Source of the DNA: Alcanivoracaceae bacterium
GTDB taxonomy: Bacteria; Pseudomonadota; Gammaproteobacteria; Pseudomonadales; Alcanivoracaceae
Assembly (NCBI GenBank): GCA_029212745.1
Contig: JARGOL010000016.1
Span: forward strand, 1-64,000
DNA length: 64,000 nucleotides
Direction of reading: 5' to 3'
Shown piece by piece: positions 1-64,000 of the stretch. A program made the translations under genes and the position numbers. How positions within the stretch are numbered: position 1 is the first letter of the stretch; every line of letters starts with the position of its first letter. Under the pieces are notes generated by a model. It was not told the DNA's origin and searched no databases. It worked only from the letters and a program-made list of their open reading frames with translations.

Positions 1-31
1 ACCCCAACCCCTCTCCCAGAGGGAGAGGGGC
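1..31. repeat. REP-like palindrome, half unit at the window edge
   Basis: CCCCAACCCCTCTCCC followed by GGGAGAGGGGC forms a short hairpin. It is one half of the repeat family found throughout this window. It ends seven bases before the acnD stop, between acnD and whatever follows it outside the window. Confidence 0.8.
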
Positions 32-37
32 TTATTG

Positions 38-2629
38 CTAGCTGGCTTCCTGGATCAGTTCGTTGGCGAACTTCTGCAGGATACCGCCAGCGGAGTACAC
101 CGAGACTTCCTCGGCCGTATCCAGTCGGCAGGTCACCGGCACACGGTCAGTTTCCCCATTGGCGCGATGGATCACCAGCTCCAGTGTGGCACGTGGTGCG
201 GGTGTGCCTTCCACATCGTAGGTCTCGGTACCATCCAGCTGCAGGGTATGGCGTGTCGTGCCTTCCTCGAACTGCAGCGGCATCACACCCATGCCAATCA
301 GGTTGGTGCGATGAATGCGTTCGAAACCTTCAGCGACAATCGCTTCCACACCGGCAAGGGCCACACCCTTGGCGGCCCAGTCACGTGACGAGCCCTGGCC
401 ATAGTCGGCGCCAGCGATGATGATCAGCGGCTGCTTGCGGTCCATGTAGGTTTCAATCGCTTCCCACATGCGCATCACTTCACCTTCAGGCTCCACGCGA
501 GCGAGCGAGCCCTGTTTCACCTCACCGTTTTCATCCTTGACCATTTCGTTGAACAGCTTCGGGTTGGCCAGCGTCGCGCGCTGCGCGGTGAGGTGGTCAC
601 CCCGGTGGGTTGCGTAGGAATTGAAGTCCTCCTCCGGCAGGCCCATCTTGTGCAAGTACTCGCCGGCGGCACTGTCCATGAGAATGGCGTTGGACGGTGA
701 CAGGTGATCGGTGGTGATGTTGTCCGGCAGGATGGCCAGCGGGCGCATGCCCTTGAGTTCACGCGCCGCCGCCATGGTGCCTTCCCAGTACGGCGGCCGG
801 CGGATGTAGGTGCTCTGCGGGCGCCACTGGTACAGCGGGTCACTCTTGGCCGCGCCGTCACCCTTGTGCTCAAACATGGGAATGTACACCTGGCGGAACT
901 GCTCCGGCTTCACCGCAGATTTGACGATGGCATCGATTTCTTCGTCACTGGGCCAGATATCAGCCAGCATGATGGGCTTGCCATCCGCATCATGGCCGAG
1001 CGCATCTTTCTCGATATCGAAGCGGATGGTACCGGCAATGGCATACGCCACCACCAGCGGCGGCGATGCCAGGAACGCCTGCTTGGCGTAGGGGTGGATG
1101 CGGCCATCGAAGTTGCGGTTGCCCGACAGCACCGCGGTGGCATAGAGATCACGGTCAATGATTTCCTGCTGGATCTTCGGGTCCAGCGCTCCACTCATGC
1201 CGTTACAGGTGGTGCAGGCAAACGCCACCACATCAAAGCCCAGGTCCTGTAGCTCGGGCAGCAGGTTGGCTTCTTCCAGGTACATCTTCACCGTTTTCGA
1301 ACCCGGCGCCAGCGATGACTTCACCCACGGCTTGCGGGTCAGGCCCAGCTTGTTGGCATTGCGGGCGATCAGGCCGGCCGCCACCATGTTGCGCGGGTTA
1401 CTGGTATTGGTGCAGCTGGTGATCGCGGCGATGATGACAGCGCCATCCGGCATCTTGTCACCGTCCTGCTGCCATTCGTGGGCAATACCACGCTTGGCCA
1501 GCTCGCTCACCGGCAGCAGTGCATGAGGATTGGACGGCCCGGCCAGGTTGCGCTCAACCGTTGACAGGTCGAACGTCAGCACACGCTCATACTCGGCCTC
1601 GCGCAGGTCCGCCGCCCAGAAACCGGCTGCCTTGGCATAGGTTTCCACAAGGGCCACCTGCTCATCTTCGCGGCCGGTGAGCTTGAGGTACTCAAGGGTC
1701 TGGTCGTCAATGAAGAACATGCCCGCTGTGGCACCGTATTCCGGCGTCATGTTGGCAATGGTGGCGCGGTCACCCACGGTCAGGCTGTCAGCGCCCTCGC
1801 CGTAAAATTCCAGGTAGGCGCCGACCACACGCTCCTTGCGCAGGAACTCGGTCAGCGCCAGCACCATGTCCGTGCCGGTGATGCCCGGTTTCAGACGGCC
1901 CTTGAGTTCAACACCGACGATGTCCGGCAGGCGCATCATGGATGGATTGCCGAGCATGACGTTCTCGGCCTCCAGGCCACCAACGCCCACGGAGATCACG
2001 CCGAGGGCATCCACCATGGGGGTATGGCTGTCGGTGCCGACACAGGTATCCGGGAACGCCACACCGTCACGCACCTGCACCACAGGAGACATCTTCTCCA
2101 GGTTGATCTGGTGCATGATGCCGTTGCCCGGCGGGATCACGTCAACGTTCTCGAACGCGGTCTTGGTCCAGTTGATGAAGTGGAACCGGTCGGCGTTGCG
2201 CCGCTCTTCCACATCACGGTTCTTCTCGAACGCACCTTCCTCGAAACCGGGGTGCTCCACGGCCAGGGAGTGATCAACAATCAATTGCACCGGCACCACC
2301 GGGTTGACGCTGGCCGGGTCACCGCCCTTCTCTGCGATGGCATCACGCAGGCCGGCAAGATCCACCAGTGCAGTCTGGCCAAGAATGTCGTGGCAGACCA
2401 CACGCGCCGGATACCAGGGAAAATCCAGGTCGCGTCGGCGCTCAACCAGCTGCTTGAGCGCATCAGTCAGGTCCTCCGGCGCGCAGCGCCGCACCAGCTG
2501 CTCGGCCAGCACGCGCGATGTGAAGGGCAACTTTTCCCAGGCACCTGCCTGAATGTCATTCACCGCCTGGCGGGTATCGAAATAATCCAGGTCGGTTCCG
2601 GGAAGCGGTTTGCGGTAGTCGGTGTTCAT
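38..2629 (-). CDS. acnD: Fe/S-dependent 2-methylisocitrate dehydratase AcnD
   Basis: An aconitase-superfamily protein of 863 residues that dehydrates 2-methylcitrate in the methylcitrate cycle, in the cytoplasm. The [4Fe-4S] ligands are visible as Cys406 in SCTNTSNP and Cys472/Cys475 in CTTCNG. The C-terminal swivel domain carries GADYGQGSSRDWAAKG near residue 750. Length and the N-terminus (MNTDYRKPLPGTDLDYFD) match AcnD rather than housekeeping AcnA or AcnB. It follows prpB and prpC on the same strand, as expected for AcnD. In known AcnD systems the partner PrpF is encoded next; here that would lie beyond base 1. The upstream gap to prpC is filled with repeats. Confidence 0.95.
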   Translation of the reverse strand: MNTDYRKPLPGTDLDYFDTRQAVNDIQAGAWEKLPFTSRVLAEQLVRRCAPEDLTDALKQLVERRRDLDFPWYPARVVCHDILGQTALVDLAGLRDAIAEKGGDPASVNPVVPVQLIVDHSLAVEHPGFEEGAFEKNRDVEERRNADRFHFINWTKTAFENVDVIPPGNGIMHQINLEKMSPVVQVRDGVAFPDTCVGTDSHTPMVDALGVISVGVGGLEAENVMLGNPSMMRLPDIVGVELKGRLKPGITGTDMVLALTEFLRKERVVGAYLEFYGEGADSLTVGDRATIANMTPEYGATAGMFFIDDQTLEYLKLTGREDEQVALVETYAKAAGFWAADLREAEYERVLTFDLSTVERNLAGPSNPHALLPVSELAKRGIAHEWQQDGDKMPDGAVIIAAITSCTNTSNPRNMVAAGLIARNANKLGLTRKPWVKSSLAPGSKTVKMYLEEANLLPELQDLGFDVVAFACTTCNGMSGALDPKIQQEIIDRDLYATAVLSGNRNFDGRIHPYAKQAFLASPPLVVAYAIAGTIRFDIEKDALGHDADGKPIMLADIWPSDEEIDAIVKSAVKPEQFRQVYIPMFEHKGDGAAKSDPLYQWRPQSTYIRRPPYWEGTMAAARELKGMRPLAILPDNITTDHLSPSNAILMDSAAGEYLHKMGLPEEDFNSYATHRGDHLTAQRATLANPKLFNEMVKDENGEVKQGSLARVEPEGEVMRMWEAIETYMDRKQPLIIIAGADYGQGSSRDWAAKGVALAGVEAIVAEGFERIHRTNLIGMGVMPLQFEEGTTRHTLQLDGTETYDVEGTPAPRATLELVIHRANGETDRVPVTCRLDTAEEVSVYSAGGILQKFANELIQEAS

Positions 2630-2710
2630 AGCCTGTGCATACCTGCGTTGTGAATTCGTGGATCGGGTGTGGGAAAGGCCAGCGTCCTACTTCTGTCAGG
2701 CCTGGCCGTT

Positions 2711-2850
2711 CCCTCACCCTGGCCCTCTCCCAGAGGGAGAGGGAATATGTAACGCCCCTCTCTCTGGGAAAGGGAATATGTAACGCCCCTCTCTCTGGGA
2801 AAGGGAATATGTTAAGCCCCTCTCCCTCTGGGAGAGGGGTTGGGGTGAGG
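2711..2850. repeat. REPIN-like repeat with three 31-bp tandem copies
   Basis: The outer ends are CCCTCACCC and GGGTGAGGG in inverted orientation. Inside, a 31-bp unit starting GGGAATATGT recurs at 2741, 2772 and 2803. The right end stops one base before the prpC stop codon (2852-2854), so the element sits directly against the gene inside the operon. Confidence 0.85.
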
Positions 2851-2851
2851 G

Positions 2852-3982
2852 TCAACCCCGCTCGGCGATCGGCACCACCTTGCGCAGTTCCTCACCGGTG
2901 TACTCCGCACTGGGACGGATGATGCGGTTATCCGCACGCTGCTCCATCACGTGTGCCGCCCAGCCGGTGAGTCGGCTCATCACGAAGATCGGCGTGAACA
3001 GCTTGGTGGGAATGCCCATGAAGAAATACGCCGAGGCATGGAAGAAATCGGCGTTACAGAACAGCTTCTTCTCGCGCCACATGACTTCCTCGCAACGCAC
3101 GGATACCGGATACAGCACCGTGTCACCCACATCCGCAGCCAGCTTTTCGGACCACTGCTTGATGATGGCGTTACGCGGATCAGACTCGCTGTAGATGGCG
3201 TGGCCGAAGCCCATGATCTTTTCCTTGCGCTCGAGCATGCCCATCATTTCTTTCTCGGCATGATCCGGATCGCTGAACTTCTCGATCATGTCCATGGCCG
3301 CCTCGTTGGCACCGCCATGCAGCGGTCCACGCAGGGAGCCGATGGCACCGGTGATGCAGCTGTGGATATCGGACAGCGTCGACGCACACACACGGGCGGT
3401 GAAGGTGGACGCGTTGAATTCATGTTCCGCGTACAGGATCAGGGAAACATTCATGACCCGCTCATGCAGCTCATTGGGCTTCTCGCCACGCAACATGTGC
3501 AGGAAGTGCGCACCGATGGAATCGTCGTCGGTGTTTTCATCAATACGCACGCCATCATGGCTGAAGCGGTACCAGTAGCAGATGATGGACGGGAACACGG
3601 CCAGCATCCGGTCGGTGGCATCCTGCTGCTGGTCAAAACTGGTTTCCGTTTCCAGGTTGCCGAGCATGGAGCAACCGGTACGCATGACATCCATCGGATG
3701 GGCATCCCTGGGAATGCGCTCCAGCACTTCCTTGAGTGCCTGGGGCAGACCGCGCAGGGTCTTCAGCTTGGCCTTGTAGGCATCGAGCTCTGCCTGCTTT
3801 GGCAACTCACCCTTGAGAATCAGGTGGGCCACTTCCTCGAACTCGCAGTTCTCCGCCAGGTCCTTGACGTCATATCCGCGGTAAGTCAGACCGGAGCCGG
3901 ATTTTCCCACCGTGGACAGTGCCGTCTTGCCAGCCACCTGGCCACGCAGGCCTGCACCACCGAGTTTCTTGCCTTCTGCCAT
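2852..3982 (-). CDS. prpC: 2-methylcitrate synthase PrpC
   Basis: Citrate-synthase family, 376 residues. It condenses propionyl-CoA with oxaloacetate to 2-methylcitrate. Family signatures are LRGPLHGGANEAAM (substrate-binding His) and GFGHAIYSESDPRN in the C-terminal half. I chose the ATG at 3982 because GGAGAAGGA lies just upstream on the coding strand and the protein then starts MAEGKKLGGAGLRGQ as in other PrpC proteins; the open frame extends 14 codons further without support. It lies between prpB and acnD. Its propionyl-CoA preference is inferred from this context. Confidence 0.95.
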   Translation of the reverse strand: MAEGKKLGGAGLRGQVAGKTALSTVGKSGSGLTYRGYDVKDLAENCEFEEVAHLILKGELPKQAELDAYKAKLKTLRGLPQALKEVLERIPRDAHPMDVMRTGCSMLGNLETETSFDQQQDATDRMLAVFPSIICYWYRFSHDGVRIDENTDDDSIGAHFLHMLRGEKPNELHERVMNVSLILYAEHEFNASTFTARVCASTLSDIHSCITGAIGSLRGPLHGGANEAAMDMIEKFSDPDHAEKEMMGMLERKEKIMGFGHAIYSESDPRNAIIKQWSEKLAADVGDTVLYPVSVRCEEVMWREKKLFCNADFFHASAYFFMGIPTKLFTPIFVMSRLTGWAAHVMEQRADNRIIRPSAEYTGEELRKVVPIAERG

Positions 3983-4051
3983 TTTCCTTCTCCTCCAGTT
4001 TTCGGGCCGCCTCTGTGAAATCAAAGCGGTTGGTGAGGAGCCTTGAGCTTG

Positions 4052-4150
4052 CCCTCACCCTGTCCCTCTCCCAGCGGGAGAGGGAACCGTTATTCATGTT
4101 CAGTGCCATTCAAAGCCCCTCTCCCTGCGGGAGAGGGGTTGGGGTGAGGG
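4052..4150. repeat. REPIN-like repeat, complete two-hairpin unit
   Basis: This is the clearest complete copy: CCCTCACCCTGTCCCTCTCCC with its GGGAGAGGG partner, a short spacer, then GCCCCTCTCCC with GGGAGAGGGGTTGGGGTGAGGG. The two halves are inverted relative to each other. It ends three bases before the prpB stop, in the prpB-prpC gap. Confidence 0.88.
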
Positions 4151-4153
4151 CTC

Positions 4154-5041
4154 TCAGCCCTTCCCCTTGGCAAACAACGCGTCGAGCTTCTGCTCGTAGT
4201 CGTGGTAATTGAGGAAGTCGTACAGTTCCATGCGGGTCTGCATGCTGTCCACCACGTTCTGCTGGTGGCCGTCCTTGCGGATTGCCTCGTACACGGCCAG
4301 CGCGGCCTTGTTCATGGCACGGAAAGCCGAAAGCGGATACAGGATCATGTCAGCGCCCGCGTCCTTCAGTTCGTCGCGGTTGAACAGCGGTGTGGCGCCA
4401 AATTCAGTGATGTTGGCCAGCAGCGGCACGTCGCCCAGGCCCTGCTTGAACGCCTTGTAGTCTTCCAGCGTGTGCACGGCTTCGGCAAAGATGCCGTCCG
4501 CACCGGCGTCGATACAGGCCCGCGAACGCTCGATGGCCGCTTCCAGGCCGTCTTTCTGGAATGCATCGGTGCGCGCAATGATAAAGAAGTCGTCATCGGT
4601 CTTGCCATCCACAGCTGCCTTGACCCGGTCGACCATCTCTTCCTGGCTGACGATTTCCTTGTTCGGACGGTGACCACAGCGCTTCTGCGCCACCTGGTCT
4701 TCCAGATGCACCGCACCGGCACCGGCCTTGATCATTTCCTTCACCGTACGGGAGATGTTGAACGCCCCGCCCCAGCCGGTATCGATATCCACCAGCAGCG
4801 GCACCTCGGTGGCACTGGAAATCCGGCGCACATCCTCAAGCACGTCATTCATGCTGGTCATGCCCAGGTCCGGCAGGCCATAGGAAGCATTGGCGACACC
4901 GCCGCCTGACAGGTATATGGCACGGTAACCCACGCGCTCTGCCATCAGGGCGCAGTAGGCATTGATGGTGCCCATGATCTGTAACGGCTGCTCTTCAGCC
5001 AGGGCCTTGCGGAAACGCCCGCCGGCGGTCAGTTTGCTCAT
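4154..5041 (-). CDS. prpB: 2-methylisocitrate lyase PrpB
   Basis: PEP mutase/isocitrate lyase superfamily, 295 residues, which splits 2-methylisocitrate into pyruvate and succinate. The active-site loop reads [10 protein letters not shown] near residue 122, with the catalytic Cys in the KRCGH form of the family motif. VDIDTGWGG supplies metal-binding Asp residues near residue 88. The start overlaps the stop of the GntR regulator by four bases, so the two are translationally coupled and share the promoter upstream of the regulator. Confidence 0.96.
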
Positions 5042-5778
5042 TGTGTCTCCCTGTGATTATCGGGTGCGGCCGACAGCGCCTCGGCGCCTTTTGGGCCGCC
5101 CCCGGCGCCGCCAACGCGGCCTTGTGATTCGATGTTTTCGCGCGCACGGCTGATATGCCGGCGCATCAGAAGTTCTGCCATTTCCCCGTCGCCGGATTCG
5201 ATCGCCTCGACAATGCGGCGATGCTCGGCCAGTGCGCGCTGGGGCCGGTTGGCCACGGTGGAAAACTGGTAACGGTACATGCGCACCAGGTGGTACAGCT
5301 CGCCAATGAGCAGATCGATCAGGGTCTGGTTATGGGAGCCGTGGATAATGCGGTAATGGAAGTCCAGGTCGCCCTCACGCTGGAAATAGGCGGTGTCTTC
5401 CTGCAGGTCCTGCTGCTGCTCGTGCTGGCTGAGCAACCTGTGCAGGCCGGTCACTTCTTCGGCTGTCATGTGTTCGGCGGCCAGACGCGCAGCCATGCCC
5501 TCCAGGGCTTCGCGCACGCGGTAGATCTCGATCAGGTCCTCGCCCTTGAGCTGGGCCACCCGGGTACCCACATGGGGCACCCGTTCGAGCAGCTTGCGCG
5601 ATTCCAGCCGGCGGATGGCCTCACGCAGGGGCCCGCGGCTGACGCCATAGCGGGCGGCCAGCTCGGTCTCGCCCAGCTTGGTCCCCGGCTTGAGTACGCC
5701 CAGGACAATATCGTCCTGCAGGCGGGCAAAGACCCGCTCGGACAGGGTGCGACCATCGGTTTGGGAGCTTTCAGCCAT
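5038..5778 (-). CDS. GntR-family (FCD domain) regulator of the methylcitrate operon
   Basis: A 246-residue FadR-type GntR regulator. The winged helix-turn-helix covers about residues 10-80 ([23 protein letters not shown]). The C-terminal FCD ligand domain has the Asp/His pattern expected for a metal site ([21 protein letters not shown]). First in the operon and overlapping prpB, it most likely senses a cycle intermediate and regulates itself and prpBC-acnD; GntR-type PrpR proteins hold this place in Pseudomonas. The ligand is not visible from sequence. Two operator-like TTGTTGACAA sites lie upstream. Confidence 0.85.
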
Positions 5779-5789
5779 GGGTTTGCGCC

Positions 5790-5801
5790 ATTGTTGACAA
5801 T
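5790..5801. promoter_or_regulatory. Putative GntR operator 1
   Basis: ATTGTTGACAAT is a near-perfect palindrome with the GT..AC core typical of FadR-type GntR operators. It lies 12 bases upstream of the GntR start codon, where a bound repressor would block transcription or initiation. Confidence 0.55.
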
Positions 5802-5831
5802 ATGCTGGGTCGAGGCGGCAATTTACCCATG

Positions 5832-5856
5832 AAAAAGGGGCTTTTCAAGCCCCTTT
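5832..5856 (-). terminator. Rho-independent terminator after the fil-like operon
   Basis: Stem AAAGGGGCTT with a 3-base loop and AAGCCCCTTT. Read on the minus strand it is followed by a T run. It lies about 60 bases beyond the stop of the 749-residue lipoprotein and separates that operon from the GntR-prp operon. Confidence 0.75.
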
Positions 5857-5864
5857 GTTGACAA
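5855..5864. promoter_or_regulatory. Putative GntR operator 2
   Basis: A second exact copy of TTGTTGACAA, 64 bases from the first. That distance is close to six helical turns, which suggests cooperative binding at the prp promoter (inference). Confidence 0.5.
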
Positions 5865-5917
5865 TCGTTGTGCGCTGACTGGCAAATGCGGTCAGGCAGC
5901 GGGCCGGAGGCCCCGCC

Positions 5918-8167
5918 CTATGGCGCGGTGCACCCGCCACCGCCATCCGATTCCTGCGCCTGGCCCTGCACAGCACCGCCCAGCAGGGACAGGAATTCCC
6001 GCCGCAGCACCGGCACCTGGCCGTTGTCCGGCAGGTTCGGATCAAAGAATTCCTTCTTCAATTGCTGGCTCTGGTACTGGTCCAGCCACAGGGCGCGCAC
6101 CTCATTGTCAAAATTGGTATCGCCAAGGCGAAGGATGGGGGCGGTGGTGTTCGGGCTGCCCGTTGTACCCAGGTCGATACGCCCGCGTATCAGGGTACCG
6201 TACTGGGGAATGTAATCCGGGCTCTGGTCATCCGCCAGGTCAGCCTCGCCCACCAGGTAGATCGCCACACCCACAGAGCGATTGCCGCTGTCATCGTCAC
6301 GCAGCGTGCGGGTGACAAAGCCGACCTTGTACTCCTGGATCTCGCCGTCACCGTCAATGCCATCCACCAGGGTGACCGGGTCAACGGCCGAGCAATCCTG
6401 GTCACGGTCGGTAACGATGGTGCCGTCATCCAGGAACTGCACCACCACATCGCCCTGGTCACCAGGGACAAACTCGCGGCGTTGTTCCTCGGTAACAGGG
6501 AAACCATTGGGGTAATCGGTGTCACCCAGCAACAGCGTATTGTAGTTCAGGTTCTGCGGATCGCCGTTTTCATCCTCGACGATCTCGTTTGGCGGAATGT
6601 CATCGCAGGTGGTCTGCTCAACATAACCGGGCGGCGTCTCGTCGCCAGGCAGCACGCAGGCCTTGAAGAACGTCAGCCGATAGAACGGTGGCAACGCATC
6701 AATCAGCCCGGCGTCCGTGCCGCCGGCGATAAGACCGGTACGGGCCACCTTGTAGCCGAGACCATCCGGGGAACCGAAGGACGCATCACCCAGCAGTGTG
6801 CCGCCCAGGCGCGCCAGGTCGTCCTCATTGCCGGTTTCGGTGACGTCATAGATTTCCTCACCGTCATCGACCGGATAATCCTCATCAAAATCCACCCGGC
6901 CATCCAGGCTCAGGCCGTCGTACATGACGCCACCGATGAGGCGCCCTGACAGGGACAGGTCCGTGGCGCCGAACTCCGGGTCGTTATAATCAAACAGGGT
7001 ACGCAGGCCAATAGTGCTGCCGGGTGCGCCACCGAAGTACAACTGCTCGTCAAGCAGGGACCCGGCATTGAAAACGGCCAGGTCATTGGACACGCTCTGG
7101 GTATCCAGCTCCCCTTCATTGTCCAGGTTCAGGCCGCCGAAGTTGCCAATGCCAACGATGTCACCATCCGGGTACACCAGGGCCGTCATCACCAGCGACA
7201 GGCGCTGGTAGTCAATATTCTCGTCACCGAATGCCAGCGCGTAGAAGGCGTTGGCCGGACTGTTGTGCTCGAGCTGGAACAGGCCGGCGCGGGCGCGGTT
7301 GGATGCCGCGGCAGCGGCGCCGATGGCGCCACTGTTGGCATCGCCTTCCGCCGGCCACGCCGGTGTCGGATCCAGGTCTTCCATGGCAGCAATGGCGTCA
7401 TCCACTTCATCACTGACAGCCGTGCGCCAGCTGTCCCAGGCAGACACGAAATCCGCGTAATTGGCGTAGTCGGCGGCATCGAAACGCTGGCCGGAGGACG
7501 TCAGCGGGACGACGGCATCAAACTCGGCGCTGGTAACGTTGTGCGCGGCGTTGGGGATTTCCAGATAGACGTCATCGGCCGGGTCACCACTGTTGTCGGA
7601 GTGGTTACCATCCAGTACGGCCAACAGGGCCGCCCGGGTGGACACCGCCTTGTCGGCGCTGGGAGTACGCTCGGGGGTGTTGACCAGGTCCGCCACGGCC
7701 ACCTGGAAAAAGCCGGCACTGGCGCCACACTCGGCAGAATTCCTGCCTGAACAACGCGGCAGCCGCGCCGAACCAATATAGAAACGCTTGCCGAACTCGA
7801 TCGGGCGACGCCCGATAAAGAACGAAATGGTATCGGAATCCAGCGGGCAGCGGGCGATATGCTGGGGCAGGCCGCGGCTGTTACCCGGCGCTCCCGGCTC
7901 GGCCACCGGCACATAGAAATCGATATTGCCGCAGGTGTAGCCAATGTTGGTCACCACGGCGCTACGCACACCCGCCGGCGTCTGCACGCCAGCAACGAGT
8001 TCGATTTCCAGGGCTTCCTGGTCCGGGTCCAGGGGGTCGGAGGTACCTCCGGCAATCAGGCTTCCCTGCACCGAGGTGCCCTCGGAAAAGTCCTCACCGG
8101 AGTTACAGCCGGCGAGGAACAATGCCAGCAGGACAGCTGTGATCTTGAATATCTGCAAGTTTCTCAT
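5918..8167 (-). CDS. Large lipoprotein, FilF-like, last gene of the fil-like cluster
   Basis: 749 residues beginning MRNLQIFKITAVLLALFLAGC, a clear lipoprotein signal with lipobox LAGC. The mature part is acidic and rich in Asp, Gly, Asn and Thr, with few Cys (a CSAVD segment and a terminal GGGCTAP). No enzyme motif was recognised. I chose the start at 8167 because the signal peptide begins there; two in-frame ATGs lie 9 and 21 bases upstream. It is last in a run that holds a C39 peptidase, two beta-barrels and a MalM-like lipoprotein. Acinetobacter FilF, a surface protein annotated as pilus assembly, has the same position by memory, so FilF-like is an inference from context. Confidence 0.6.
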   Translation of the reverse strand: MRNLQIFKITAVLLALFLAGCNSGEDFSEGTSVQGSLIAGGTSDPLDPDQEALEIELVAGVQTPAGVRSAVVTNIGYTCGNIDFYVPVAEPGAPGNSRGLPQHIARCPLDSDTISFFIGRRPIEFGKRFYIGSARLPRCSGRNSAECGASAGFFQVAVADLVNTPERTPSADKAVSTRAALLAVLDGNHSDNSGDPADDVYLEIPNAAHNVTSAEFDAVVPLTSSGQRFDAADYANYADFVSAWDSWRTAVSDEVDDAIAAMEDLDPTPAWPAEGDANSGAIGAAAAASNRARAGLFQLEHNSPANAFYALAFGDENIDYQRLSLVMTALVYPDGDIVGIGNFGGLNLDNEGELDTQSVSNDLAVFNAGSLLDEQLYFGGAPGSTIGLRTLFDYNDPEFGATDLSLSGRLIGGVMYDGLSLDGRVDFDEDYPVDDGEEIYDVTETGNEDDLARLGGTLLGDASFGSPDGLGYKVARTGLIAGGTDAGLIDALPPFYRLTFFKACVLPGDETPPGYVEQTTCDDIPPNEIVEDENGDPQNLNYNTLLLGDTDYPNGFPVTEEQRREFVPGDQGDVVVQFLDDGTIVTDRDQDCSAVDPVTLVDGIDGDGEIQEYKVGFVTRTLRDDDSGNRSVGVAIYLVGEADLADDQSPDYIPQYGTLIRGRIDLGTTGSPNTTAPILRLGDTNFDNEVRALWLDQYQSQQLKKEFFDPNLPDNGQVPVLRREFLSLLGGAVQGQAQESDGGGGCTAP

Positions 8168-8295
8168 AACACCCATTCTAGTCGTCACGCTCCACAGGCC
8201 CTACGGGCGATAGGTCGGGCGGCACTGGTTGCCCGATAATCCGGCTGCCAGTCTTTGACCGGCCCGCCCCTGAATGGTTCCAGCGCAGCCGTGGC

Positions 8296-9198
8296 TCAGC
8301 GCTCGCCGGCGCTGCCCGTTACGGTAAAGTCGCCCGCCAACGCGGGCGGCGCATCATAGTAGCCCTGCTGCTGCGGCAAAGCGACCACCCCTGCACCCTC
8401 TTCGACGGTGGCATAGGGCAGGTAAAATGCCACATACCGGGCCCCCGGCGGCACCGACAGCACGCCCTGGTAAAACGCGTAGCGGTACCAGGTCTCCGGA
8501 TAGCGGCGCTGGAAGGGCCGGTCCACCACTTCCAGCGGCGTGCCCTCTCCGTCCATGAAAACCAGGGCCGGGTGCAGGTAGTCACCCGCCTTGCCGATGA
8601 ATCCGCGCAGCGTCAGCCTGCCCACCGCTGCCGTCAGCCGCACCGCCATGGCGGGCATGGGCCGGTCCATGACCACCACTTCATCGGCGTCGCCCAGGGC
8701 CAGGGACAGCTCCTCGCCCACGTCCAGCGGCCGGGCCTGCTCGCGCGTATGCAGGCAGCAATCAGCGCGCACCCCGGTGATGCGCTCAACAAATTCAACC
8801 GCCGGGTCAGCCACCGCTTCGTATCCGGGCGGGCGCTCCTGGCGGTACTCGCGCTCTGCCACCAGGTCGACTTTCTCCTCGATCAACTGGCCGTCCGGCC
8901 CGTAATAGGTGACAAAGCGGTTACGATCCCTCTCCTCCAGCTTCTGCTGGACTTCCTCATCAGTCTGGTAGGCCGACGCCGGCAGATCTGCCCCCGGCCC
9001 GGCGCCGCCGGCCGGTGTCGCCTGGCTGCCAGCCCCACTGCCCTGCCCCTGTTCAGCCGCCGGACGCTCCACCGTGACCAGGTTGCCCTGGGCGTCGACG
9101 TAGGTATACAGGTTGCCGCGCGCCGTGGGGTCAGCGGTGCAGGCCAGCAGCGACGCCAGGGCGGCAAAGGTGAGAAAGCGGAAATATCGGGGACGCAT
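8296..9198 (-). CDS. MalM-like lipoprotein, FilE-like
   Basis: 300 residues. The lipoprotein signal runs MRPRYFRFLTFAALASLLAC. An N-terminal segment, LYTYVDAQGNLVTVE, resembles DUF4124-type modules. A long Gln/Gly/Ala-rich linker follows around residues 45-80. The C-terminal part, with VPPGARYVAFYLPYATVEEG, resembles the MalM family of periplasmic proteins. I start at 9198 because the open frame upstream lacks signal features. No maltose genes are nearby, so a maltose role is unlikely. The setting next to FadL- and C39-encoding genes suggests an envelope scaffold in the same apparatus. Confidence 0.6.
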   Translation of the reverse strand: MRPRYFRFLTFAALASLLACTADPTARGNLYTYVDAQGNLVTVERPAAEQGQGSGAGSQATPAGGAGPGADLPASAYQTDEEVQQKLEERDRNRFVTYYGPDGQLIEEKVDLVAEREYRQERPPGYEAVADPAVEFVERITGVRADCCLHTREQARPLDVGEELSLALGDADEVVVMDRPMPAMAVRLTAAVGRLTLRGFIGKAGDYLHPALVFMDGEGTPLEVVDRPFQRRYPETWYRYAFYQGVLSVPPGARYVAFYLPYATVEEGAGVVALPQQQGYYDAPPALAGDFTVTGSAGER

Positions 9199-9287
9199 GA
9201 TCGAATCCAGGTGGCTCGCCGTTGCTGCGGGGGATGATGCCCTGCCCCGCTGCACCAGGGCAGGCACGGGGCAGGCATCCAGGCCGG

Positions 9288-10955
9288 TCAGAACGCCGTG
9301 CGGAAAGCCATACCAATGATGGTAATGGTCGCCTCGGTTTCAATGTCGAGACCGGCGTACGGGTTATACACCACGTTATCCACGCCCGTACAGTTGGCCA
9401 GGCAGCTGGTGTTTGCCGGGATCCGGTCTTCGCTGCGCAGCTGCGCCACACCCAGGTCAATCTCGGTGTCCTTGTCCCACTGGTAACCCAGGCCCAGCGA
9501 GTAGTAGCGCGCTTCGTTGATTGGTACCAGTGGCGAGCGCCGGTCATCCGGAATAGCGGAGGCACGAGGCTCATAGCCAGCCCGCAGCTGGATACGGCCG
9601 GTGAGGTCATACTGGACACCGAAGGCCATGTTCCAGGTGGACTGGAACTCCAGCGGCAGACGCAGACGGGTGTTGGTGGAGCCCGGCGAGAACAGCCGCG
9701 CCAGGGCGGTGACCGCAGAGCTGCGGTCGAATTCGAATGCCCAGGCGTCCCATTCCTCGTAGTCGGTCCATACGGCATCAATATTGAACTGCCAGCGCTC
9801 GAACGGCCGCAGTTTGATACCGGTCTGGAAATGCGCGGGCATGGTGACGTCCATGTTGATCAACCCGGTTTCCTGGGCACCGATACCGGCCGGCAAACCC
9901 AGCACAGCCAAGGCCAGTGCACCCGTGGGGCTGCCACCGATACCATTCAGGGTTTCCTGCGTGGCATTGGCGTAATCAAGGGTGTAATCACCATTGAGGT
10001 GGACTTCCACCGGGGCATGCCAGACCGCACCCCAGGCAAAGGAATCCGTGGGCTCCCACAGCACGCCAAGGTTCCATGACGGGCTCAGTCGCTGGTCCAT
10101 GGCCACTTCCAGCGAGGCCAGGTTCTTGAACGGCCCGAGCCCCTCGTCGGGGCGACAGACGCCGAACAGCAGCACGTCCAGGGCGAAGTTGTCCTCGCCG
10201 GCGAAGGGCGCACAGATGCTCTCGTCCAGAATCCGGGCGAAACCGAGCAGGTCGTTGGGAGAACGGAAATCCGTCTCCAGGTACATGGCCTGGTATGACA
10301 GGCCAATGGAGGCGCCCACCGACAGGGTATCCGAAACCTGGTAACCCACTGACGGCGACAGATAGGTAATACGCTCCAGCGCTACCCGCTTGCCGAGGTA
10401 ATTGCCCGGGTCATCATCGCTGCGGTAAAAACCGGCAGCCAGCGGCAGGTAGGTGGCGGTGCCGAAGGTAAACTTGGAGCCCGGCGGCTTGATGGAGAAC
10501 GCCGGCAACGGACCCGCCACCAGCGGACCTGGCGGCAGGTCCACCGTGTCGTTCAGGATCGGCACATAAAAGCTGATGCCCTCGACGGTGCTGGTGCTGG
10601 TCTTGAATTCCCGGCACACGTCAGAACCGTCGTCTGGCGCATCGGCACACACGACCGGGTCGTCAGAGAAGCCGAACACGCCGAAATTGGGCGGTGCAGA
10701 AAAGGTGCTTTCCAGGTTGAAATCCACACCCAGGAACTGCAGGTCCATGCGCCGCCCTTCCAGGCGCGCCAGACCGGCCGGATTGAAGTGGATTGACATA
10801 ATTCCCGGCGGATCGGCAGTGACCGCATGGCCAAGGCTCATGGCGCGCACGTCAAGGGCGATATTGGTCGCCAGCTGAGCCGACACCATCCCCGATGCGA
10901 GCAGCGCGCAGGCGGAGACAATCCCCCGTAGCAATGTGCCTGTTATTCTTGTCAT
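9288..10955 (-). CDS. OmpP1/FadL/TodX-family outer-membrane protein, FilD-like
   Basis: 555 residues: cleavable signal peptide (ACALLASGMVSA), then the FadL-family N-terminus with SLGHAVTADPPGIMSIHFNPAGLARLEG, where the NPAGL segment forms the hatch domain. It ends in GMAFRTAF with a terminal aromatic residue as in outer-membrane barrels. FadL proteins take up long-chain fatty acids and hydrocarbons. This one is 31 bases from the preceding barrel gene and probably belongs to the same envelope system. At 555 residues it is longer than E. coli FadL (about 446), with extra extracellular-loop sequence. RBS-like GGAAG precedes the ATG. Confidence 0.85.
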   Translation of the reverse strand: MTRITGTLLRGIVSACALLASGMVSAQLATNIALDVRAMSLGHAVTADPPGIMSIHFNPAGLARLEGRRMDLQFLGVDFNLESTFSAPPNFGVFGFSDDPVVCADAPDDGSDVCREFKTSTSTVEGISFYVPILNDTVDLPPGPLVAGPLPAFSIKPPGSKFTFGTATYLPLAAGFYRSDDDPGNYLGKRVALERITYLSPSVGYQVSDTLSVGASIGLSYQAMYLETDFRSPNDLLGFARILDESICAPFAGEDNFALDVLLFGVCRPDEGLGPFKNLASLEVAMDQRLSPSWNLGVLWEPTDSFAWGAVWHAPVEVHLNGDYTLDYANATQETLNGIGGSPTGALALAVLGLPAGIGAQETGLINMDVTMPAHFQTGIKLRPFERWQFNIDAVWTDYEEWDAWAFEFDRSSAVTALARLFSPGSTNTRLRLPLEFQSTWNMAFGVQYDLTGRIQLRAGYEPRASAIPDDRRSPLVPINEARYYSLGLGYQWDKDTEIDLGVAQLRSEDRIPANTSCLANCTGVDNVVYNPYAGLDIETEATITIIGMAFRTAF

Positions 10956-10986
10956 TGATTACTTCCGCTGACGTCGCAATGCATTA

Positions 10987-12126
10987 TCAGGCACCGGGCT
11001 TGAGGCCGGTGATATCAATCGGGAGTGAGAACCCAAGCAGTACATCCGGAGAATCTTCCGTCAGGCCATAACCGAAGCTGATGTTGATGATCCGGTTGCT
11101 GGCAGTACGCAGGCCCATGGACGTGTTGACCACAGACGAGGTGGAGTCCTCGGACAATGCCGACGTGCCATCGTTGAAGTTGAAGCGGGTATCAAAGTTG
11201 TACGACTGCTGGTAACTGGCGCTGAGCGACACTTCGTAGCTCAGCGAATAGGCGAAGCCCATGGAGAAGCTCAGGCTGTCACCGGTTTCCACTTCTTCCA
11301 GCACCCGTGAACCACGGGCCTGCTTGAGGTCCGTGGCATCAAACGCATGGGTATAGCCAAGGGAGCCGAACAGCACCACCGGATCCACCACCTTGCTCAT
11401 GCTGACACCACCACCGACAGAGTAATAACCCTTGCCGCTAGACACTTCGGTGTTGGTATTGATCTCGTAAGGGCTGTCACCGGTGGCCGTGGAAAGCGAG
11501 GCATACAGGGTGGTATTCATGGCACCCACTTTCACCGGGAACGGCTGGTAACGCAGGCTGAAAGACACATCGCCCAGGGCTGCCTGGGAGACATCTTTCT
11601 GCGTGTCGTACTTGTAGACCACCGGCAGACGGGTGTTGAAGGTCAGGTTATTCCAGATGCCATAATCAAGGGACAGGTCGGAACCGAAGCTGTGCTGGGC
11701 GTCATTCTGGATCAGGAAGCGGTTGATGTTGCCGTCGTCACCGATATTGATATCAATACGGTCATCGCGGAAATAGCTGTAGCTACCGCTGAAGGTCATG
11801 CTCATCTCGCCGGACGGCAGCAGTGAGTACTGCTTCTCGGCCGCCTGGAAGACCTCTTCCAGGTTCTTTTCCTGGGTGACGTCCGCCTCTTTCTGCTGCA
11901 GTGCCTCACGGGCACGGTCAGCCGCCGACTGCGGTGCCTCAGGCTCAGCCGCCTGCTCAGCGTCGGCATCCGCCGGCGCATCAGCCTGCTCTTCGGCCGC
12001 CTGCTCCGGTGTGCCCTCCGGCGCCGGGCCGGTGGCATCTTCCTCTGCGGCCCAGGTCTGCGCTGACAGCAGCATCAACAGTGCCAGCCAACCTGCACCA
12101 GCCTTGCAACCCCCATACATCTTCAT
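10987..12126 (-). CDS. Beta-barrel outer-membrane protein with acidic linker, FilC-like
   Basis: 379 residues. A signal peptide (ALLMLLSAQTWA) is followed by about 75 residues rich in Ala, Glu, Asp and Gln (EGTPEQAAEEQADAPADADA), then a domain from about residue 95 with alternating strands typical of barrels (MTFSGSYSYFRDDRIDINIG, TTLYASLSTATGD). The disordered acidic segment could cross the periplasm or bind cations. I use the ATG at 12126, which has AAGGG eight bases upstream; a second ATG follows two codons on. It lies between the C39 peptidase and FadL-like genes with short gaps. No substrate can be named. Confidence 0.65.
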   Translation of the reverse strand: MKMYGGCKAGAGWLALLMLLSAQTWAAEEDATGPAPEGTPEQAAEEQADAPADADAEQAAEPEAPQSAADRAREALQQKEADVTQEKNLEEVFQAAEKQYSLLPSGEMSMTFSGSYSYFRDDRIDINIGDDGNINRFLIQNDAQHSFGSDLSLDYGIWNNLTFNTRLPVVYKYDTQKDVSQAALGDVSFSLRYQPFPVKVGAMNTTLYASLSTATGDSPYEINTNTEVSSGKGYYSVGGGVSMSKVVDPVVLFGSLGYTHAFDATDLKQARGSRVLEEVETGDSLSFSMGFAYSLSYEVSLSASYQQSYNFDTRFNFNDGTSALSEDSTSSVVNTSMGLRTASNRIINISFGYGLTEDSPDVLLGFSLPIDITGLKPGA

Positions 12127-12177
12127 GTGCGTCGCCCTTGTTGTTCTAATCTCTTGGTCCACTCAATCACCAACCCG

Positions 12178-13014
12178 TCAGTTCTTGAAGTAGGTCCGTG
12201 TTGGTACGTTTAGGATAATGGTCGGCTCCGGATGGTCTGCCGGCACCGGTTCACGGGTATCGGCATCCACCAGTACCCGCTGCAACGTGGCCGCCTCGTC
12301 AGCACGGTTTTCCAGCGGCGCGGTAAACACCGGGAACTCCTGGAACGCGAGGCGATTGATGGTTTTCTCGTCGATCAGTCGCAGATCCCAGTTGGTCAGC
12401 TCCAGATCGGGCTGCGGCTCGAAGCCGTTCGGGAATACGATGAACAGCACATTGTCTGTCCATACCTGCTTGAATTTGGTTTCGGTAAAGCTGATGTTGC
12501 CCAGCGCCGGGTCCGCCACGTAGATGTGGCCGTCCTGGTATTTCTTGAGCACCACGAAGTGCTTGAAACCACTGTAGTGGATGGGAACGATGGCCGGGTG
12601 GTCAAGATCGCGAAGGTCTTCAAAGCTGGCACGGAAGCCACCGGAGGGGTGACCGAGCGCTGTTGCCAGGCGCTTCATGTCGAGCAGCGAAAAGCCGCGC
12701 CGGGCAACGATCTTGTCGTATTCGCCAAAGCGCAACAGGCCTTCCATGATCTGGCGTTCCTGGAACTGACGGCCGAGGTAGCCGTTCAGCACCGTGGTCA
12801 GGGCGGCAGACCCACAGGAATAGTCGTACGCCTGGCGCACCACGTTCTGGTATTTGAATTGGGAGACGGGCTTGACCACCAGGCCCCGCTCGACGTGGCG
12901 CTCCGGTACCGTCGGGTGCTCGTAATAGACGTAACCCTGCGGATACTCCTGCACCACGGCGGCCTCGTTGACCGCTACAAATATGAGCGCAACCCCAAGA
13001 ATCGTCGCCAGCAT
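12178..13014 (-). CDS. Exported C39-family cysteine peptidase, FilB-like
   Basis: 278 residues with an N-terminal hydrophobic signal or anchor (MLATILGVALIFVAVNEAAV). The papain-like C39 triad is visible: Cys67 in YDYSCGSAAL, His152 in GFKHFVVLKK and Asp168 in YVADPALG. C39 domains normally sit at the N-terminus of ABC exporters and cut double-glycine leaders in the cytoplasm. This one has no ABC part and appears to act outside the inner membrane. About 90 further residues of unknown role follow. I chose the ATG at 13014 because the upstream frame is low-complexity. A likely client is the secreted protein encoded at 15151-15972 (inference). Confidence 0.75.
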   Translation of the reverse strand: MLATILGVALIFVAVNEAAVVQEYPQGYVYYEHPTVPERHVERGLVVKPVSQFKYQNVVRQAYDYSCGSAALTTVLNGYLGRQFQERQIMEGLLRFGEYDKIVARRGFSLLDMKRLATALGHPSGGFRASFEDLRDLDHPAIVPIHYSGFKHFVVLKKYQDGHIYVADPALGNISFTETKFKQVWTDNVLFIVFPNGFEPQPDLELTNWDLRLIDEKTINRLAFQEFPVFTAPLENRADEAATLQRVLVDADTREPVPADHPEPTIILNVPTRTYFKN

Positions 13015-13178
13015 GAACCTGGACCCATTGCCATTATTGTTATTTATATGTCCCGCCAGGCGGGACTGTTCCGGGCCGTATGGTACGCACGGACTGCCAC
13101 TGCGGCAACTGCGCGTCCATCGAACCTTGCTCATCCTACCTCATAGGAGGTGTGAGCATTTGTTGGCTTTTTGTAACG

Positions 13179-14813
13179 TCACTGTGACGCCGTATCAGCC
13201 CCCTGCTCCGGCATTTCCAGCGAATAGCCATAACGCTCGGCCGCCTCCTGCAGGTGCGGCAACACCGGCCTCAGATAATCGGCGTAGTTGTGCCAGCGGT
13301 AGCGACTGGCCGTGTACAGGCCCTTACCCACCGCCTGGTAGCTGGGCGTTGCAAGTGACCCGCGTCCTTTGGCGTGCTCGGCGTAGTTGGCCATGCCCGC
13401 GTCCCAGTCGAGACCGAGGAACTCCAGCAGCGGCGTCACCGTGCCCTCAAGATCGCCGATCAGGTCTTCATAGCGGATGTAATGCATCCGGTCCTTGAGC
13501 CCCAGCACCTCTTCGTACTGCCACAGCAGTTTCATCACGTGCCGGTAGAAGCTGGCACCATCATCCAGCACCAGGAAGTTGCTCATGGCGTCGTTCATCT
13601 GGAACGACTGCATGTGGCCGCTGAGCACACAGTCCGCCGGGTGGCGCAGGGCCACGATAAAGCGGGCATTGGGAAACATGCGGGCAATAAAGCCCACATA
13701 GGCCGAGTTCAGCGGCATCTTGTCGATCAGCGTCTGGCCCGGCTTCAGGTCGATATACTTGGCCACCTGGCGGAAATACAGGGCCTGCAGCTCCCTGAGC
13801 TGCTTTTCACTGAACCGGGCCAGGTAGTTCAGGCGGCGCTGCATCAGCTGCAGCCATGAGGCTCCTTCCGGCGGCTTGCCCGCCACTGCTGCCATGGATT
13901 CGCAAACCAGGTTGGCAGAGCGGAAACACGGCGACACGGTCTGCTTTTCCTCGATGGCCACAATGTCCGGGTGACTGTCCAGCACCTGTTCCAGCAGCGT
14001 CGTGCCGGAGCGCGGAAAGCCGATCAGGAACACCGGCGCCTGGTCATGGGGCACCGATGGCGTCCAGCCGTCGACCCATTCGCGGGTAAAACGCTTCTTG
14101 AAACCCTCGATCATCATGCGCAGCGCATTGCGCTGCACCGGCACCCCTTCAAGCCGGTACTGCATGGCGTTGGCCAGCTTCAGGGTCTTTTCCGCATTGG
14201 CAAAATCCTTTTTGCGGTCGTAGGCGGCCGCCACGGCTTTCCAGCTGTGGGCCACCAGCCGATGATCGCCCTCGAAGCCGGCCAGGTAGGCCTGCAACGG
14301 CCCCAGCAGGCTGTCGTCATCACGCAGCGCATTCCAGGCATCGGCACGAATGCGCCAGACGTTGGGTTGCAGCTCTGGCGGAAACGCCTTGTCCAGAATC
14401 GCCAGCGCCTTTTCACTGTTGAGGGTGCGCTCTTCCACGATGGCACTGAGCAGCACCTGGTAGTCGGTCCAGTGACCCAGCGCCTTGCAGCGATCCAGAT
14501 GAAAGGGAATCTTGTTCCACTGCGCCGTGGCCTCGTAGAAATTCATGGCCAGCTGGTGGACACCGAGGTTGTTGGGCGCCAGCTCGATAAAACGCGCGAG
14601 CATGGTCGCGGGGGTGGCGTCGTCACCCACGGTCAGTGAGCGCTTGAAGAAATCCCGGGCCAGGTCCAGTTGCAGCACGCCGTTCTGCATCAGCGCATCC
14701 AGCAACTTGTAGGCATCGCCGAGCCGGTTGCCTTCCAGCGCCTGTTTGCACAGCGCCACGGCCTGGTTCTTGTCAATCTGCTGGCGCGTTGCGCCACTGG
14801 AAGCCTGCGTCAT
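13179..14813 (-). CDS. TPR-sulfotransferase fusion protein (first of three)
   Basis: 544 residues. The N-terminal 250 or so are helical and TPR-like. The C-terminal half is a sulfotransferase domain with the 5'-phosphosulfate motif PVFLIGFPRSGTTLLEQ and a 3'-phosphate motif in ALRHPADCVLSG. Such proteins use PAPS to sulfate an acceptor that cannot be named here; the architecture is reminiscent of protein-tyrosine sulfotransferases. I placed the start at 14813 (MTQASSGATRQQ) because the frame upstream has no protein character. It lies between the FilA-like gene and the C39 peptidase, separated from FilA by a terminator and a repeat, and may modify a cluster product. Confidence 0.8.
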   Translation of the reverse strand: MTQASSGATRQQIDKNQAVALCKQALEGNRLGDAYKLLDALMQNGVLQLDLARDFFKRSLTVGDDATPATMLARFIELAPNNLGVHQLAMNFYEATAQWNKIPFHLDRCKALGHWTDYQVLLSAIVEERTLNSEKALAILDKAFPPELQPNVWRIRADAWNALRDDDSLLGPLQAYLAGFEGDHRLVAHSWKAVAAAYDRKKDFANAEKTLKLANAMQYRLEGVPVQRNALRMMIEGFKKRFTREWVDGWTPSVPHDQAPVFLIGFPRSGTTLLEQVLDSHPDIVAIEEKQTVSPCFRSANLVCESMAAVAGKPPEGASWLQLMQRRLNYLARFSEKQLRELQALYFRQVAKYIDLKPGQTLIDKMPLNSAYVGFIARMFPNARFIVALRHPADCVLSGHMQSFQMNDAMSNFLVLDDGASFYRHVMKLLWQYEEVLGLKDRMHYIRYEDLIGDLEGTVTPLLEFLGLDWDAGMANYAEHAKGRGSLATPSYQAVGKGLYTASRYRWHNYADYLRPVLPHLQEAAERYGYSLEMPEQGADTASQ

Positions 14814-14949
14814 AAAACCCCGTCCACACCCGGCCGCCGTACGACCACTGTTGTTATTGTGCGCCCTATTATGGGGGTCAGGCACCGCGCTGCAAGCTGA
14901 AATGCCTGACGCCACGATGCCTGCGCCACAACAGACCACCACCCACCCC

Positions 14950-15044
14950 CTGCAGGAGCGGCGTGCACGCCGCGAACAACCTCACAGCAGGCAAGGTGCA
15001 GCAAAGCGACGGAGGGATTCGCGGCGCACACGCCGCTCCTACAG
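14950..15044. repeat. Second REP family, inverted pair
   Basis: CTGCAGGAGCGGCGTGCACG at 14950 is met by its inverted partner ending CGCCGCTCCTACAG at 15044, with about 40 bases between the two arms. Each arm is itself palindromic around GCGGCG/CGCCGC. It lies between the TPR-sulfotransferase start and the FilA terminator. Confidence 0.75.
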
Positions 15045-15104
15045 GAGGGATGGACTAACGTTGCTTCAGGACGGAAAAAGAAAGGCAGGGCTTCGATCAG
15101 GCAT

Positions 15105-15136
15105 AAAAAAAGGCCCGGCAGAGCCGGGCCCTTTTT
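15105..15136 (-). terminator. Terminator behind the FilA-like gene (works both ways)
   Basis: GGCCCGGC-AGA-GCCGGGCC hairpin flanked by A-runs and T-runs. It lies 15 bases after the stop of the FilA-like gene, which suggests strong independent expression of that gene. Confidence 0.9.
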
Positions 15137-15150
15137 GTGCAACCACGCCG

Positions 15151-15972
15151 TTAGTTCTTACCAGCGATGGTCACGGTGGTGCCGTTCAGGTTCAGGCCGA
15201 TGATCTCGATGTCACCGATAGCCGGGGCGGTGCCCAGCTGTACAGAGGACATCTGCAGGCTCACACCCACAGTACCAGCAGTCGCACCCAGCTGACTGAA
15301 GGTCAGGGCCAGGCCAGAGGTCTCGACGTCGCCGGTCATGGACACGGTCAGGTTACCGGAACCGTCAGCATCTTCCATCACGATCTGGCTCACGGAGATA
15401 GACTCGCCAGAAGACGCGTCGTTCAGCGCGAAGTTGTTGATGGTGATGCCGTTGGTGATGGCAGTGTCCAGAACAATCATGCTGCCCTGCGGCTCGGCAG
15501 AACCCAGCTGGATGTTCAGGTCAACCTGGCCCAGGGTGATGCTCATGGAGTCCAGGATGTTGGCCGAGGTGTTGGTCACGGCGTTACCCATGCCGGAAGA
15601 ACCAGCCACCTGGATGTCACCGGTGTTGATGGTGGTGCCAGTCGGGATGGTTACGGCCACGTTCAGAACCGGAGCACCGGTTGCGCCGCCGTCAGCGTCG
15701 ATGTCTACATCGATACCGCCAGCACCAGTGGACAGGCTCATGTTGTTGATAACCAGAGCACCCGCCACACCGGTCAGGGAACCAGCAGTGGAACCGTCAC
15801 CGTCGTGGATGATGATGTCCATGGTGGACGCCGGAACGTCGATGTTCAGGGACAGACCGTCCTGACCGGTTACGTCAGACAGTGCGGCGTCGTCCATGGC
15901 TTCCATGGCGAAACCGGAAACCGGCAGAGCGGCAATGGCAGAAGCCAGAGCAAGTTTCTTGAAACCTTTCAT
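15151..15972 (-). CDS. Secreted FilA/DUF6160-like protein
   Basis: 273 residues. A signal peptide (MKGFKKLALASAIAALPVSG, likely cut after FA at residue 22) is followed by MEAMDDAALSDVTGQDGLSL. The LSDVTGQDG segment at residues 31-39 is a hallmark of these proteins as I recall them and resembles a double-glycine leader. The rest is low-charge, rich in Ser, Thr, Gly, Ile and Asn with repeated INN and VQ strands (beta-solenoid or fibre-like), without Cys. The start has GAGGAG upstream. It probably forms the abundant surface or secreted component of the neighbouring cluster. The name FilA comes from Acinetobacter annotation and is not proof of pili. Confidence 0.7.
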   Translation of the reverse strand: MKGFKKLALASAIAALPVSGFAMEAMDDAALSDVTGQDGLSLNIDVPASTMDIIIHDGDGSTAGSLTGVAGALVINNMSLSTGAGGIDVDIDADGGATGAPVLNVAVTIPTGTTINTGDIQVAGSSGMGNAVTNTSANILDSMSITLGQVDLNIQLGSAEPQGSMIVLDTAITNGITINNFALNDASSGESISVSQIVMEDADGSGNLTVSMTGDVETSGLALTFSQLGATAGTVGVSLQMSSVQLGTAPAIGDIEIIGLNLNGTTVTIAGKN

Positions 15973-16325
15973 TATTATCTCCTCGTGTGCACAACGGATT
16001 CGTTGTTATTTAAATGGGCGTCGATGCACGTGCATTTACATCCCACGAACTTACGTTAACACAGCAGTTACAAAAGCAACACTGCTGGATACATTCCGGA
16101 AACTGCCCGACAGGAAGCCGTAACCCTCTGTTTTAATTGATTTTCATGGAGTTGCGGCAATTCTTGCCATGGCACTGGCAAGCCTGCCCATGCGGCGGCC
16201 TTGCCCACGCTGTTACCGTGTGTAACACCTGTGTGCACCCATGCACCGTCCAGCGCCGCCCGCCCTTGCGGATCACCCCCAGCCCCCTAGAATAGCCCCC
16301 CCGACCGCTCCCGAGCTGACCTGTG
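15973..16325. other. Divergent intergenic region between the FilA-like gene and pabB
   Basis: About 350 bases with no convincing gene. The left part is AT-richer than its surroundings and should hold the FilA promoter, including the ATGCACGTGCAT palindrome. The right part has imperfect GGCAA/TTGCC inverted repeats (about 16150-16190) and must contain the pabB promoter, which I could not define. Confidence 0.5.
16024..16035. promoter_or_regulatory. 12-bp perfect palindrome upstream of the FilA-like gene
   Basis: ATGCACGTGCAT lies 52-63 bases upstream of the start codon, a likely operator position. No regulator can be named from the motif alone. Confidence 0.35.
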
Positions 16326-17570
16326 ATGGCCCACTGGCTGACCGACTGCTTTGCCCCGCCCGCCGCCCCGGGCCTGGCGCCCGGCACGCCTGCTGTGGCG
16401 ATGATGCGCCAGGGGCAGTTGCTGGTGGGCCGCGATCCCCTCGCCAGCTGGGTGCTGCGCCGCGTGGAAGACCTGCATGCCCTGCCCGCCCAGCTGGCCC
16501 GGGCACAGGCTGACCATCCCGGGCTCCAGGCCTGCGGCCTGCTGGCCTATGATGCCGGGCTTGCCCTGCACGGGCTCACCCCTGACGACGGCACTGGCAC
16601 CTGTTGTGATAGTGGCGGAAACGGCGATACGCCCCTGGCGGTGGTGCACCTGTTCAGCCCGGGCACCGTCACCCGGCATACACCCGGCCAGGCCTGTGCC
16701 GCCCTGCCGGCACAGCAGCCGTTCCAGCTGCGCCACGGGTTCCGCGCCGAATTGCCGGCCGACGACTATCGCCAACGTATCGCTGCCATCCATGCCTATG
16801 AAAAAGCCGGTGACTGTTACCAGGTCAACTTCGCCCAGCGCCTGTGCAGCCGCTATCGGGGCGACCCCCTGGACGGTTTTCGCCAGCTGTTGAAGGCGCA
16901 CCCGGCGCCTTGGAGCAGCTTCTTTCGCTGGCAACCGGACCAGGCAGTGTTTGGCGTGTCGCCGGAGTGCTTCCTGCAGACCCGCGGCGACACCATTGTC
17001 TCAGAGCCCATCAAGGGCTCACGGCCACGCGGCGACAGCGCGACCGCCGACCAGCGTCTGGCTGATGAGCTCACGGGTTCCGGCAAGGACCGTGCCGAGA
17101 ACCTGATGATCGTCGACCTGCTGCGCAATGACCTCGGCCAGGTCTGCGTGCCCGGCAGTATCACGGCTGAGCCGCTGTTCGAGTTGCGCCGCTTTTCCAA
17201 CGTCCAGCACCTGGTGTCGACCATACGGGGCAGCCTGCGCGCGGGCTGCCTGCCGCTGCAGGCCCTGCTGTCGGCCTTCCCGGGCGGCTCCATCACCGGC
17301 GCCCCGAAGAAGCGGGCCATGCAGATCATCCAGGAGCTGGAACCGGTGGCGCGCGGCTTCTATTGCGGCAGCCAGTTCTGGCTGGATGACCGGGGCGACC
17401 TGGATGCCAATATTCTTATTCGCAGTTTCCAGTGCCGGGGTGAGGCCATCGTCTGCCATGGCGGTGGCGGCATCGTGGTGGATTCCGACGCCGACACCGA
17501 GCATGCCGAAAGCCTGTTCAAGGTCGAGAAGCTGATGCAGGCGCTGGACTGCGCACCGCAGGCAGACTGA
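16326..17570 (+). CDS. pabB: Aminodeoxychorismate synthase component I
   Basis: Chorismate-binding enzyme, 414 residues, which with PabA makes 4-amino-4-deoxychorismate for folate. The active-site region shows SEPIKGSRPRG with the PIKG lysine typical of PabB, then SGKDRAENLMIVDLLRNDLG and PGGSITGAPKKRAMQIIQELE. PabB is distinguished from TrpE by these motifs, by length and by lack of a trp context. The ATG at 16326 is used; an in-frame GTG directly precedes it, and no strong RBS separates the two. It is slightly shorter at the N-terminus than E. coli PabB (453). It converges with rlmG. Confidence 0.9.
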   Translation: MAHWLTDCFAPPAAPGLAPGTPAVAMMRQGQLLVGRDPLASWVLRRVEDLHALPAQLARAQADHPGLQACGLLAYDAGLALHGLTPDDGTGTCCDSGGNGDTPLAVVHLFSPGTVTRHTPGQACAALPAQQPFQLRHGFRAELPADDYRQRIAAIHAYEKAGDCYQVNFAQRLCSRYRGDPLDGFRQLLKAHPAPWSSFFRWQPDQAVFGVSPECFLQTRGDTIVSEPIKGSRPRGDSATADQRLADELTGSGKDRAENLMIVDLLRNDLGQVCVPGSITAEPLFELRRFSNVQHLVSTIRGSLRAGCLPLQALLSAFPGGSITGAPKKRAMQIIQELEPVARGFYCGSQFWLDDRGDLDANILIRSFQCRGEAIVCHGGGGIVVDSDADTEHAESLFKVEKLMQALDCAPQAD

Positions 17571-17571
17571 G

Positions 17572-18708
17572 CTAGGGCCGGCAGCACCAGACCACAAACT
17601 TGTCGTTGCTGGCGATGATCTCGCGCCGGGCAAACGCCCGTGACAGTGCGCCGCGATAATCCAGGTGCCGGTTCACCACCAGCCTGAGGCTGCCATCGGG
17701 GCGCAGGTGCCGGGCCGCATGACGGATCAGCATCTTGCCCACCGCCGTGTCCACCGCGGCGCCGCGATGAAACGGCGGATTGAGCAGGATGTGATCGAAG
17801 CGCTGCTGCAGCTCATCCAGGCCATTGCCCTGGTGGAACTGCACCCGCGACCCGGCAGCGGGCAGGCAGCGGGCGACATTGTCGCCGGCGGACAGGATCG
17901 CCTGGCGGGAACTGTCGCAGAACCAGACCCGGGCATCAGCATGTTGCGCCAGCATCGCCATCCCCAGCACTCCACTGCCACAGCCCAGGTCCGCCACATC
18001 ACCGCCGCTGTCCGGCAACGCCTGCAACAACAGGCGCGCACCGATATCCACCTGCTGCCAGGCAAACACACCGGCGCGGTTATGCAGCTGCCAGCCCTGC
18101 TCGGGCCAGTCCACCACCGCCGCCAGCCGGCTGTCGGCATCCGCCGGACCGGCGCCGCCGGTGACAGCGCTGAACCCATGGGCCTTGAACCGGCCCGGCA
18201 GTGTCTGCACCTGTGTCAGCCAGGTGTCCAGCACCTCGCGCAGGTGGCGCGGCAGGTGCTTGTCCAGCCCGGCCAGCCACACCGGCATGCCGGGCGGAAG
18301 GCATTGGCAAAGCACGGCCAGTTGCGCCTCCAGCAAGGGCACCTGTCGCGGCACCTTGAACAGCACACCGCCCACCGCCTGTTGCGCCAACCGCGCCGGC
18401 AGTTCATCCAGCCAGGCCCAGTCAGGCGCCGCCAGCCCGTTGTCGCTGGCATTGGCGTTGACGGCGGCATACGCCAGCCAGTCGTCCGTGCAGCTCAGGG
18501 CGGCCTGCCCGGCACGGGACAGCGACACGGCCAGCGCGCCCTGGCTGTCATTGAACACCAGCCACGGGCGCGCCGACTGCTGCGCCACAACCTGCTCAAG
18601 CAGGTAGCGGTCGGCGCCGTCCCAGGCCTGCAGGCGCTCGTTGCGACGGTGTGGCCAGCAACGCAGGCGTACCTCACCCAGCGGGCTGCTCAACAACTGC
18701 TCAACCAT
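17572..18708 (-). CDS. rlmG: 23S rRNA (guanine-N2)-methyltransferase RlmG
   Basis: 378 residues, the same length as E. coli RlmG, which methylates G1835 of 23S rRNA. It has an N-terminal pseudo-methyltransferase domain and a C-terminal catalytic domain with VADLGCGSGVLG (SAM motif I, around residue 236) and ILLNPPFHRG (motif IV). The C-terminus NRHLDYRGAL...NDKFVVW fits RlmG better than its relative RsmC. It converges with pabB with only one base between the two stop codons. Confidence 0.85.
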   Translation of the reverse strand: MVEQLLSSPLGEVRLRCWPHRRNERLQAWDGADRYLLEQVVAQQSARPWLVFNDSQGALAVSLSRAGQAALSCTDDWLAYAAVNANASDNGLAAPDWAWLDELPARLAQQAVGGVLFKVPRQVPLLEAQLAVLCQCLPPGMPVWLAGLDKHLPRHLREVLDTWLTQVQTLPGRFKAHGFSAVTGGAGPADADSRLAAVVDWPEQGWQLHNRAGVFAWQQVDIGARLLLQALPDSGGDVADLGCGSGVLGMAMLAQHADARVWFCDSSRQAILSAGDNVARCLPAAGSRVQFHQGNGLDELQQRFDHILLNPPFHRGAAVDTAVGKMLIRHAARHLRPDGSLRLVVNRHLDYRGALSRAFARREIIASNDKFVVWCCRP

Positions 18709-18798
18709 GCCTTCATCTCCAGCGGCGGGACCGACATTCGGGCGGCGCAGTGTGCACTGTGCCGGCGGGAAAGGTATAGCATTTCAAAAAATTGTTGC

Positions 18799-18804
18799 TA
18801 GAAT
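18799..18804 (+). promoter_or_regulatory. Probable -10 box of the tRNA-Pro promoter
   Basis: TAGAAT ends 13 bases before the tRNA, in a locally AT-rich stretch. The -35 element is weak and not assigned. Confidence 0.4.
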
Positions 18805-18817
18805 ACGCGCCCACTGA

Positions 18818-18894
18818 CGGAGTATAGCTCAGCCTGGTAGAGCACCACGTTCGGGACGTGGGGGTCGTAGGTTCAAATCCTGCTACTCCGACCA
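18818..18894 (+). tRNA. tRNA-Pro (anticodon CGG), CCA encoded
   Basis: A 77-base cloverleaf: acceptor CGGAGTA/TACTCCG, D-arm TAGCTCAGCCTGGTAGAGCA, anticodon stem CCACG/CGTGG with loop TTCGGGA giving CGG, and T-loop GTTCAAATC. It reads the CCG proline codon. Acceptor and anticodon arms pair fully and the CCA end is encoded. Confidence 0.98.
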
Positions 18895-18902
18895 ACAGAA
18901 GA

Positions 18903-18928
18903 AAGCCGCCTGTATGGCGGCTTTTTTT
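18903..18928 (+). terminator. Terminator of tRNA-Pro
   Basis: AAGCCGCC-TGTAT-GGCGGCTT hairpin followed by a T run, eight bases after the tRNA 3' end. Confidence 0.93.
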
Positions 18929-18977
18929 ATGGCTGGCGTTCTTGTTGCTGGGGTGCAGGTGTTGTTTGGCGAAACCA

Positions 18978-19092
18978 CCCTCACCCCAACCCCTCTCCCT
19001 GAGGGAGAGGGGCTTTGTGGTGCGGCGGTAGACAGGGGAACGTCGTCTGCTGGTACGTACCCTCTCCCACCGGGAGCGGGACAGGGTGAGGG
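18978..19092. repeat. REPIN-like repeat
   Basis: CCCTCACCCCAACCCCTCTCCC start and GGGACAGGGTGAGGG end in inverted arrangement with about 45 bases between the two hairpins. It lies between the tRNA terminator and the thpR stop. Confidence 0.85.
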
Positions 19093-19104
19093 TAACAGCG
19101 CTGA

Positions 19105-19659
19105 TCAACGTACCCGCGCGCCGGGCAATTCAGCCTGGCGCAGCAGCCGGTATACCGTCTTGCCATTCACCTGGTCACTGCGATACAGCACCAGCGCCTC
19201 CACACGCAGCGGCAACGCCACCACGCGCAGCGGTGCCGGCACCACCGGCAGATCCAGTCGTGCCAGCGTCACATGCGGGCGAAAAGTACGTCTCTCCGGC
19301 TGGTAGCCGGGCAAGGTGTCAGCCAGGCGTTGCTGCAGGTCTTCCGCGAGTGACAGCAATGCCGGGGTGCCCGGGCCGTGAGCGGCAAGCAGGCGGGCCC
19401 GGTTGTCCGGAAACAGGCTGACCTGTTCCAGCGGTTGCACCAGGGCGTGGTGGCGCCCGGCCAATTCGGCCAGCAGCGCGTCCAGCAGCGTCACACTGTC
19501 ATCCGGCTGCTCACCGAGAAACGCCAGCGTCAGGTGGAAATTGGCCGCCGGTACCGCACGCGGACATCCGCCACCGAGGCCCGCCAGCATGTCATCGCGC
19601 AACGACAACAGCTCCACGCCCAGCAGCGGTTCCACCGGCACGCCGACAAAGCAGCGCAT
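19105..19659 (-). CDS. thpR: RNA 2',3'-cyclic phosphodiesterase ThpR
   Basis: 184 residues of the 2H phosphoesterase family, with both catalytic HxT motifs: HLTLAFLG near residue 37 and HVTLARL near residue 127. It opens 2',3'-cyclic phosphates and was first described as a 2'-5' RNA ligase. The start ATG overlaps the stop of the upstream sulfotransferase gene (TAATG), so the two are likely co-transcribed, although no functional link is evident. Confidence 0.92.
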   Translation of the reverse strand: MRCFVGVPVEPLLGVELLSLRDDMLAGLGGGCPRAVPAANFHLTLAFLGEQPDDSVTLLDALLAELAGRHHALVQPLEQVSLFPDNRARLLAAHGPGTPALLSLAEDLQQRLADTLPGYQPERRTFRPHVTLARLDLPVVPAPLRVVALPLRVEALVLYRSDQVNGKTVYRLLRQAELPGARVR

Positions 19660-21539
19660 TATTCCTCCGGCACCGCCACCTGCCGCTTCGCCAATGCCTC
19701 ACGGAACGGGTCGAGCAGATCACCATAGCGCTTGTAGCGTGCTGACGCCGACGTAAACAGGCCCTGGCGCACCTGGTTGACGCTGGCCGTGTTCACCTGG
19801 CGGGTATTCTTGTGGAATTCCAGGCACGCGGCCTCGAACGGCAGCTCACAGAAATCCAGTAACTCGCGGGTCACCCGTTCCTGCTCCTGCACCAGCGTCT
19901 CATAGCGCATTTCATACATGGGGATGCCACAGGCTGTCTGCCAATGCTCAACCAGCTCATCAAAATGGGCAAGCTGCTGGGCCAGGTCATCCAGGTGGTA
20001 GGTGAAATGCTGGCCGGTGTTGAAGATGCGCTTGTAGGCGCCGAGCATGATATCCAGCGGGTGTCGGCGCACCACCACAAAGCGGGCCCTTGGGAACAGC
20101 ATCTTCAGCATCCCCACGTGACGGAACAGGGAGATATTCTTGTCAGTGACCACGCCGCTGTCGAGATCGCTGTCGGCAAGAAAATCAAGAAACGCCTTGC
20201 GCATCACCGGCACCCATTGATCCCGGGGCAGATTGAACATTGCATCCTCAGTGCCAACAGCCAGAATTTTCTTGGCGTTTTCCGAACTCACGCTAATGGC
20301 ACGGTTTTCGCCACCGGCCTTTACTGCACTGTGGCTGGCCAGTATCTGTTCGGTCAGGGTGGTGCCACTGCGGGGCATGCCCAGAATGAAGATCGGCGCA
20401 TAGTCCGTCGGCGCCTGTTCCGGCGAATGCACGACCGAATCCGCATCCGGGAAACGACGCTTCATTTCATTCTTTGCCGCTTCCATGCCGTTGTGATTAT
20501 AGGCTGCAATCTGGTGCTGGAAGGCATTGCCCTTATGCAACCAGCTGATCTCGCCGGCCAGGTCACCGCGTTTTTCCAGCGCCTCGGCGATGGCAAAACT
20601 CAACAACGCCTTACCATAAGTTTCCTGGGAATCAATCAGTGCTTCCATACGCGCCAGTTCGTCATCGGAGACGCTGCCCGCATCCATGAATACCCGTGAC
20701 TGCCAGGCGTTGGGGTAGTTGTCGTTCAGCGCCAGCGATTCCTTGATGGTCCTGATCGCTTCGTCTTTCTCCCCGAGGTAGTTCAGGGATACCGCCTTGA
20801 CGCTGAGCCATTCCGCTTTCTGGTTGACGGATACCGGTTCGCCGAATGCCTCAAGCGCTTCCAGCACCTTCCTGCTGTCACCCATGGCAGAGAGGATCGA
20901 CAATTTCTGGCGACAGGCACGCTCATAGGCGGCCTCACCGGACACCGAGTCGACGATGGCCAGCGCCTGCTCCAGACGATGGGTTTTCTCGGCGGCAAGC
21001 GCCATCTCCAGTCGCACGCCCATGTCCGGATCACTGCCGGCATCCGCGCGGCTGTAGAGCGTCCAGGCTTTCTGGTAGTCGCCCAGCATCAGCGCTACCC
21101 GCCCTGCCCAGACCTGGAAATCGGCGCGCGCCCGGTCCAGCTCCGCGCCCTTGAGCAAGAACGGCAATGCCCGCGCCGGCTCATTGGCATGCGCCAGTGC
21201 CCGGCCGATGCCGTGGTAGGCCAGCGCATTATTGGCGTCGATCTTGATGGCCATTTCAAACGCCTGCACCGCTTCCTGCAGCTTGCCGGTGGCGAGGCGG
21301 ATATTGCCGATATTCAGCCATGGTGACAGCTGCATGCCGTCGATATCGAGTATGCGACGGAACAGTGTCAGCGCACTGTCGGTGTCACCGCGTTGCAGCT
21401 GTACCACAGCACGCTGCTGCAGCAATTCGAGATTGAGGGGGTCGGCGCTGGACGCCTCTTTCAGGAGTTCTGCGGCTTGTTCCAGGTTGCCCTGGCCCAG
21501 CGCAGCCTGTGCATCATCAAGTAGATTCTGTTGGCTCAT
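19659..21539 (-). CDS. TPR-sulfotransferase fusion protein (second)
   Basis: 626 residues. About 330 N-terminal residues form TPR repeats with clear 34-residue periodicity (for example ALAYHGIGRALAHANEPARA). The sulfotransferase domain starts with PIFILGMPRSGTTLTEQILA near residue 383 and has VVRRHPLDIMLG as 3'-phosphate motif. Its C-terminal half is close to that of the next gene (both end with QVRQGLF or QVRQGLY and RRYGDLL-type sequence), so the two are tandem duplicates. The acceptor is unknown. Confidence 0.82.
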   Translation of the reverse strand: MSQQNLLDDAQAALGQGNLEQAAELLKEASSADPLNLELLQQRAVVQLQRGDTDSALTLFRRILDIDGMQLSPWLNIGNIRLATGKLQEAVQAFEMAIKIDANNALAYHGIGRALAHANEPARALPFLLKGAELDRARADFQVWAGRVALMLGDYQKAWTLYSRADAGSDPDMGVRLEMALAAEKTHRLEQALAIVDSVSGEAAYERACRQKLSILSAMGDSRKVLEALEAFGEPVSVNQKAEWLSVKAVSLNYLGEKDEAIRTIKESLALNDNYPNAWQSRVFMDAGSVSDDELARMEALIDSQETYGKALLSFAIAEALEKRGDLAGEISWLHKGNAFQHQIAAYNHNGMEAAKNEMKRRFPDADSVVHSPEQAPTDYAPIFILGMPRSGTTLTEQILASHSAVKAGGENRAISVSSENAKKILAVGTEDAMFNLPRDQWVPVMRKAFLDFLADSDLDSGVVTDKNISLFRHVGMLKMLFPRARFVVVRRHPLDIMLGAYKRIFNTGQHFTYHLDDLAQQLAHFDELVEHWQTACGIPMYEMRYETLVQEQERVTRELLDFCELPFEAACLEFHKNTRQVNTASVNQVRQGLFTSASARYKRYGDLLDPFREALAKRQVAVPEE

Positions 21540-21748
21540 GATCCGCTATCTGTTGTCGTTATTGGCGAAGATCGGGCACGGGTGCCGGTCTGTGTCCCGG
21601 CGCTGGCCGGGAAAATCTGCAGGCATTCTGACGCAACCACGCACGGATGGCTACGCAGCACCTTCCAGGCGTTGGCACGCCTGCCGCCACGCGCCGGGCG
21701 CAACAGCCGTGAATCACAGGGCAGACACACGGACGCCGTCAGGCGCTG

Positions 21749-23653
21749 CTACTGGCCGTGGGCAAGACCGAGGCGATGCGCATAGGCTTCCACATCAATG
21801 CCTTCATGGGCCAGCGCCTGCACCAGAGGCGACAGCAGGTCACCATAGCGCCGCCAGCGTTGCACGGCATCCGGGTAAAGACCCTGCCGCACCTGTTGCA
21901 CGCTGGCCGTGCGCACCGCCGCCTGGTTGCCGGTAAAGTTGAGCACCTGTGGCTCCCAGTCCAGGCCCAGGTCATCGAGTACCGCACGCATGACCTGTTC
22001 GGGGGCGTTCACCAGCTGCTCATAGTGCACGGTTGTCAGCGCCATGCCCGCCACCGAAGACCAGTGCGTGACACACTCATTGAACAGCCGGCAGGAACGG
22101 GCCAGGGTGTCATAGCGACAGGTGGCGGCGTGGCCGCTGGTAAAAAATTTGCGAAAGGCGCCGAAGCAGACATCCACCGGGTCGCGCTGCATGACGATGA
22201 AGCGTGCCTGCGGGAACGCGGCATGAAGCAGGCCGGCATAGAGATAGTGACTGATGGCCTTGTCCGTGATCAGCTCGGGCCGCGGGGCATCGGCACGGCC
22301 GCCCTGCTTTTGCAGAAACGCGCCGTAGTAGTCACGCATCTGTTCCTGCAGGTACCTGGCCAACGCCGCCTGCTGCGGGCCGTCCAGCGCCTGTGCCGTG
22401 GTCAGTGAAAAGTGCGCGCGGGCCTGCGCCATGGCATGGCCAAACGCCAGCGATTCGCCACCGGCGGCCACCTGCGAGTGACTGCTGAGGATCTGCTCCA
22501 TCAGCGTCGTGCCCGAGCGCGGCAGCCCGAGGATGAAGATCGGCTCGGGGTTCGAGGACGTGCTGTCAGCCGCGGAGTGCTCCCCGGTGACGTGGCGCCA
22601 GGCCGCCGCGGTCTGCTCCATCTCCTGGCAGGCCTGCTCTGCGCCACCGGCCACCAGGGCATTGGCGCGCTCAAGTTGCGCCACCTCCCGCTGCAGCTCG
22701 CCCCGCCGGGCATGGATTCGCGCCAGGCAGAAACCGGCGGCGGCGGCACGCCCATCATCGCCGCTTGCCAGTGTTTCCAGGTGGTCAATGTCCTCGCTAC
22801 GGAAATCAGCCGGACGCAGCTCGGCCAGGCGGCTCCAGGCTTCCATGACATTGCGGTCCTCGACCAGCGCCGCACGAAAACTTTCCACGGCCGCATCCGG
22901 CTGGTTCGCCTGCAGCTGCATCACACCCTGCAAGGCCAGCATGTCACCGCGCAGCTGCTGCATCTGCGGCAGCCACTTCTCGATACACGCCTGCGCCGCC
23001 CGGTCATCGGCAAGACTGACATGGCAATGGGTGATGCGCAGGCGCGCCTCATCCGGCTGCGGTGCCGACAGGGCGTCCCTGAAACAGGAAAGTGCCTGCC
23101 ACGGCCGGTCCAGCTTCATGGCGCACTTGCCCGCCAGCATGGCCAGGCCGGTGTCGTCGCGCGCCCTGTTCCGGGCCTTGTCGAGAAGCGCCAGGGCCTC
23201 GGCATATGAACCGCGCCGGTACAGGCTGTCGCCCAGCAGGTGGGCCGCCCGCGCCAGGCCCGGGTCCAGTGACAGGGCCCGTTGCAGGTGCTCTGTGCCC
23301 CGGGCGTCACCCGCTGCCAGGAGCAGCTCACCGGTGCCACATTCAGCCAGGGCATTGCCCGGCTCTGCCTTGAGCACCTGCTGGTAACACTGCAAGGCTT
23401 GCTGGTGCTGGCCGGCCTGGCACAGTACCGCAGCAATATCGAACCACGGCTGCACATAGTCGGGCTGGGCCGACACCGCCCGGCGTAACAGGTCTACCCC
23501 CTGTTGCGCCTCACCCGATGCCACGGCAATCAGGCCCTCGCCGTGCAACTGCACCGCCGTCGGCGCCGACCCGGCCCGGGCCAGTGCCGCGCGGGCCTTG
23601 GCGGGCTTTCCCTGCGCCAGGGTCTTGTGGATTTTCTTCAGTAATGGGTGCAC
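21749..23653 (-). CDS. TPR-sulfotransferase fusion protein (third)
   Basis: 634 residues with N-terminal TPR repeats (ALQCYQQVLKAEPGNALAEC) and a C-terminal sulfotransferase domain (PIFILGLPRSGTTLMEQILS; VMQRDPVDVCFG, with Asp where relatives have His). The start is GTG at 23653 with no strong RBS, so it could lie further in. It is separated by 209 bases from the second copy, with no gene in the gap. Confidence 0.8.
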   Translation of the reverse strand: MHPLLKKIHKTLAQGKPAKARAALARAGSAPTAVQLHGEGLIAVASGEAQQGVDLLRRAVSAQPDYVQPWFDIAAVLCQAGQHQQALQCYQQVLKAEPGNALAECGTGELLLAAGDARGTEHLQRALSLDPGLARAAHLLGDSLYRRGSYAEALALLDKARNRARDDTGLAMLAGKCAMKLDRPWQALSCFRDALSAPQPDEARLRITHCHVSLADDRAAQACIEKWLPQMQQLRGDMLALQGVMQLQANQPDAAVESFRAALVEDRNVMEAWSRLAELRPADFRSEDIDHLETLASGDDGRAAAAGFCLARIHARRGELQREVAQLERANALVAGGAEQACQEMEQTAAAWRHVTGEHSAADSTSSNPEPIFILGLPRSGTTLMEQILSSHSQVAAGGESLAFGHAMAQARAHFSLTTAQALDGPQQAALARYLQEQMRDYYGAFLQKQGGRADAPRPELITDKAISHYLYAGLLHAAFPQARFIVMQRDPVDVCFGAFRKFFTSGHAATCRYDTLARSCRLFNECVTHWSSVAGMALTTVHYEQLVNAPEQVMRAVLDDLGLDWEPQVLNFTGNQAAVRTASVQQVRQGLYPDAVQRWRRYGDLLSPLVQALAHEGIDVEAYAHRLGLAHGQ

Positions 23654-23791
23654 GCACGAACTCGCTGGCAGATGTTTCTGGCGGACTCATTGAACTGCCG
23701 CCATTTAAACCGAAACCAGTGGCAGGGTCACCCGCACCGGATCACGCCACCCGGCATGGCATGGGCTGCATCCAGCCACTAGAATGGCGCA

Positions 23792-23880
23792 CCCTCTCTC
23801 CACCCCTCTCCAACAATGAGAGGGGCATGAACCCGCGCTGGAGAGTCCCCTCTCCCTCAGGGAGAGGGACAGGGTGAGGG
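23792..23880. repeat. REPIN-like repeat, diverged left half
   Basis: The right half is standard (TCCCCTCTCCCTCAGGGAGA then GGGACAGGGTGAGGG). The left half is decayed (CACCCCTCTCCAACAATGAG). It ends 26 bases before the EamA-transporter start. Confidence 0.8.
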
Positions 23881-23906
23881 CCACACCACACACCACCGGA
23901 GCACCC

Positions 23907-24809
23907 ATGCCCGACAACATCGCCCGCTCCGCCATCCTGCTGGTCATGGCCGAGGGCCTGTTGGCCATCATGGCCGCCATGATCAAGCACCTGGGCGATC
24001 TGGGCCTGCCCAGCGAGATGGCCGTGTTCTTCCGCAACCTGGTGGGCCTGATCGTGCTGCTTCCCATCCTGTTGGGCACGGGCGGGCTGGGCCAGATCAA
24101 GACCCGGCGCATCGGCATCCACTTCCTGCGGGCCGCCTCTGGCGTGGCGGCCATGTTCTGTTTCTTCTACACCATCGTCCATGTGTCCCTGGCCGAGGCG
24201 GTGCTGGTGAAAATGACGGCGCCGTTCTTCCTGCCCCTGACGGCGTGGCTATGGCTGGACGAAAAAATATCCGGGCGCACGGCGCTGGCGATCCTGGTGG
24301 GCTTCATCGGCGTCGGCGTCATCCTTCGCCCCGGCACCCAGGCGTTCAACCCGGTGCTGCTGGTGGCACTGCTCAGTGCCGCCCTGATGGGCGTGGCCAA
24401 GGTCAGCATCCGCAAGATGGCGGATACCGAGCCGCCGCGACGGGTAGTGTTCTGGTTTGGCGTCTTTTCCACCCTGATCTCGGCGGTGCCGCTGCTCTGG
24501 GTGCGTCCCCTGCCCGGCCCGGAACACTGGCCCTGGCTGGTGGCCATCGGCGCCACCGCCACCTGCGCCCAGATCTGCATGACCAACGCCTACCAGATGG
24601 CCAGCCCCGGCCGTGTGGGCGTGTACAACTACACCTCGGTGATCTGGGCCGCCAGCCTTGGCTGGCTGTTCTGGGGCGAGATCCTGCACTGGACCACGCT
24701 GCTGGGCACCGCCCTGATTGTCGGTGCCGGGGTGTGGAACCTGCGGCAGAAGCAGCCGGCCGCGGCGGGGCCCTCACCCCAACCCCTCTCCCGGAGGGAG
24801 AGGGGCTGA
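23907..24809 (+). CDS. EamA/DMT-family inner-membrane transporter
   Basis: 300 residues with about ten hydrophobic segments and two EamA halves. The first half runs from AILLVMAEGLLAIMAAMIKH and the second starts near ALLSAALMGVAKVSIRKMAD. These transporters export small metabolites; the substrate is not predictable. The ATG at 23907 has CGGAG upstream and fits the first membrane segment. The last 12 residues (PSPQPLSRRERG) and the stop are encoded by a REPIN-like repeat at 24771, so the original C-terminus was replaced or extended by repeat insertion. Confidence 0.85.
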   Translation: MPDNIARSAILLVMAEGLLAIMAAMIKHLGDLGLPSEMAVFFRNLVGLIVLLPILLGTGGLGQIKTRRIGIHFLRAASGVAAMFCFFYTIVHVSLAEAVLVKMTAPFFLPLTAWLWLDEKISGRTALAILVGFIGVGVILRPGTQAFNPVLLVALLSAALMGVAKVSIRKMADTEPPRRVVFWFGVFSTLISAVPLLWVRPLPGPEHWPWLVAIGATATCAQICMTNAYQMASPGRVGVYNYTSVIWAASLGWLFWGEILHWTTLLGTALIVGAGVWNLRQKQPAAAGPSPQPLSRRERG

Positions 24810-24861
24810 CACGCTGTACTGGAGGGTTCCCTCTCCCCCGGGGAGAGGGACAGGGTGAGGG
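24771..24861. repeat. REPIN-like repeat overlapping the end of the EamA gene
   Basis: Complete unit from CCCTCACCCC to GGGTGAGGG. The first 39 bases are read as codons of the transporter gene. Confidence 0.88.
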
Positions 24862-24882
24862 CCCTCCGCGGTGGAGGGGAAA

Positions 24883-24918
24883 CCCTCACCCCAACCCCTC
24901 TCCCTGAGGGAGAGGGGC
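24883..24918. repeat. REP-like single half unit
   Basis: CCCTCACCCCAACCCCTCTCCC with GGGAGAGGGGC, 21 bases after the previous complete copy and in direct orientation to its left half. Confidence 0.82.
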
Positions 24919-25077
24919 TTTGATGCCACCCGTTAAGGGTGGCGGGCACCCGCTCCTTTCGGCCTGAACGGACTGACACGCAGGTTCGCAAACGGGTATG
25001 CTCAGCCGTCGTTTTTCCGGCAACGCCGGTTGCCACACGGCGTGCCAACGATTTTGATACTGAACCAGGAGATATTG

Positions 25078-26028
25078 ATGAAGCGCCTGATTGCCTCTTT
25101 GCTGCTCGCCAGCACCACCCTGCTGGCCGGCTGCGACAACATGGCCCGCTGGGCCTATGACACCGCCATCAGTGCCGAAACGGCACGGGCCGGGCTGGCC
25201 GAGCATACGCTGACCACCGCTGACGGCATCGACTGGCATTACCTGCGCAGTGAAGACGCCGCCGGCAAGCCGGTGGTCCTGCTGGTGCACGGCTTCGGCG
25301 CTGATTCCAGCAACTGGGTGCGCATGGTCAATGAGCTGGAAGGCCAGTATGACTTTGTCGTCCCGGACCTGCCCGGCCACGGTGCCAGCAGCCGCGAGGC
25401 CGATCGCGATTACCGCATCGACACCCAGGCCGCGCGCCTGCTAACGCTGATGAGCGCCCTGGAGATCGACCAGTTCCACATGGCCGGCAACTCCATGGGC
25501 GGCCACATCACCCTGGCCACCGCCCGCCTTGCCCCACAGCGCGTGGTGTCCATGGGCCTGATCGATGCCGCTGGCATCACCCTGCGCACGCCGGAATTTG
25601 CCGAGCTGTCCGACCGCAGCCCCGAGACCAACCCACTGATTGCGCGCTCGCCGGAAGACATGTTCACGGTGATGGACTGGGCCATGGCGGATCCGCCGTA
25701 CATGCCCGATTTCTTCGTCGAAGTGATGGGGGAAAAGAAAGCCGCCAACGCCGCCACGGCAGACAAGGTCTGGAACGACCTGCAGGGCGAAAGCGCCCAG
25801 CCGGCCGGCCCGTATCTTGAGAGCCTGACTACCCCGGCGCTGATTCTCTGGGGTGCCAAGGACCGCCTGCTGGGCCTGGACAACGCCGAGATCTTCCACG
25901 AAAAACTGCCGGTGAACGAGCTGGTGGTGTTTGATGACATCGGCCATGTGCCGATGGCGGAGGCGCCGGCGCGGACGGCCGACGTGTATGACGGTTTCTG
26001 GCAATCCGTGGAAACGCAGCGGCTGTAA
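25078..26028 (+). CDS. Alpha/beta-hydrolase lipoprotein
   Basis: 316 residues. The lipoprotein signal runs MKRLIASLLLASTTLLAGC. The hydrolase fold has HGFGADSSNW for the oxyanion region, nucleophile elbow GNSMGG (Ser near residue 142), a late Asp in ILWGAKDRLLG and His in DIGHVPMAEAP. It is likely an envelope-anchored esterase or lipase. The start at 25078 has AGGAG at good spacing. Confidence 0.82.
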   Translation: MKRLIASLLLASTTLLAGCDNMARWAYDTAISAETARAGLAEHTLTTADGIDWHYLRSEDAAGKPVVLLVHGFGADSSNWVRMVNELEGQYDFVVPDLPGHGASSREADRDYRIDTQAARLLTLMSALEIDQFHMAGNSMGGHITLATARLAPQRVVSMGLIDAAGITLRTPEFAELSDRSPETNPLIARSPEDMFTVMDWAMADPPYMPDFFVEVMGEKKAANAATADKVWNDLQGESAQPAGPYLESLTTPALILWGAKDRLLGLDNAEIFHEKLPVNELVVFDDIGHVPMAEAPARTADVYDGFWQSVETQRL

Positions 26029-26064
26029 CGGCGTTATGCCAGGGTTATAACTGAGGACGGGGTG

Positions 26065-26317
26065 CCCTCACCCTGTCCCCCTCCCCGAGGGAGAGGGAAC
26101 CCTCAAGCAACCCCACTATTCCCCCTCTCCCCCAGGGAGAGGGCCGGGGTGAGGGCATCCTTCCCCACTCTCGCGAACCCACGGGCAACCACCACTACGC
26201 CCCCTCTCCCTCAGGGAGAGGACCGGGGTGAGGGCATCCTTCCCCACTCTCGCGAACCCACAGGCAACCAGCACTATTCCCCCCCCCTCTCCCCCAGGGA
26301 GAGGGCCGGGGTGAGGG
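26065..26317. repeat. REPIN-like repeat array with 79-bp duplication
   Basis: It begins as a standard unit (CCCTCACCCTGTCCC), then a 79-bp segment starting GAGGGCATCC at 26151 recurs at 26230. The last GGGTGAGGG ends at 26317, nine bases before the kinase stop. It fills nearly all of the gap between the two convergent genes. Confidence 0.88.
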
Positions 26318-26325
26318 CGTCCCGA

Positions 26326-27624
26326 CTACCGCTCCACCGACAACCCACGCTGCTCGGGCGGGCGCCAGTCAAACGGCACGTCGTAATTCATCAGGAAACC
26401 ACCCAGGGTGATCAGCACCCGGGCAATACCGATATACGAATCCGGGATGCGCACCTGGTTTTCCCGGAACAGCTCAAGCAGATCGCCCATGGCTACCGCC
26501 GGATTACTCTCCTTGAGGCGATCGCTGAGTACGTACAAGGCGAGCTCGCGCAGGGTGTCCGGATTACCGCCGACAAAGCCGGCATCCACGAACAGCTGGC
26601 CGATATCCACGTCACCCCCGTAGCCCATGAGGCCGTACAGCAGGCGCGAATAGTTTTTTACTTCGCTGGCATCCAGCACGCCGATGGTGCCGAAATCGAG
26701 AATCGTGATGGTGCCGTCATCCGCCACCAGGAAATTACCCGGGTGCGGATCGGCCTGGTACACGCCGGCCCGGGTCACCTGCTGCAGGTAGCTGGCAAAC
26801 AGCAGGGTCAGCAGGTGCGCCGCCTGGTCGCGGTGCGCGTCCAGGTAATCACGCAGGCGCTTGCCCTCCACCCAGTGGCTCACCAGCACACGTTCATTAC
26901 TCAGCGACTCCACCAGCGTCGGCACATTGATGCCCGGTGGATGCTGGATGCCGGCAAAGCGTTTCAGGTTGCGCGCCTCGATGCGGAAGTCCAGCTCCTC
27001 GGCGGTCATGGTCAGCAGCGTCTCGGTGATCTGGACGAAATCCAGCTCCTTGAAGAACGGGGCTATCAACCGCGCCAGCAGCCGGAACACGCGCACGTCC
27101 TGCTGGAACAGCTCCTTGACCTCGGGCAGGCGGATCTTCACCGCCACTTCCTGGCCATTGGCCAGACGCGCCCGGTGCACCTGGGCAATGGACGCCACCG
27201 CCACCGGCTGCGGGTCAAAGTCGCGCAGGATGTCGCGCCAGCCATCGCCGAAACAACGGCGCAGGATCGGTTCGATCTTGCGCATCGGCGCCGGGCGGCC
27301 GTCATTCTGCAGATCCTGCAGGGCGATGATGTATTGCGGCGGCAGGACATCAGGGCGACAGCTGAAGAACTGTGCGGCCTTGACCCAGCTGGCGCCATTG
27401 CGACGACACAGCTGTGCCACCCGCTCGGCACCATGGGCGTGGGCATCTGCCAGTGCCGCAGGATCGCCCAGGGCACGGGCGTAATGCGCGCCCAGGTCTG
27501 CCAGCACAGCGACGGCACGGCCGTAACGGCGCCGGCCACCCAGCAGCCCCTGCAGGGCACCGAGGCCGGTTCTGGCAAAGCTGGCTTTCTTCAAGTGATG
27601 CGATCCCCCATGGTCGGGGCGCAT
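26326..27624 (-). CDS. ABC1/AarF-type atypical kinase, KxAQ variant
   Basis: About 432 residues of the UbiB/AarF/ADCK protein-kinase-like family. The family KxGQ motif reads VKAAQFFSCRPDVLPPQY, so the glycine is replaced by alanine. An A-rich-loop equivalent (VAVASIAQVHRARL) and a catalytic-loop equivalent (YQADPHPGNFLVADDGTITILDFG) are intact, so ATP binding remains likely. It has no C-terminal membrane segments like UbiB. Start uncertain: ATG at 27624 preferred, another at 27657. It is divergent from the next methyltransferase. Its role may be lipid or quinone metabolism, by family only. Confidence 0.75.
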   Translation of the reverse strand: MRPDHGGSHHLKKASFARTGLGALQGLLGGRRRYGRAVAVLADLGAHYARALGDPAALADAHAHGAERVAQLCRRNGASWVKAAQFFSCRPDVLPPQYIIALQDLQNDGRPAPMRKIEPILRRCFGDGWRDILRDFDPQPVAVASIAQVHRARLANGQEVAVKIRLPEVKELFQQDVRVFRLLARLIAPFFKELDFVQITETLLTMTAEELDFRIEARNLKRFAGIQHPPGINVPTLVESLSNERVLVSHWVEGKRLRDYLDAHRDQAAHLLTLLFASYLQQVTRAGVYQADPHPGNFLVADDGTITILDFGTIGVLDASEVKNYSRLLYGLMGYGGDVDIGQLFVDAGFVGGNPDTLRELALYVLSDRLKESNPAVAMGDLLELFRENQVRIPDSYIGIARVLITLGGFLMNYDVPFDWRPPEQRGLSVER

Positions 27625-27801
27625 TCTACCCAAAGACAGCCGTGGTCCATCCGTCACTGTCTGACAACCCCCATGGTTTTATCCGTCACATTACCCTACC
27701 GCACCCGGGACCACTGTCATTGACCCGAGGTTGATTGAACCTGTAACAAAACGTATGTTTGCCGCTTGCCCGACGCCTCGCAATCACAACTGGGTCACAG
27801 A

Positions 27802-28449
27802 ATGGCAGACAAGATCAAGATCGCACGCGACGACAAGCGTGCTATTCGCACCCGCAGCCTGGTGCTGCTCAAGCCCGCCCACAAGGAAGTCCGCAAGCTC
27901 AAACGTGACGCCCATGTGCCCAGTATCCATGGGCACAAGATCTGGAATTCCAGCTTCCTCATCATGGACTACTTGTCACGCAACAAGCCGCCGAAGAAGA
28001 GTCGCTTCATGGACCTTGGCTGCGGCTGGGGCCTGCTTGGCATCTGGGCGAAAAAGAAATTCGAGTGCAAGATCACGGCGGTGGACGCCGACGAGGATGT
28101 GTTCCCCTATCTGGAGCTGCACGCCAACATCAACGGCGTCAACAACATCAAGACCCGCAAGAAGCGCTTCGAGAAACTGAAGAAAGCGGACCTCGAAGGT
28201 TTTCACACCCTGGCTGGCGCCGACATCTGCTTCTGGGACGAACTGACCCCGGTGCTGTACAAGCTCATCCGCCGCGCCATCAAGGCCGGGGTGAAGCGCA
28301 TCATCATCGCCGATCCGGGCCGCGACCCGTTCTACCAGCTGGTGGAACTGTGCGAGAAGGACAAGACCATGGTCGCCGAGGTGGTGGAGCGCACCACCAC
28401 CCGGCCCAAGGTCGCAGTGGCAGACCTGCTGGTGGTGACACCGGCCTGA
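27802..28449 (+). CDS. Class I SAM-dependent methyltransferase
   Basis: 215 residues with motif I FMDLGCGWGLLGIWA near residue 75 and an acidic motif II AVDADE. It resembles the METTL16/Nnt1-like group of small protein or amine methyltransferases. The N-terminus is basic (ADKIKIARDDKRAIRTRS). I use the ATG at 27802; an upstream in-frame ATG adds 12 residues without support. The substrate is unknown. Confidence 0.75.
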   Translation: MADKIKIARDDKRAIRTRSLVLLKPAHKEVRKLKRDAHVPSIHGHKIWNSSFLIMDYLSRNKPPKKSRFMDLGCGWGLLGIWAKKKFECKITAVDADEDVFPYLELHANINGVNNIKTRKKRFEKLKKADLEGFHTLAGADICFWDELTPVLYKLIRRAIKAGVKRIIIADPGRDPFYQLVELCEKDKTMVAEVVERTTTRPKVAVADLLVVTPA

Positions 28450-28500
28450 ACCCTCCCGGCGCGCTGGCGAATGGCCCCTCCGCCTTGCCTGCGGGCGTCA

Positions 28501-28573
28501 TTCGCGGCGTGGACGCGGCACCTGCCCGTGCCATCCCGCGGCAGGCACCGTTCGCGGCGTACGCGCCGCGAAT
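28501..28573. repeat. Second REP family, two copies
   Basis: TTCGCGGCGT at 28501 and the full palindrome TTCGCGGCGTACGCGCCGCG followed by AA at 28551-28572 match the arms of the repeat at 14950. It lies between the methyltransferase and lon. Confidence 0.65.
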
Positions 28574-28680
28574 CCGACCCGCGCCGGACACACCCCGGCG
28601 CACCGGTGCTTTACCCGGCCATTGAATTTTCCCGGAGCATCGCCATCTTTGCGGTATCACGCACGGATTGATCGAGAGCC

Positions 28681-31059
28681 ATGAGCGACACCGAGAACGA
28701 TACTGTCGAATACAATGCGGCCGACGGCGCCCTGGTAATCCCCAACCAGGTGCGCCCGCAACGCATCTACCTGTTACCCGTGACCCAGCGCCCGTTCATG
28801 CCCGGCCTGGTACAACCGGTGGTGTTCGAACACTCCCCCTGGAAAGGCACCCTGGACCGGGTCAGCCAGACGCCCCACCATTCGGTGGGCCTGGTGTACG
28901 TGGGTGACGATGCCAGTGCGGAGCCGTCCGTGGATGACATGCCCGAGTACGGCTGCCTGGTGAAGGTCCACCAGGCCAGCGTCGAGGATGAGCACCTGCA
29001 GATGGTGGCCCAGGGTGTCGCCCGCTTTCGCATCACCGGCTGGCTCAGCCGCAAGCCACCGTTCCTGGTGGAGGTGGAATACCCGGAGCCGGACGAAGAA
29101 GACGAGGAGATGGTCAAGGCCTATGGCCTTGCCATCGTCAACACCATCAAGGAATTGCTGCCGCTGAACCCGCTCTATAACGAGGGGCTCAAGGCCTATC
29201 TGCAGAATTTCAGCCCACGCGAGCCATCACCGCTGACTGACTTCGCCGCCGCCCTGACCACCGCCTCCGGCAAGGAGCTGCAGGCCGTGCTGGAAACCGT
29301 GCCGTTGCTCAAGCGCATGGAGAAGGTGCTGGTGATGGTGAAGAAAGAGCTGGAAGTGGCGCGCCTGCAGAGCCAGATCAGCGAGGAAGTGAACGACAAG
29401 ATTTCCGCCCGCCAGCGGGAGTTCTTCCTGCGCGAACAGCTCAAGGTGATCCAGCGCGAACTGGGCCTGACCAAGGATGACCGTGAAGCCGACGCGGACC
29501 GCTTCCGGGCCCGCCTGAAAGGCAAGACGCTGCCCGACAAGGTGCAGCAGCGCATTGACGATGAACTGCAGAAGCTGTCGGTGCTGGAAAGTGGCTCGCC
29601 CGAGTACGGCGTCACCCGCAATTACCTGGACTGGATCAGCAGCCTGCCCTGGGGCGTATTGAGCAAGGACAACCTCGACCTCAAGCACGCACGGCAGATT
29701 CTCGAGGCCCATCACAGCGGCCTGAAGGACGTCAAAGAACGCATCACCGAATTCCTGGCCGTGGGCGCCATGCGCGGCGAAATGCGCGGCTCGATCATGC
29801 TGCTGGTGGGCCCGCCCGGTGTCGGCAAGACCAGTATCGGGCGCTCCGTGGCCGAGGCGCTGGGGCGCCCGTTCTTCCGCCTGAGCCTGGGCGGCATGCG
29901 TGACGAGGCCGAGATCAAGGGCCACCGGCGCACCTACATCGGTGCCATGCCGGGCAAGCTGGTGCAGGCACTGAAAGATGCCGGCACCGCCAACCCGGTG
30001 ATCATGCTCGACGAGATCGACAAGCTCGGTGCCAGCTTCCAGGGCGACCCGGCCTCTGCCCTGCTGGAGGTGCTCGACCCGGAACAGAACCGCGACTTCC
30101 TCGACCATTACCTGGATGAGCGCCTGGACCTGTCCCACGTGCTGTTCATCTGCACCGCCAACACCCTGGACAACATTCCCGGCCCGTTGCTGGACCGCAT
30201 GGAGATCATTCGCCTGTCTGGCTACATCACCGAGGAAAAGCTGGCCATCGCGCGCAAGCATCTCTGGCCCCGGGCACTGCAACGCGCCGGCGTCAAACCG
30301 TCGCGCCTGAAGATCACGGATGCCGCACTGCGCCAGGTGATCGAGGGCTACGCCCGGGAAGCCGGCGTGCGCAACCTGGAAAAACAGCTCAACAAGATCA
30401 TCCGCAAGGCCGCGGTAAAACTGCTCGCCGGCAGCGGCCCGATCTCCGTGTCCGGCCGCAACCTGGAAGATTTCCTCGGCATGCCGGTGTTCCGTGGCGA
30501 GCGCCATCACAAGGGCGTTGGCGTGATCACAGGGCTGGCCTGGACGGCCATGGGCGGCGCCACCCTGCCGGTGGAAGCCAACCTGGTTCACCGCGACCGA
30601 CGCGGCTTCAAGCAGACCGGCCAGCTCGGCGACGTGATGCGCGAATCCAGCGACATCGCCTTTTCCTACGTCAGCGCCAATGCCGCCCGTTTCGGCATTG
30701 ACCCGCACTGGTTTGACGACGCCTCGGTGCACCTGCATGTGCCCGAAGGCGCCACCCCCAAGGACGGTCCCAGCGCCGGCGTCACCATGGCCACCGCACT
30801 GGTGTCCCTGGCCCTGAATCGCCAGCCGGCGCGCAAACTGGCCATGACCGGGGAGCTGACTCTCACCGGCCAGGTACTGGCCGTGGGGGGCATCCGTGAG
30901 AAGGCCATCGCCGCCCGGCGCCTGGGCATCCGCGAGCTGGTCCTGCCGGAGGACAACCGGCGTGATTTCGAGGAGCTGCCCGGCCACATCCGCAAGGGCC
31001 TGAGGGTGCATTTCGCCAGCACCTATGACGACGTGTTCGCGGCGGTCTTCGGCCGGTGA
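28681..31059 (+). CDS. Lon-family ATP-dependent protease
   Basis: 792 residues with LonA architecture: N-terminal LAN domain to about residue 205, coiled region, AAA+ module with GPPGVGKT (Walker A, near residue 379) and VIMLDEID (Walker B), and C-terminal serine protease domain with PKDGPSAG (catalytic Ser) and GGIREKAIAARR (catalytic Lys). It degrades misfolded and regulatory proteins. The N-terminus (VIPNQVRPQRIYLLPVTQRP) differs from canonical Lon and suggests a second Lon: hupB and ppiD, the usual lon neighbours, are at the other end of this window. rluA follows with a 4-base overlap. Confidence 0.9.
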   Translation: MSDTENDTVEYNAADGALVIPNQVRPQRIYLLPVTQRPFMPGLVQPVVFEHSPWKGTLDRVSQTPHHSVGLVYVGDDASAEPSVDDMPEYGCLVKVHQASVEDEHLQMVAQGVARFRITGWLSRKPPFLVEVEYPEPDEEDEEMVKAYGLAIVNTIKELLPLNPLYNEGLKAYLQNFSPREPSPLTDFAAALTTASGKELQAVLETVPLLKRMEKVLVMVKKELEVARLQSQISEEVNDKISARQREFFLREQLKVIQRELGLTKDDREADADRFRARLKGKTLPDKVQQRIDDELQKLSVLESGSPEYGVTRNYLDWISSLPWGVLSKDNLDLKHARQILEAHHSGLKDVKERITEFLAVGAMRGEMRGSIMLLVGPPGVGKTSIGRSVAEALGRPFFRLSLGGMRDEAEIKGHRRTYIGAMPGKLVQALKDAGTANPVIMLDEIDKLGASFQGDPASALLEVLDPEQNRDFLDHYLDERLDLSHVLFICTANTLDNIPGPLLDRMEIIRLSGYITEEKLAIARKHLWPRALQRAGVKPSRLKITDAALRQVIEGYAREAGVRNLEKQLNKIIRKAAVKLLAGSGPISVSGRNLEDFLGMPVFRGERHHKGVGVITGLAWTAMGGATLPVEANLVHRDRRGFKQTGQLGDVMRESSDIAFSYVSANAARFGIDPHWFDDASVHLHVPEGATPKDGPSAGVTMATALVSLALNRQPARKLAMTGELTLTGQVLAVGGIREKAIAARRLGIRELVLPEDNRRDFEELPGHIRKGLRVHFASTYDDVFAAVFGR

Positions 31060-31748
31060 CCGGCAGCGACGAGACGCCCACACACCTGCCGCCGCCGTGC
31101 ACCGAAGCGCTGCGCGAGTACTACCGTGACGATCACATCGTGGTGGTGGAAAAGCCGGCGTTCCTGCTCTCCGTGCCCGGCCGTGGGCCGCTGAAGACCG
31201 ATTCGGTGCTGACCCGGCTGCAGGCGCAGGAGCCGGACATACGCCTGGTCCACCGGCTCGACCTGGACACGTCGGGGCTGATGGTATTTGCCCGCACCGC
31301 CGCCGCCCAGGGCGCCATGACCCGGGCATTCCAGCGCCGCGAGGTGGGCAAGCGTTACGACGCTGTGGTGGCCGGCCGGGTGGCCGATGACAGCGGTGAA
31401 ATCAACCTGCCCATCAGCCCGGACTGGGCCAACCGGCCGCGCCAGAAGATCTGCCACCAGCGCGGCAAGCCGGCAGTGACCCGTTACCGGGTGGAGGCCC
31501 GCACCGACACCAGCACCTGGCTGTCCCTGTATCCGCTCACCGGGCGATCCCACCAGCTGCGCATCCACACCCGCGAGCTGGGCCACCCGATTTTGGGCTG
31601 CGACCTGTATGCGCCCGAAGAGGTGCTGGCGCGCTCACCGCGATTGCTGTTGCATGCAGCCTGGCTGAGTTTCCCGCACCCGGCCTGGGGACTGAACATT
31701 CGTTTTCAGTCAGCGCCCGCTTTTGCCACGGACTGGGCCGAGCGGTAG
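31056..31748 (+). CDS. rluA: Pseudouridine synthase RluA
   Basis: 230 residues with the RluA-family catalytic motif VHRLDLDTSGL (catalytic Asp). NRPRQKICHQRGKPAVT and GRSHQLRIHTRELGHPILG match RluA, which modifies 23S rRNA U746 and tRNA U32. It starts at GTG 31056, overlapping the lon stop (GTGA). Its 3' end overlaps the convergent AraC regulator gene by 43 bases. Confidence 0.87.
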   Translation: MTGSDETPTHLPPPCTEALREYYRDDHIVVVEKPAFLLSVPGRGPLKTDSVLTRLQAQEPDIRLVHRLDLDTSGLMVFARTAAAQGAMTRAFQRREVGKRYDAVVAGRVADDSGEINLPISPDWANRPRQKICHQRGKPAVTRYRVEARTDTSTWLSLYPLTGRSHQLRIHTRELGHPILGCDLYAPEEVLARSPRLLLHAAWLSFPHPAWGLNIRFQSAPAFATDWAER

Positions 31749-32770
31749 GCAGACGGGGTCATTCCCGTCCAGATGCGGAAGCGGCGCTGGAACGCCCGCA
31801 CATCGGAGAACCCCAGCTTGCCGGCCACGTCGGCCACGGTGGTGCCCTGGTCCGCCAGGTATTCCGTGGCCTTTTCAGCCCGCACCTGGTCAAGCAGGGT
31901 CTGCCAGCTGGTGTTTTCTTCATTCAGGCGCCGATCCAGGGTGCGCTCGGCCACGCCCAGCGCCTTCGCCACCTGGGCCCGACGCGGCACACCGCGACGC
32001 AGTACGGCGTAGAGCTGCTGGCGCACGCGGTCGGCGAAGCCCTGCTCCTGCTTGATCGACTGCAAAAGGGCCACGGCCTTGCGCTCCAGGTCCTCGATCA
32101 TGCCCGGGTCCATCTGGTAGATGGGCAGGTCAAGCAGGCTCCAGGGCGCCATCAGGGCATTCTGGCCACGCTCCCAGTGCAGGGTACAGCCGGTAAAGGT
32201 CTCCAGCTCGGTGACCACATGGGCCGCCGGTGCCGCGGACTCGAACGAGACCCACAGCGGTGCGGCCTGTTCATCACCGGTGGCAATGCGCACCATGCGC
32301 ACCACCAGGGCCATGAAACTCTGGGTAATGTGATTACGCAGCACCGGGTTTTCATGGGTCAGGTGGTGTACCACCCGCACCCCCTGGGCCTCTTCTTCCA
32401 TGCTCACCCAGCCCATGTTGCCAACCAGCTCCTGCACCTTGAGTGCCAGCACCAGCGCCTCGCGCAGGTTGGAACAGCCCAGCGCAATATGCCCCAGCAC
32501 CCCGTACGCACCGGGCGGCAACTGCTGGCCCACGTGCCAGCCGAACAGCGGGTCACCGGAGCTGACGATCAGGTCGATAAGCAGTGCATCAAAACGCTCG
32601 CCGTCGATACGGCTGGACGCCTGCAGGTCGTTTTCCGGATCGATGTAGTGGCGCGCCATGATGGCATCCACATCCACGCCCATGCGCCGTGCGGCGAGGA
32701 CGAAATGGGCCACCACCAGGCCGGTTACGAACTCCGGCGCATTATTTGTGTCATTCCCATTCGTCGCCAT
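31706..32770 (-). CDS. AraC-family transcriptional regulator
   Basis: 354 residues. The N-terminal arabinose_bd-type domain (OruR-like regulators of fatty acid or amine catabolism have the same kind) runs to about residue 200. The C-terminal AraC DNA-binding domain has two HTH motifs (AQVAKALGVAERTLDRRLNE and VADVAGKLGFSDVRAFQRRF). The ATG at 32770 overlaps the end of the SET-domain gene by 20 bases. The target and ligand are not evident. Confidence 0.85.
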   Translation of the reverse strand: MATNGNDTNNAPEFVTGLVVAHFVLAARRMGVDVDAIMARHYIDPENDLQASSRIDGERFDALLIDLIVSSGDPLFGWHVGQQLPPGAYGVLGHIALGCSNLREALVLALKVQELVGNMGWVSMEEEAQGVRVVHHLTHENPVLRNHITQSFMALVVRMVRIATGDEQAAPLWVSFESAAPAAHVVTELETFTGCTLHWERGQNALMAPWSLLDLPIYQMDPGMIEDLERKAVALLQSIKQEQGFADRVRQQLYAVLRRGVPRRAQVAKALGVAERTLDRRLNEENTSWQTLLDQVRAEKATEYLADQGTTVADVAGKLGFSDVRAFQRRFRIWTGMTPSAYRSAQSVAKAGAD

Positions 32771-33086
32771 AGTGATGCAGCAACTCCTCACCGGGTTTGA
32801 TGTTTTTCAGCGCCACCACGGTCAGGTCATCGTAGTAGGCGACATTGGGCCGCGGACCGTGATTGATGTAACGCAGCGCGCAGGTCACCTTCACGGCCTC
32901 GCCGGTGTCATCATCCAGCCACAGCACGTGGGGACCATCTTTTTTTGCCGGCTTCACTGTACACCGGCCGATTTCCGTCCCGCGGGCAATCTTTTCGCGG
33001 GCAAAAAGGCCGCGGCCGTGCAACTGGCTTTCAGCCACTTCCACCAGTTCCTTTCGAATATACGGGGCTGTGTCGGATACTGCCAT
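32751..33086 (-). CDS. Small SET-domain protein
   Basis: 111 residues made almost entirely of a SET domain: GRGLFAREKI at the start, the pseudoknot motif YINHGPRPN and GEELLHHYG at the end. It is probably a SAM-dependent lysine methyltransferase, unusual in size and lacking pre-SET and post-SET parts. Start at 33086 (MAVSDTAPYIRKELV). It overlaps the AraC gene by 20 bases, so the two are co-transcribed. Confidence 0.8.
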   Translation of the reverse strand: MAVSDTAPYIRKELVEVAESQLHGRGLFAREKIARGTEIGRCTVKPAKKDGPHVLWLDDDTGEAVKVTCALRYINHGPRPNVAYYDDLTVVALKNIKPGEELLHHYGDEWE

Positions 33087-33206
33087 GCCTGCTCCGGCTG
33101 ATGTGGTAATGGCGGCGCTGCGCGCCATGGTGCATGCTGTGTATTGTTCACGGATAGGCGTCGGAACGCCACCCTGAACCGCGTCTCCAGCAACAGGTAA
33201 ACGCCC

Positions 33207-33731
33207 ATGAACCTCTTTGCCGATCTGCCCGCCACCATTGCCGCTGAATCACGCCAGCTCAGCGAGCCCCTGCAATGTGCCTGCGTGCAAAGCGCCGCTG
33301 GCACCCTGCTGGTGGCGCGTTCAGGCAGCGGCATTGTACTCATGGATCTGCGCGAACAGCCGCTGGCCGAGGCTGCGCTGCTGCAATTCGTAAAGGCGCA
33401 GTTCCCCGGCTGTCCGGTGACGGTTGCCCCGATGACGCTGGCGGCGCTGGAACAGCAGCCATTGCACCTGGTGGGCACGCCGTTCCAGTGTCGCGTCTGG
33501 CGCGCGCTGCTGGCCATTCCCGCAGGCGCCACGCGCCACTACCACGACATAGCCCGAACGCTGGATTCCGGCGCCCGTGCCGTGGGCAGCGCCGTGGCCC
33601 GCAACCGCATCGCCCTGCGCATCCCCTGTCACCGCGTGGTGCCAGTCAGTGGCGGCTGCGGCCAGTACCGCTGGGGCGCTGCACGCAAGGCGCGCCTGCT
33701 GGCCAGCGAAGGCGCCCCCCTGGCCGCCTGA
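33207..33731 (+). CDS. ogt: Methylated-DNA-protein-cysteine methyltransferase Ogt
   Basis: 174 residues. The active site IPCHRVV contains the methyl-acceptor Cys. VGSAVARNRIALRIPCHRVV fits Ogt or Ada-C. It repairs O6-alkylguanine by transferring the alkyl group to itself. It has no AraC-type Ada regulatory domain, so it is Ogt rather than Ada. It is divergent from the SET/AraC pair. Confidence 0.9.
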   Translation: MNLFADLPATIAAESRQLSEPLQCACVQSAAGTLLVARSGSGIVLMDLREQPLAEAALLQFVKAQFPGCPVTVAPMTLAALEQQPLHLVGTPFQCRVWRALLAIPAGATRHYHDIARTLDSGARAVGSAVARNRIALRIPCHRVVPVSGGCGQYRWGAARKARLLASEGAPLAA

Positions 33732-33809
33732 GCGGGTGTCATTTGCGCCCGTGCCCGTAGCCGCTACCATGCCAGCGCTGACTTTGTGTCCTGACCAGGA
33801 ACCCGTGCC

Positions 33810-35474
33810 ATGAGCATCCTCGACACCGGCAAGGATATCCGTCGCCTGAACGAACTGGCGGCCATCCTGCTGAAATACGGCTTTGCCGACATGATTCGCC
33901 GCCTGGGACTGGCCGGTTCCCTGGAACAGGCCGGCAAGCTGGTGCGCCAGCAGGTAGATCGCGACATGCTGACCATGCAGCCCGCCGAACGCCTGCGCCG
34001 GGCACTGGAAGAAATGGGCCCCACGTTCGTCAAGCTGGGCCAGATACTGGCCACCCGGGTGGACCTGTTCCCCATGGACTGGATTGCCGAATTTGAAAAG
34101 CTGCAGGACACCGCCCGGGAAGTCCCGTGGGAGGAGATCCAGCCGCGCATCGAGAAGGCGCTGGGCAAGCCGGTGGACCGCATCTTCCTGCATGTGGACC
34201 CGACGCCCATCGGCGTTGCCTCCATTGGCCAGGTGCACCGTGCCACCACCCGGCGCGGCGACCAGGTGGTGCTCAAGGTGCGCAAGCCCGGTATCCGCCA
34301 CAAGATCGATTCCGACTTGCGCCTGCTTGGCTCGCTGGCGCGCATGGCCGCCGACAATTCCGCCGAACTGCGCCGCTACCGGCCAGTGGACCTGGTGCGG
34401 GAATTCGAGCGCTCGCTGGGCCGTGAACTGGATTTCACCATCGAGTCGCGCAGCGCCGACCGCATCCGCAAGAACATGCGCAAGATTCCCTGGGTCAAAG
34501 TGCCGAAGGTGTACTGGGAATACACCTCCCCCGCCCTGGCGGTGCAGGAGTTTATTGACGGCATTCCCGCGCGGCAGATCGAAAAACTCGAAGACGCCGG
34601 CTACGACCGCAAGATACTGGCCCGCCGGGGCGCCTTCGTGGCCTGGAAAATGGCGCTGGAAGACGGCTTCTTCCATGCCGACCCGCACCCGGGCAATTTC
34701 CTCATCCTCAAGGGCAACCACATCGCCATGCTCGACTACGGCATGGTCGGCAAGCTGTCTGATCACCGCCAGGAACAGATGGTGCAGATGATGAAGGCAG
34801 TGGTGCTGCAGGACGCCGAATCCTGCGCGGCGGTGCTGGCATCCTGGTCCGACGGGGTACCGGTGAAGTTCGAGTCCCTGGTGGCAGACCTGGAAGACAT
34901 CATCAGCCAGTATTACGGCGTGCCGCTGGCCGAGCTGAATGTCACCGCCCTGCTGGCCGACATCACCGGGCTGTTGCGCAACTACGACCTGGTCCTGCCC
35001 AGTGACATTGCCCTGCTGATCAAGGCCATCATTACCCTGGAAGGCTTCGGGCGCATGATGAACCCGCAGTTCGACCTGATGTCTGAAGCAGAGCCCCTGG
35101 TAAAACGCATGATGCGCCAGCGCTACAGCCCGGTGCGCCTGGCCCGCAGCATCGGCCTGCGCGCCATGGACGCCGTGGACAAGCTGTATGCCGCGCCGCC
35201 CCCGGCAGGCATGCCGACACGGGACGGCAACCAGGGCATTGACCCGCGCCACCTGGAGCGCCTGGTGGCGCGGCTGGAACGGGGCCAGTACCGTCAGGTG
35301 CAGGCGCTGCTGACGGTGGCAGGCATTCTCTGCGGGAGTATCATGCTGGCCGGCAAGGTAGTACCAACAGTCTGGGACATTTCCGTACCCGGCGCCCTGA
35401 TCCTGCTGACCAGCGGCACCTGGTCAGCCTGGATGATGCTGGTGGCACGTCGCCACCTGCGCCAGTGGGACTGA
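33810..35474 (+). CDS. UbiB-like ABC1 kinase
   Basis: 554 residues with the full family set: KLGQ motif in TFVKLGQILATRVDLFP, A-rich-loop equivalent IGVASIGQVHRA and catalytic-loop HADPHPGNFLILKGNHIAMLDYG. Two hydrophobic segments end the protein (AGILCGSIMLAGKVVPTVWD and GALILLTSGTWSAWMMLVA), as in UbiB. It could serve ubiquinone synthesis, but ubiE and ubiJ are not adjacent, so it may be a paralogue of the main UbiB. It is followed closely by the M48 lipoprotein gene. Confidence 0.8.
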   Translation: MSILDTGKDIRRLNELAAILLKYGFADMIRRLGLAGSLEQAGKLVRQQVDRDMLTMQPAERLRRALEEMGPTFVKLGQILATRVDLFPMDWIAEFEKLQDTAREVPWEEIQPRIEKALGKPVDRIFLHVDPTPIGVASIGQVHRATTRRGDQVVLKVRKPGIRHKIDSDLRLLGSLARMAADNSAELRRYRPVDLVREFERSLGRELDFTIESRSADRIRKNMRKIPWVKVPKVYWEYTSPALAVQEFIDGIPARQIEKLEDAGYDRKILARRGAFVAWKMALEDGFFHADPHPGNFLILKGNHIAMLDYGMVGKLSDHRQEQMVQMMKAVVLQDAESCAAVLASWSDGVPVKFESLVADLEDIISQYYGVPLAELNVTALLADITGLLRNYDLVLPSDIALLIKAIITLEGFGRMMNPQFDLMSEAEPLVKRMMRQRYSPVRLARSIGLRAMDAVDKLYAAPPPAGMPTRDGNQGIDPRHLERLVARLERGQYRQVQALLTVAGILCGSIMLAGKVVPTVWDISVPGALILLTSGTWSAWMMLVARRHLRQWD

Positions 35475-35500
35475 CACACATGAATATCAAGGAGCAAAGC

Positions 35501-36283
35501 GTGCGCGTATTGATTGCAGTGGTTATGGGTCTGCTGATGGCTGGCTGCGTGGAATCACCCACCGGCCGCAACCAGCTGCTGCTGATGTCCAGCAGCCAGA
35601 TGGACCAGATGGGCATCACCGCCTATGAACAGATGAAACAGGAGCAACCCGTATCCAGTGATGCCGCCACGGTCCGTTACGTGCGCTGCGTGGCCGACCG
35701 GATCACCGCCACGCTGGCTGAACAGCAGACCTGGGAAGTGAATGTGTTCAACGAACCGTCGGCCAATGCCTTCGCCCTGCCGGGCGGCAAGATCGGCGTC
35801 AACAGCGGCCTGCTGGATGTGGCGCAAACGCCGGACCAGCTGGCCGCCGTGGTTGGTCATGAAATTGGTCACGTGCTGGCCCAGCACAGCAATGAGCGGG
35901 TCTCCATCCAGATGGCGACACAGACCGGCATGCAGCTGCTGCAGGCGATGTCCGGCGAGCCCAGTGAAGAGAAGGCCATGCTGTTCGGGCTGCTGGGGCT
36001 TGGCACCCAGTTTGGCGTCACCCTGCCCTTCAGTCGCAAGCATGAAACAGAGGCGGATATCGTCGGCCTCAAGCTGATGGCGCAGGCGGGCTTTGACCCA
36101 CGCGCCTCGGTGACGCTGTGGCAGAACATGGCCAAGGCCAGCAGCGGTGCGCCGCCGGAATTCCTGTCCACCCACCCGTCCAGCGAGTCCCGCATCCAGG
36201 AGCTGCAGGCAAACATGCCGGAGGCGGTGGCGTACTATAACGCCGCCCGTAAAGCAGGACGCGTGCCGAACTGCTCGCGCTAG
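35501..36283 (+). CDS. M48-family metalloprotease lipoprotein
   Basis: 260 residues. The GTG at 35501 has an AAGGAG ribosome site at ideal spacing and gives the lipoprotein signal MRVLIAVVMGLLMAGC; an upstream ATG at 35480 is less well supported. The zinc site is HEIGH (VVGHEIGHVLAQHS) with the third ligand in KHETEADIVG. It is likely an outer-membrane quality-control protease (LoiP/YcaL type). The gene begins 26 bases after the ABC1 kinase stop, so an operon is likely. Confidence 0.86.
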   Translation: MRVLIAVVMGLLMAGCVESPTGRNQLLLMSSSQMDQMGITAYEQMKQEQPVSSDAATVRYVRCVADRITATLAEQQTWEVNVFNEPSANAFALPGGKIGVNSGLLDVAQTPDQLAAVVGHEIGHVLAQHSNERVSIQMATQTGMQLLQAMSGEPSEEKAMLFGLLGLGTQFGVTLPFSRKHETEADIVGLKLMAQAGFDPRASVTLWQNMAKASSGAPPEFLSTHPSSESRIQELQANMPEAVAYYNAARKAGRVPNCSR

Positions 36284-36296
36284 CGGCTGGCACCAG

Positions 36297-36408
36297 CCCT
36301 CACCCCAACCCCTCTCCCCGGGGGAGAGGGGCTTTCGCGGCATCCAGACAACACATCAAACAGCACTGGTCGGTCCCCTCTCCCTCCGGGAGAGGGACAG
36401 GGTGAGGG
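36297..36408. repeat. REPIN-like repeat
   Basis: CCCTCACCCCAACCCCTCTCCC to GGGACAGGGTGAGGG with a short unique spacer. It lies after the M48 gene and before the shared terminator. Confidence 0.88.
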
Positions 36409-36430
36409 AACCACCCGCCACAAATCCCAC

Positions 36431-36460
36431 AAAAAAGGCGGGCCCAGGCCCGCCTTTTTC
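36431..36460. terminator. Bidirectional terminator between the M48 and lipoprotein genes
   Basis: GGCGGGCC-CA-GGCCCGCC hairpin with an A run on the left and a T run on the right. It serves the convergent genes on both sides. Confidence 0.88.
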
Positions 36461-36483
36461 TTTACCGGTCAACAACCCACCGG

Positions 36484-37893
36484 TCAGGGGTACGACAACG
36501 TGGTAACACGACCATCCGCGTCGATGGATATGTCACCCAGCATTTCCGTCAGTCCGGCATCGTTGTAGATCGTTGCCGTCAGGCCGGTGATGTCGGCCAG
36601 CTCAAGCGCCGTACCGAAGTCGAACACCAGGCTTTCGGTTTCCGGATCGAAAACGGCTTCCGGTACCAGTGCATTGTAACCGTCACCACGGTCCAGTTTC
36701 TCCAGCAGGATCGATTGCGCCAGCGTCAGGTCAGCGCCACCCACCAGGGAAGCCGTGAATGTGGTCCGGCCGCCGGCAATTTCAAACACCAGCCCGTTGA
36801 ACGCGTCGGTACCGGAGGTGATTTCCAGGTAGAACGGCATGTCGGCGCCGGCGTCACCGGCAATGGCATCAAACGTGTTGCGGAACAGCTGCTCGGAGAC
36901 CTCACTGGCGGCCACCGGCTTGATGACCACGTCACCGGACTGCAGGCCGAGGGTAAACTCGGTGGCCGTCAGCTCGATATCGCCCGCTGCAGCGCCACTG
37001 TTGGTGCCCAGGGCAATCAGGAAAATCTCTTCAGCACCGATGTCCGCCAGAGAACTGTTGCCGGTGGAATACAGGGTGGTGCCACCCACGGTGAACTCGA
37101 GATCACCGGTGACCGCGGCATCACGGTTGAACTCCCCGGTATAGGTGGCTGGCGCCGACGCCACCGGAAAATCACCGCTGGTCAGCGTAATCCGTGACCG
37201 GTAGAAGGAGCCGGCGTCGTTACCGTCGTTTTCGCGCAGGGTGTAGATATTGAAGAAGTAGTCGGTGCTGGTCTTGTACAGCTTGGTCACCGCCTCCAGG
37301 GAACGCAGGTCGTCCATGGTGTAGGACTGGCTGGCTGCGCCACCGTCGGCATAGAAGTAGTAATTGACCTTGTCACCGGCGCTGGCGTTGATGAAATACC
37401 AGCCGGCATCACCATTCGGGTCTGCCTGCGGGGCACTCTCGTCCGCGTACACGCCCTGGTTGTCGTTGTTCACCGGGGTGCTGCCGGTGCTGGCGTAGCC
37501 GTCCGCGTTGAGTCCACCGTTAATGGTCACCGTGGTGCCTTGGGAGGCGGTCGGATTGGTGTAGGTAAATTCGAGCTCGTCGTATTCGAGGCCGGTCTGC
37601 ACCGAGTAGCTGACACCGGCGCCGATGGCATCTTCGAGCTGAGCCATATCGAGCCCGTCAACGAACGGCGACATGGCGTTGAATGCCGAATCAGTCAGTG
37701 CGGCAATTTCCGCATCGCAGGCAGCACCAGGTGTGGTGCACGTGAGCGACGCGTCTGCCGAAGAGTCAATGCGACTGGCGGCAAAATCAGCTCGGGCACT
37801 TTCGCTGACCACCACCAGGTCGTCAGATGAATCGCCGCCGCACGCGGCGAGCATTCCAGCCAGAACCAGCGGCAATAATCGTGTGGGTCTCAC
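36484..37893 (-). CDS. Unknown acidic lipoprotein
   Basis: 469 residues; GTG start at 37893 with GGAG eight bases upstream, giving the lipoprotein signal MRPTRLLPLVLAGMLAACGG. The mature protein is rich in Asp, Thr, Gly and Ala with many beta-strand-like stretches, such as SGDFPVASAPATYTGEF. Three cysteines sit near the N-terminus. No domain was recognised. It may bind ligand or form an outer-membrane surface layer; the low-complexity composition resembles the FilF-like protein, but no sequence match is claimed. Confidence 0.6.
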   Translation of the reverse strand: MRPTRLLPLVLAGMLAACGGDSSDDLVVVSESARADFAASRIDSSADASLTCTTPGAACDAEIAALTDSAFNAMSPFVDGLDMAQLEDAIGAGVSYSVQTGLEYDELEFTYTNPTASQGTTVTINGGLNADGYASTGSTPVNNDNQGVYADESAPQADPNGDAGWYFINASAGDKVNYYFYADGGAASQSYTMDDLRSLEAVTKLYKTSTDYFFNIYTLRENDGNDAGSFYRSRITLTSGDFPVASAPATYTGEFNRDAAVTGDLEFTVGGTTLYSTGNSSLADIGAEEIFLIALGTNSGAAAGDIELTATEFTLGLQSGDVVIKPVAASEVSEQLFRNTFDAIAGDAGADMPFYLEITSGTDAFNGLVFEIAGGRTTFTASLVGGADLTLAQSILLEKLDRGDGYNALVPEAVFDPETESLVFDFGTALELADITGLTATIYNDAGLTEMLGDISIDADGRVTTLSYP

Positions 37894-38051
37894 AGCAAGT
37901 CTCCATGTCCAGTAAAAATCCGGCCAGGCGCCCTGCAGGCAATGCGCCGGCCCAGACTCCAACCTATCAAATCACTGGCACGGATGTGTGATGATTGTGT
38001 AAAAGAAGCGCAAACCGTCGCCAGCGGCGGCGACAGGCCGGCTGCAAACAC

Positions 38052-38645
38052 TTATTGGTAGTAGGCGTTTTCCGTGACGGTATGGTCGGTGCTGTCACGC
38101 ACACCAGCCAGCTCCGGAACGCGCTCGCGCAGAGTGCGCTCGACGCCGTCGCGCAGGGTCATGTCGACCGCAGAGCAGCCCTGGCAGCCGCCGCCAAATT
38201 CCAGCACGGCGACATTATCGTCGGTGAGCTCCAGCAGCTGCACGTTGCCGCCGTGGGAAGCCAGGCCGGGATTGATCTCGGCGTAGAGCACATGGTTGAT
38301 GCGCTCTTCCACCGTGGCATCCGGGCCGATGTCCGGCACCCGTGATTTCGGTGCCTTGAAGGTCAGCTGGCCGCCCATGCTGTCCTTCTTGTAATCGATC
38401 AGCGCATCTTCCAGATACTTGACGCTCTTGCCTTCGACCCAGGCATGAAAGCCCTCGTAGTCATAGCGCACGTCCTCATCCTCTTGCTCACCGGGCGGGC
38501 AGTACGCCATGCAGCACTCGGCATGGGGGGTGCCCGGGCGCTCGACAAAGATGCGTACGCCCATGCCATCATTGTTCTGGCGGGCGAGCAGGTCCCGCAG
38601 GTATTCCTGCGCGGATGCGGTAATGCTGATCAGGTTGTCACTCAT
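38052..38645 (-). CDS. nfuA: Fe-S biogenesis protein NfuA
   Basis: 197 residues: an N-terminal A-type-like domain (degenerate, ending about residue 95) and a C-terminal Nfu domain with the [4Fe-4S] CxxC motif GGCQGCSAVDMTL. It carries clusters to apo-proteins under stress. The ATG at 38645 has GGAAG upstream; two in-frame starts lie above it. Confidence 0.95.
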   Translation of the reverse strand: MSDNLISITASAQEYLRDLLARQNNDGMGVRIFVERPGTPHAECCMAYCPPGEQEDEDVRYDYEGFHAWVEGKSVKYLEDALIDYKKDSMGGQLTFKAPKSRVPDIGPDATVEERINHVLYAEINPGLASHGGNVQLLELTDDNVAVLEFGGGCQGCSAVDMTLRDGVERTLRERVPELAGVRDSTDHTVTENAYYQ

Positions 38646-38789
38646 AAGGCTTCCATCGGTCATATCCTGAGTATTTTAGTCAGGTATTCCCTCCCTGCAA
38701 CCATAACCCCTGATTTTTCCCGCATTGGTTAACCGGCGCGCAGGCAGTATCATCGTCGCCCACCCACCGTCAGACCACGGAGAACGGCC

Positions 38790-39065
38790 ATGAGCGATGA
38801 CCCGCGCGACCCGCAGTCGCCCGCCACCCCGCCCGAGAACAGCGACAACGACACGGCCGGGCAACCGCGCAAAACCAGCCTCGTGGAGGTGGTCCAGGGC
38901 GTGCTGGCGAGCCTGATCGGCGTACAGAGCGCGAAAAACCGCGAGCGCGACTTCAAGCGCGGCGACCCGGGCGACTATATCGCTGTCTATGTACTGCTGG
39001 TGATTGGCCTGGTGATCGGCATGATCGCGCTGGTGAGCTCGGTGCTGGACGCGGCTGGAAAATAA
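38790..39065 (+). CDS. DUF2970 membrane protein
   Basis: 91 residues. A polar N-terminus is followed by a conserved SLVEVVQGVLASLIGVQS segment and a single C-terminal membrane helix (YIAVYVLLVIGLVIGMIALV). DUF2970 proteins are common in gammaproteobacteria with no known role. It lies between nfuA (divergent) and cysI. Confidence 0.8.
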   Translation: MSDDPRDPQSPATPPENSDNDTAGQPRKTSLVEVVQGVLASLIGVQSAKNRERDFKRGDPGDYIAVYVLLVIGLVIGMIALVSSVLDAAGK

Positions 39066-39099
39066 CGGCAAGCACTATCCATATAGCAACATATTTCTT

Positions 39100-39109
39100 T
39101 TATGCATAA
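39100..39109. promoter_or_regulatory. AT-rich palindrome upstream of cysI
   Basis: TTATGCATAA lies in the AT-rich stretch 39080-39120 upstream of cysI. It may be part of the promoter or a CysB-type binding region. Confidence 0.3.
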
Positions 39110-39190
39110 GGGGGATTTGCTACATTCCCGCGCCTGATGCCCCACTCCGCGGGAAAACCCACAAATTCTGAAGGGTTAGCGCAGCACACC

Positions 39191-40840
39191 ATGTACGTTT
39201 ACCAGGACCACGACCAGACATTGCTTGAGGAGCGCGTCGCCCAGTTCCGGGACCAGACACGCCGCTACCTCGCCGGCAGCCTGAGCGAGGATGAGTTCCT
39301 TGCCCTGCGGCTGCAGAACGGCCTCTACATCCAGCGCTACGCGCCCATGCTGCGTATTGCCGTACCCTACGGCCTGCTCGCCAGCAAACAGCTTCGCACC
39401 CTGGCCCATGTGGCCCGCACCTGGGACAAGGGCTACGCCCACGTCAGCACCCGCCAGAACATCCAGCTGAACTGGCCGGCGGTGGAGGATGTGCCGGATA
39501 TCCTGGCCGAGCTGGCTGCTGTGCAGATGCATGCCATCCAGACCAGCGGCAACTGCATCCGCAATGTCACCACGGACGAGTTCGCCGGCGTCAATCCGGA
39601 CGAGATCGAGGACCCACGCCCCTGGTGCGAAATCATTCGCCAGTGGTCCACGTTCAACCCGGAATTTGCCTACCTGCCGCGCAAGTTCAAGATTGCGGTC
39701 AATGCGGTTCCGGATGCCGACCCGGCATTGATCGGCGTGCATGACATCGGTGTGCAGGTGATCCGCGACGGCAACGGCGATACCGCCTTCCAGGTCTGGG
39801 CGGGCGGCGGCCTAGGCCGCACGCCGATGACCGGCCAGGTGATCGGCGAGTGCGTGGCCTGGCCTGACCTGCTTGCCTACCTGGAAGCCATCTTGCGGGT
39901 GTACAACAAGTACGGCAATCGCGACAACAAGTACAAGGCGCGCATCAAGATCCTGGTCAAGGCGCTGGGCGCGGAGAAATTCCGCGAACTGACGGAACGG
40001 GAATTTGCCGAGCTGCAGGGTGGGCCCATGACCCTCACCGATGCGGAAGTGACCCGCATGCGCGGCTACTTCACCGACCTTGATTACCAGCCGGCCGGCG
40101 ACGGCAGCGCTCTGCGCCAGGCACTGGACAGCGACAAGGCGTTCAGTCGCTGGTTCCACACCAATACCCGCGCGCACAAGCACGACGGCTACCGGGCCGT
40201 GGTGCTGAGCCTGAAGAAAACCGGCCGTGCGCCGGGCGACATCAGCGACGAAGAACTGGAAGCGGTGGCGGACCTTGCCGATCGTTACAGCTTCGGCGAG
40301 CTGCGCAACACCCACCAGCAGAACATGGTGCTCGCCGACGTGCGTGACGAGGACCTGTTTGCCCTGTGGCAGGCACTGGATGGCCTCGGCTTTGCCACCC
40401 CCAACTTCAAGCTGATGACCGACATGATCGCCTGCCCCGGCGGCGATTTCTGCGCCCTTGCCAACGCCAAGTCACTGCCCATCGCCGAAGCCATTCAGCG
40501 ACGCTTTGATGACATGGACTTCCTGCATGACCTGGGCGAGCTGGACATCAATATCTCCGGCTGCATGAATGCCTGCGGCCATCACCATATTGGCCATATC
40601 GGCATCCTCGGCGTCGACAAGAAAGGCCGCGAGTATTACCAGATCACCGTGGGCGGTCGTGGTGACAAGGTCAGCAAGGTAGGCAGCAAGATCGGCCCGT
40701 CCTTCGAGGCTGATGAAGTTCCTGACGTGATTGCCAAGCTGCTGGACGTGTACCTGGAATCACGGCTGGAGAACGAGGCATTCATCAATACGGTGGAGCG
40801 CGTTGGCGTGGAACCGTTCAAGGAGCGTGTCTATGCCTGA
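39191..40840 (+). CDS. cysI: Sulfite reductase hemoprotein CysI
   Basis: 549 residues of the nitrite/sulfite reductase family. The siroheme/[4Fe-4S] cysteines are visible in CPGGDFCALANAKSLP and NISGCMNACGHHHIGHIG. An N-terminal ferredoxin-like half domain precedes (RQTRRYLAGSLSEDEF-type sequence). It reduces sulfite to sulfide for cysteine synthesis. The start at 39191 fits the Pseudomonas-type N-terminus (MYVYQDHDQ). No cysJ is nearby, so the electron donor is probably ferredoxin. Confidence 0.88.
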   Translation: MYVYQDHDQTLLEERVAQFRDQTRRYLAGSLSEDEFLALRLQNGLYIQRYAPMLRIAVPYGLLASKQLRTLAHVARTWDKGYAHVSTRQNIQLNWPAVEDVPDILAELAAVQMHAIQTSGNCIRNVTTDEFAGVNPDEIEDPRPWCEIIRQWSTFNPEFAYLPRKFKIAVNAVPDADPALIGVHDIGVQVIRDGNGDTAFQVWAGGGLGRTPMTGQVIGECVAWPDLLAYLEAILRVYNKYGNRDNKYKARIKILVKALGAEKFRELTEREFAELQGGPMTLTDAEVTRMRGYFTDLDYQPAGDGSALRQALDSDKAFSRWFHTNTRAHKHDGYRAVVLSLKKTGRAPGDISDEELEAVADLADRYSFGELRNTHQQNMVLADVRDEDLFALWQALDGLGFATPNFKLMTDMIACPGGDFCALANAKSLPIAEAIQRRFDDMDFLHDLGELDINISGCMNACGHHHIGHIGILGVDKKGREYYQITVGGRGDKVSKVGSKIGPSFEADEVPDVIAKLLDVYLESRLENEAFINTVERVGVEPFKERVYA

Positions 40841-41327
40841 GATGATTCGTGATGGCGAGATTGTCAGCAACGAGTGGCAGCGACTGGATGCTGACAGCAT
40901 TGCTGAAAACGGCGTACCGGAGAGCGGCAAGGTGATCGTGCCGCTGGCTGTCTGGCAGGCAAAGAAAGAGGCACTCAAGGCGCGTGGTGATATTGGCGTC
41001 TGTCTGGACCCGGGCGAAGAGCCGGAGGCCCTGGCGGACGATGTCAGCGCCCTGCCCCTGGTGGCGATCAACTTCCCCGCCTTCAAGGACGGTCGCGGCT
41101 ACAGCTATGCTCGCGAGCTGCGTACCCGCTTCGGCTTCACCGGCGAACTGCGCGCGGTGGGTGACGTATTGCGCGACCAGCTGTTCTATCTCTGGCGCGT
41201 CGGCTTCAACGCCTTTGAAGTGCGTGACGACCGCGACATCCAGGAAGCCCTGAGCGGCCTGAAGGATTACACCGTCACCTACCAGGGTGATGTGCACGAC
41301 CCCAGGCCGATCTACCGGCGCGCCTGA
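40833..41327 (+). CDS. DUF934 protein associated with CysI
   Basis: 164 residues. DUF934 members accompany CysI in many bacteria and are presumed to help sulfite reduction. The start overlaps the cysI stop by eight bases with AAGGAG upstream. Conserved features are VAINFPAFKDGRGYSYA and GFTGELRAVGDVLRDQL. The function is not experimentally defined here. Confidence 0.8.
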   Translation: MPEMIRDGEIVSNEWQRLDADSIAENGVPESGKVIVPLAVWQAKKEALKARGDIGVCLDPGEEPEALADDVSALPLVAINFPAFKDGRGYSYARELRTRFGFTGELRAVGDVLRDQLFYLWRVGFNAFEVRDDRDIQEALSGLKDYTVTYQGDVHDPRPIYRRA

Positions 41328-41352
41328 GCGTGCACGTTTGATCGCAAACAGG

Positions 41353-41381
41353 AAGGCCACATCGTGATGTGGCCTTTTTTT
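41353..41381 (+). terminator. Terminator of the cysI operon
   Basis: AAGGCCACATC-GT-GATGTGGCCTT hairpin with a T run, 25 bases past the DUF934 stop. Confidence 0.93.
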
Positions 41382-41412
41382 ATGACGGCGTTCTTACGAA
41401 CCTTGGGCGGGG

Positions 41413-41494
41413 CCCTCACCCCAACCCCTCTCCCGGAGGGAGAGGGGCCATCTGGAGAGTGCCCTCTCCCTCCGGGAGAGGGACAGGGTGAGGG
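41413..41494. repeat. REPIN-like repeat, compact
   Basis: A full unit with little spacer between the two hairpins. It lies between the cysI terminator and the ZntB-like gene. Confidence 0.88.
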
Positions 41495-41537
41495 TGTGGG
41501 TGTGGGCAATCCCCGGAAAGAATTGCTCCGCTGAACC

Positions 41538-42479
41538 CTACAACCAGCGCTTGCGCCACATGATGATCGCCACCACCACCATCACCAGCGACACCGCACC
41601 GGCAAAGTAGCCGAAGGCACGCGGATCGTCCGTGCCCGGCATGCCCGCCACATTGATGCCGAACAGGCCGGTAAGGAAACTGGCCGGCAGGAAGATACCG
41701 GTGAGGATGGCAAGCAGGTACATGCGCTGGTTGAGCTGGTCGGAGAGCACGGCGTTCATGGCTTCCTGGGCCAGGGTGGCCTGCTCGCGGGCACTGTCGA
41801 GATCCTCCAGCAGGCGCTGAAGCCGGTCCCCCGCCTCACGCACCGTGACCTTGTCGCTGTCGGAAAGCAGCCCCGACGCATCCGCCTGCAGACCGATGAT
41901 GGCCTCGCGCTGCGGGTTCAGGTAACGACGCAGGATAATGGCCCGGCGACGCAACGCCGCCAGGCGTGCGCGTGTCTGCCGTGAGGAAGCGTCACCGGGG
42001 CGATCAAACACCGCCACCTGGTCCTCGATGGCTTCGATCACCTCTTCCAGGTTCCAGGTCAGCCGGTCGATCAGTGACGCAAGCAACTCTCCTGCCGTGC
42101 GCGGGCCCTCGCCCTGTTCGAAGCTTTCCTGAAGGCTGCGCACTGCCGCCAGGGAGCGGCGCTGGGTGCTGTACACCTGGTTGCCACGCAACCACAGGCG
42201 GATGGCAATCATGTCTTCCGGCTGCTCACCGGGGTTCAGGTTGACGCCGCGCAGGTAGACCAGCACGCCGTCGTCCAGTGCCGTGACCCGCGGTCGTGTC
42301 TCCATCGTCAGCAGCGCCGCGGCAACCCGCTCGGGCACCTGGCTGTCGAGCCAGGTGGCGGTATCAGCATGGGTGTAATCGAAGTGCAGCCAGCGCACGC
42401 CCGCCACGTCTGCATCTGCCGCGATACGACGCGCGCCGCCCTGTCCGTCGAGGACAAATCCGTGAACCAGCCCACTCAT
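41538..42479 (-). CDS. CorA-family (ZntB-like) metal transporter
   Basis: 313 residues: a long cytoplasmic helical funnel and two C-terminal transmembrane helices, with the GxN signature GINVAGMPG between them. The Gly-Ile-Asn motif with a ZntB-like MPG ending suggests zinc/proton transport, but substrate assignment is weak. It precedes the YhdH-like gene by 14 bases on the same strand. Confidence 0.85.
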   Translation of the reverse strand: MSGLVHGFVLDGQGGARRIAADADVAGVRWLHFDYTHADTATWLDSQVPERVAAALLTMETRPRVTALDDGVLVYLRGVNLNPGEQPEDMIAIRLWLRGNQVYSTQRRSLAAVRSLQESFEQGEGPRTAGELLASLIDRLTWNLEEVIEAIEDQVAVFDRPGDASSRQTRARLAALRRRAIILRRYLNPQREAIIGLQADASGLLSDSDKVTVREAGDRLQRLLEDLDSAREQATLAQEAMNAVLSDQLNQRMYLLAILTGIFLPASFLTGLFGINVAGMPGTDDPRAFGYFAGAVSLVMVVVAIIMWRKRWL

Positions 42480-42493
42480 GCCCGTGCCTCCGT

Positions 42494-43492
42494 TCAGCCG
42501 CCCGCCACCTTGACCAGCACGCGACCACGGACCTCACCGCCAAGAATGCGGCTGAACCAGGGCGGCAGTTGCGCCAGCGGCACTTCTTGCGCCAGTACCT
42601 GCTCCAGCTTTTCCAGCTTCCAGTCGCTGGCCAGCAGTTGCCAGACCTGCTCCTTGATCTCCAGCGGCAGCTCGACGCTGTCCACGCCCAGCAGGTTGAC
42701 GCCACGCAGGATGAACGGGAATACCGAACCATTCAGGGTGGGCGAGCCAGCCAGGCCACAGCACACGGCACTGCCGCCGTACTTGAGGCTCTTGATGGCG
42801 TTGAACAGGATGTCACCGCCAACACAGTCCACCACGCCGGCCCAGCGCGGCTTGAGCATCGGCTTGTCGACGCCCGCCGACAGGGTCTCGCGGTCAACAA
42901 AATCCGCCGCTCCCAGGGTACGCAACCAGCCGTGGGCATCCGCCTTGCCGGTGCCGGCCACCACATTGAAGCCCAGCTGCGCCAGCAACGCCACGGCAAT
43001 ACTGCCGACACCGCCGGTGGCGCCGGTCACCAGTATCTCGCCCTGCTCCGGCTCGACGCCCGTATCCAGCAGCGTTTCCACACACAGCGCAGCCGTCAGG
43101 CCGGCGGTGCCGAGAATCATGGCATCCCGGGCCGACAGCGCTTCCGGGCGGCGTACCAGCCACTCCGCCGGCACGCGAATGAACTCGCTGTAACCACCGT
43201 CGGTATTCATGCCCAGGTCATAACCGGTAACGATGACCGGATCGCCGTGCTGCCAGGGGCCGGCACTGGCCTTCTCCACCACACCGGCCGCATCAATGCC
43301 CGGGGTGTGGGGGAAGCTGCGTGTCACGCCCTTGTTGCCCGTGGCGGACAGGGCATCCTTGAAATTCAGGGAGGAATAGCTCACCCGCACCAGCACGTCA
43401 CCGGCTGGCAGGTCGTCCGTTGAACGCTGCACCAGCGAGGTGACATAACCGTCGTCACCCTTGTCGGTGCGCAAAGCCTTGAAAGATGCCAT
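42494..43492 (-). CDS. YhdH/AcuI-family NADPH-dependent oxidoreductase
   Basis: 332-residue medium-chain reductase. Cofactor-binding motif is ILVTGATGGVGSIAVALLA near residue 150. Members reduce acryloyl-CoA (AcuI, YhdH) or quinones (YhfP). Sequence details such as SSLNFKDALSATGNKGVTRSFPHTPGIDAAG match the YhdH subfamily. A possible link to propionyl-CoA metabolism (acrylate, DMSP breakdown) is inference only. Confidence 0.85.
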   Translation of the reverse strand: MASFKALRTDKGDDGYVTSLVQRSTDDLPAGDVLVRVSYSSLNFKDALSATGNKGVTRSFPHTPGIDAAGVVEKASAGPWQHGDPVIVTGYDLGMNTDGGYSEFIRVPAEWLVRRPEALSARDAMILGTAGLTAALCVETLLDTGVEPEQGEILVTGATGGVGSIAVALLAQLGFNVVAGTGKADAHGWLRTLGAADFVDRETLSAGVDKPMLKPRWAGVVDCVGGDILFNAIKSLKYGGSAVCCGLAGSPTLNGSVFPFILRGVNLLGVDSVELPLEIKEQVWQLLASDWKLEKLEQVLAQEVPLAQLPPWFSRILGGEVRGRVLVKVAGG

Positions 43493-43518
43493 CCCAATCC
43501 CCCCGATCGATGATGCGT

Positions 43519-44562
43519 TTATTGCAGCCAGCGAGACGCGCCCTGGTGCAGCAGTTTCTCCACGGCGCGCTGCACGCCACCTTCCACGGAGAAGCCAAGC
43601 CGCTCTGCCAGCTTGCGTTTGTGTTCCCAGCGCACTTCGAAAACATCGGCGCTTTCAATCCGCTCGAGCAGGTACTCATCACTGGTCTTCAACTCATCCA
43701 CAAGACCCAGCTCCAGGGCGCGCTGCCCAAACCAGTGCTCACCGGTAGCGACTTTGGCCACATCCAGGCCGGCGCGCTGTTCACCGACGAATTCCTTGAA
43801 CAGCAGGTGGGTATCCTCCAGTTCTTCCTGGAATTTCTGCCGGCCCTTGTCCGTGTTTTCACCGAACACCGTCAGCGTGCGCTTGTATTCACCGGCTGTC
43901 ATGACATCCACATCGACGTCATGCTTCTTCAGCAGGCGATGCACATTGGGCACCTGGGCAACCACGCCAATCGAGCCGATGACGGCAAACGGCGCCGCAA
44001 TGATGCGGTCACCGATACACGCCATCATGTAGCCGCCGCTGGCTGCCACTTCATCCACACAGATGGTCAGCGGGATACCGTGGTCACGGACACGCCGCAA
44101 CTGTGATGCCGCCAGGCCATAGCTGTGCACCAGCCCACCGGGGCTTTCCAGGCGCACCACCACTTCGTCTTCCTTGCTGGCAATCTGCAGCACGGCACTG
44201 ATTTCCCGGCGCATGTCTTCCACGGCGCTGGCACGGATGTCTCCGTGGAAGTCCAGCACGAACACCCGCTTGCGTGGTTCGTCGGCGCCTTTCTTCTGCT
44301 TCTTGTGCTCCGCTTTTTCCGCCTTCTCTCGGGCCTTGCGGGCGGCCTTGCGCGCTGCCGGCGCCATTACTTCATCGCCGAGCCCCTCGCGCAGTGCCTT
44401 CATCTCATCGTTGAGGTGCTTGACCCGCAGCGTGCCGTCGTCATCCATCTGCCGGTTGCGCCCTGCGACATTGGCGATGCCCGCCACTACAAACAGAAAG
44501 GCCACCACAAACGTGACGGCCTTGGCGAGAAACATCCCGTACTCGGTAAAAAACTCAACCAC
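43519..44562 (-). CDS. sohB: Inner-membrane serine protease SohB
   Basis: 347 residues with an N-terminal membrane helix (TFVVAFLFVVAGIANVAGR), a long basic linker (ARKAARKAREKAEKAEHKKQ) and an S49 peptidase domain. The catalytic Ser is in VAASGGYMMA and the Lys in AGEYKRTL. The C-terminal insertion is typical of SohB. It probably degrades membrane or periplasmic peptides. Confidence 0.92.
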   Translation of the reverse strand: MVEFFTEYGMFLAKAVTFVVAFLFVVAGIANVAGRNRQMDDDGTLRVKHLNDEMKALREGLGDEVMAPAARKAARKAREKAEKAEHKKQKKGADEPRKRVFVLDFHGDIRASAVEDMRREISAVLQIASKEDEVVVRLESPGGLVHSYGLAASQLRRVRDHGIPLTICVDEVAASGGYMMACIGDRIIAAPFAVIGSIGVVAQVPNVHRLLKKHDVDVDVMTAGEYKRTLTVFGENTDKGRQKFQEELEDTHLLFKEFVGEQRAGLDVAKVATGEHWFGQRALELGLVDELKTSDEYLLERIESADVFEVRWEHKRKLAERLGFSVEGGVQRAVEKLLHQGASRWLQ

Positions 44563-44603
44563 TAACGTCGTCTCCAGTCAGGTAATACAGGGGGAACACG
44601 GAA

Positions 44604-45251
44604 TTACTCCCAGCGTCCCACCGCTTGTTCGGCACTGCCGTTGAGGGGGCGGCCCACCAGTCCCGAGGGAGTGAGCACCACCTCGAAAATGGCGCTGTCG
44701 GCCATCGGCAGGTAGGTGGCGCTGCCGTAGCGGGCGTCCACCAGCATGCTCCAGCCCTCGCGGGCATTGTGCCAGATATCGATGCCGATACCCGGCTTGA
44801 TCACTTCGTAGACCGTGCGCTCCTTGCTGCGCTCGTCTTCCAGGGTCAGGTAACGCCCCTGGATACGGTCCAGCTGGTAGCCCGGCGAGAAACCAAACAG
44901 GGCAAAAAGCCCTTTCCAGCGCACGATCCGGGCATCAATCTGCCACAGGTCGCCACTGAGCGGATAATCCACGTTGCTGCCGTCGGGCTCGGATACCGTC
45001 GCCATGTACTGCTGCGGGCCCATCTGGCGGAAGCTGACCGTGGCAATGGGCGAACCTTCGCGCAGCTCGTTGTAACTGAACAGGTTCAGGGCGAACAGGG
45101 AGAAATACACGGCCAGCCCCACCAGCAACAGGCCCGCTGTGCCCTTGAACCACTGCACCAGCCACTTCTGTCGCAGCAGGATGGCGGCACCGCCGATCAC
45201 CAGCAACACGCAAATAATGATGATAACCAGTGGTACTGTTTCAAAGCTCAT
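44604..45251 (-). CDS. Conserved membrane protein of unknown function
   Basis: 215 residues. Two N-terminal hydrophobic segments (LVIIIICVLLVIGGAAILL and GTAGLLLVGLAVYFSLFAL) are followed by a soluble, probably periplasmic domain. Similar proteins are sometimes called multidrug transporter in annotation, which the structure does not support. It precedes sohB by 41 bases and could act with it at the membrane. Confidence 0.55.
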   Translation of the reverse strand: MSFETVPLVIIIICVLLVIGGAAILLRQKWLVQWFKGTAGLLLVGLAVYFSLFALNLFSYNELREGSPIATVSFRQMGPQQYMATVSEPDGSNVDYPLSGDLWQIDARIVRWKGLFALFGFSPGYQLDRIQGRYLTLEDERSKERTVYEVIKPGIGIDIWHNAREGWSMLVDARYGSATYLPMADSAIFEVVLTPSGLVGRPLNGSAEQAVGRWE

Positions 45252-45360
45252 ATTCGGCTCCGTGTCGTTCCTTGTCCCCAGGATGCCGCCACAAGGGCGG
45301 GCATGGCAGTGGCCATGCCATCAGCCTGACATGCCGGCCCCTGCGGCGATGGCACCCAGG

Positions 45361-46182
45361 TCACAGACTGGCGCGCCAGCTTTCAATCAGGCTCCGGGCA
45401 ATACTGCCCCGCGGCGGCACGCGGGGCAAGCTGTCCGCATCGAACCAGTGTGCTTCGACGATCTCGTCATCATCGACAACAATCTCTCCGCCGTCGTATT
45501 CGGCATGGAACCCCAGCATCAGCGAGTGCGGAAATGGCCATGACTGGCTGCCGAAGTAACGCAGGTTGCGCACCCGGATGCCGGTCTCCTCGTGCACCTC
45601 GCGGGCCACCGCATGCTCCGCCGACTCGCCCGCCTCCATGAAACCGGCCAGGCAACTGAACAGCCCCTCCGGGAACCGGGCCGAGCGCGCCAGCAGCGCC
45701 TTGTCTCCCCGTGTCACCAGCATGATCACGCACGGCGTGATGCGTGGATACTGGGTATAGCCACAGGCCGGACAGACCATGGCCCAGTCATTGTCATGGG
45801 GACGGGTCTGCTCACCACAGCAGCTGCAGTAACGGTGGTTGCGACGCCAGGACAGCGCCTGGGCGGCGCGTGACAGCATCGCGTACTGGGCTTCATCCAG
45901 CTGCACCAGCACGCGGCGCATGTCTTCTTCCACCATGCCCGGCAGCTCAAGGTGCTCCGGTACCGCCACGGCGCAGCAATGCTGTTCATCCAGCCGGCCC
46001 AGGTAATGCTGCTCCTGGGCCTCAAGTTCGGGATCCAGGAATCGGGCGGGAAACGCGGGCAGCAGGCCCTGGCCGGGGTCTTCGGGAAGCAGCAGGCGGC
46101 CGTCGCGGAACAGGAACCAGACCACATCGCCGTCGAGGCGCTCCGGGGCTGCCGAAAAGGCAATGCGATCGAACAGGGTCAC
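45361..46182 (-). CDS. nudC: NAD-capped RNA hydrolase / NAD pyrophosphatase NudC
   Basis: 273 residues: N-terminal domain, zinc ribbon (CSCCGEQTRP and CPACGYTQYP) and a Nudix box GFMEAGESAEHAVAREVHEE near residue 182, plus the SQSWPFPHSLMLGF tail typical of NudC. It removes NAD caps from RNA and cleaves NADH. Its start overlaps the stop of the ChpA-N-like gene (ATGA), so translation is coupled. Confidence 0.94.
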   Translation of the reverse strand: MTLFDRIAFSAAPERLDGDVVWFLFRDGRLLLPEDPGQGLLPAFPARFLDPELEAQEQHYLGRLDEQHCCAVAVPEHLELPGMVEEDMRRVLVQLDEAQYAMLSRAAQALSWRRNHRYCSCCGEQTRPHDNDWAMVCPACGYTQYPRITPCVIMLVTRGDKALLARSARFPEGLFSCLAGFMEAGESAEHAVAREVHEETGIRVRNLRYFGSQSWPFPHSLMLGFHAEYDGGEIVVDDDEIVEAHWFDADSLPRVPPRGSIARSLIESWRASL

Positions 46183-47873
46183 AGGCTGGAGGCCCGCACC
46201 ACGGGGTAGCCCAGCTCTTCCATGCTCTCTTCAGCCACCTCCAGCACCGTCTCACCGATGGGCTTTTGCTCTTCCATGCTCTCGAGGTAGTAATCCAGGC
46301 TGGTCACGGCGTCAGCCAGGGTGTCCATCTGTTCGCGCGTGGGCGTTTCTGCGTTGCTGGCCAGCAGCGTCTGCTCGATATAACTGCGACAGGCATCCAT
46401 GACGCCGCCCGCGCGGGACAGGTCGAGGAAGGTCAGGCCACCGGACACACCGGCCAGGATGGATGGCAGGTTGGCCAGGTGCATGGGGTCCCAGTTGTTG
46501 TCCATGAAGGCGCTGACAGCACGCTTGGTCAGGGACAGGCCCGAGCGGCATTCGCCCACCACGGCCATGCGCGCGTCATCCAGCTGGTACAGGGAAATGC
46601 TGCTGTTGCCGGCCTCCTTGTGCACGTCGTCCCGGGGCGCAAAGCTGCGCTCGAGGGTGGCCACTGCGTTCTCCACCACCAGCAGATCGTCCACCATTTC
46701 CTGGAAATCGAGGCTCTCCGGGTCCACTTCCTGGCCCTGCCAGGCGCGCACCTTGGCGGCGCGCTCCTTGATCTGTGTGGCTTCCTTGTTCAGGTTGACC
46801 ATCGCCAGCGTGCTGGCCACCTTGGCCATCACGTCTGCCACATCGTTGTAGTCGTTGTCCGCCACACCCTGTGCGGCCATGTCCAGCGACTGTTTCAGAT
46901 GGCCCAGCTCCTCCTTCAGGCCCTCGGCCACAGTGCGCACCACCGATCCGCCACCGCCGGACATCAGCGTGATCTCGTCCTGCAACTCACCGTCCGTCAG
47001 GCCCGGGCGCAGGTCAAACGCCTGCTTGAGCTCACCGACGATGCCGGGGCTGCGGCTGCACAGGGAGACCACATACAGGCCTTCCTTGATCAGCAACAGC
47101 GGCACATCCTTGTCCAGGCTGCCTTCCCCTTCATAGATGACCCGTTTGATCTGCCGGTCCACCTGGCCAAGGAAATTCTTGCGCGCCGGAGTCAGGGGCA
47201 TCTCGTCAACAATCATGGCCTCAAGCATGCCGCGCGCCACCCACCACAGGCGTCCCATCTGCACCGGGCCACACAGGCGATCAATGCGTGTGAGCGCGCG
47301 ATTCATCAGCTTCAAGCCGGTGCCGCTTTCCTTGTCTCGCAGCACGGAAATCAGGCCCACCTGATACATGTGGCGCAGGCGCCGGCACAGGCGCGGCAGG
47401 TCACTGCGCGGTGTTTCCGGCGTCTCCGGCTCGGGGTAGCGCTCACGGCCGAGGTCAACGGCGAAGAAATGGCTTTCCTGGATCAGCGCCTTGCCCATGG
47501 CGCGGCGCATCTCGTTGATGCCGCTGATCAGCAGTTCCGGCAGGCCCCGGTCCTTCAACTGGACATATTCCAGATAGCGGGTCATCAGCACGATGCCCTG
47601 GCTGAGGGCGGCACTGAGCTTGTCCGGGTGGTCGGTTTTTTCCAGCGACTGCGCCAACATCTCCATTTCTTCGGACATCAGCACGGCGCCGCGCAGCTCC
47701 AGCACCTGGAAGATGCCGCGAACTGAGTGGAATGCTTCCACACACGCAGTGACGGCCTCGGACTGGCTGTGATCCTCAACCCACTTTTCCAGCTGCTTTT
47801 CAGCTTCGTGGAAGGTGGTGTCCAGCTCGTCCTTCAGGAACATCAGCGAGGTGGTGTTGGTTATCGCGACCAT
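46179..47873 (-). CDS. Stand-alone protein like the N-terminal region of ChpA
   Basis: 564 residues, almost all helical. Segment order matches the N-terminal ~560 residues of Pseudomonas ChpA as I recall them: degenerate Hpt-like start (AFHSVRGIFQVLELRGAVLMSEEM), GLPELLISGINEMRRAMGKAL, and a final DTLADAVTSLDYYLESMEEQ ... LDVAEESMEELGYPV. The ChpA sequence then continues into Hpt, kinase and receiver domains, all absent here because the gene ends and nudC begins. The phospho-acceptor His is not clearly kept (FHSVRG in place of xHTLKG). A role near type IV pilus or chemosensory signalling is inferred. Confidence 0.7.
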   Translation of the reverse strand: MVAITNTTSLMFLKDELDTTFHEAEKQLEKWVEDHSQSEAVTACVEAFHSVRGIFQVLELRGAVLMSEEMEMLAQSLEKTDHPDKLSAALSQGIVLMTRYLEYVQLKDRGLPELLISGINEMRRAMGKALIQESHFFAVDLGRERYPEPETPETPRSDLPRLCRRLRHMYQVGLISVLRDKESGTGLKLMNRALTRIDRLCGPVQMGRLWWVARGMLEAMIVDEMPLTPARKNFLGQVDRQIKRVIYEGEGSLDKDVPLLLIKEGLYVVSLCSRSPGIVGELKQAFDLRPGLTDGELQDEITLMSGGGGSVVRTVAEGLKEELGHLKQSLDMAAQGVADNDYNDVADVMAKVASTLAMVNLNKEATQIKERAAKVRAWQGQEVDPESLDFQEMVDDLLVVENAVATLERSFAPRDDVHKEAGNSSISLYQLDDARMAVVGECRSGLSLTKRAVSAFMDNNWDPMHLANLPSILAGVSGGLTFLDLSRAGGVMDACRSYIEQTLLASNAETPTREQMDTLADAVTSLDYYLESMEEQKPIGETVLEVAEESMEELGYPVVRASSL

Positions 47874-48215
47874 GCGGTCTCCAGCGGCATTGTTCTTTTT
47901 TCGGCACCGCCTCTGGTCGCCCCGGGGCGGTGCCGTGACTATCTGTTACGCCTGCCCACAGGAACAGGCCGCGTCGCCCGTGCCGCAATGGCGGCCCGGA
48001 ACAGGCCGTGGCTCGGCCGCAAGGGCTGGCGCGCAAGGCCCGGACAAAGGCGACTTCACTTTCTCACGCCTTACAACTTTGCGTCAACTTTCCAGTGTAA
48101 GCAACTGATTATGCGGCATTTTGCCAACGAGAACACATTCAGGTGCTGATGCGCACCAGCGCGCCGGGCGAGCACCGCCGACACCGCGCGCGGGGCACAG
48201 GCAAGCAGGCCACCC
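47874..48215. other. Intergenic region between dnaQ and the ChpA-N-like gene
   Basis: No gene seen in about 340 bases. A 9-bp stem GGCACCGCC/GGCGGTGCC (47903-47911 with 47926-47934) lies about 30 bases upstream of the ChpA-N-like start and could form in its leader. An AT-rich stretch near 48050-48140 would hold the promoter. Confidence 0.5.
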
Positions 48216-48920
48216 TCAGTGTCGCCACAAGGCGCCCTCTTCGCTGGCCTTGTCGATGCTTGCCAGTTTTGCGTCATGGGCCTCGATCTCGGCGGTACTG
48301 GCCCTGATCACCGGCAGCGGCGCCCGTTCGGCGGACAAGCGGCGTATCTCTTCCACCTTTGCCTGCCCATCGCTCTGTTCGCCGTCCAGGGAAAGCCCCA
48401 CCTGGCCACCGGTCATGGCCAGGTACACCTCGGCCAGCAGGCGGGCGTCCAGCAAGGCGCCGTGCAGCTCACGGCTGGAGTTGTCGACCCCATAGCGCCG
48501 GCACAGCGCATCCAGGCTGACTCGCTGGCCGGGGTGACGCTGGCGCGCCATGACCAGGGTATCGAGGATGCCGCAATGCTGCTCGATGGGCGCCGGTGAG
48601 GCATCCAGCAGCTTCAGTTCGTGGTTGAGAAAGCCGACGTCAAACGGCGCGTTGTGGATCACCAGTTCCGCGCCTTCGACAAACGCCATGAACTCGTCCA
48701 CCACGGCGGCGAACACCGGCTTGTCGAGCAGGTCCTCGGTGCGAATGCCGTGCACCTCGGCGGCGCCCTCATCGATATCCCGCTCCGGGTTGATGTACTG
48801 GTGTAGCACCCGTCCGGTGCAGCGCCGGTCGACAATCTCGACACAGCCAATTTCGATGATGCGGTGGCCCTCACTGGTTTCCAGGCCGGTGGTTTCCGTA
48901 TCCAGGACGATCTGGCGCAT
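48216..48920 (-). CDS. dnaQ: DNA polymerase III epsilon subunit
   Basis: 234 residues. DEDDh exonuclease motifs are VLDTETTGLE, IHNAPFDVGFLN and a late HGALLDARLLAEVY. It proofreads replication within the Pol III core. It lies directly behind rnhA with a two-base gap on the same strand. In E. coli the two genes are divergent, so the order differs. Confidence 0.95.
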   Translation of the reverse strand: MRQIVLDTETTGLETSEGHRIIEIGCVEIVDRRCTGRVLHQYINPERDIDEGAAEVHGIRTEDLLDKPVFAAVVDEFMAFVEGAELVIHNAPFDVGFLNHELKLLDASPAPIEQHCGILDTLVMARQRHPGQRVSLDALCRRYGVDNSSRELHGALLDARLLAEVYLAMTGGQVGLSLDGEQSDGQAKVEEIRRLSAERAPLPVIRASTAEIEAHDAKLASIDKASEEGALWRH

Positions 48921-48922
48921 GT

Positions 48923-49384
48923 TCAGTTCTCCGTTGCCCGGCTGAGCTGGTCGATACCCTGGTTGGCCAGCTGGTCGGCGCGTTCATTACCCTCGTGCCC
49001 ACTGTGCCCCTTGACCCAGCGCCACTGGACACTGTGTCGGGCCACCTGCTTTTCCAGCGCCTGCCACAGGTCGGCATTCTTCACCGGCTTGCGCGCGGCG
49101 GTTTTCCACTGGCGCTTCTTCCAGCCCGCCATCCACTCGGTGATGCCTTTCATGACGTACTCGGAATCCGTGGTCAGCACCACCTCGCAGGTCCGGGTCA
49201 GCGCCCGCAGTCCCTCGATGGCTGCCATCAGCTCCATGCGGTTGTTGGTGGTGTCGGCCTCTCCGCCGAACAGCTCACGTTCGCGGTCGCCATAGCGCAG
49301 CAGCACACCCCAGCCGCCGGGGCCCGGGTTTCCACGGCACGCACCGTCCGTAAACATCTCCACATGCTGGGGTGTTTCAGTCAC
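48923..49384 (-). CDS. rnhA: Ribonuclease HI
   Basis: 153 residues with the DEDD catalytic residues: [17 protein letters not shown], the [12 protein letters not shown] helix, [10 protein letters not shown] and the basic handle [14 protein letters not shown]. It removes RNA from RNA-DNA hybrids. It lies between the YafS-like gene and dnaQ. Confidence 0.97.
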
Positions 49385-49399
49385 AAATTATTTCCTGTA

Positions 49400-50191
49400 C
49401 TACTCGGTGGAAGGGTCCGGTTGTGAGCGCCGCCGCCACTGCGCAGCGGGCACCGGGATGATCTGCGGGCTACGCTCCCGGGCAAAGCGCGATGGCACCG
49501 GGCGTATCATGGCGGCACGCTTGCGCGCTACCAGCACGTAGAAAGCGCCACGCTGGCTCCAGAACCGCCCTACCAGCCGTTCCAGCCAGGCAAAGCGGCG
49601 CTGGGTGGCATCCGCCGCCAGGGGCAGGAAATGACCGCTTTCGTAGCCCTCCGGCTCGCAGGCAAGCACGTTGAGCCAGTCTCCCACCCGCCGCGGCGGC
49701 AGGAACCGCGCCAGCCAGGGCGCCCCGCTGGAGGCCAGGTACAGCCAGCGTGCCAGCCCGGTGAGGCTGGCCGGGTTGAAGCCCACCACCACCAGGCAGC
49801 CACCGGGCACCAGCGCTCGCGCTGCATCGCGCAGCACCTGGTGCGGGTTGTCATCAAAATCGAGGCTGTGATGGAGCACCACCAGGTCAAGACTGCTCTT
49901 GGCCACGGGCAGGGCATCCGTGCGCCCCACCAGCTGCACGTTCTCACCCGGCCGGCGCGACAGCACGTAATGGTTGCGCAGGCGGCTCGCACCCAGCAAC
50001 GGCACCGGCTCACCGACAGCACACTGCAACGCCCGGTAGCCGGTCATGCGCGGCAGCAGTTCGTCCAGCACCTGTTTCTCCGCGGCCAGCAGGTGGCTGC
50101 CTGCCGGCGACTGCAACCAGCGCGAGAACGCCTGGTCGGTGTCCGGCGGATGGCGCAGGAACGGTGTTCTGATCAACCGGGGCAAGGCCAC
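49400..50191 (-). CDS. YafS-like class I methyltransferase
   Basis: 263 residues; GTG start with GGAG six bases upstream. SAM fold motifs are LVVLHHSLDFDDNPHQVLRD and VPGGCLVVVGFNP. Its SAM-binding glycine motif is weak. It resembles E. coli YafS, which is also next to gloB and rnhA. The role is unknown; it is divergent from gloB with 125 bases between them. Confidence 0.78.
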   Translation of the reverse strand: MALPRLIRTPFLRHPPDTDQAFSRWLQSPAGSHLLAAEKQVLDELLPRMTGYRALQCAVGEPVPLLGASRLRNHYVLSRRPGENVQLVGRTDALPVAKSSLDLVVLHHSLDFDDNPHQVLRDAARALVPGGCLVVVGFNPASLTGLARWLYLASSGAPWLARFLPPRRVGDWLNVLACEPEGYESGHFLPLAADATQRRFAWLERLVGRFWSQRGAFYVLVARKRAAMIRPVPSRFARERSPQIIPVPAAQWRRRSQPDPSTE

Positions 50192-50316
50192 GTCAGTCTC
50201 CTGGGTCCGGCCTGCGCCGCCGGGGGGACGACGCGGGCATGAGATGCTAAGGTCCAGTCTACCAGCCCGGCCACCGGCCGGGCACCCTGTTCAGCACGGC
50301 GGAGAGACGAACCAGC

Positions 50317-51099
50317 ATGTTGACGCTACACCCTATCCCCGCTTTCACCGACAACTACATCTGGGCCCTGCACGACGGTAGCCACTGCCTGATCGTCGAT
50401 CCGGGTGACGCGGCGCCGGTGCAAGCCTGGCTGGCAGACCAGGACCTGGCCCTGAGTGCCATCCTGATCACCCATCACCATCCCGACCATGTCGGCGGGC
50501 TGGGCACGCTGCAGGCCGACTGGCCGGATGTGCCGGTGCACGGCCCGGCGGCTGAGCGTATTGCCGGTCTCAGCCACCGTCTCGAGGATGGCGACGTGGT
50601 CCACATCGACGCACTGGGACTGGATTTCGACGTCATCACCGTCCCCGGGCACACCCTGGGCCACATTGCTTTCTTCAGCGCACAGACGGACAGCCCGATC
50701 CTGTTCTGCGGTGACACCCTGTTTGCCGCCGGCTGCGGGCGCCTGTTCGAAGGCACGCCAGCGCAGATGCTGGCCAGCCTGGACCGCCTGGCCGCCCTGC
50801 CGGATGACACCCGGGTCTGCTGCGCACATGAATACACCCTCGCCAACCTGCGCTTTGCCCTGGCGGTGACGCCAGACGACCCGGCGGTGAACCAGCGCTA
50901 CCAGTCTGCGGTCAAAACCCGGGATGCCGGCCAGCCTACCCTGCCCAGCACGGTGGCCGAGGAACGTCGCAGCAACCCGTTCATGCGCATTGATGATGCA
51001 TCGCTGGTGGACGCGCTGCTGGCACATCAGCAGGGCCTGGCGCGGGACGACCGCAACGCCCTGTTCGCCTGCCTGCGGCAGTGGAAGGACAGTTTCTGA
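50317..51099 (+). CDS. gloB: Hydroxyacylglutathione hydrolase (glyoxalase II)
   Basis: 260-residue metallo-beta-lactamase-fold enzyme with the binuclear metal motif THHHPDHVGG, VPGHTLGHIAF and FCGDTLFAAGCGRLFEG. It hydrolyses S-lactoylglutathione in methylglyoxal detoxification. It is followed after 112 bases by mltD, as in E. coli. Confidence 0.96.
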   Translation: MLTLHPIPAFTDNYIWALHDGSHCLIVDPGDAAPVQAWLADQDLALSAILITHHHPDHVGGLGTLQADWPDVPVHGPAAERIAGLSHRLEDGDVVHIDALGLDFDVITVPGHTLGHIAFFSAQTDSPILFCGDTLFAAGCGRLFEGTPAQMLASLDRLAALPDDTRVCCAHEYTLANLRFALAVTPDDPAVNQRYQSAVKTRDAGQPTLPSTVAEERRSNPFMRIDDASLVDALLAHQQGLARDDRNALFACLRQWKDSF

Positions 51100-51211
51100 G
51101 ACGCCGGGGTGCACTGGCGCACAAACCCGGCGCAGCGGCGCCAGAACGTCTGGCCAGTGGCCGGAAAACCGGATTAGAATGATTGTAAAAAGCCCACGTA
51201 GATTATTGTTT

Positions 51212-52810
51212 ATGAAACCTTTTCGAACCGCTGTCGTCCTGACCGGGACGATACTGCTCAGCGCCTGTGCCCATTTCCCGGGCCAGGACACACCGGTGGA
51301 CCAACTCGAGCCCATGCCCGCCGCCGGCGACGTCTCCGCCACCAGCGATGGCCTTGCCAACGGCATGCAGGAGCCGGCACCCCTGGAGCCCGCCGTTGAG
51401 GCACCGGCCGATCTGTGGCAACGGGTACGCGACGGCTTCGCCCTCGACCTGAGCCTGGACAATGACCGCATCCGCGCCCAGCGTGACTGGTATGCCCGCC
51501 ACCAGAACTACCTCGACCGCGTGGCCAGCCGCGCCGAGCGCTATCTGCATTACATCGTCGAGCAGGCCGAAGCGCGCGACATGCCCACGGAAATGGTATT
51601 GCTGCCCGTGGTGGAGAGTGCCTTCGACCCGTTTGCCTACTCCCATGGCCGCGCCTCCGGTCCGTGGCAGTTCATTCCCTCCACCGGGCGGTATTTCAAC
51701 CTGCACCAGAACTGGTGGTACGACGGTCGCCGCGATATTGTCGCGTCCACGGATGCGGCACTGACTTATCTGCAACGCCTGGCCGACCGCTTCGATGGCG
51801 ACTGGCTGCTGGCCCTGGCCTCCTATAATGCCGGCGCCGGCACCGTCTCCCGCGCTATCGCCCGCAACAAGGCACTGGGCCGACCCACCGATTTCTGGCA
51901 CCTGAACCTGCCCCGCGAGACACGGGCCTATGTGCCGAAGCTGCTGGCCATCAGCCAGATCGTTGCCGATCCGCACGCCTATAACGTCAGCCTCAAGCCC
52001 ATCAGTGATGCGCCCTACTTCCGCGTTGTCGAAGCTGGCAGCCAGCTTGACCTGGCCGAGGCCGCCCGGCTGGCCGCGATCAGCTCGGAAGAGCTGTACC
52101 TGCTCAACCCCGGCTACAACCAGTGGGCAACCCCGCCGGAAGGCCCGCACCGCATCCTCGTGCCGGTGGACAAGGCCGATGCCTTTGCCGACAAGCTGGC
52201 CGCACTGCCCGCTGACGCACGCATGCGCTGGCAGCGTTACACCATTCGCTCCGGCGACAGCCTGATCCGCATCGCCAACCGCTTCAATATCACCGTGGGC
52301 ATGATCCAGCGCGCCAACAACCTGCGCGGCAACCGCATCATCGCCGGCCAGGACCTCATGATCCCGACGCCGGCCCGCGACGGTGATGCCTATGCCCTCA
52401 CCGCCGACAAGCGCCTGGCGGCCAAACAGGACCAGGGCGTCAGTGGTCGCCAGCGCATCGACCACCAGGTGCGCGCCGGCGACACCCTCTGGGACATTGC
52501 CCGCCTGCACAAGGTGTCGGTGCGCGAACTGGCGCGCTGGAACAACATGGCGCCCCGGGATCCGCTGCGCGTGGGCCAGGACCTGGCCGTATGGACCGCC
52601 GAGCCCACCACCGTGGCAGCCGTGGCGCGACCGGAGATGATCCGCAAGGTCAACTACGCGGTGCGCAATGGCGACTCCCTGTATCGCATTGCCGGCCGCT
52701 TCAATGTCAGCGTCAACGACATCGCCCGCTGGAACCGGATCGACACCGGCAAGTACCTGCGCCCCGGCCAGCGGCTGACGCTGTACGTGGACGTGCGCAA
52801 TGCATTCTGA
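51212..52810 (+). CDS. mltD: Membrane-bound lytic murein transglycosylase D
   Basis: 532 residues. The lipoprotein signal (MKPFRTAVVLTGTILLSAC) is followed by the SLT domain with catalytic Glu in VVESAFDPFAYSHGRASGPW and by three C-terminal LysM repeats (QRYTIRSGDSLIRIANRFN, DHQVRAGDTLWDIARLHK, VNYAVRNGDSLYRIAGRFN). Longer than E. coli MltD (452), which has two LysM repeats. It cleaves peptidoglycan. Its 3' end overlaps the first solute-binding protein gene by 11 bases. Confidence 0.94.
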   Translation: MKPFRTAVVLTGTILLSACAHFPGQDTPVDQLEPMPAAGDVSATSDGLANGMQEPAPLEPAVEAPADLWQRVRDGFALDLSLDNDRIRAQRDWYARHQNYLDRVASRAERYLHYIVEQAEARDMPTEMVLLPVVESAFDPFAYSHGRASGPWQFIPSTGRYFNLHQNWWYDGRRDIVASTDAALTYLQRLADRFDGDWLLALASYNAGAGTVSRAIARNKALGRPTDFWHLNLPRETRAYVPKLLAISQIVADPHAYNVSLKPISDAPYFRVVEAGSQLDLAEAARLAAISSEELYLLNPGYNQWATPPEGPHRILVPVDKADAFADKLAALPADARMRWQRYTIRSGDSLIRIANRFNITVGMIQRANNLRGNRIIAGQDLMIPTPARDGDAYALTADKRLAAKQDQGVSGRQRIDHQVRAGDTLWDIARLHKVSVRELARWNNMAPRDPLRVGQDLAVWTAEPTTVAAVARPEMIRKVNYAVRNGDSLYRIAGRFNVSVNDIARWNRIDTGKYLRPGQRLTLYVDVRNAF

Positions 52811-54662
52811 GCAGCGGCGACGCGCCATTCGCCCACTGGCCGCCCTGCTGGGGCTGCTGTGCCTGCCGGCCCTGCTGGGCGCAGCGCAGGTAGAGACGGT
52901 GACCCGCCACGGCTATGTGCCGTTTGGCGAACCGGCTTATCCGGCTGACTTCACCCACTTCAACTACGTCAACCCCGATGCGCCCAAGGGCGGCACCCTG
53001 AAGCTGCTCGGCATCGGCAGTTTCGACAGCCTCAACCCCTACATCCTCCAGGGCCAGAGCCCGGCCGACAGCCCGGGACTTTACGTGTTCGGCTTTCTGC
53101 CGCTCACCGACACCCTGATGATGGGCGGCAGTGCCGGCAACCGGGTGGGCGATGAAGCCCAGGCCTCTTACGGCCTGGTGGCCAGCACGCTGACCTGGCC
53201 GGACGACCTTGCCTGGGTGGAGTTCGAGCTGCGCCCGCAAGCGCGCTTCCAGGATGGTCACCGCATGGACGCAGAAGACGTGGTGTTTTCGTTCAATATC
53301 CTGCGCGACAAGGGGCACCCGCGTTACGCCCTGATGTTCAAGGATGTCACCGGTGTGCGCGCCATCAATGACCACCGTGTGCGCTTTACCCTGGGCGGCA
53401 GCAATCGCCGCGACCTGCCTTCCGTACTGGGCCAGCTACCGGTGCTGCCAGCGCATTACTGGCGTGACCGTGACTTCGACAAGGCCACCCTGGACGCGCC
53501 GGTGATCAGCGGGCCGTATCGCATTGAGTCGGTCAAGCCCGGTGCCCAGCTGGTCATGCGCCGCAACGCCGACTATTGGGGCAAGGACCTGCCGGTTAAC
53601 CGCGGCCGCTACAACTTCGACCGGATCGTGGTGGACTATTTCCGTGACGCCCAGGTGGCGTTCGAGTCATTCAAGTCCGGGCGTTACGACATCCACCTCG
53701 ACTACATCGCCAAGCACTGGGCCACGGCCTACCAGTTCCCTGCCATTGATGACGGCCGGGTGACGCGCGAAGAAATCCCCCACCGCATTGCCCAGGGTAC
53801 CCAGGGGTTCTTTTTCAATACCCGCCGCCCCCAGCTGGCTGACCCGCGCGTGCGACAAGCCCTGGGCCTGATGTTCGATTTCGCCTGGACCAACCGCGCC
53901 ATTTTCAACGGCGCCTACAAGCGCCAGGTGACCTGGTTCCCCAACAGTGCCAACGCCAGCAGCGGTGTGCCACAGGGCGCAGAACGGGCGCTGCTGGAAC
54001 CGTTCGCAGAGCAACTGCCGGCCGCCCTGTTCACCGAGCCCTTTGCGCTTGCCGAAGGCGACGGCCAACGCCTGCCGCGCCAGCAGATGCGCAAGGCGCT
54101 GGCACTGTTCAATGCCGCCGGCTGGGAAATTCGTGACGGCGTGCTGGTGAATGCAGAAAGCGGCACGCCGTTCAGCATGGAAATCCTCAATTATCACAGC
54201 CCCGGCATGGATCGCGTCGTCCTGCCCTGGCTGGAGAACCTCAAGCGCCTGGGCGTGCAGGCTGAATACCGTTCCGTGGACCATGCCGCGTTCAAGGAGC
54301 GACTGGATACCTACGATTTCGACGCCACCATCTACGTCCTGCCCCAGCGCGATTTCCCGGGCCAGGAAATCCGCGAGTATTTCCATTCCGGCAGCCGCGA
54401 CATGAGCGGCGGGCGCAACCTGGCCGGCATTGATGACCCGGTGGTGGATGCCCTGGTGGAGACAGTGCTGTCTGCCCACTCACTGCCTGACTACCGCGCT
54501 GCCGTGCATGCGCTGGACCGCGTACTGCTGTGGCGCCACTACATCATTCCCCACTGGTACCTGGACTATCACCGTCTTGCCTGGTGGGACAAGTTCGGGC
54601 GGCCCGACGCCGCCACCCCCTATGCCCTTGGCACAGAAACCTGGTGGAGCAAACAACCGTGA
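52800..54662 (+). CDS. Yej-type peptide-binding protein 1
   Basis: 620 residues with a signal peptide (LLCLPALLGAA), then the SBP family 5 fold: HYGYVPFGEP-type start, FTHFNYVNPDAPKGGTL, and domains typical of dipeptide-binding proteins. It begins inside the end of mltD. It feeds YejB/E/F permease. E. coli YejA (microcin C and peptides) is the closest named relative by context. It is a paralogue of the next gene. Confidence 0.88.
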   Translation: MHSEQRRRAIRPLAALLGLLCLPALLGAAQVETVTRHGYVPFGEPAYPADFTHFNYVNPDAPKGGTLKLLGIGSFDSLNPYILQGQSPADSPGLYVFGFLPLTDTLMMGGSAGNRVGDEAQASYGLVASTLTWPDDLAWVEFELRPQARFQDGHRMDAEDVVFSFNILRDKGHPRYALMFKDVTGVRAINDHRVRFTLGGSNRRDLPSVLGQLPVLPAHYWRDRDFDKATLDAPVISGPYRIESVKPGAQLVMRRNADYWGKDLPVNRGRYNFDRIVVDYFRDAQVAFESFKSGRYDIHLDYIAKHWATAYQFPAIDDGRVTREEIPHRIAQGTQGFFFNTRRPQLADPRVRQALGLMFDFAWTNRAIFNGAYKRQVTWFPNSANASSGVPQGAERALLEPFAEQLPAALFTEPFALAEGDGQRLPRQQMRKALALFNAAGWEIRDGVLVNAESGTPFSMEILNYHSPGMDRVVLPWLENLKRLGVQAEYRSVDHAAFKERLDTYDFDATIYVLPQRDFPGQEIREYFHSGSRDMSGGRNLAGIDDPVVDALVETVLSAHSLPDYRAAVHALDRVLLWRHYIIPHWYLDYHRLAWWDKFGRPDAATPYALGTETWWSKQP

Positions 54663-56455
54663 TGACGTTTTTCTTGCGCACAGTGCTGGCCGCGCTGCTG
54701 GCTGTGACCACCCTGACGCAGGCGGGCGCCGCAGAGCGCTTCCACGCCCTGTCCATGTACGGTGACGTAAAATACCCGAGCGGCTTTACCCACTTCGACT
54801 ACGTCAACCCGGACGCACCGCGTGGTGGCGACCTGAAGCTGTTCCAACCTGGTTCCTTCGACAGCCTGCACCCGTTCATTTCCAAGGGCATCCCTGCCGC
54901 CGGGCTGACCGACTACATCTGGGACACACTCACGGTGCGCAGCCTGGATGAGCCGTTCACCGAGTACGGCCTGCTGGCCGAATCCATGGAGATGCCGAAA
55001 GACCGCAGCTGGATCGTCTTTACCCTGCGCGAACAGGCACGGTTTGCCGATGGCGCCCCGGTAACCGCCGCCGATGTGGTTTTCACCTTCAACGCGCTGG
55101 TGGAAAAAGGCGCACCCTTCTTTGCCGCCTATTACGGCTCGGTGGCCAACGTCGAGGCACTGGACAAGCGGCGGGTGAAATTCACGTTCTCGGAACAGAA
55201 CAACCGCGAGCTGCCGCTGATCATCGGCCAACTGCCGGTGTTGCCCGCCCACGCGTGGAAAGACCGGGACTTTTCGCGCAGCAGCCTGGACAAGCCCCTG
55301 GGCAGTGGCCCGTACCGGGTGGCCGAGGTCAAACCGGGCAAGCGCATTGTCTATCAGCGTCGGGATGATTACTGGGCCCGGGACTTGCCGGTGAATCGGG
55401 GCCGCTTCAACTTTGCCTCGGTCAGTTTTGAGTACTTCCTTGATGAGAGCGTGGCACTGGAGGCGTTCAAGGGCGGTGCCTATGACTTCCGCCAGGAGAA
55501 CAGCGCCAAGAACTGGGCCACTGCCTATGAATCACCGGCGCTGCGCAGCGGTCGCATCACCAAGGAAGAGATAGCCAACCGCCAACCGGCCGGGATGCAG
55601 GGCTTCGTTTATAACCTGCGTCGCCCGCTGTTCCAGGACAAGGTGCTGCGTGAGGCACTGGCCTACGCCATGGATTTCGAATGGTCCAACCAGAACCTGT
55701 TTTACGGCCAGTACACCCGCACACGCAGCTATTTCCAGAATTCGGAAATGGCCGCCACGGGCCGGCCCGATGAGGACGAACTGGCATTGCTGGCACCCCA
55801 TCGCGACCAGTTGCCCGAGGCCGTTTTCACGCAGGCCTACCAGCCTCCCGTCACGGACGGCAGCGGCAATCCACGCCGCAACCTGCGCAAGGCCCAGCAG
55901 ATGCTCAAGGACGCCGGCTACAAGGTGGTGGACAACCAGTTGATGACACCGGATGGCAAACCCGTGTCCTTCGAGATCATGCTCGGATCGCGCCTGTTCG
56001 AGCGCGTGGTCCTGCCCTTTGCCCGCAACCTCAAGATTCTCGGCGTCCATGCCGATGTCCGCACCGTGGACCGCAACCAGTACATCGACCGCATTCGTCA
56101 GTTCGATTACGACATGATCGTCTATACCTTCCCGCAATCGCTGTCACCGGGTAACGAGCAGCGCGATTTCTGGAGCAGTGCGGCCGCTGACAAGACCGAC
56201 TCACGCAACGTCGCCGGCATCAAGGACCCGGTGGTGGACGCGCTGGTAGAAAAGGTGATTGCCGCCGATTCGCGCCAGCAACTGATCACCGCCACCCGGG
56301 CGCTGGACCGTGTGCTGCAATGGGGGCACTATGTCATCCCGCACTGGCATATTGACCGCTACCGAGTGGCTTATGACAGTGACCTTGCACATCCGGAACC
56401 GCTGCCACCACTGGGATTCGACATCGATATCTGGTGGCGCCAGGAAAAGGACTGA
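54662..56455 (+). CDS. Yej-type peptide-binding protein 2
   Basis: 597 residues; the ATG lies within the stop of the first binding protein (TGATG). Signal LRTVLAALLAVTTLTQAGAA, then FTHFDYVNPDAPRGGDLKLF, mirroring the first protein. Differences are spread over the ligand domain (for example FYGQYTRTRSYFQNSEMAA), so ligands may differ. A tandem pair serving one permease suggests a broader peptide range. Confidence 0.88.
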   Translation: MTFFLRTVLAALLAVTTLTQAGAAERFHALSMYGDVKYPSGFTHFDYVNPDAPRGGDLKLFQPGSFDSLHPFISKGIPAAGLTDYIWDTLTVRSLDEPFTEYGLLAESMEMPKDRSWIVFTLREQARFADGAPVTAADVVFTFNALVEKGAPFFAAYYGSVANVEALDKRRVKFTFSEQNNRELPLIIGQLPVLPAHAWKDRDFSRSSLDKPLGSGPYRVAEVKPGKRIVYQRRDDYWARDLPVNRGRFNFASVSFEYFLDESVALEAFKGGAYDFRQENSAKNWATAYESPALRSGRITKEEIANRQPAGMQGFVYNLRRPLFQDKVLREALAYAMDFEWSNQNLFYGQYTRTRSYFQNSEMAATGRPDEDELALLAPHRDQLPEAVFTQAYQPPVTDGSGNPRRNLRKAQQMLKDAGYKVVDNQLMTPDGKPVSFEIMLGSRLFERVVLPFARNLKILGVHADVRTVDRNQYIDRIRQFDYDMIVYTFPQSLSPGNEQRDFWSSAAADKTDSRNVAGIKDPVVDALVEKVIAADSRQQLITATRALDRVLQWGHYVIPHWHIDRYRVAYDSDLAHPEPLPPLGFDIDIWWRQEKD

Positions 56456-56461
56456 GCGACC

Positions 56462-57559
56462 TTGAGTCACTACATCCTGCGACGCCTGTTGCTGATCGTG
56501 CCGACCCTGCTCGGCATCCTGCTGCTCAACTTCGCCATCATCCAGGCCGCCCCGGGCGGGCCGGTGGAGCGCATGGTGGGCCAGCTGCGTGGCCTGGACA
56601 CCAGCACCGGCAGCCAGTTCGCTGGCTCAAGCGCTGACTTTGCCGGCAGCAGCAACGCCTCCACCGGAGGCAGCGACAGCTACCGTGGCTCTCAGGGCCT
56701 GCCGCCAGAGCTGATCGAGCGCATCGAGAAGATGTACGGGTTCGACAAGCCACCGACCGAGCGCTTCTGGCTGATGCTGAGCAACTACGCCACCTTCGAG
56801 CTGGGCGAGTCGTACTACAAGGACCGACCGGTGGGAGAGCTGATCGTGGACCGCCTGCCGGTATCCATCTCCCTGGGCCTGTGGAGCACCCTGCTCACCT
56901 ACCTGATCTCCATCCCCCTGGGCATCCGCAAGGCGGTCAAGCACGGCACCCCGTTTGATGTCTGGTCGTCGTCGGCCATCATCCTTGGCTATGCCATTCC
57001 CAGTTTCCTGTTTGCCATCCTGCTGGTGGTGATCTTCTGCGGCGGCAGTTACCTGGACTGGTTCCCGCTGCGCGGACTGACATCCGACAACTGGGACGCC
57101 TTGAGCTGGCCGGCAAAGATTGCCGACTACCTGTGGCATATCACCCTGCCCACCATTGCCATCGTGATCGGCAATTTCGCCACCCTGGCCATGCTGACCA
57201 AGAACTCTTTCCTCGACGAGATCAGCAAGCAATACGTGCAGACGGCCCGCGCCAAGGGGCTGACCGAAAAGCAGGTGCTCTATGGCCATGTGTTCCGCAA
57301 TGCCATGCTGATCATCATCGCCGGCTTCCCGGCTGCCTTTGTCAGCATGTTCTTCACCGGCGTACTGCTGATCGAGTTCATCTTCTCACTGGACGGCCTG
57401 GGCCTGCTGGGTTTCGAATCTGTCATCAACCGTGACTACCCGGTGGTGTTTGGCACCCTGTTTGTGTTCACACTGATCAGTCTGGTGCTGAAGATTGTCA
57501 GCGACCTTACCTACGTACTGATTGACCCGCGCATCGACTTCGAGCGGAGGGATTTCTGA
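56462..57559 (+). CDS. yejB: ABC transporter permease YejB
   Basis: 365 residues with start TTG at 56462. The N-terminus ([20 protein letters not shown]) and six membrane segments match YejB. The permease loop EAA motif is seen in [24 protein letters not shown]. It lies in one transcription unit with both binding proteins, yejE and yejF. Confidence 0.93.
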
Positions 57560-58584
57560 TGTTCAGGAATCCGGTGTTCGAACGCCAGTGGCGCACTTTC
57601 AAGGGCAACCGGCGCGGTTACTGGTCAATGTGGATCTTTGCCGTGCTATTTGTGCTGACCCTGTTTGCCGAGCTGATCGCCAACGACAAGCCACTGCTGG
57701 TCAGCTACCAGGGCGCGCTCTACACGCCGGTGTTCAGCACCTACCCGGAAACCACCTTTGGTGGGGTGTTTGAAACCGAGGCCGATTACCGTGACCCGTT
57801 CGTGGCCGAGCTGATCAACGACGACGGCTGGATGCTGTGGCCGCCGATCCGCTACAGCCATGACACCATCAACTATGACCTGGATGTGCCCTCGCCGGCG
57901 CCGCCGTCCGGTGAGAACTGGCTCGGCACCGATGACCAGGCGCGCGATGTACTGGCGCGCATCATCTACGGTTTTCGCATCTCGGTGCTGTTTGGCCTGG
58001 CGCTGACCTTTGCCAGCAGCATCATCGGCATCATCGTCGGCGCCCTGCAGGGCTATTACGGCGGCTGGGTCGACCTGGCCGGCCAGCGATTCCTGGAAAT
58101 CTGGCAATCCATGCCGATTCTTTTCCTGATCATCATCCTCAGCAGTTTCGTCAAACCGAATTTCTGGTGGCTGCTGGGCATCATGCTGCTGTTCTCGTGG
58201 ATGGCCCTGGTGGATCTGGTGCGGGCCGAGTTCCTGCGCTGCCGCAACCTGGAGTACGTCAAGGCGGCACGGGCACTGGGTGTCTCCACACCAGTGATCA
58301 TGTTCCGCCACATGCTGCCCAACGCCATGGTGGCCACCCTGACCTTCATGCCGTTCATTCTCAACAGTTCCATCGTCACGCTGACGTCGCTGGACTTCAT
58401 CGGCTTCGGCATGCCGCCGGGCTCACCGTCCCTCGGTGAACTGCTCGGCCAGGGCAAGGCCAATCTTGAGGCGCCCTGGCTCGGCATTGCTGCGTTCGTG
58501 TCACTGTCCCTGCTGCTGACCCTGCTGGTCTTTATCGGTGAAGCGGTACGGGATGCCTTCGATCCGAGGAAGTACCTGCAATGA
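57559..58584 (+). CDS. yejE: ABC transporter permease YejE
   Basis: 341 residues with one N-terminal helix (WSMWIFAVLFVLTLFAELIA), a periplasmic insert and five further helices. The EAA loop reads YVKAARALGVSTPVIMFRHMLPNA. Its ATG overlaps the yejB stop (TGATG). Confidence 0.93.
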   Translation: MFRNPVFERQWRTFKGNRRGYWSMWIFAVLFVLTLFAELIANDKPLLVSYQGALYTPVFSTYPETTFGGVFETEADYRDPFVAELINDDGWMLWPPIRYSHDTINYDLDVPSPAPPSGENWLGTDDQARDVLARIIYGFRISVLFGLALTFASSIIGIIVGALQGYYGGWVDLAGQRFLEIWQSMPILFLIIILSSFVKPNFWWLLGIMLLFSWMALVDLVRAEFLRCRNLEYVKAARALGVSTPVIMFRHMLPNAMVATLTFMPFILNSSIVTLTSLDFIGFGMPPGSPSLGELLGQGKANLEAPWLGIAAFVSLSLLLTLLVFIGEAVRDAFDPRKYLQ

Positions 58585-60170
58585 GCGAGCGCCTGCGGAT
58601 CGAAAACCTGCACGTCCAGTTTGGCGACAAGGTCGCCGTGGATGATGTGTCCCTGGCCGTCGACGGCGGCGACATGCTGGCCATCGTCGGCGAATCCGGC
58701 TCTGGCAAGTCACTCACCGCCCTATCCATCCTGCAGCTGCTGCCGGAACAGGCCAGCTGGCGCTGCAACAGCATCAGCCTCAATGGCGAGGAGATCAGCG
58801 CACTGAAAGACGGCGCCCTGCGCAACCTGCGCGGCGGCCGCATCGGCATGATTTTCCAGGAGCCCCTCAGCGCCCTGAACCCGCTGCATACCATCGAAAA
58901 GCAGATCAGCGAGAGCCTGTTCATCCACCAGGGCCTGTCGAAGACAGCGGCACGAAAGCGCTGCCTGGCGCTACTCGACCAGGTGCAACTGCCGGCAGCG
59001 GAATCCCTGCTGGGGCGCTACCCGCACCAGCTGTCCGGCGGCCAGCGTCAGCGCGTCATGATTGCCATGGCCCTGGCCAACGACCCGACAGTACTGATCG
59101 CCGATGAGCCCACCACCGCCCTGGACGTCACCGTGCAGGCCAGCATTCTAGACCTGCTCAAGCACCTGCAGCGGGAGCTGGACCTGGCCGTGGTCCTGAT
59201 CAGTCACGACCTCGGCGTGGTCAAGCGCTACGCCGAGAAGCTGGCCGTCATGCACCAGGGCCGCGTGGTGGAAAACGGCGACACCGCCACGATCATGGAC
59301 AACCCGCAGCACGACTACACCCGTCACCTGCTGGCGAGCGAGCCTGGCGGTACCGCGCCTGCGCCACTGGCCGATGCCGAACCCCTGCTGGCCGGCAAGC
59401 AGATCAATGTGGTGTTTGGCCACGGGCCCGGCCTGCTGCGCAAGGACACCCGCTTCCAGGCCGTGAAGCAGGTGGACATCACCATCAACCGCGGAGAGAC
59501 ACTGGGACTGGTGGGCGAATCCGGCTCCGGCAAGTCCACCCTGGCCCTGGCGCTGCTGCGCCTGCTCGACAGTGACGGGCAGATCCTGCTCGACGGCACC
59601 CGCCTGGACCAGATCCGCGGCCGTGCCGTCACCCCGTATCGCCGCCAGATGCAGGTGGTATTCCAGGATCCCTGGGGCACGCTCAACCCGCGCATGACCA
59701 TTGGCCAGATTGTCAGCGAGGGCCTCAAGGTGCATTTCAGCGACCTGGACGAAACAGCGCGGGACGCACAGGTGGCCGCCATGCTCCAGGAAGTGGGCCT
59801 GGATGCTGACATGGCCCACCGCTACCCGCACGAACTGTCCGGCGGCCAGCGCCAGCGGGTGGCCATCGCCCGCTCCCTGATCCTGCACCCGCGCCTGCTG
59901 GTGCTGGACGAGCCCACCTCGGCGCTGGACCGCAGCGTCCAGCACCAGGTGCTGAGCCTGCTTGAGGACATCCAGCAGCGCCATGGCCTGAGCTACCTGT
60001 TCATCAGCCATGACCTGAAAGTGGTGCGTGCCATGAGTCACCGCCTGCTGGTCATGCGAGACGGCAAGCTGGTGGAGTACGGCGATACCGAGCGGGTATT
60101 CATGCAGCCGCAGAGCGACTACACCCGGATGCTGATCGACGCCGCCTTTGACGACACGGTGAAATATTAG
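58581..60170 (+). CDS. yejF: Duplicated ATP-binding protein YejF
   Basis: 529 residues with two ABC domains. Domain 1: GESGSGKSLTALS and LSGGQRQRVMIAMAL. Domain 2: GESGSGKSTLALAL and LSGGQRQRVAIARSLI, with Walker B LLVLDEPTSALD. It powers the importer. It overlaps yejE by four bases (ATGA). Confidence 0.95.
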   Translation: MSERLRIENLHVQFGDKVAVDDVSLAVDGGDMLAIVGESGSGKSLTALSILQLLPEQASWRCNSISLNGEEISALKDGALRNLRGGRIGMIFQEPLSALNPLHTIEKQISESLFIHQGLSKTAARKRCLALLDQVQLPAAESLLGRYPHQLSGGQRQRVMIAMALANDPTVLIADEPTTALDVTVQASILDLLKHLQRELDLAVVLISHDLGVVKRYAEKLAVMHQGRVVENGDTATIMDNPQHDYTRHLLASEPGGTAPAPLADAEPLLAGKQINVVFGHGPGLLRKDTRFQAVKQVDITINRGETLGLVGESGSGKSTLALALLRLLDSDGQILLDGTRLDQIRGRAVTPYRRQMQVVFQDPWGTLNPRMTIGQIVSEGLKVHFSDLDETARDAQVAAMLQEVGLDADMAHRYPHELSGGQRQRVAIARSLILHPRLLVLDEPTSALDRSVQHQVLSLLEDIQQRHGLSYLFISHDLKVVRAMSHRLLVMRDGKLVEYGDTERVFMQPQSDYTRMLIDAAFDDTVKY

Positions 60171-60218
60171 CTTGCAGTTTGGTCCTGCCGGCCGGTTCGT
60201 TGTGCCGGCGGAATTGCC

Positions 60219-60224
60219 TATACT
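60219..60224 (+). promoter_or_regulatory. Probable -10 box of fabI
   Basis: TATACT, with a weak candidate -35 17 bases upstream; an AAGGGAG ribosome site follows at 60261, before the ATG at 60276. Confidence 0.4.
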
Positions 60225-60275
60225 GCCGGTCACACAGAAGATGCCCCCAGGGGCTGTATCAAGGGAGACACACTG

Positions 60276-61073
60276 ATGGGATTCATGGCAGGCAAACGCT
60301 ACCTGATCGTCGGCATCGCCAGCGACCGTTCCATTGCCACTGGCATCGCCGATGCCATGCACCGCGAAGGTGCCGAACTGGCCTTTACCTACCAGACCGA
60401 CAAGCTCAAGTCGCGGGTGGTCAAGGTGGCCGAGCGTTGTGGCAGCAGTGAGGCCCTGTGCTTCCCCTGTGACGTCACCTCCGACGAGCAGATCGACGCG
60501 GTTTTTTCCGGCCTGGGCAAGCACTGGGACGGGCTCGACGGCATCGTCCATGCGGTGGGCTTTGCCCCGGCCAGTGAACTGGATGGCAACTATGTGGATG
60601 TCACCACCCGCGAAGGCTTCCGCATGGCCCACGACATCTCCAGCTACAGTTTCGTTGCCCTGGCCAAGGCCGGTCACGCCATGATGAAGGGCCGCAATGG
60701 CAGCCTGCTGACGCTGACCTACCACGCCTCCCAGCAAACCGTGCCGAACTACAATGTCATGGGCCTGGCCAAGGCCAGCCTTGAGGCCAGCGTACGCTAC
60801 CTGGCGGCGAGCCTGGGCCCGGAGGGCATTCGCGTGAACGCCATTTCCGCCGGCCCCATCCGCACCCTGGCCGCCTCCGGCATCAAGAAATTCCGCATGA
60901 TGCTGGATGTGAATGCGGCCAAGGCGCCCCTGCGGCGCAACGTCACCATCGAGGAAGTGGGCAACACCGCCGCTTTCCTGTGCTCGGACCTGGCCTCCGG
61001 CATCAGCGCGGAGATCGTCTATGTGGATTGTGGCGCCAACACTGTCGCCATGAGTGACGCGACGGAAGAGTAA
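60276..61073 (+). CDS. fabI: Enoyl-ACP reductase FabI
   Basis: 265 residues of the short-chain dehydrogenase family. NADH-binding start is [17 protein letters not shown]. The catalytic Tyr-x6-Lys lies in [20 protein letters not shown], with the first conserved Tyr in LTLTYHAS. It performs the last step of fatty acid elongation and is the usual target of triclosan. It has the Pseudomonas-like location after yejF. Confidence 0.96.
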
Positions 61074-61156
61074 CGCGCACACTGCGCGCAAACGGACAGG
61101 CCGATGAAAACGGCTCATCGCGCTTTAGCGGGAAAGCGTTCAAACCGTTGCGCCCG

Positions 61157-61408
61157 CCCTCACCCCAACCCCTCTCCCGCAGGGAGAGGGGCTACTCGTT
61201 CATGCTGAGCGCGGCCTTGCGCCTACGGCATGGCCTTCTCCAGCCGGGCAACGTATCTATGGTCTCGGTCATGTCGACGGCGCGGGACGCCCGGGTAGCC
61301 GATCGCGGATCATGGCGTTCAGTGTGGCAAGCAGCTTGCACAGGAAGAAACAGGTACTGCGCCGTCCATTTGGTCCCCTCTCCCGCCGGGAGAGGGACAG
61401 GGTGAGGG
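61157..61408. repeat. REPIN-like repeat with a long spacer
   Basis: The left half (CCCTCACCCCAACCCCTCTCCC) and the right half (GGGACAGGGTGAGGG end) are in normal orientation but separated by about 175 bases of unique sequence, compared with 20-60 in most copies. Confidence 0.8.
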
Positions 61409-61523
61409 AAGCCGGAAGCAGGCCCGGGCAACCATGGTGCGTCCAGACAGCGACCGTCGCATGCGTCGGCCCGGGTCAGGGCACGAGCAGACGATTTCAT
61501 CCCGTTCATCCGCGATGAACCAT

Positions 61524-61556
61524 AAAAAAAGGCCGGCTTGAAGCCGGCCTTTTTTA
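61524..61556. terminator. Bidirectional terminator between fabI and ppiD
   Basis: GGCCGGC-TTGAA-GCCGGCC hairpin flanked by A and T runs, 22 bases past the ppiD stop. Confidence 0.92.
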
Positions 61557-61577
61557 TTCTGGTGTCTGCCCGGTGCG

Positions 61578-63515
61578 TTACTGGGCGTCTTCCATCTGTG
61601 CCTTGAGTCGCGCTTCGTTGATTTCCACATCGAAGCTATCGCGCAGGAACGCCACCGTCTGGCGCACGCTGCGCTGACCCTGGGTGCGGGTCAGTTCGGC
61701 CAGGGCCATAGCCTGCTGCGGCGCTGCCAATGGCTCGGCACCACCATCAGTGATGGCTGTCACGCGGAACGCAGCCAGGTCACCATTGGCCAGGCGAGAC
61801 ACCTGGATGGCGCCGTCATCACCGGCATCCACACGCGCCACATCAAAGGCGTTGCGCACCAGCTCGATGCTTGGCTCACCGCTCTGCCGGCGCACATCCG
61901 CCGCCGACTCGATGGCGCTGCCCCACTGCTCGGCCAGGCTGTCCAGGCCAGCCCCGTCTGCGGTGGCCGCCAGGGCCTGCTCCATCATCTGGTCCAGCTC
62001 GGCCAGAGCCTGCTCCCGTTTCAGGGCCGCCACAATGGCGCCACGCACATCCGCCAACGGACGCAGCTCGGCTGCCTGGGTCTCGGCGATACGGAAAACG
62101 AGGAAACGGCTGCCCGGCAGTTCAATGGCCGTGCTGTTGAGGCCATCCTCACGGATTTCCGGCTGCATCATGGCGTCCAGCACGCCCGGCAGGGCGGCCA
62201 CACCCTTGGGAGCGCTGGCACTGAACCAGTCGGTGCGCTGCACCTCAAGGCCCAGTGACTCGGCCGGCTGCTGCAGATCCGGGTGCTCGAAGGCGAGCTC
62301 CTCAAGGACCGCCAGGTCTTCATTCATCCGGATATCGGTGTTGCGTTGCTTGAGGTCGGTAACGATTGCTTCCCGCATGTCATCCAGGGACGGAATCTCG
62401 CGGTCCTCGATTTCCAGCAGCTTGACCAGGTGCAGGCCGGAATCCGAGCTCAGCACGCCAGACACCTGGCCTGGCTCCAGGGCAAACACGGCCTGGTCCA
62501 GAGACTCCGGCAGGTCCCCCTTGCGCAACCAGCCCAGCTTGCCGCCGTCGCGGGCGGATACCGGGTCATCCGAATATTCTGCAGCCACGTCAGCAAAGCT
62601 GGCACCGGCATCCAGTTTCGCCTGCGCATCAGCAATACGTTGCTGTGCCTCGGCTTCACTGCGGTTGTCGCCCACACTGACCATCACATGGGCCGCCATG
62701 CGGCGCTGGTCCTGCTGCGCCACCGTCTCCAAAGCCGCCACACGGGCCGCATATTCTTCCTGCACCTGCTCGTCGGTGACCGTGACGTCGTCGCGGTACG
62801 CCGCCGGATCCAGCATCAGGTAGGCCAGGCGGAAACGCTCCGGAATCATGAAATCATCGGCATTCTGCTCGTAATAGGCGGCGACGGCCTCGTCGGTGAC
62901 GGTTTGCTGGTCGACGAGGTCTGAAACCGGCTTCACCAGCCAGGTAATATCCCGGGTCTGCTCACCCAGGCGGCGCTCTTCCTGCAGCTCGCGCTCGAGG
63001 GAGAAGGCGGTCAGCTCGAAGCCGTTTTTCACCTGGGCCATGACCATGTCACGGCGCAGGTCACCGACCCACTGCTTCGGGGTCATGCCCTGGTTACGGG
63101 TGAACTGCTCAAACAGGGCCGCGTCGAACTTGCCGTCGTCGCCCTTGAATGCCGGCACCTCGTTGATGATGGTGCCCGCCTGTTGTTCCGACACGTACAT
63201 GTCCGCCCCGGCGGCAAACTCGGCCAGCAGGGCATTATTGACCATACTGTTCAACACCATGGCCGGGCTGATGAACTGCTCGATCATGTCCGGGTCCACG
63301 TTGGGACTCTGGCGACGCACCTGCTCGCGCATCATCTGCACACGCTGGCTGACCGCCGAGCTGCTGATGGCACTGCCTTCCACCGTCGCCAGGGAATCAC
63401 TGCTACCCGAACTGGTGAAGTAACCGTAAAACCCGGAGGCAATAAACGGCACCGTGAAGACGAAAAGAAGGGTCACACCCAGCGGGCCCTTCACAAATTT
63501 ACGAAAATCCTGCAT
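61578..63515 (-). CDS. ppiD: Periplasmic chaperone PpiD
   Basis: 645 residues: an N-terminal membrane anchor (GVTLLFVFTVPFIASGFYGYF), SurA-N-like domain and one parvulin domain (RRMAAHVMVSVGDNRSEAEA through GGKLGWLRKGDLPESLDQAV), then a C-terminal domain. It helps newly secreted proteins fold. The start at 63515 fits the anchor; an upstream ATG adds four residues. It follows hupB on the same strand, as in E. coli and Pseudomonas. Confidence 0.95.
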   Translation of the reverse strand: MQDFRKFVKGPLGVTLLFVFTVPFIASGFYGYFTSSGSSDSLATVEGSAISSSAVSQRVQMMREQVRRQSPNVDPDMIEQFISPAMVLNSMVNNALLAEFAAGADMYVSEQQAGTIINEVPAFKGDDGKFDAALFEQFTRNQGMTPKQWVGDLRRDMVMAQVKNGFELTAFSLERELQEERRLGEQTRDITWLVKPVSDLVDQQTVTDEAVAAYYEQNADDFMIPERFRLAYLMLDPAAYRDDVTVTDEQVQEEYAARVAALETVAQQDQRRMAAHVMVSVGDNRSEAEAQQRIADAQAKLDAGASFADVAAEYSDDPVSARDGGKLGWLRKGDLPESLDQAVFALEPGQVSGVLSSDSGLHLVKLLEIEDREIPSLDDMREAIVTDLKQRNTDIRMNEDLAVLEELAFEHPDLQQPAESLGLEVQRTDWFSASAPKGVAALPGVLDAMMQPEIREDGLNSTAIELPGSRFLVFRIAETQAAELRPLADVRGAIVAALKREQALAELDQMMEQALAATADGAGLDSLAEQWGSAIESAADVRRQSGEPSIELVRNAFDVARVDAGDDGAIQVSRLANGDLAAFRVTAITDGGAEPLAAPQQAMALAELTRTQGQRSVRQTVAFLRDSFDVEINEARLKAQMEDAQ

Positions 63516-63574
63516 TACCCTCTCCACCGCCGTGCGGCTGTTTCAACTCTGGCTTTTCTCTACACAGGGTTCAG

Positions 63575-63607
63575 AAAACAAAAAAGCGCATCCGAAGACA
63601 CGCTTTT
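63575..63607 (-). terminator. Terminator of hupB
   Basis: An 11-bp stem including two G-T pairs with a TTCG tetraloop on the minus strand, then a T-rich run. It lies 88 bases after the hupB stop, with the tRNA-like sequence in between. Confidence 0.85.
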
Positions 63608-63611
63608 CTGC

Positions 63612-63684
63612 TGGCGGAGCGACCGGGATTCGACCCGCGACTCCCGTGATTCCGAGCCGGCTGACACCGCTGCTCAGCCGCTCC
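63612..63684 (-). pseudogene. Decayed tRNA-like sequence
   Basis: 73 bases on the minus strand. A 7-bp acceptor GGAGCGG/TCGCTCC, discriminator G and CCA are intact, and a 4-bp D-stem (CTGA/TCAG) can form. The T-loop reads GGGTCGAATCCC with one T missing from GGGTTCGAATCCC, the spacer bases 8-9 are absent and the anticodon arm does not make a standard 7-base loop. It lies between the hupB stop and the hupB terminator. P. aeruginosa, from memory, has tRNA genes near ppiD. It is unlikely to be a working tRNA. Confidence 0.6.
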
Positions 63685-63694
63685 TGCCGTGCAA

Positions 63695-63967
63695 TCAGTT
63701 GACTGCGTCTTTCAGGGCCTTGCCTGCCTTGAAGCTGGGCACGGTGGCCGCTGCGATCTGGATGGTCTTGCCCGTCTGCGGGTTGCGACCTTCGCGAGCA
63801 GCGCGCTGCTTGACCTGGAAAGTACCGAAGCCTACCAGGGAAACAGAATCGCCCTTCTTCAGTGCACCAGTGATGGAATCAATGGTGGCGTCCAGTGCAC
63901 GGCCAGCGTCGGCCTTGGACAGATCAGCCGCTGCTGCAATTGCGTCGATCAGCTCAGATTTGTTCAC
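63695..63967 (-). CDS. hupB: DNA-binding protein HU-beta
   Basis: 90 residues, the family size. It has the HU signature [21 protein letters not shown] and the Pro of the DNA-binding arm (RNPQTG). HU-beta assignment follows from the position before ppiD; lon is expected upstream beyond base 64000. Confidence 0.96.
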
Positions 63968-64000
63968 AAAATTCCCCTTTTGTTTTCCCGATTGATTATA

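Follow-up and report, generated by a model that had tools for sequence, protein, structure and literature searches.

How a pilus could be assembled by a cluster that encodes neither chaperone nor usher is the question raised by positions 5918 to 15972 of the window, the 64,000-nucleotide stretch of Alcanivoracaceae DNA analyzed here. Seven open reading frames, sharing one strand as the original prediction had it and lying on the minus strand, are present across this region (Table 1), and its remark that chaperone-usher genes are missing is borne out by Pfam, in which none of the seven proteins matches such a family at E ≤ 0.1. The locus is of the fil type, with filA, a sulfotransferase gene, and filB to filF. 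FilA has already been called a pilus subunit in Acinetobacter, and a report on strain Tol 5 names it "the Fil pilus subunit" (PMC11784438); no assembly machine for the Fil pilus was found described in the open-access literature. It is quite probable that the cluster makes this pilus by a FapD/FapF-type (amyloid-type) route, in which FilB would cut the leader of FilA before the outer membrane.

Table 1. Features of the fil locus, with coordinates in the window
Feature	Position	Strand	Basis
filF position, large lipoprotein	5918..8167	-	LAGC lipobox by eye; no family; relatives in the same place in 14/80 loci
filE, MalM-like C-terminus, probable lipoprotein	8296..9198	-	FilE 4.7e-7; lipobox by eye
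filD, OmpP1/FadL-type barrel	9288..10955	-	NF050080, PF03349
filC, FapF-type outer-membrane barrel, N-terminal helix	10987..12126	-	NF050079, FapF; model matches FapF structures
filB, C39 cysteine peptidase, hydrophobic N-terminus, FapD homologue	12178..13014	-	NF050078, FapD, PCAT1/ComA match
Sulfotransferase, start uncertain (ORF to 14942)	13179..14813	-	PF13469 7.2e-39
Hairpin and T-run after filA, possible terminator/attenuator	15112..15130	-	201-nt stretch, z-score -5.3
filA, DUF6160 fibre-subunit precursor, 273 aa	15151..15972	-	NF050077, PF19657, profile match to 9XFV
FilA C39-type leader MEAMDDAALSDVTGQ, residues 23-37, predicted cut after Q37	15862..15906	-	Register, model helix, 9XFV start
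FilA Sec signal peptide, residues 1-22	15907..15972	-	By eye from sequence

The gene order A-B-C-D-E is found at the window locus with the sulfotransferase between A and B, and a neighborhood census of the kind proposed with the original prediction finds A-B-C-D-E(-F) recurring in other genomes. The census covers the 80 loci nearest by FilB, the best 80 of 540 FilB relatives and thus biased to close kin, some of them truncated at contig ends. FilB, FilC, and FilD are adjacent in 76 of these loci, FilA lies directly upstream in 72 (an intervening sulfotransferase being allowed), and the run B-C-D-E is present in 54. The sulfotransferase occurs in only 7 of the 80, which rules it out as a conserved part and makes it a local extra. 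Its Pfam match is to Sulfotransfer_3 (PF13469), so that one half of the TPR-sulfotransferase expected earlier stands, while the TPR half finds no Pfam match. The mature FilA of the window contains no tyrosine and therefore cannot be a target of tyrosine sulfation. The number of terminator-like sites found in the region does not exceed chance (4, compared to 2.7 ± 1.7 in shuffles).

FilB and FilC are homologous to FapD and FapF, respectively the protease and the outer-membrane channel in the functional amyloid system of Pseudomonas, a kinship absent from the original prediction. The best NCBIfam families for FilB, FilC, and FilD are NF050078 (2.1e-89, 299.6 bits, curated cut-off of 475), NF050079 (3.4e-111, 372.2 bits, cut-off of 630), and NF050080 (3.3e-226, 751.8 bits, cut-off of 970), respectively; since all three scores lie below the cut-offs, the locus is a wider Fil-type relative and not a member of the curated group. 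FilB also matches the FapD family of NCBIfam (2.3e-34, 118.7 bits, cut-off of 330) and the peptidases of PCAT1 and ComA, and it exceeds the Pfam cut-off for Peptidase_C39 (PF03412). The catalytic residues Q61, C67, H152, and D168 are invariant in an alignment of four rows, and the N-terminus is hydrophobic. The earlier view that the C39 enzyme is exported and probably processes a client protein is supported. FilC scores below the cut-off of 700 against the NCBIfam family FapF (1.1e-20, 73.8 bits); the 18 best PDB matches of its structure model are all FapF, with E values of about 1e-18 to 4e-16, followed by the COG4313 channel 4rl8 at 3e-9. As modeled, FilC is a FapF-type polypeptide channel. 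The original prediction had described a pilus locus without a known machine; this proves to be wrong, as FilB and FilC constitute a pair of the FapD-FapF type.

The remaining three proteins look accessory. FilD contains the Toluene_X/FadL domain PF03349 (5.3e-68), FilE shows a weak match to the FilE family of NCBIfam, with FilE_C and MalM below the Pfam cut-offs, and FilF has no family match in NCBIfam or Pfam. Four genomes of the class sample have FilB, FilC, and DUF6160 proteins; among these, FilD has no match in G138, which is 99% complete, and a weak one of 22.7 bits on a different contig in the 96% complete G010. The G010 contig stops just past FilC, which leaves G138 as the one genome of the two that informs on FilD at the locus. 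Taken together, the two genomes place FilD outside the smallest set, which rules out the FadL barrel as the core. These results bear on the first reading of the cluster, namely, a system in which the barrels and lipoproteins would transport a hydrophobic substrate, either out of the cell or into it. The FadL-type FilD and the COG4313 channel next in line among the FilC matches would fit such a function, which is nevertheless highly improbable given the far closer resemblance of FilC to FapF, the match of FilA to a pilus-like filament described below, and the lack of a FilD match in G138 and its weak match elsewhere in G010, both of which have FilB, FilC, and DUF6160.

FilA is likely the fiber subunit. 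The protein exceeds the curated cut-off of NF050077 (232.9 bits, compared to 220) and matches DUF6160 (PF19657) in Pfam. The sole PDB match of the FilA profile at E ≤ 10 is 9XFV (E of 3.6e-7), which is deposited as "bacteria pilus (like)" with 25 chains and is also reached by a Pseudomonas FilA query in phmmer (E of 2.2e-4). The aligned range covers positions 38 to 210 in the entry's own numbering, i.e., its 173 residues. The chain begins with DGVS, aligned to D38 of FilA immediately after ...LSDVTGQ; this start may also reflect earlier residues that are disordered or unbuilt instead of cleaved. Comparison of folds contributes little: Foldseek matches the FilA model to 9XFV weakly (E of 0.063), and by Z (5.5) the entry takes 19th place in the VIA list, behind proteins that are mostly barrels and fit at rmsd values of 5.7 to 11.7. 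Both lists consist mostly of barrel look-alikes, so that a fold-based identity of FilA was rejected and the sequence match to 9XFV carries the argument. A search for the source gene of 9XFV with a 105-residue fragment gave 0 matches in 390 genomes of the order and is uninformative, and no publication on the entry was found by code, title, or cave. The statement that the cluster has no pilin gene is overturned by the profile match, which marks filA as a pilin-like gene. The mature window FilA has a single lysine or arginine in 236 residues; with a median of 2.5 per 100 residues in 36 FilA proteins, this scarcity is not family-wide, and poor tryptic visibility was dismissed as a rule for FilA.

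The homology of FilB and FilC to FapD and FapF raises the question of whether Fil is another functional amyloid, with FilA an amyloid like FapC. FilA lacks a Fap-type Q/N repeat (N+Q of 10.6%), its model has an ordered β domain from residue 40 (pLDDT of 85), and it matches a filament deposited as pilus-like; FilB and FapD, moreover, lie on two sides of one branch. An amyloid FilA is accordingly improbable.

The proposed link between FilB and FilA is a bacteriocin-style leader of 15 residues behind the Sec signal. The leader is double-glycine-like, with glutamine replacing the last glycine, and its register is M-12, L-7, V-4, G-2, and Q-1. The hydrophobic residues at -12 and -7 and the glycine at -2 are present (M26, L31, and G36), whereas A30 and Q37 occupy the positions of the acidic residue at -8 and of glycine or alanine at -1, so that the window FilA fails the strict leader rule. 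The published consensus agrees with this rule at -12, -8, -7, and -2, and -4, a point of the strict rule, is described as variable (PMC6959990). Many other DUF6160 proteins carry aspartate or glutamate at -8. Residues 28 to 35 of the FilA model form a helix; the PCAT1 leader helix is given there as -10 to -4 (PMC6959990), or 28 to 34 in FilA numbering. The double-glycine leader model TIGR01847 gave two matches in four fil genomes, the first falling in a DUF6160 protein and the second in the tandem neighbor of that protein. A search of 35 fil genomes with this model yielded 19 individually weak matches (E of 0.5 to 8.5), 7 of them in DUF6160 proteins or less than 4 kb from one, 1 in another exported protein, and 11 in unrelated proteins; 6 of 14 control genomes were also positive. 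Ten leader peptides chosen for their good appearance produced weak family matches, and among the non-self matches all three in NCBIfam and two of five in Pfam were leader/RiPP families.

No experiment on Fil cleavage was seen in the papers retrieved, and the export route, the tag, and the putative cleavage site of FilA are new proposals. FilB might read the leader and mainly act elsewhere, cutting the FilC plug or linker or only docking clients, with another protease removing the FilA leader. Many clients have Q, R, or K at -1, in contrast to the GG or GA of known C39 substrates, and Rouse et al. mention that FapD might cut FapF (PMC5557850); across 34 FilA proteins, however, T35, G36, and G39 do not vary, conservation of Q37 reaches at least 90%, and 9XFV starts exactly there, which leaves this alternative unlikely. 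In the preferred route, FilA would pass the inner membrane by Sec, leaving the C39-type leader at the new N-terminus. Periplasmic FilB would recognize the leader and cut after GQ (Q37/D38), and FilC, a FapF-type plugged barrel, would pass FilA across the outer membrane for filament assembly. FilD, FilE, and FilF may serve in anchoring, gating, or the tip, and the other DUF6160 proteins, scattered and carrying the same tag, are probably further clients.

FilA belongs to a tagged DUF6160 family whose members are scattered. Of 185 genomes of the class, the same 4 contain DUF6160 and a strong FilC; of the 27 genomes of the order that have either one (194 sampled), 24 have both. All 35 chosen fil genomes contain 3 to 9 DUF6160 proteins. 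G138 has 14 with a common signal and leader, whose post-leader parts are alike in just 7 of 91 pairs. It appears moderately probable that DUF6160 is no functional domain but an export tag that was transplanted, a leader of the double-glycine type placed behind a Sec signal, and that it directs many unrelated cargo proteins to one periplasmic C39 peptidase and a FapF-type channel, with Fil and Fap as two branches of one leader-gated secretion class and FapE as the missing FapD substrate. Read in this way, the tag would predict exported proteins from sequence.

The proposal sets out in concrete terms how a pilus occurring in Acinetobacter, Pseudomonas, and Alcanivorax could be assembled, names an exact bond for Fil cleavage, and suggests a substrate for FapD as well as the likely type of gene cluster behind the environmental 9XFV. 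The Fap system of Pseudomonas has the same arrangement of a C39 peptidase beside a FapF-type barrel, and in Pseudomonas FapE, too, the signal is followed by a leader like that of FilA. According to a 2017 study, Fap secretion depends on FapD and on the cysteine of its active site, and the FapD substrate is stated to be unclear (PMC5557850). Leaders are found on exported proteins beside FapD in 18 of 24 loci, Pseudomonas FapE included, and these proteins are a candidate answer to the question of the FapD target. The FapE family is over the NCBI cut-off in loci L240 and L241. Ten leader-bearing neighbors of FapD/FapF that were tested comprise two FapE proteins over the cut-off, two clear relatives, one marginal case (0.007), and five without a family, so that "exported proteins" and not "FapE" describes the 18 loci. 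Unlike Fap, the fil locus has no FapB/FapC Q/N-repeat amyloid family among its seven proteins, and it has an additional FadL barrel and lipoproteins. The Acinetobacter fil genes (A1S_0690-0695; "putative pilus system," "type III pili") have relatives of FilA to FilE in the same order, which supports the resemblance noted in the original prediction; the window differs by the inserted sulfotransferase, by FilB to FilD below the NCBI cut-offs, and by FilF without a family match. The C39 peptidase ABC exporters PCAT1 and ComA share the peptidase family with FilB, and their double-glycine leaders share the register -12/-7/-4/-2 with that of FilA, in which -1 is usually glutamine; FilB, in contrast, is apparently periplasmic, and no ABC transporter is found among the seven proteins. 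The "Pilus-like-alpha" filament of 9XFV, from a karst cave, has a subunit of the FilA family by profile, with weak pairwise similarity, and its chain starts at the predicted FilA cleavage point.

All seven open reading frames of the fil locus lie on the minus strand, and NCBIfam and Pfam models match their products to FilA/DUF6160, a sulfotransferase, FilB (a C39 peptidase), FilC, FilD (FadL) and, weakly, FilE (MalM-like). Of these, FilA alone scores above its curated NCBIfam threshold, and the large protein at the FilF position has no family match in either collection. The seven same-strand genes of the original prediction, with FilA/DUF6160, C39 and FadL types among them, are borne out. A strong hairpin with a T-run lies 3' of filA, as a highly expressed subunit gene would be expected to show; the count of terminator-like sites around the filA region is not higher than in shuffled sequence. 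About 3.7 kb beyond filA stand two further sulfotransferases in tandem, with TPR matches. The genes after filF, which we take to be prpC, prpB and a GntR regulator, have similar counterparts in the fil flanks of two other regions (L113 and L123).

One scan yielded at least 540 FilB relatives, the best 80 of which come from Alcanivorax, Acinetobacter, Pseudomonas, Thalassolituus, Hahella and others. The gene-neighbourhood census proposed with the original prediction shows, for these best 80 of at least 540, adjacent FilB-FilC-FilD in 76 loci, FilA directly upstream in 72, the order B-C-D-E in 54, FilF in 14 and the sulfotransferase in 7. FilD is unmatched in the sampled genome G138, and its one weak match in genome G010 lies outside the fil locus; no lipoprotein was seen at the FilF position in two inspected Pseudomonas loci (L141, L126).

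FilB and FilC resemble FapD and FapF, the protease and outer-membrane channel of the Pseudomonas functional amyloid. FilB matches the FapD model at 2.3e-34 and FilC the FapF model at 1.1e-20, each below that NCBIfam model's cut-off. When an AlphaFold2 model of FilC (pLDDT 72) is compared with the PDB, the first 18 matches are all FapF crystal structures, with E values from 1e-18 to 4e-16, and the COG4313 channel follows (E 3e-9). Residues Q61, C67, H152 and D168 are kept in FilB (four alignment rows), and the FilB profile finds the C39 peptidases of PCAT1 and ComA. A C39 gene accompanies the barrel gene in all 20 regions obtained for 20 of the 24 FilC-type matches. In a tree built by a quick method and containing some long branches, 28 FilB and 24 FapD are separated by one branch (SH-aLRT 100). 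Pairs of fapD and fapF had already been described from five further phyla (PMC6173800), and secretion is reported to need FapD and its active cysteine (PMC5557850). Judged by eye, G010 has an OmpA-like gene between FilB and FilC, and its FilC seems to carry an OmpA-like N-terminal domain.

FilA is likely the fibre subunit. A profile built from 34 FilA sequences and searched against 177,635 distinct PDB sequences (E<=10) gave a single match, the 25-chain 'bacteria pilus (like)' 9XFV (E 3.6e-7), and phmmer with Pseudomonas viridiflava FilA found the same chain (E 2.2e-4), in an alignment that covers its start and, less strongly, its C-terminal end. The first residues of the chain, DGVSIAG, align with D38-G39 of the window FilA, immediately behind ...LSDVTGQ. 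Since the aligned range, 38-210 in the entry's own numbers, covers all 173 chain residues, 37 precursor residues seem absent, as many as make up the signal and leader of the window FilA. The Acinetobacter literature terms FilA 'the Fil pilus subunit' in strain Tol 5 (PMC11784438), describes A1S_0690-0695 as putative type III pili with high levels in the pellicle (PMC4256060), detects FilF in the pellicle (PMC3203104), gives 71-fold and 12-fold increases of FilC and FilF in a biofilm (PMC8792954) and reports that filA has a fitness defect of 3.3 in liver and none in spleen (PMC6185781).

The stretch of FilA that separates its signal peptide from its beta domain has M-12, L-7, V-4, G-2 and Q-1, counted back from the predicted cut Q37/D38; the C39 leader consensus is given in PMC6959990 as L(-12)xxxE(-8)L(-7)xxxxG(-2)G(-1), with a helix from -10 to -4. 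The FilA model (pLDDT 85) places a helix at residues 28-35 (-10 to -3), at low confidence in that part, and begins the beta domain at residue 40. T35, G36 and G39 are invariant among the 34 FilA, and Q37 is conserved in at least 90%. With A at -8 and Q at -1, the window FilA fails the strict leader rule. This home-made rule, combined with home-made signal detection, has 15 matches among 683 proteins with signal-like N-termini in 102 loci originally chosen for DUF6160, FilB or FilC: 5 belong to tandem DUF6160 modules and 9 to FapD/FapF loci, and 1 is unrelated. The double-glycine model TIGR01847 (E<=10) has two matches in four whole fil genomes, one lying inside a DUF6160 match (L109), the other in its tandem neighbour (L108). 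Over 35 fil genomes it has 19: 7, including the best two, fall in DUF6160 proteins or at most 4 kb away from one, 1 in another exported protein and 11 elsewhere. Every score is weak, and the model also has matches in 6 of 14 control genomes. Among the 11, a sequence of P. aeruginosa PA7 (L231), MELLNESEMENVAGG, resembles a true, bacteriocin-like double-glycine leader peptide of the cytosolic type.

DUF6160 proteins extend beyond FilA. The window's genome has seven matches; six belong to tandem modules that lie outside the window and encode what may be minor subunits or adhesins. Each of the 35 genomes selected from fil loci has 3-9 copies, and large DUF6160 proteins also occur in other fil genomes. 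All 14 readable matches of the 15 in G138 share signal and leader, and the parts behind the leader are alike in 7 of 91 pairs (E<=1e-3), giving 9 unlike groups. The matches there (e.g. L056, L066, L068, L071, L072) are small proteins with frames of ~100-180 aa, and G138 has one FilB-FilC pair. The original prediction called for the genes to co-occur in other genomes, and FilB, FilC and DUF6160 do so. Strong FilC (198-372 bits) is present in 4 of 185 class-sample genomes, G138 among them, and these are exactly the genomes carrying DUF6160 and FilB above 200 bits. Among 194 order-sample genomes, which overlap with the class sample, FilC exceeds 150 bits in 26 and DUF6160 is present in 25, with both in 24; two have FilC only (89% and 65% complete), one DUF6160 only (25.3 bits, below cut-off) and 167 neither. 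Four with weak FilC only all lack DUF6160. As filA itself is one DUF6160 copy, the operon accounts for part of this link.

Features in the window and in regions fetched around matches (L numbers)
Region	Positions	Strand	Feature
Window	2852-5778	-	Genes after filF
Window	5918-15972	-	fil locus
Window	19662-21539	-	Sulfotransferase
Window	21752-23653	-	Sulfotransferase
L008	7181-12928		Tandem module, two to four DUF6160-type exported proteins (~230-740 aa), far from fil locus
L009	1664-6887		Tandem module, as L008
L010	6747-10416		Tandem module, as L008
L037	8365-10357		OmpA-like gene; FilC of G010
L240	5652-6509		Exported FapD neighbour, leader ..LRG[GRK] behind signal peptide; FapE (NCBIfam)
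L241	5137-5904		As L240; FapE (NCBIfam)
L242	3381-4106		As L240, exported FapD neighbour
L244	5379-6041		As L240, exported FapD neighbour

An exported reading frame with a leader (D/E/Q at -8) lies near the FapD/FapF pair in 18 of 24 Fap-type loci. These loci hold 23 leader matches in 178 kb near the pair, two of which look spurious (one being the C39 gene itself), vs 2 in 156 kb further away. NCBIfam searches of ten leader-bearing neighbours identify two Pseudomonas FapE above cut-off; of the other eight, two are clearly related to FapE, one is marginal and five match no family. Behind its signal, the FapE of L241 reads LKDQELATLRGR. In contrast to a published remark that canonical C39 sequences are absent from Fap proteins, FapE and other FapD neighbours here carry a C39-type leader.

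The fil locus, a known pilus locus, is best read as a leader-gated fibre exporter of the FapD/FapF type, in which FilB would cleave the leader and the fibre subunit would pass through FilC. Membership in Fap fails because the locus holds no Fap amyloid subunit. Fil is best viewed as having a putative mode of action like that of Fap, but a different, pilus-like fibre.
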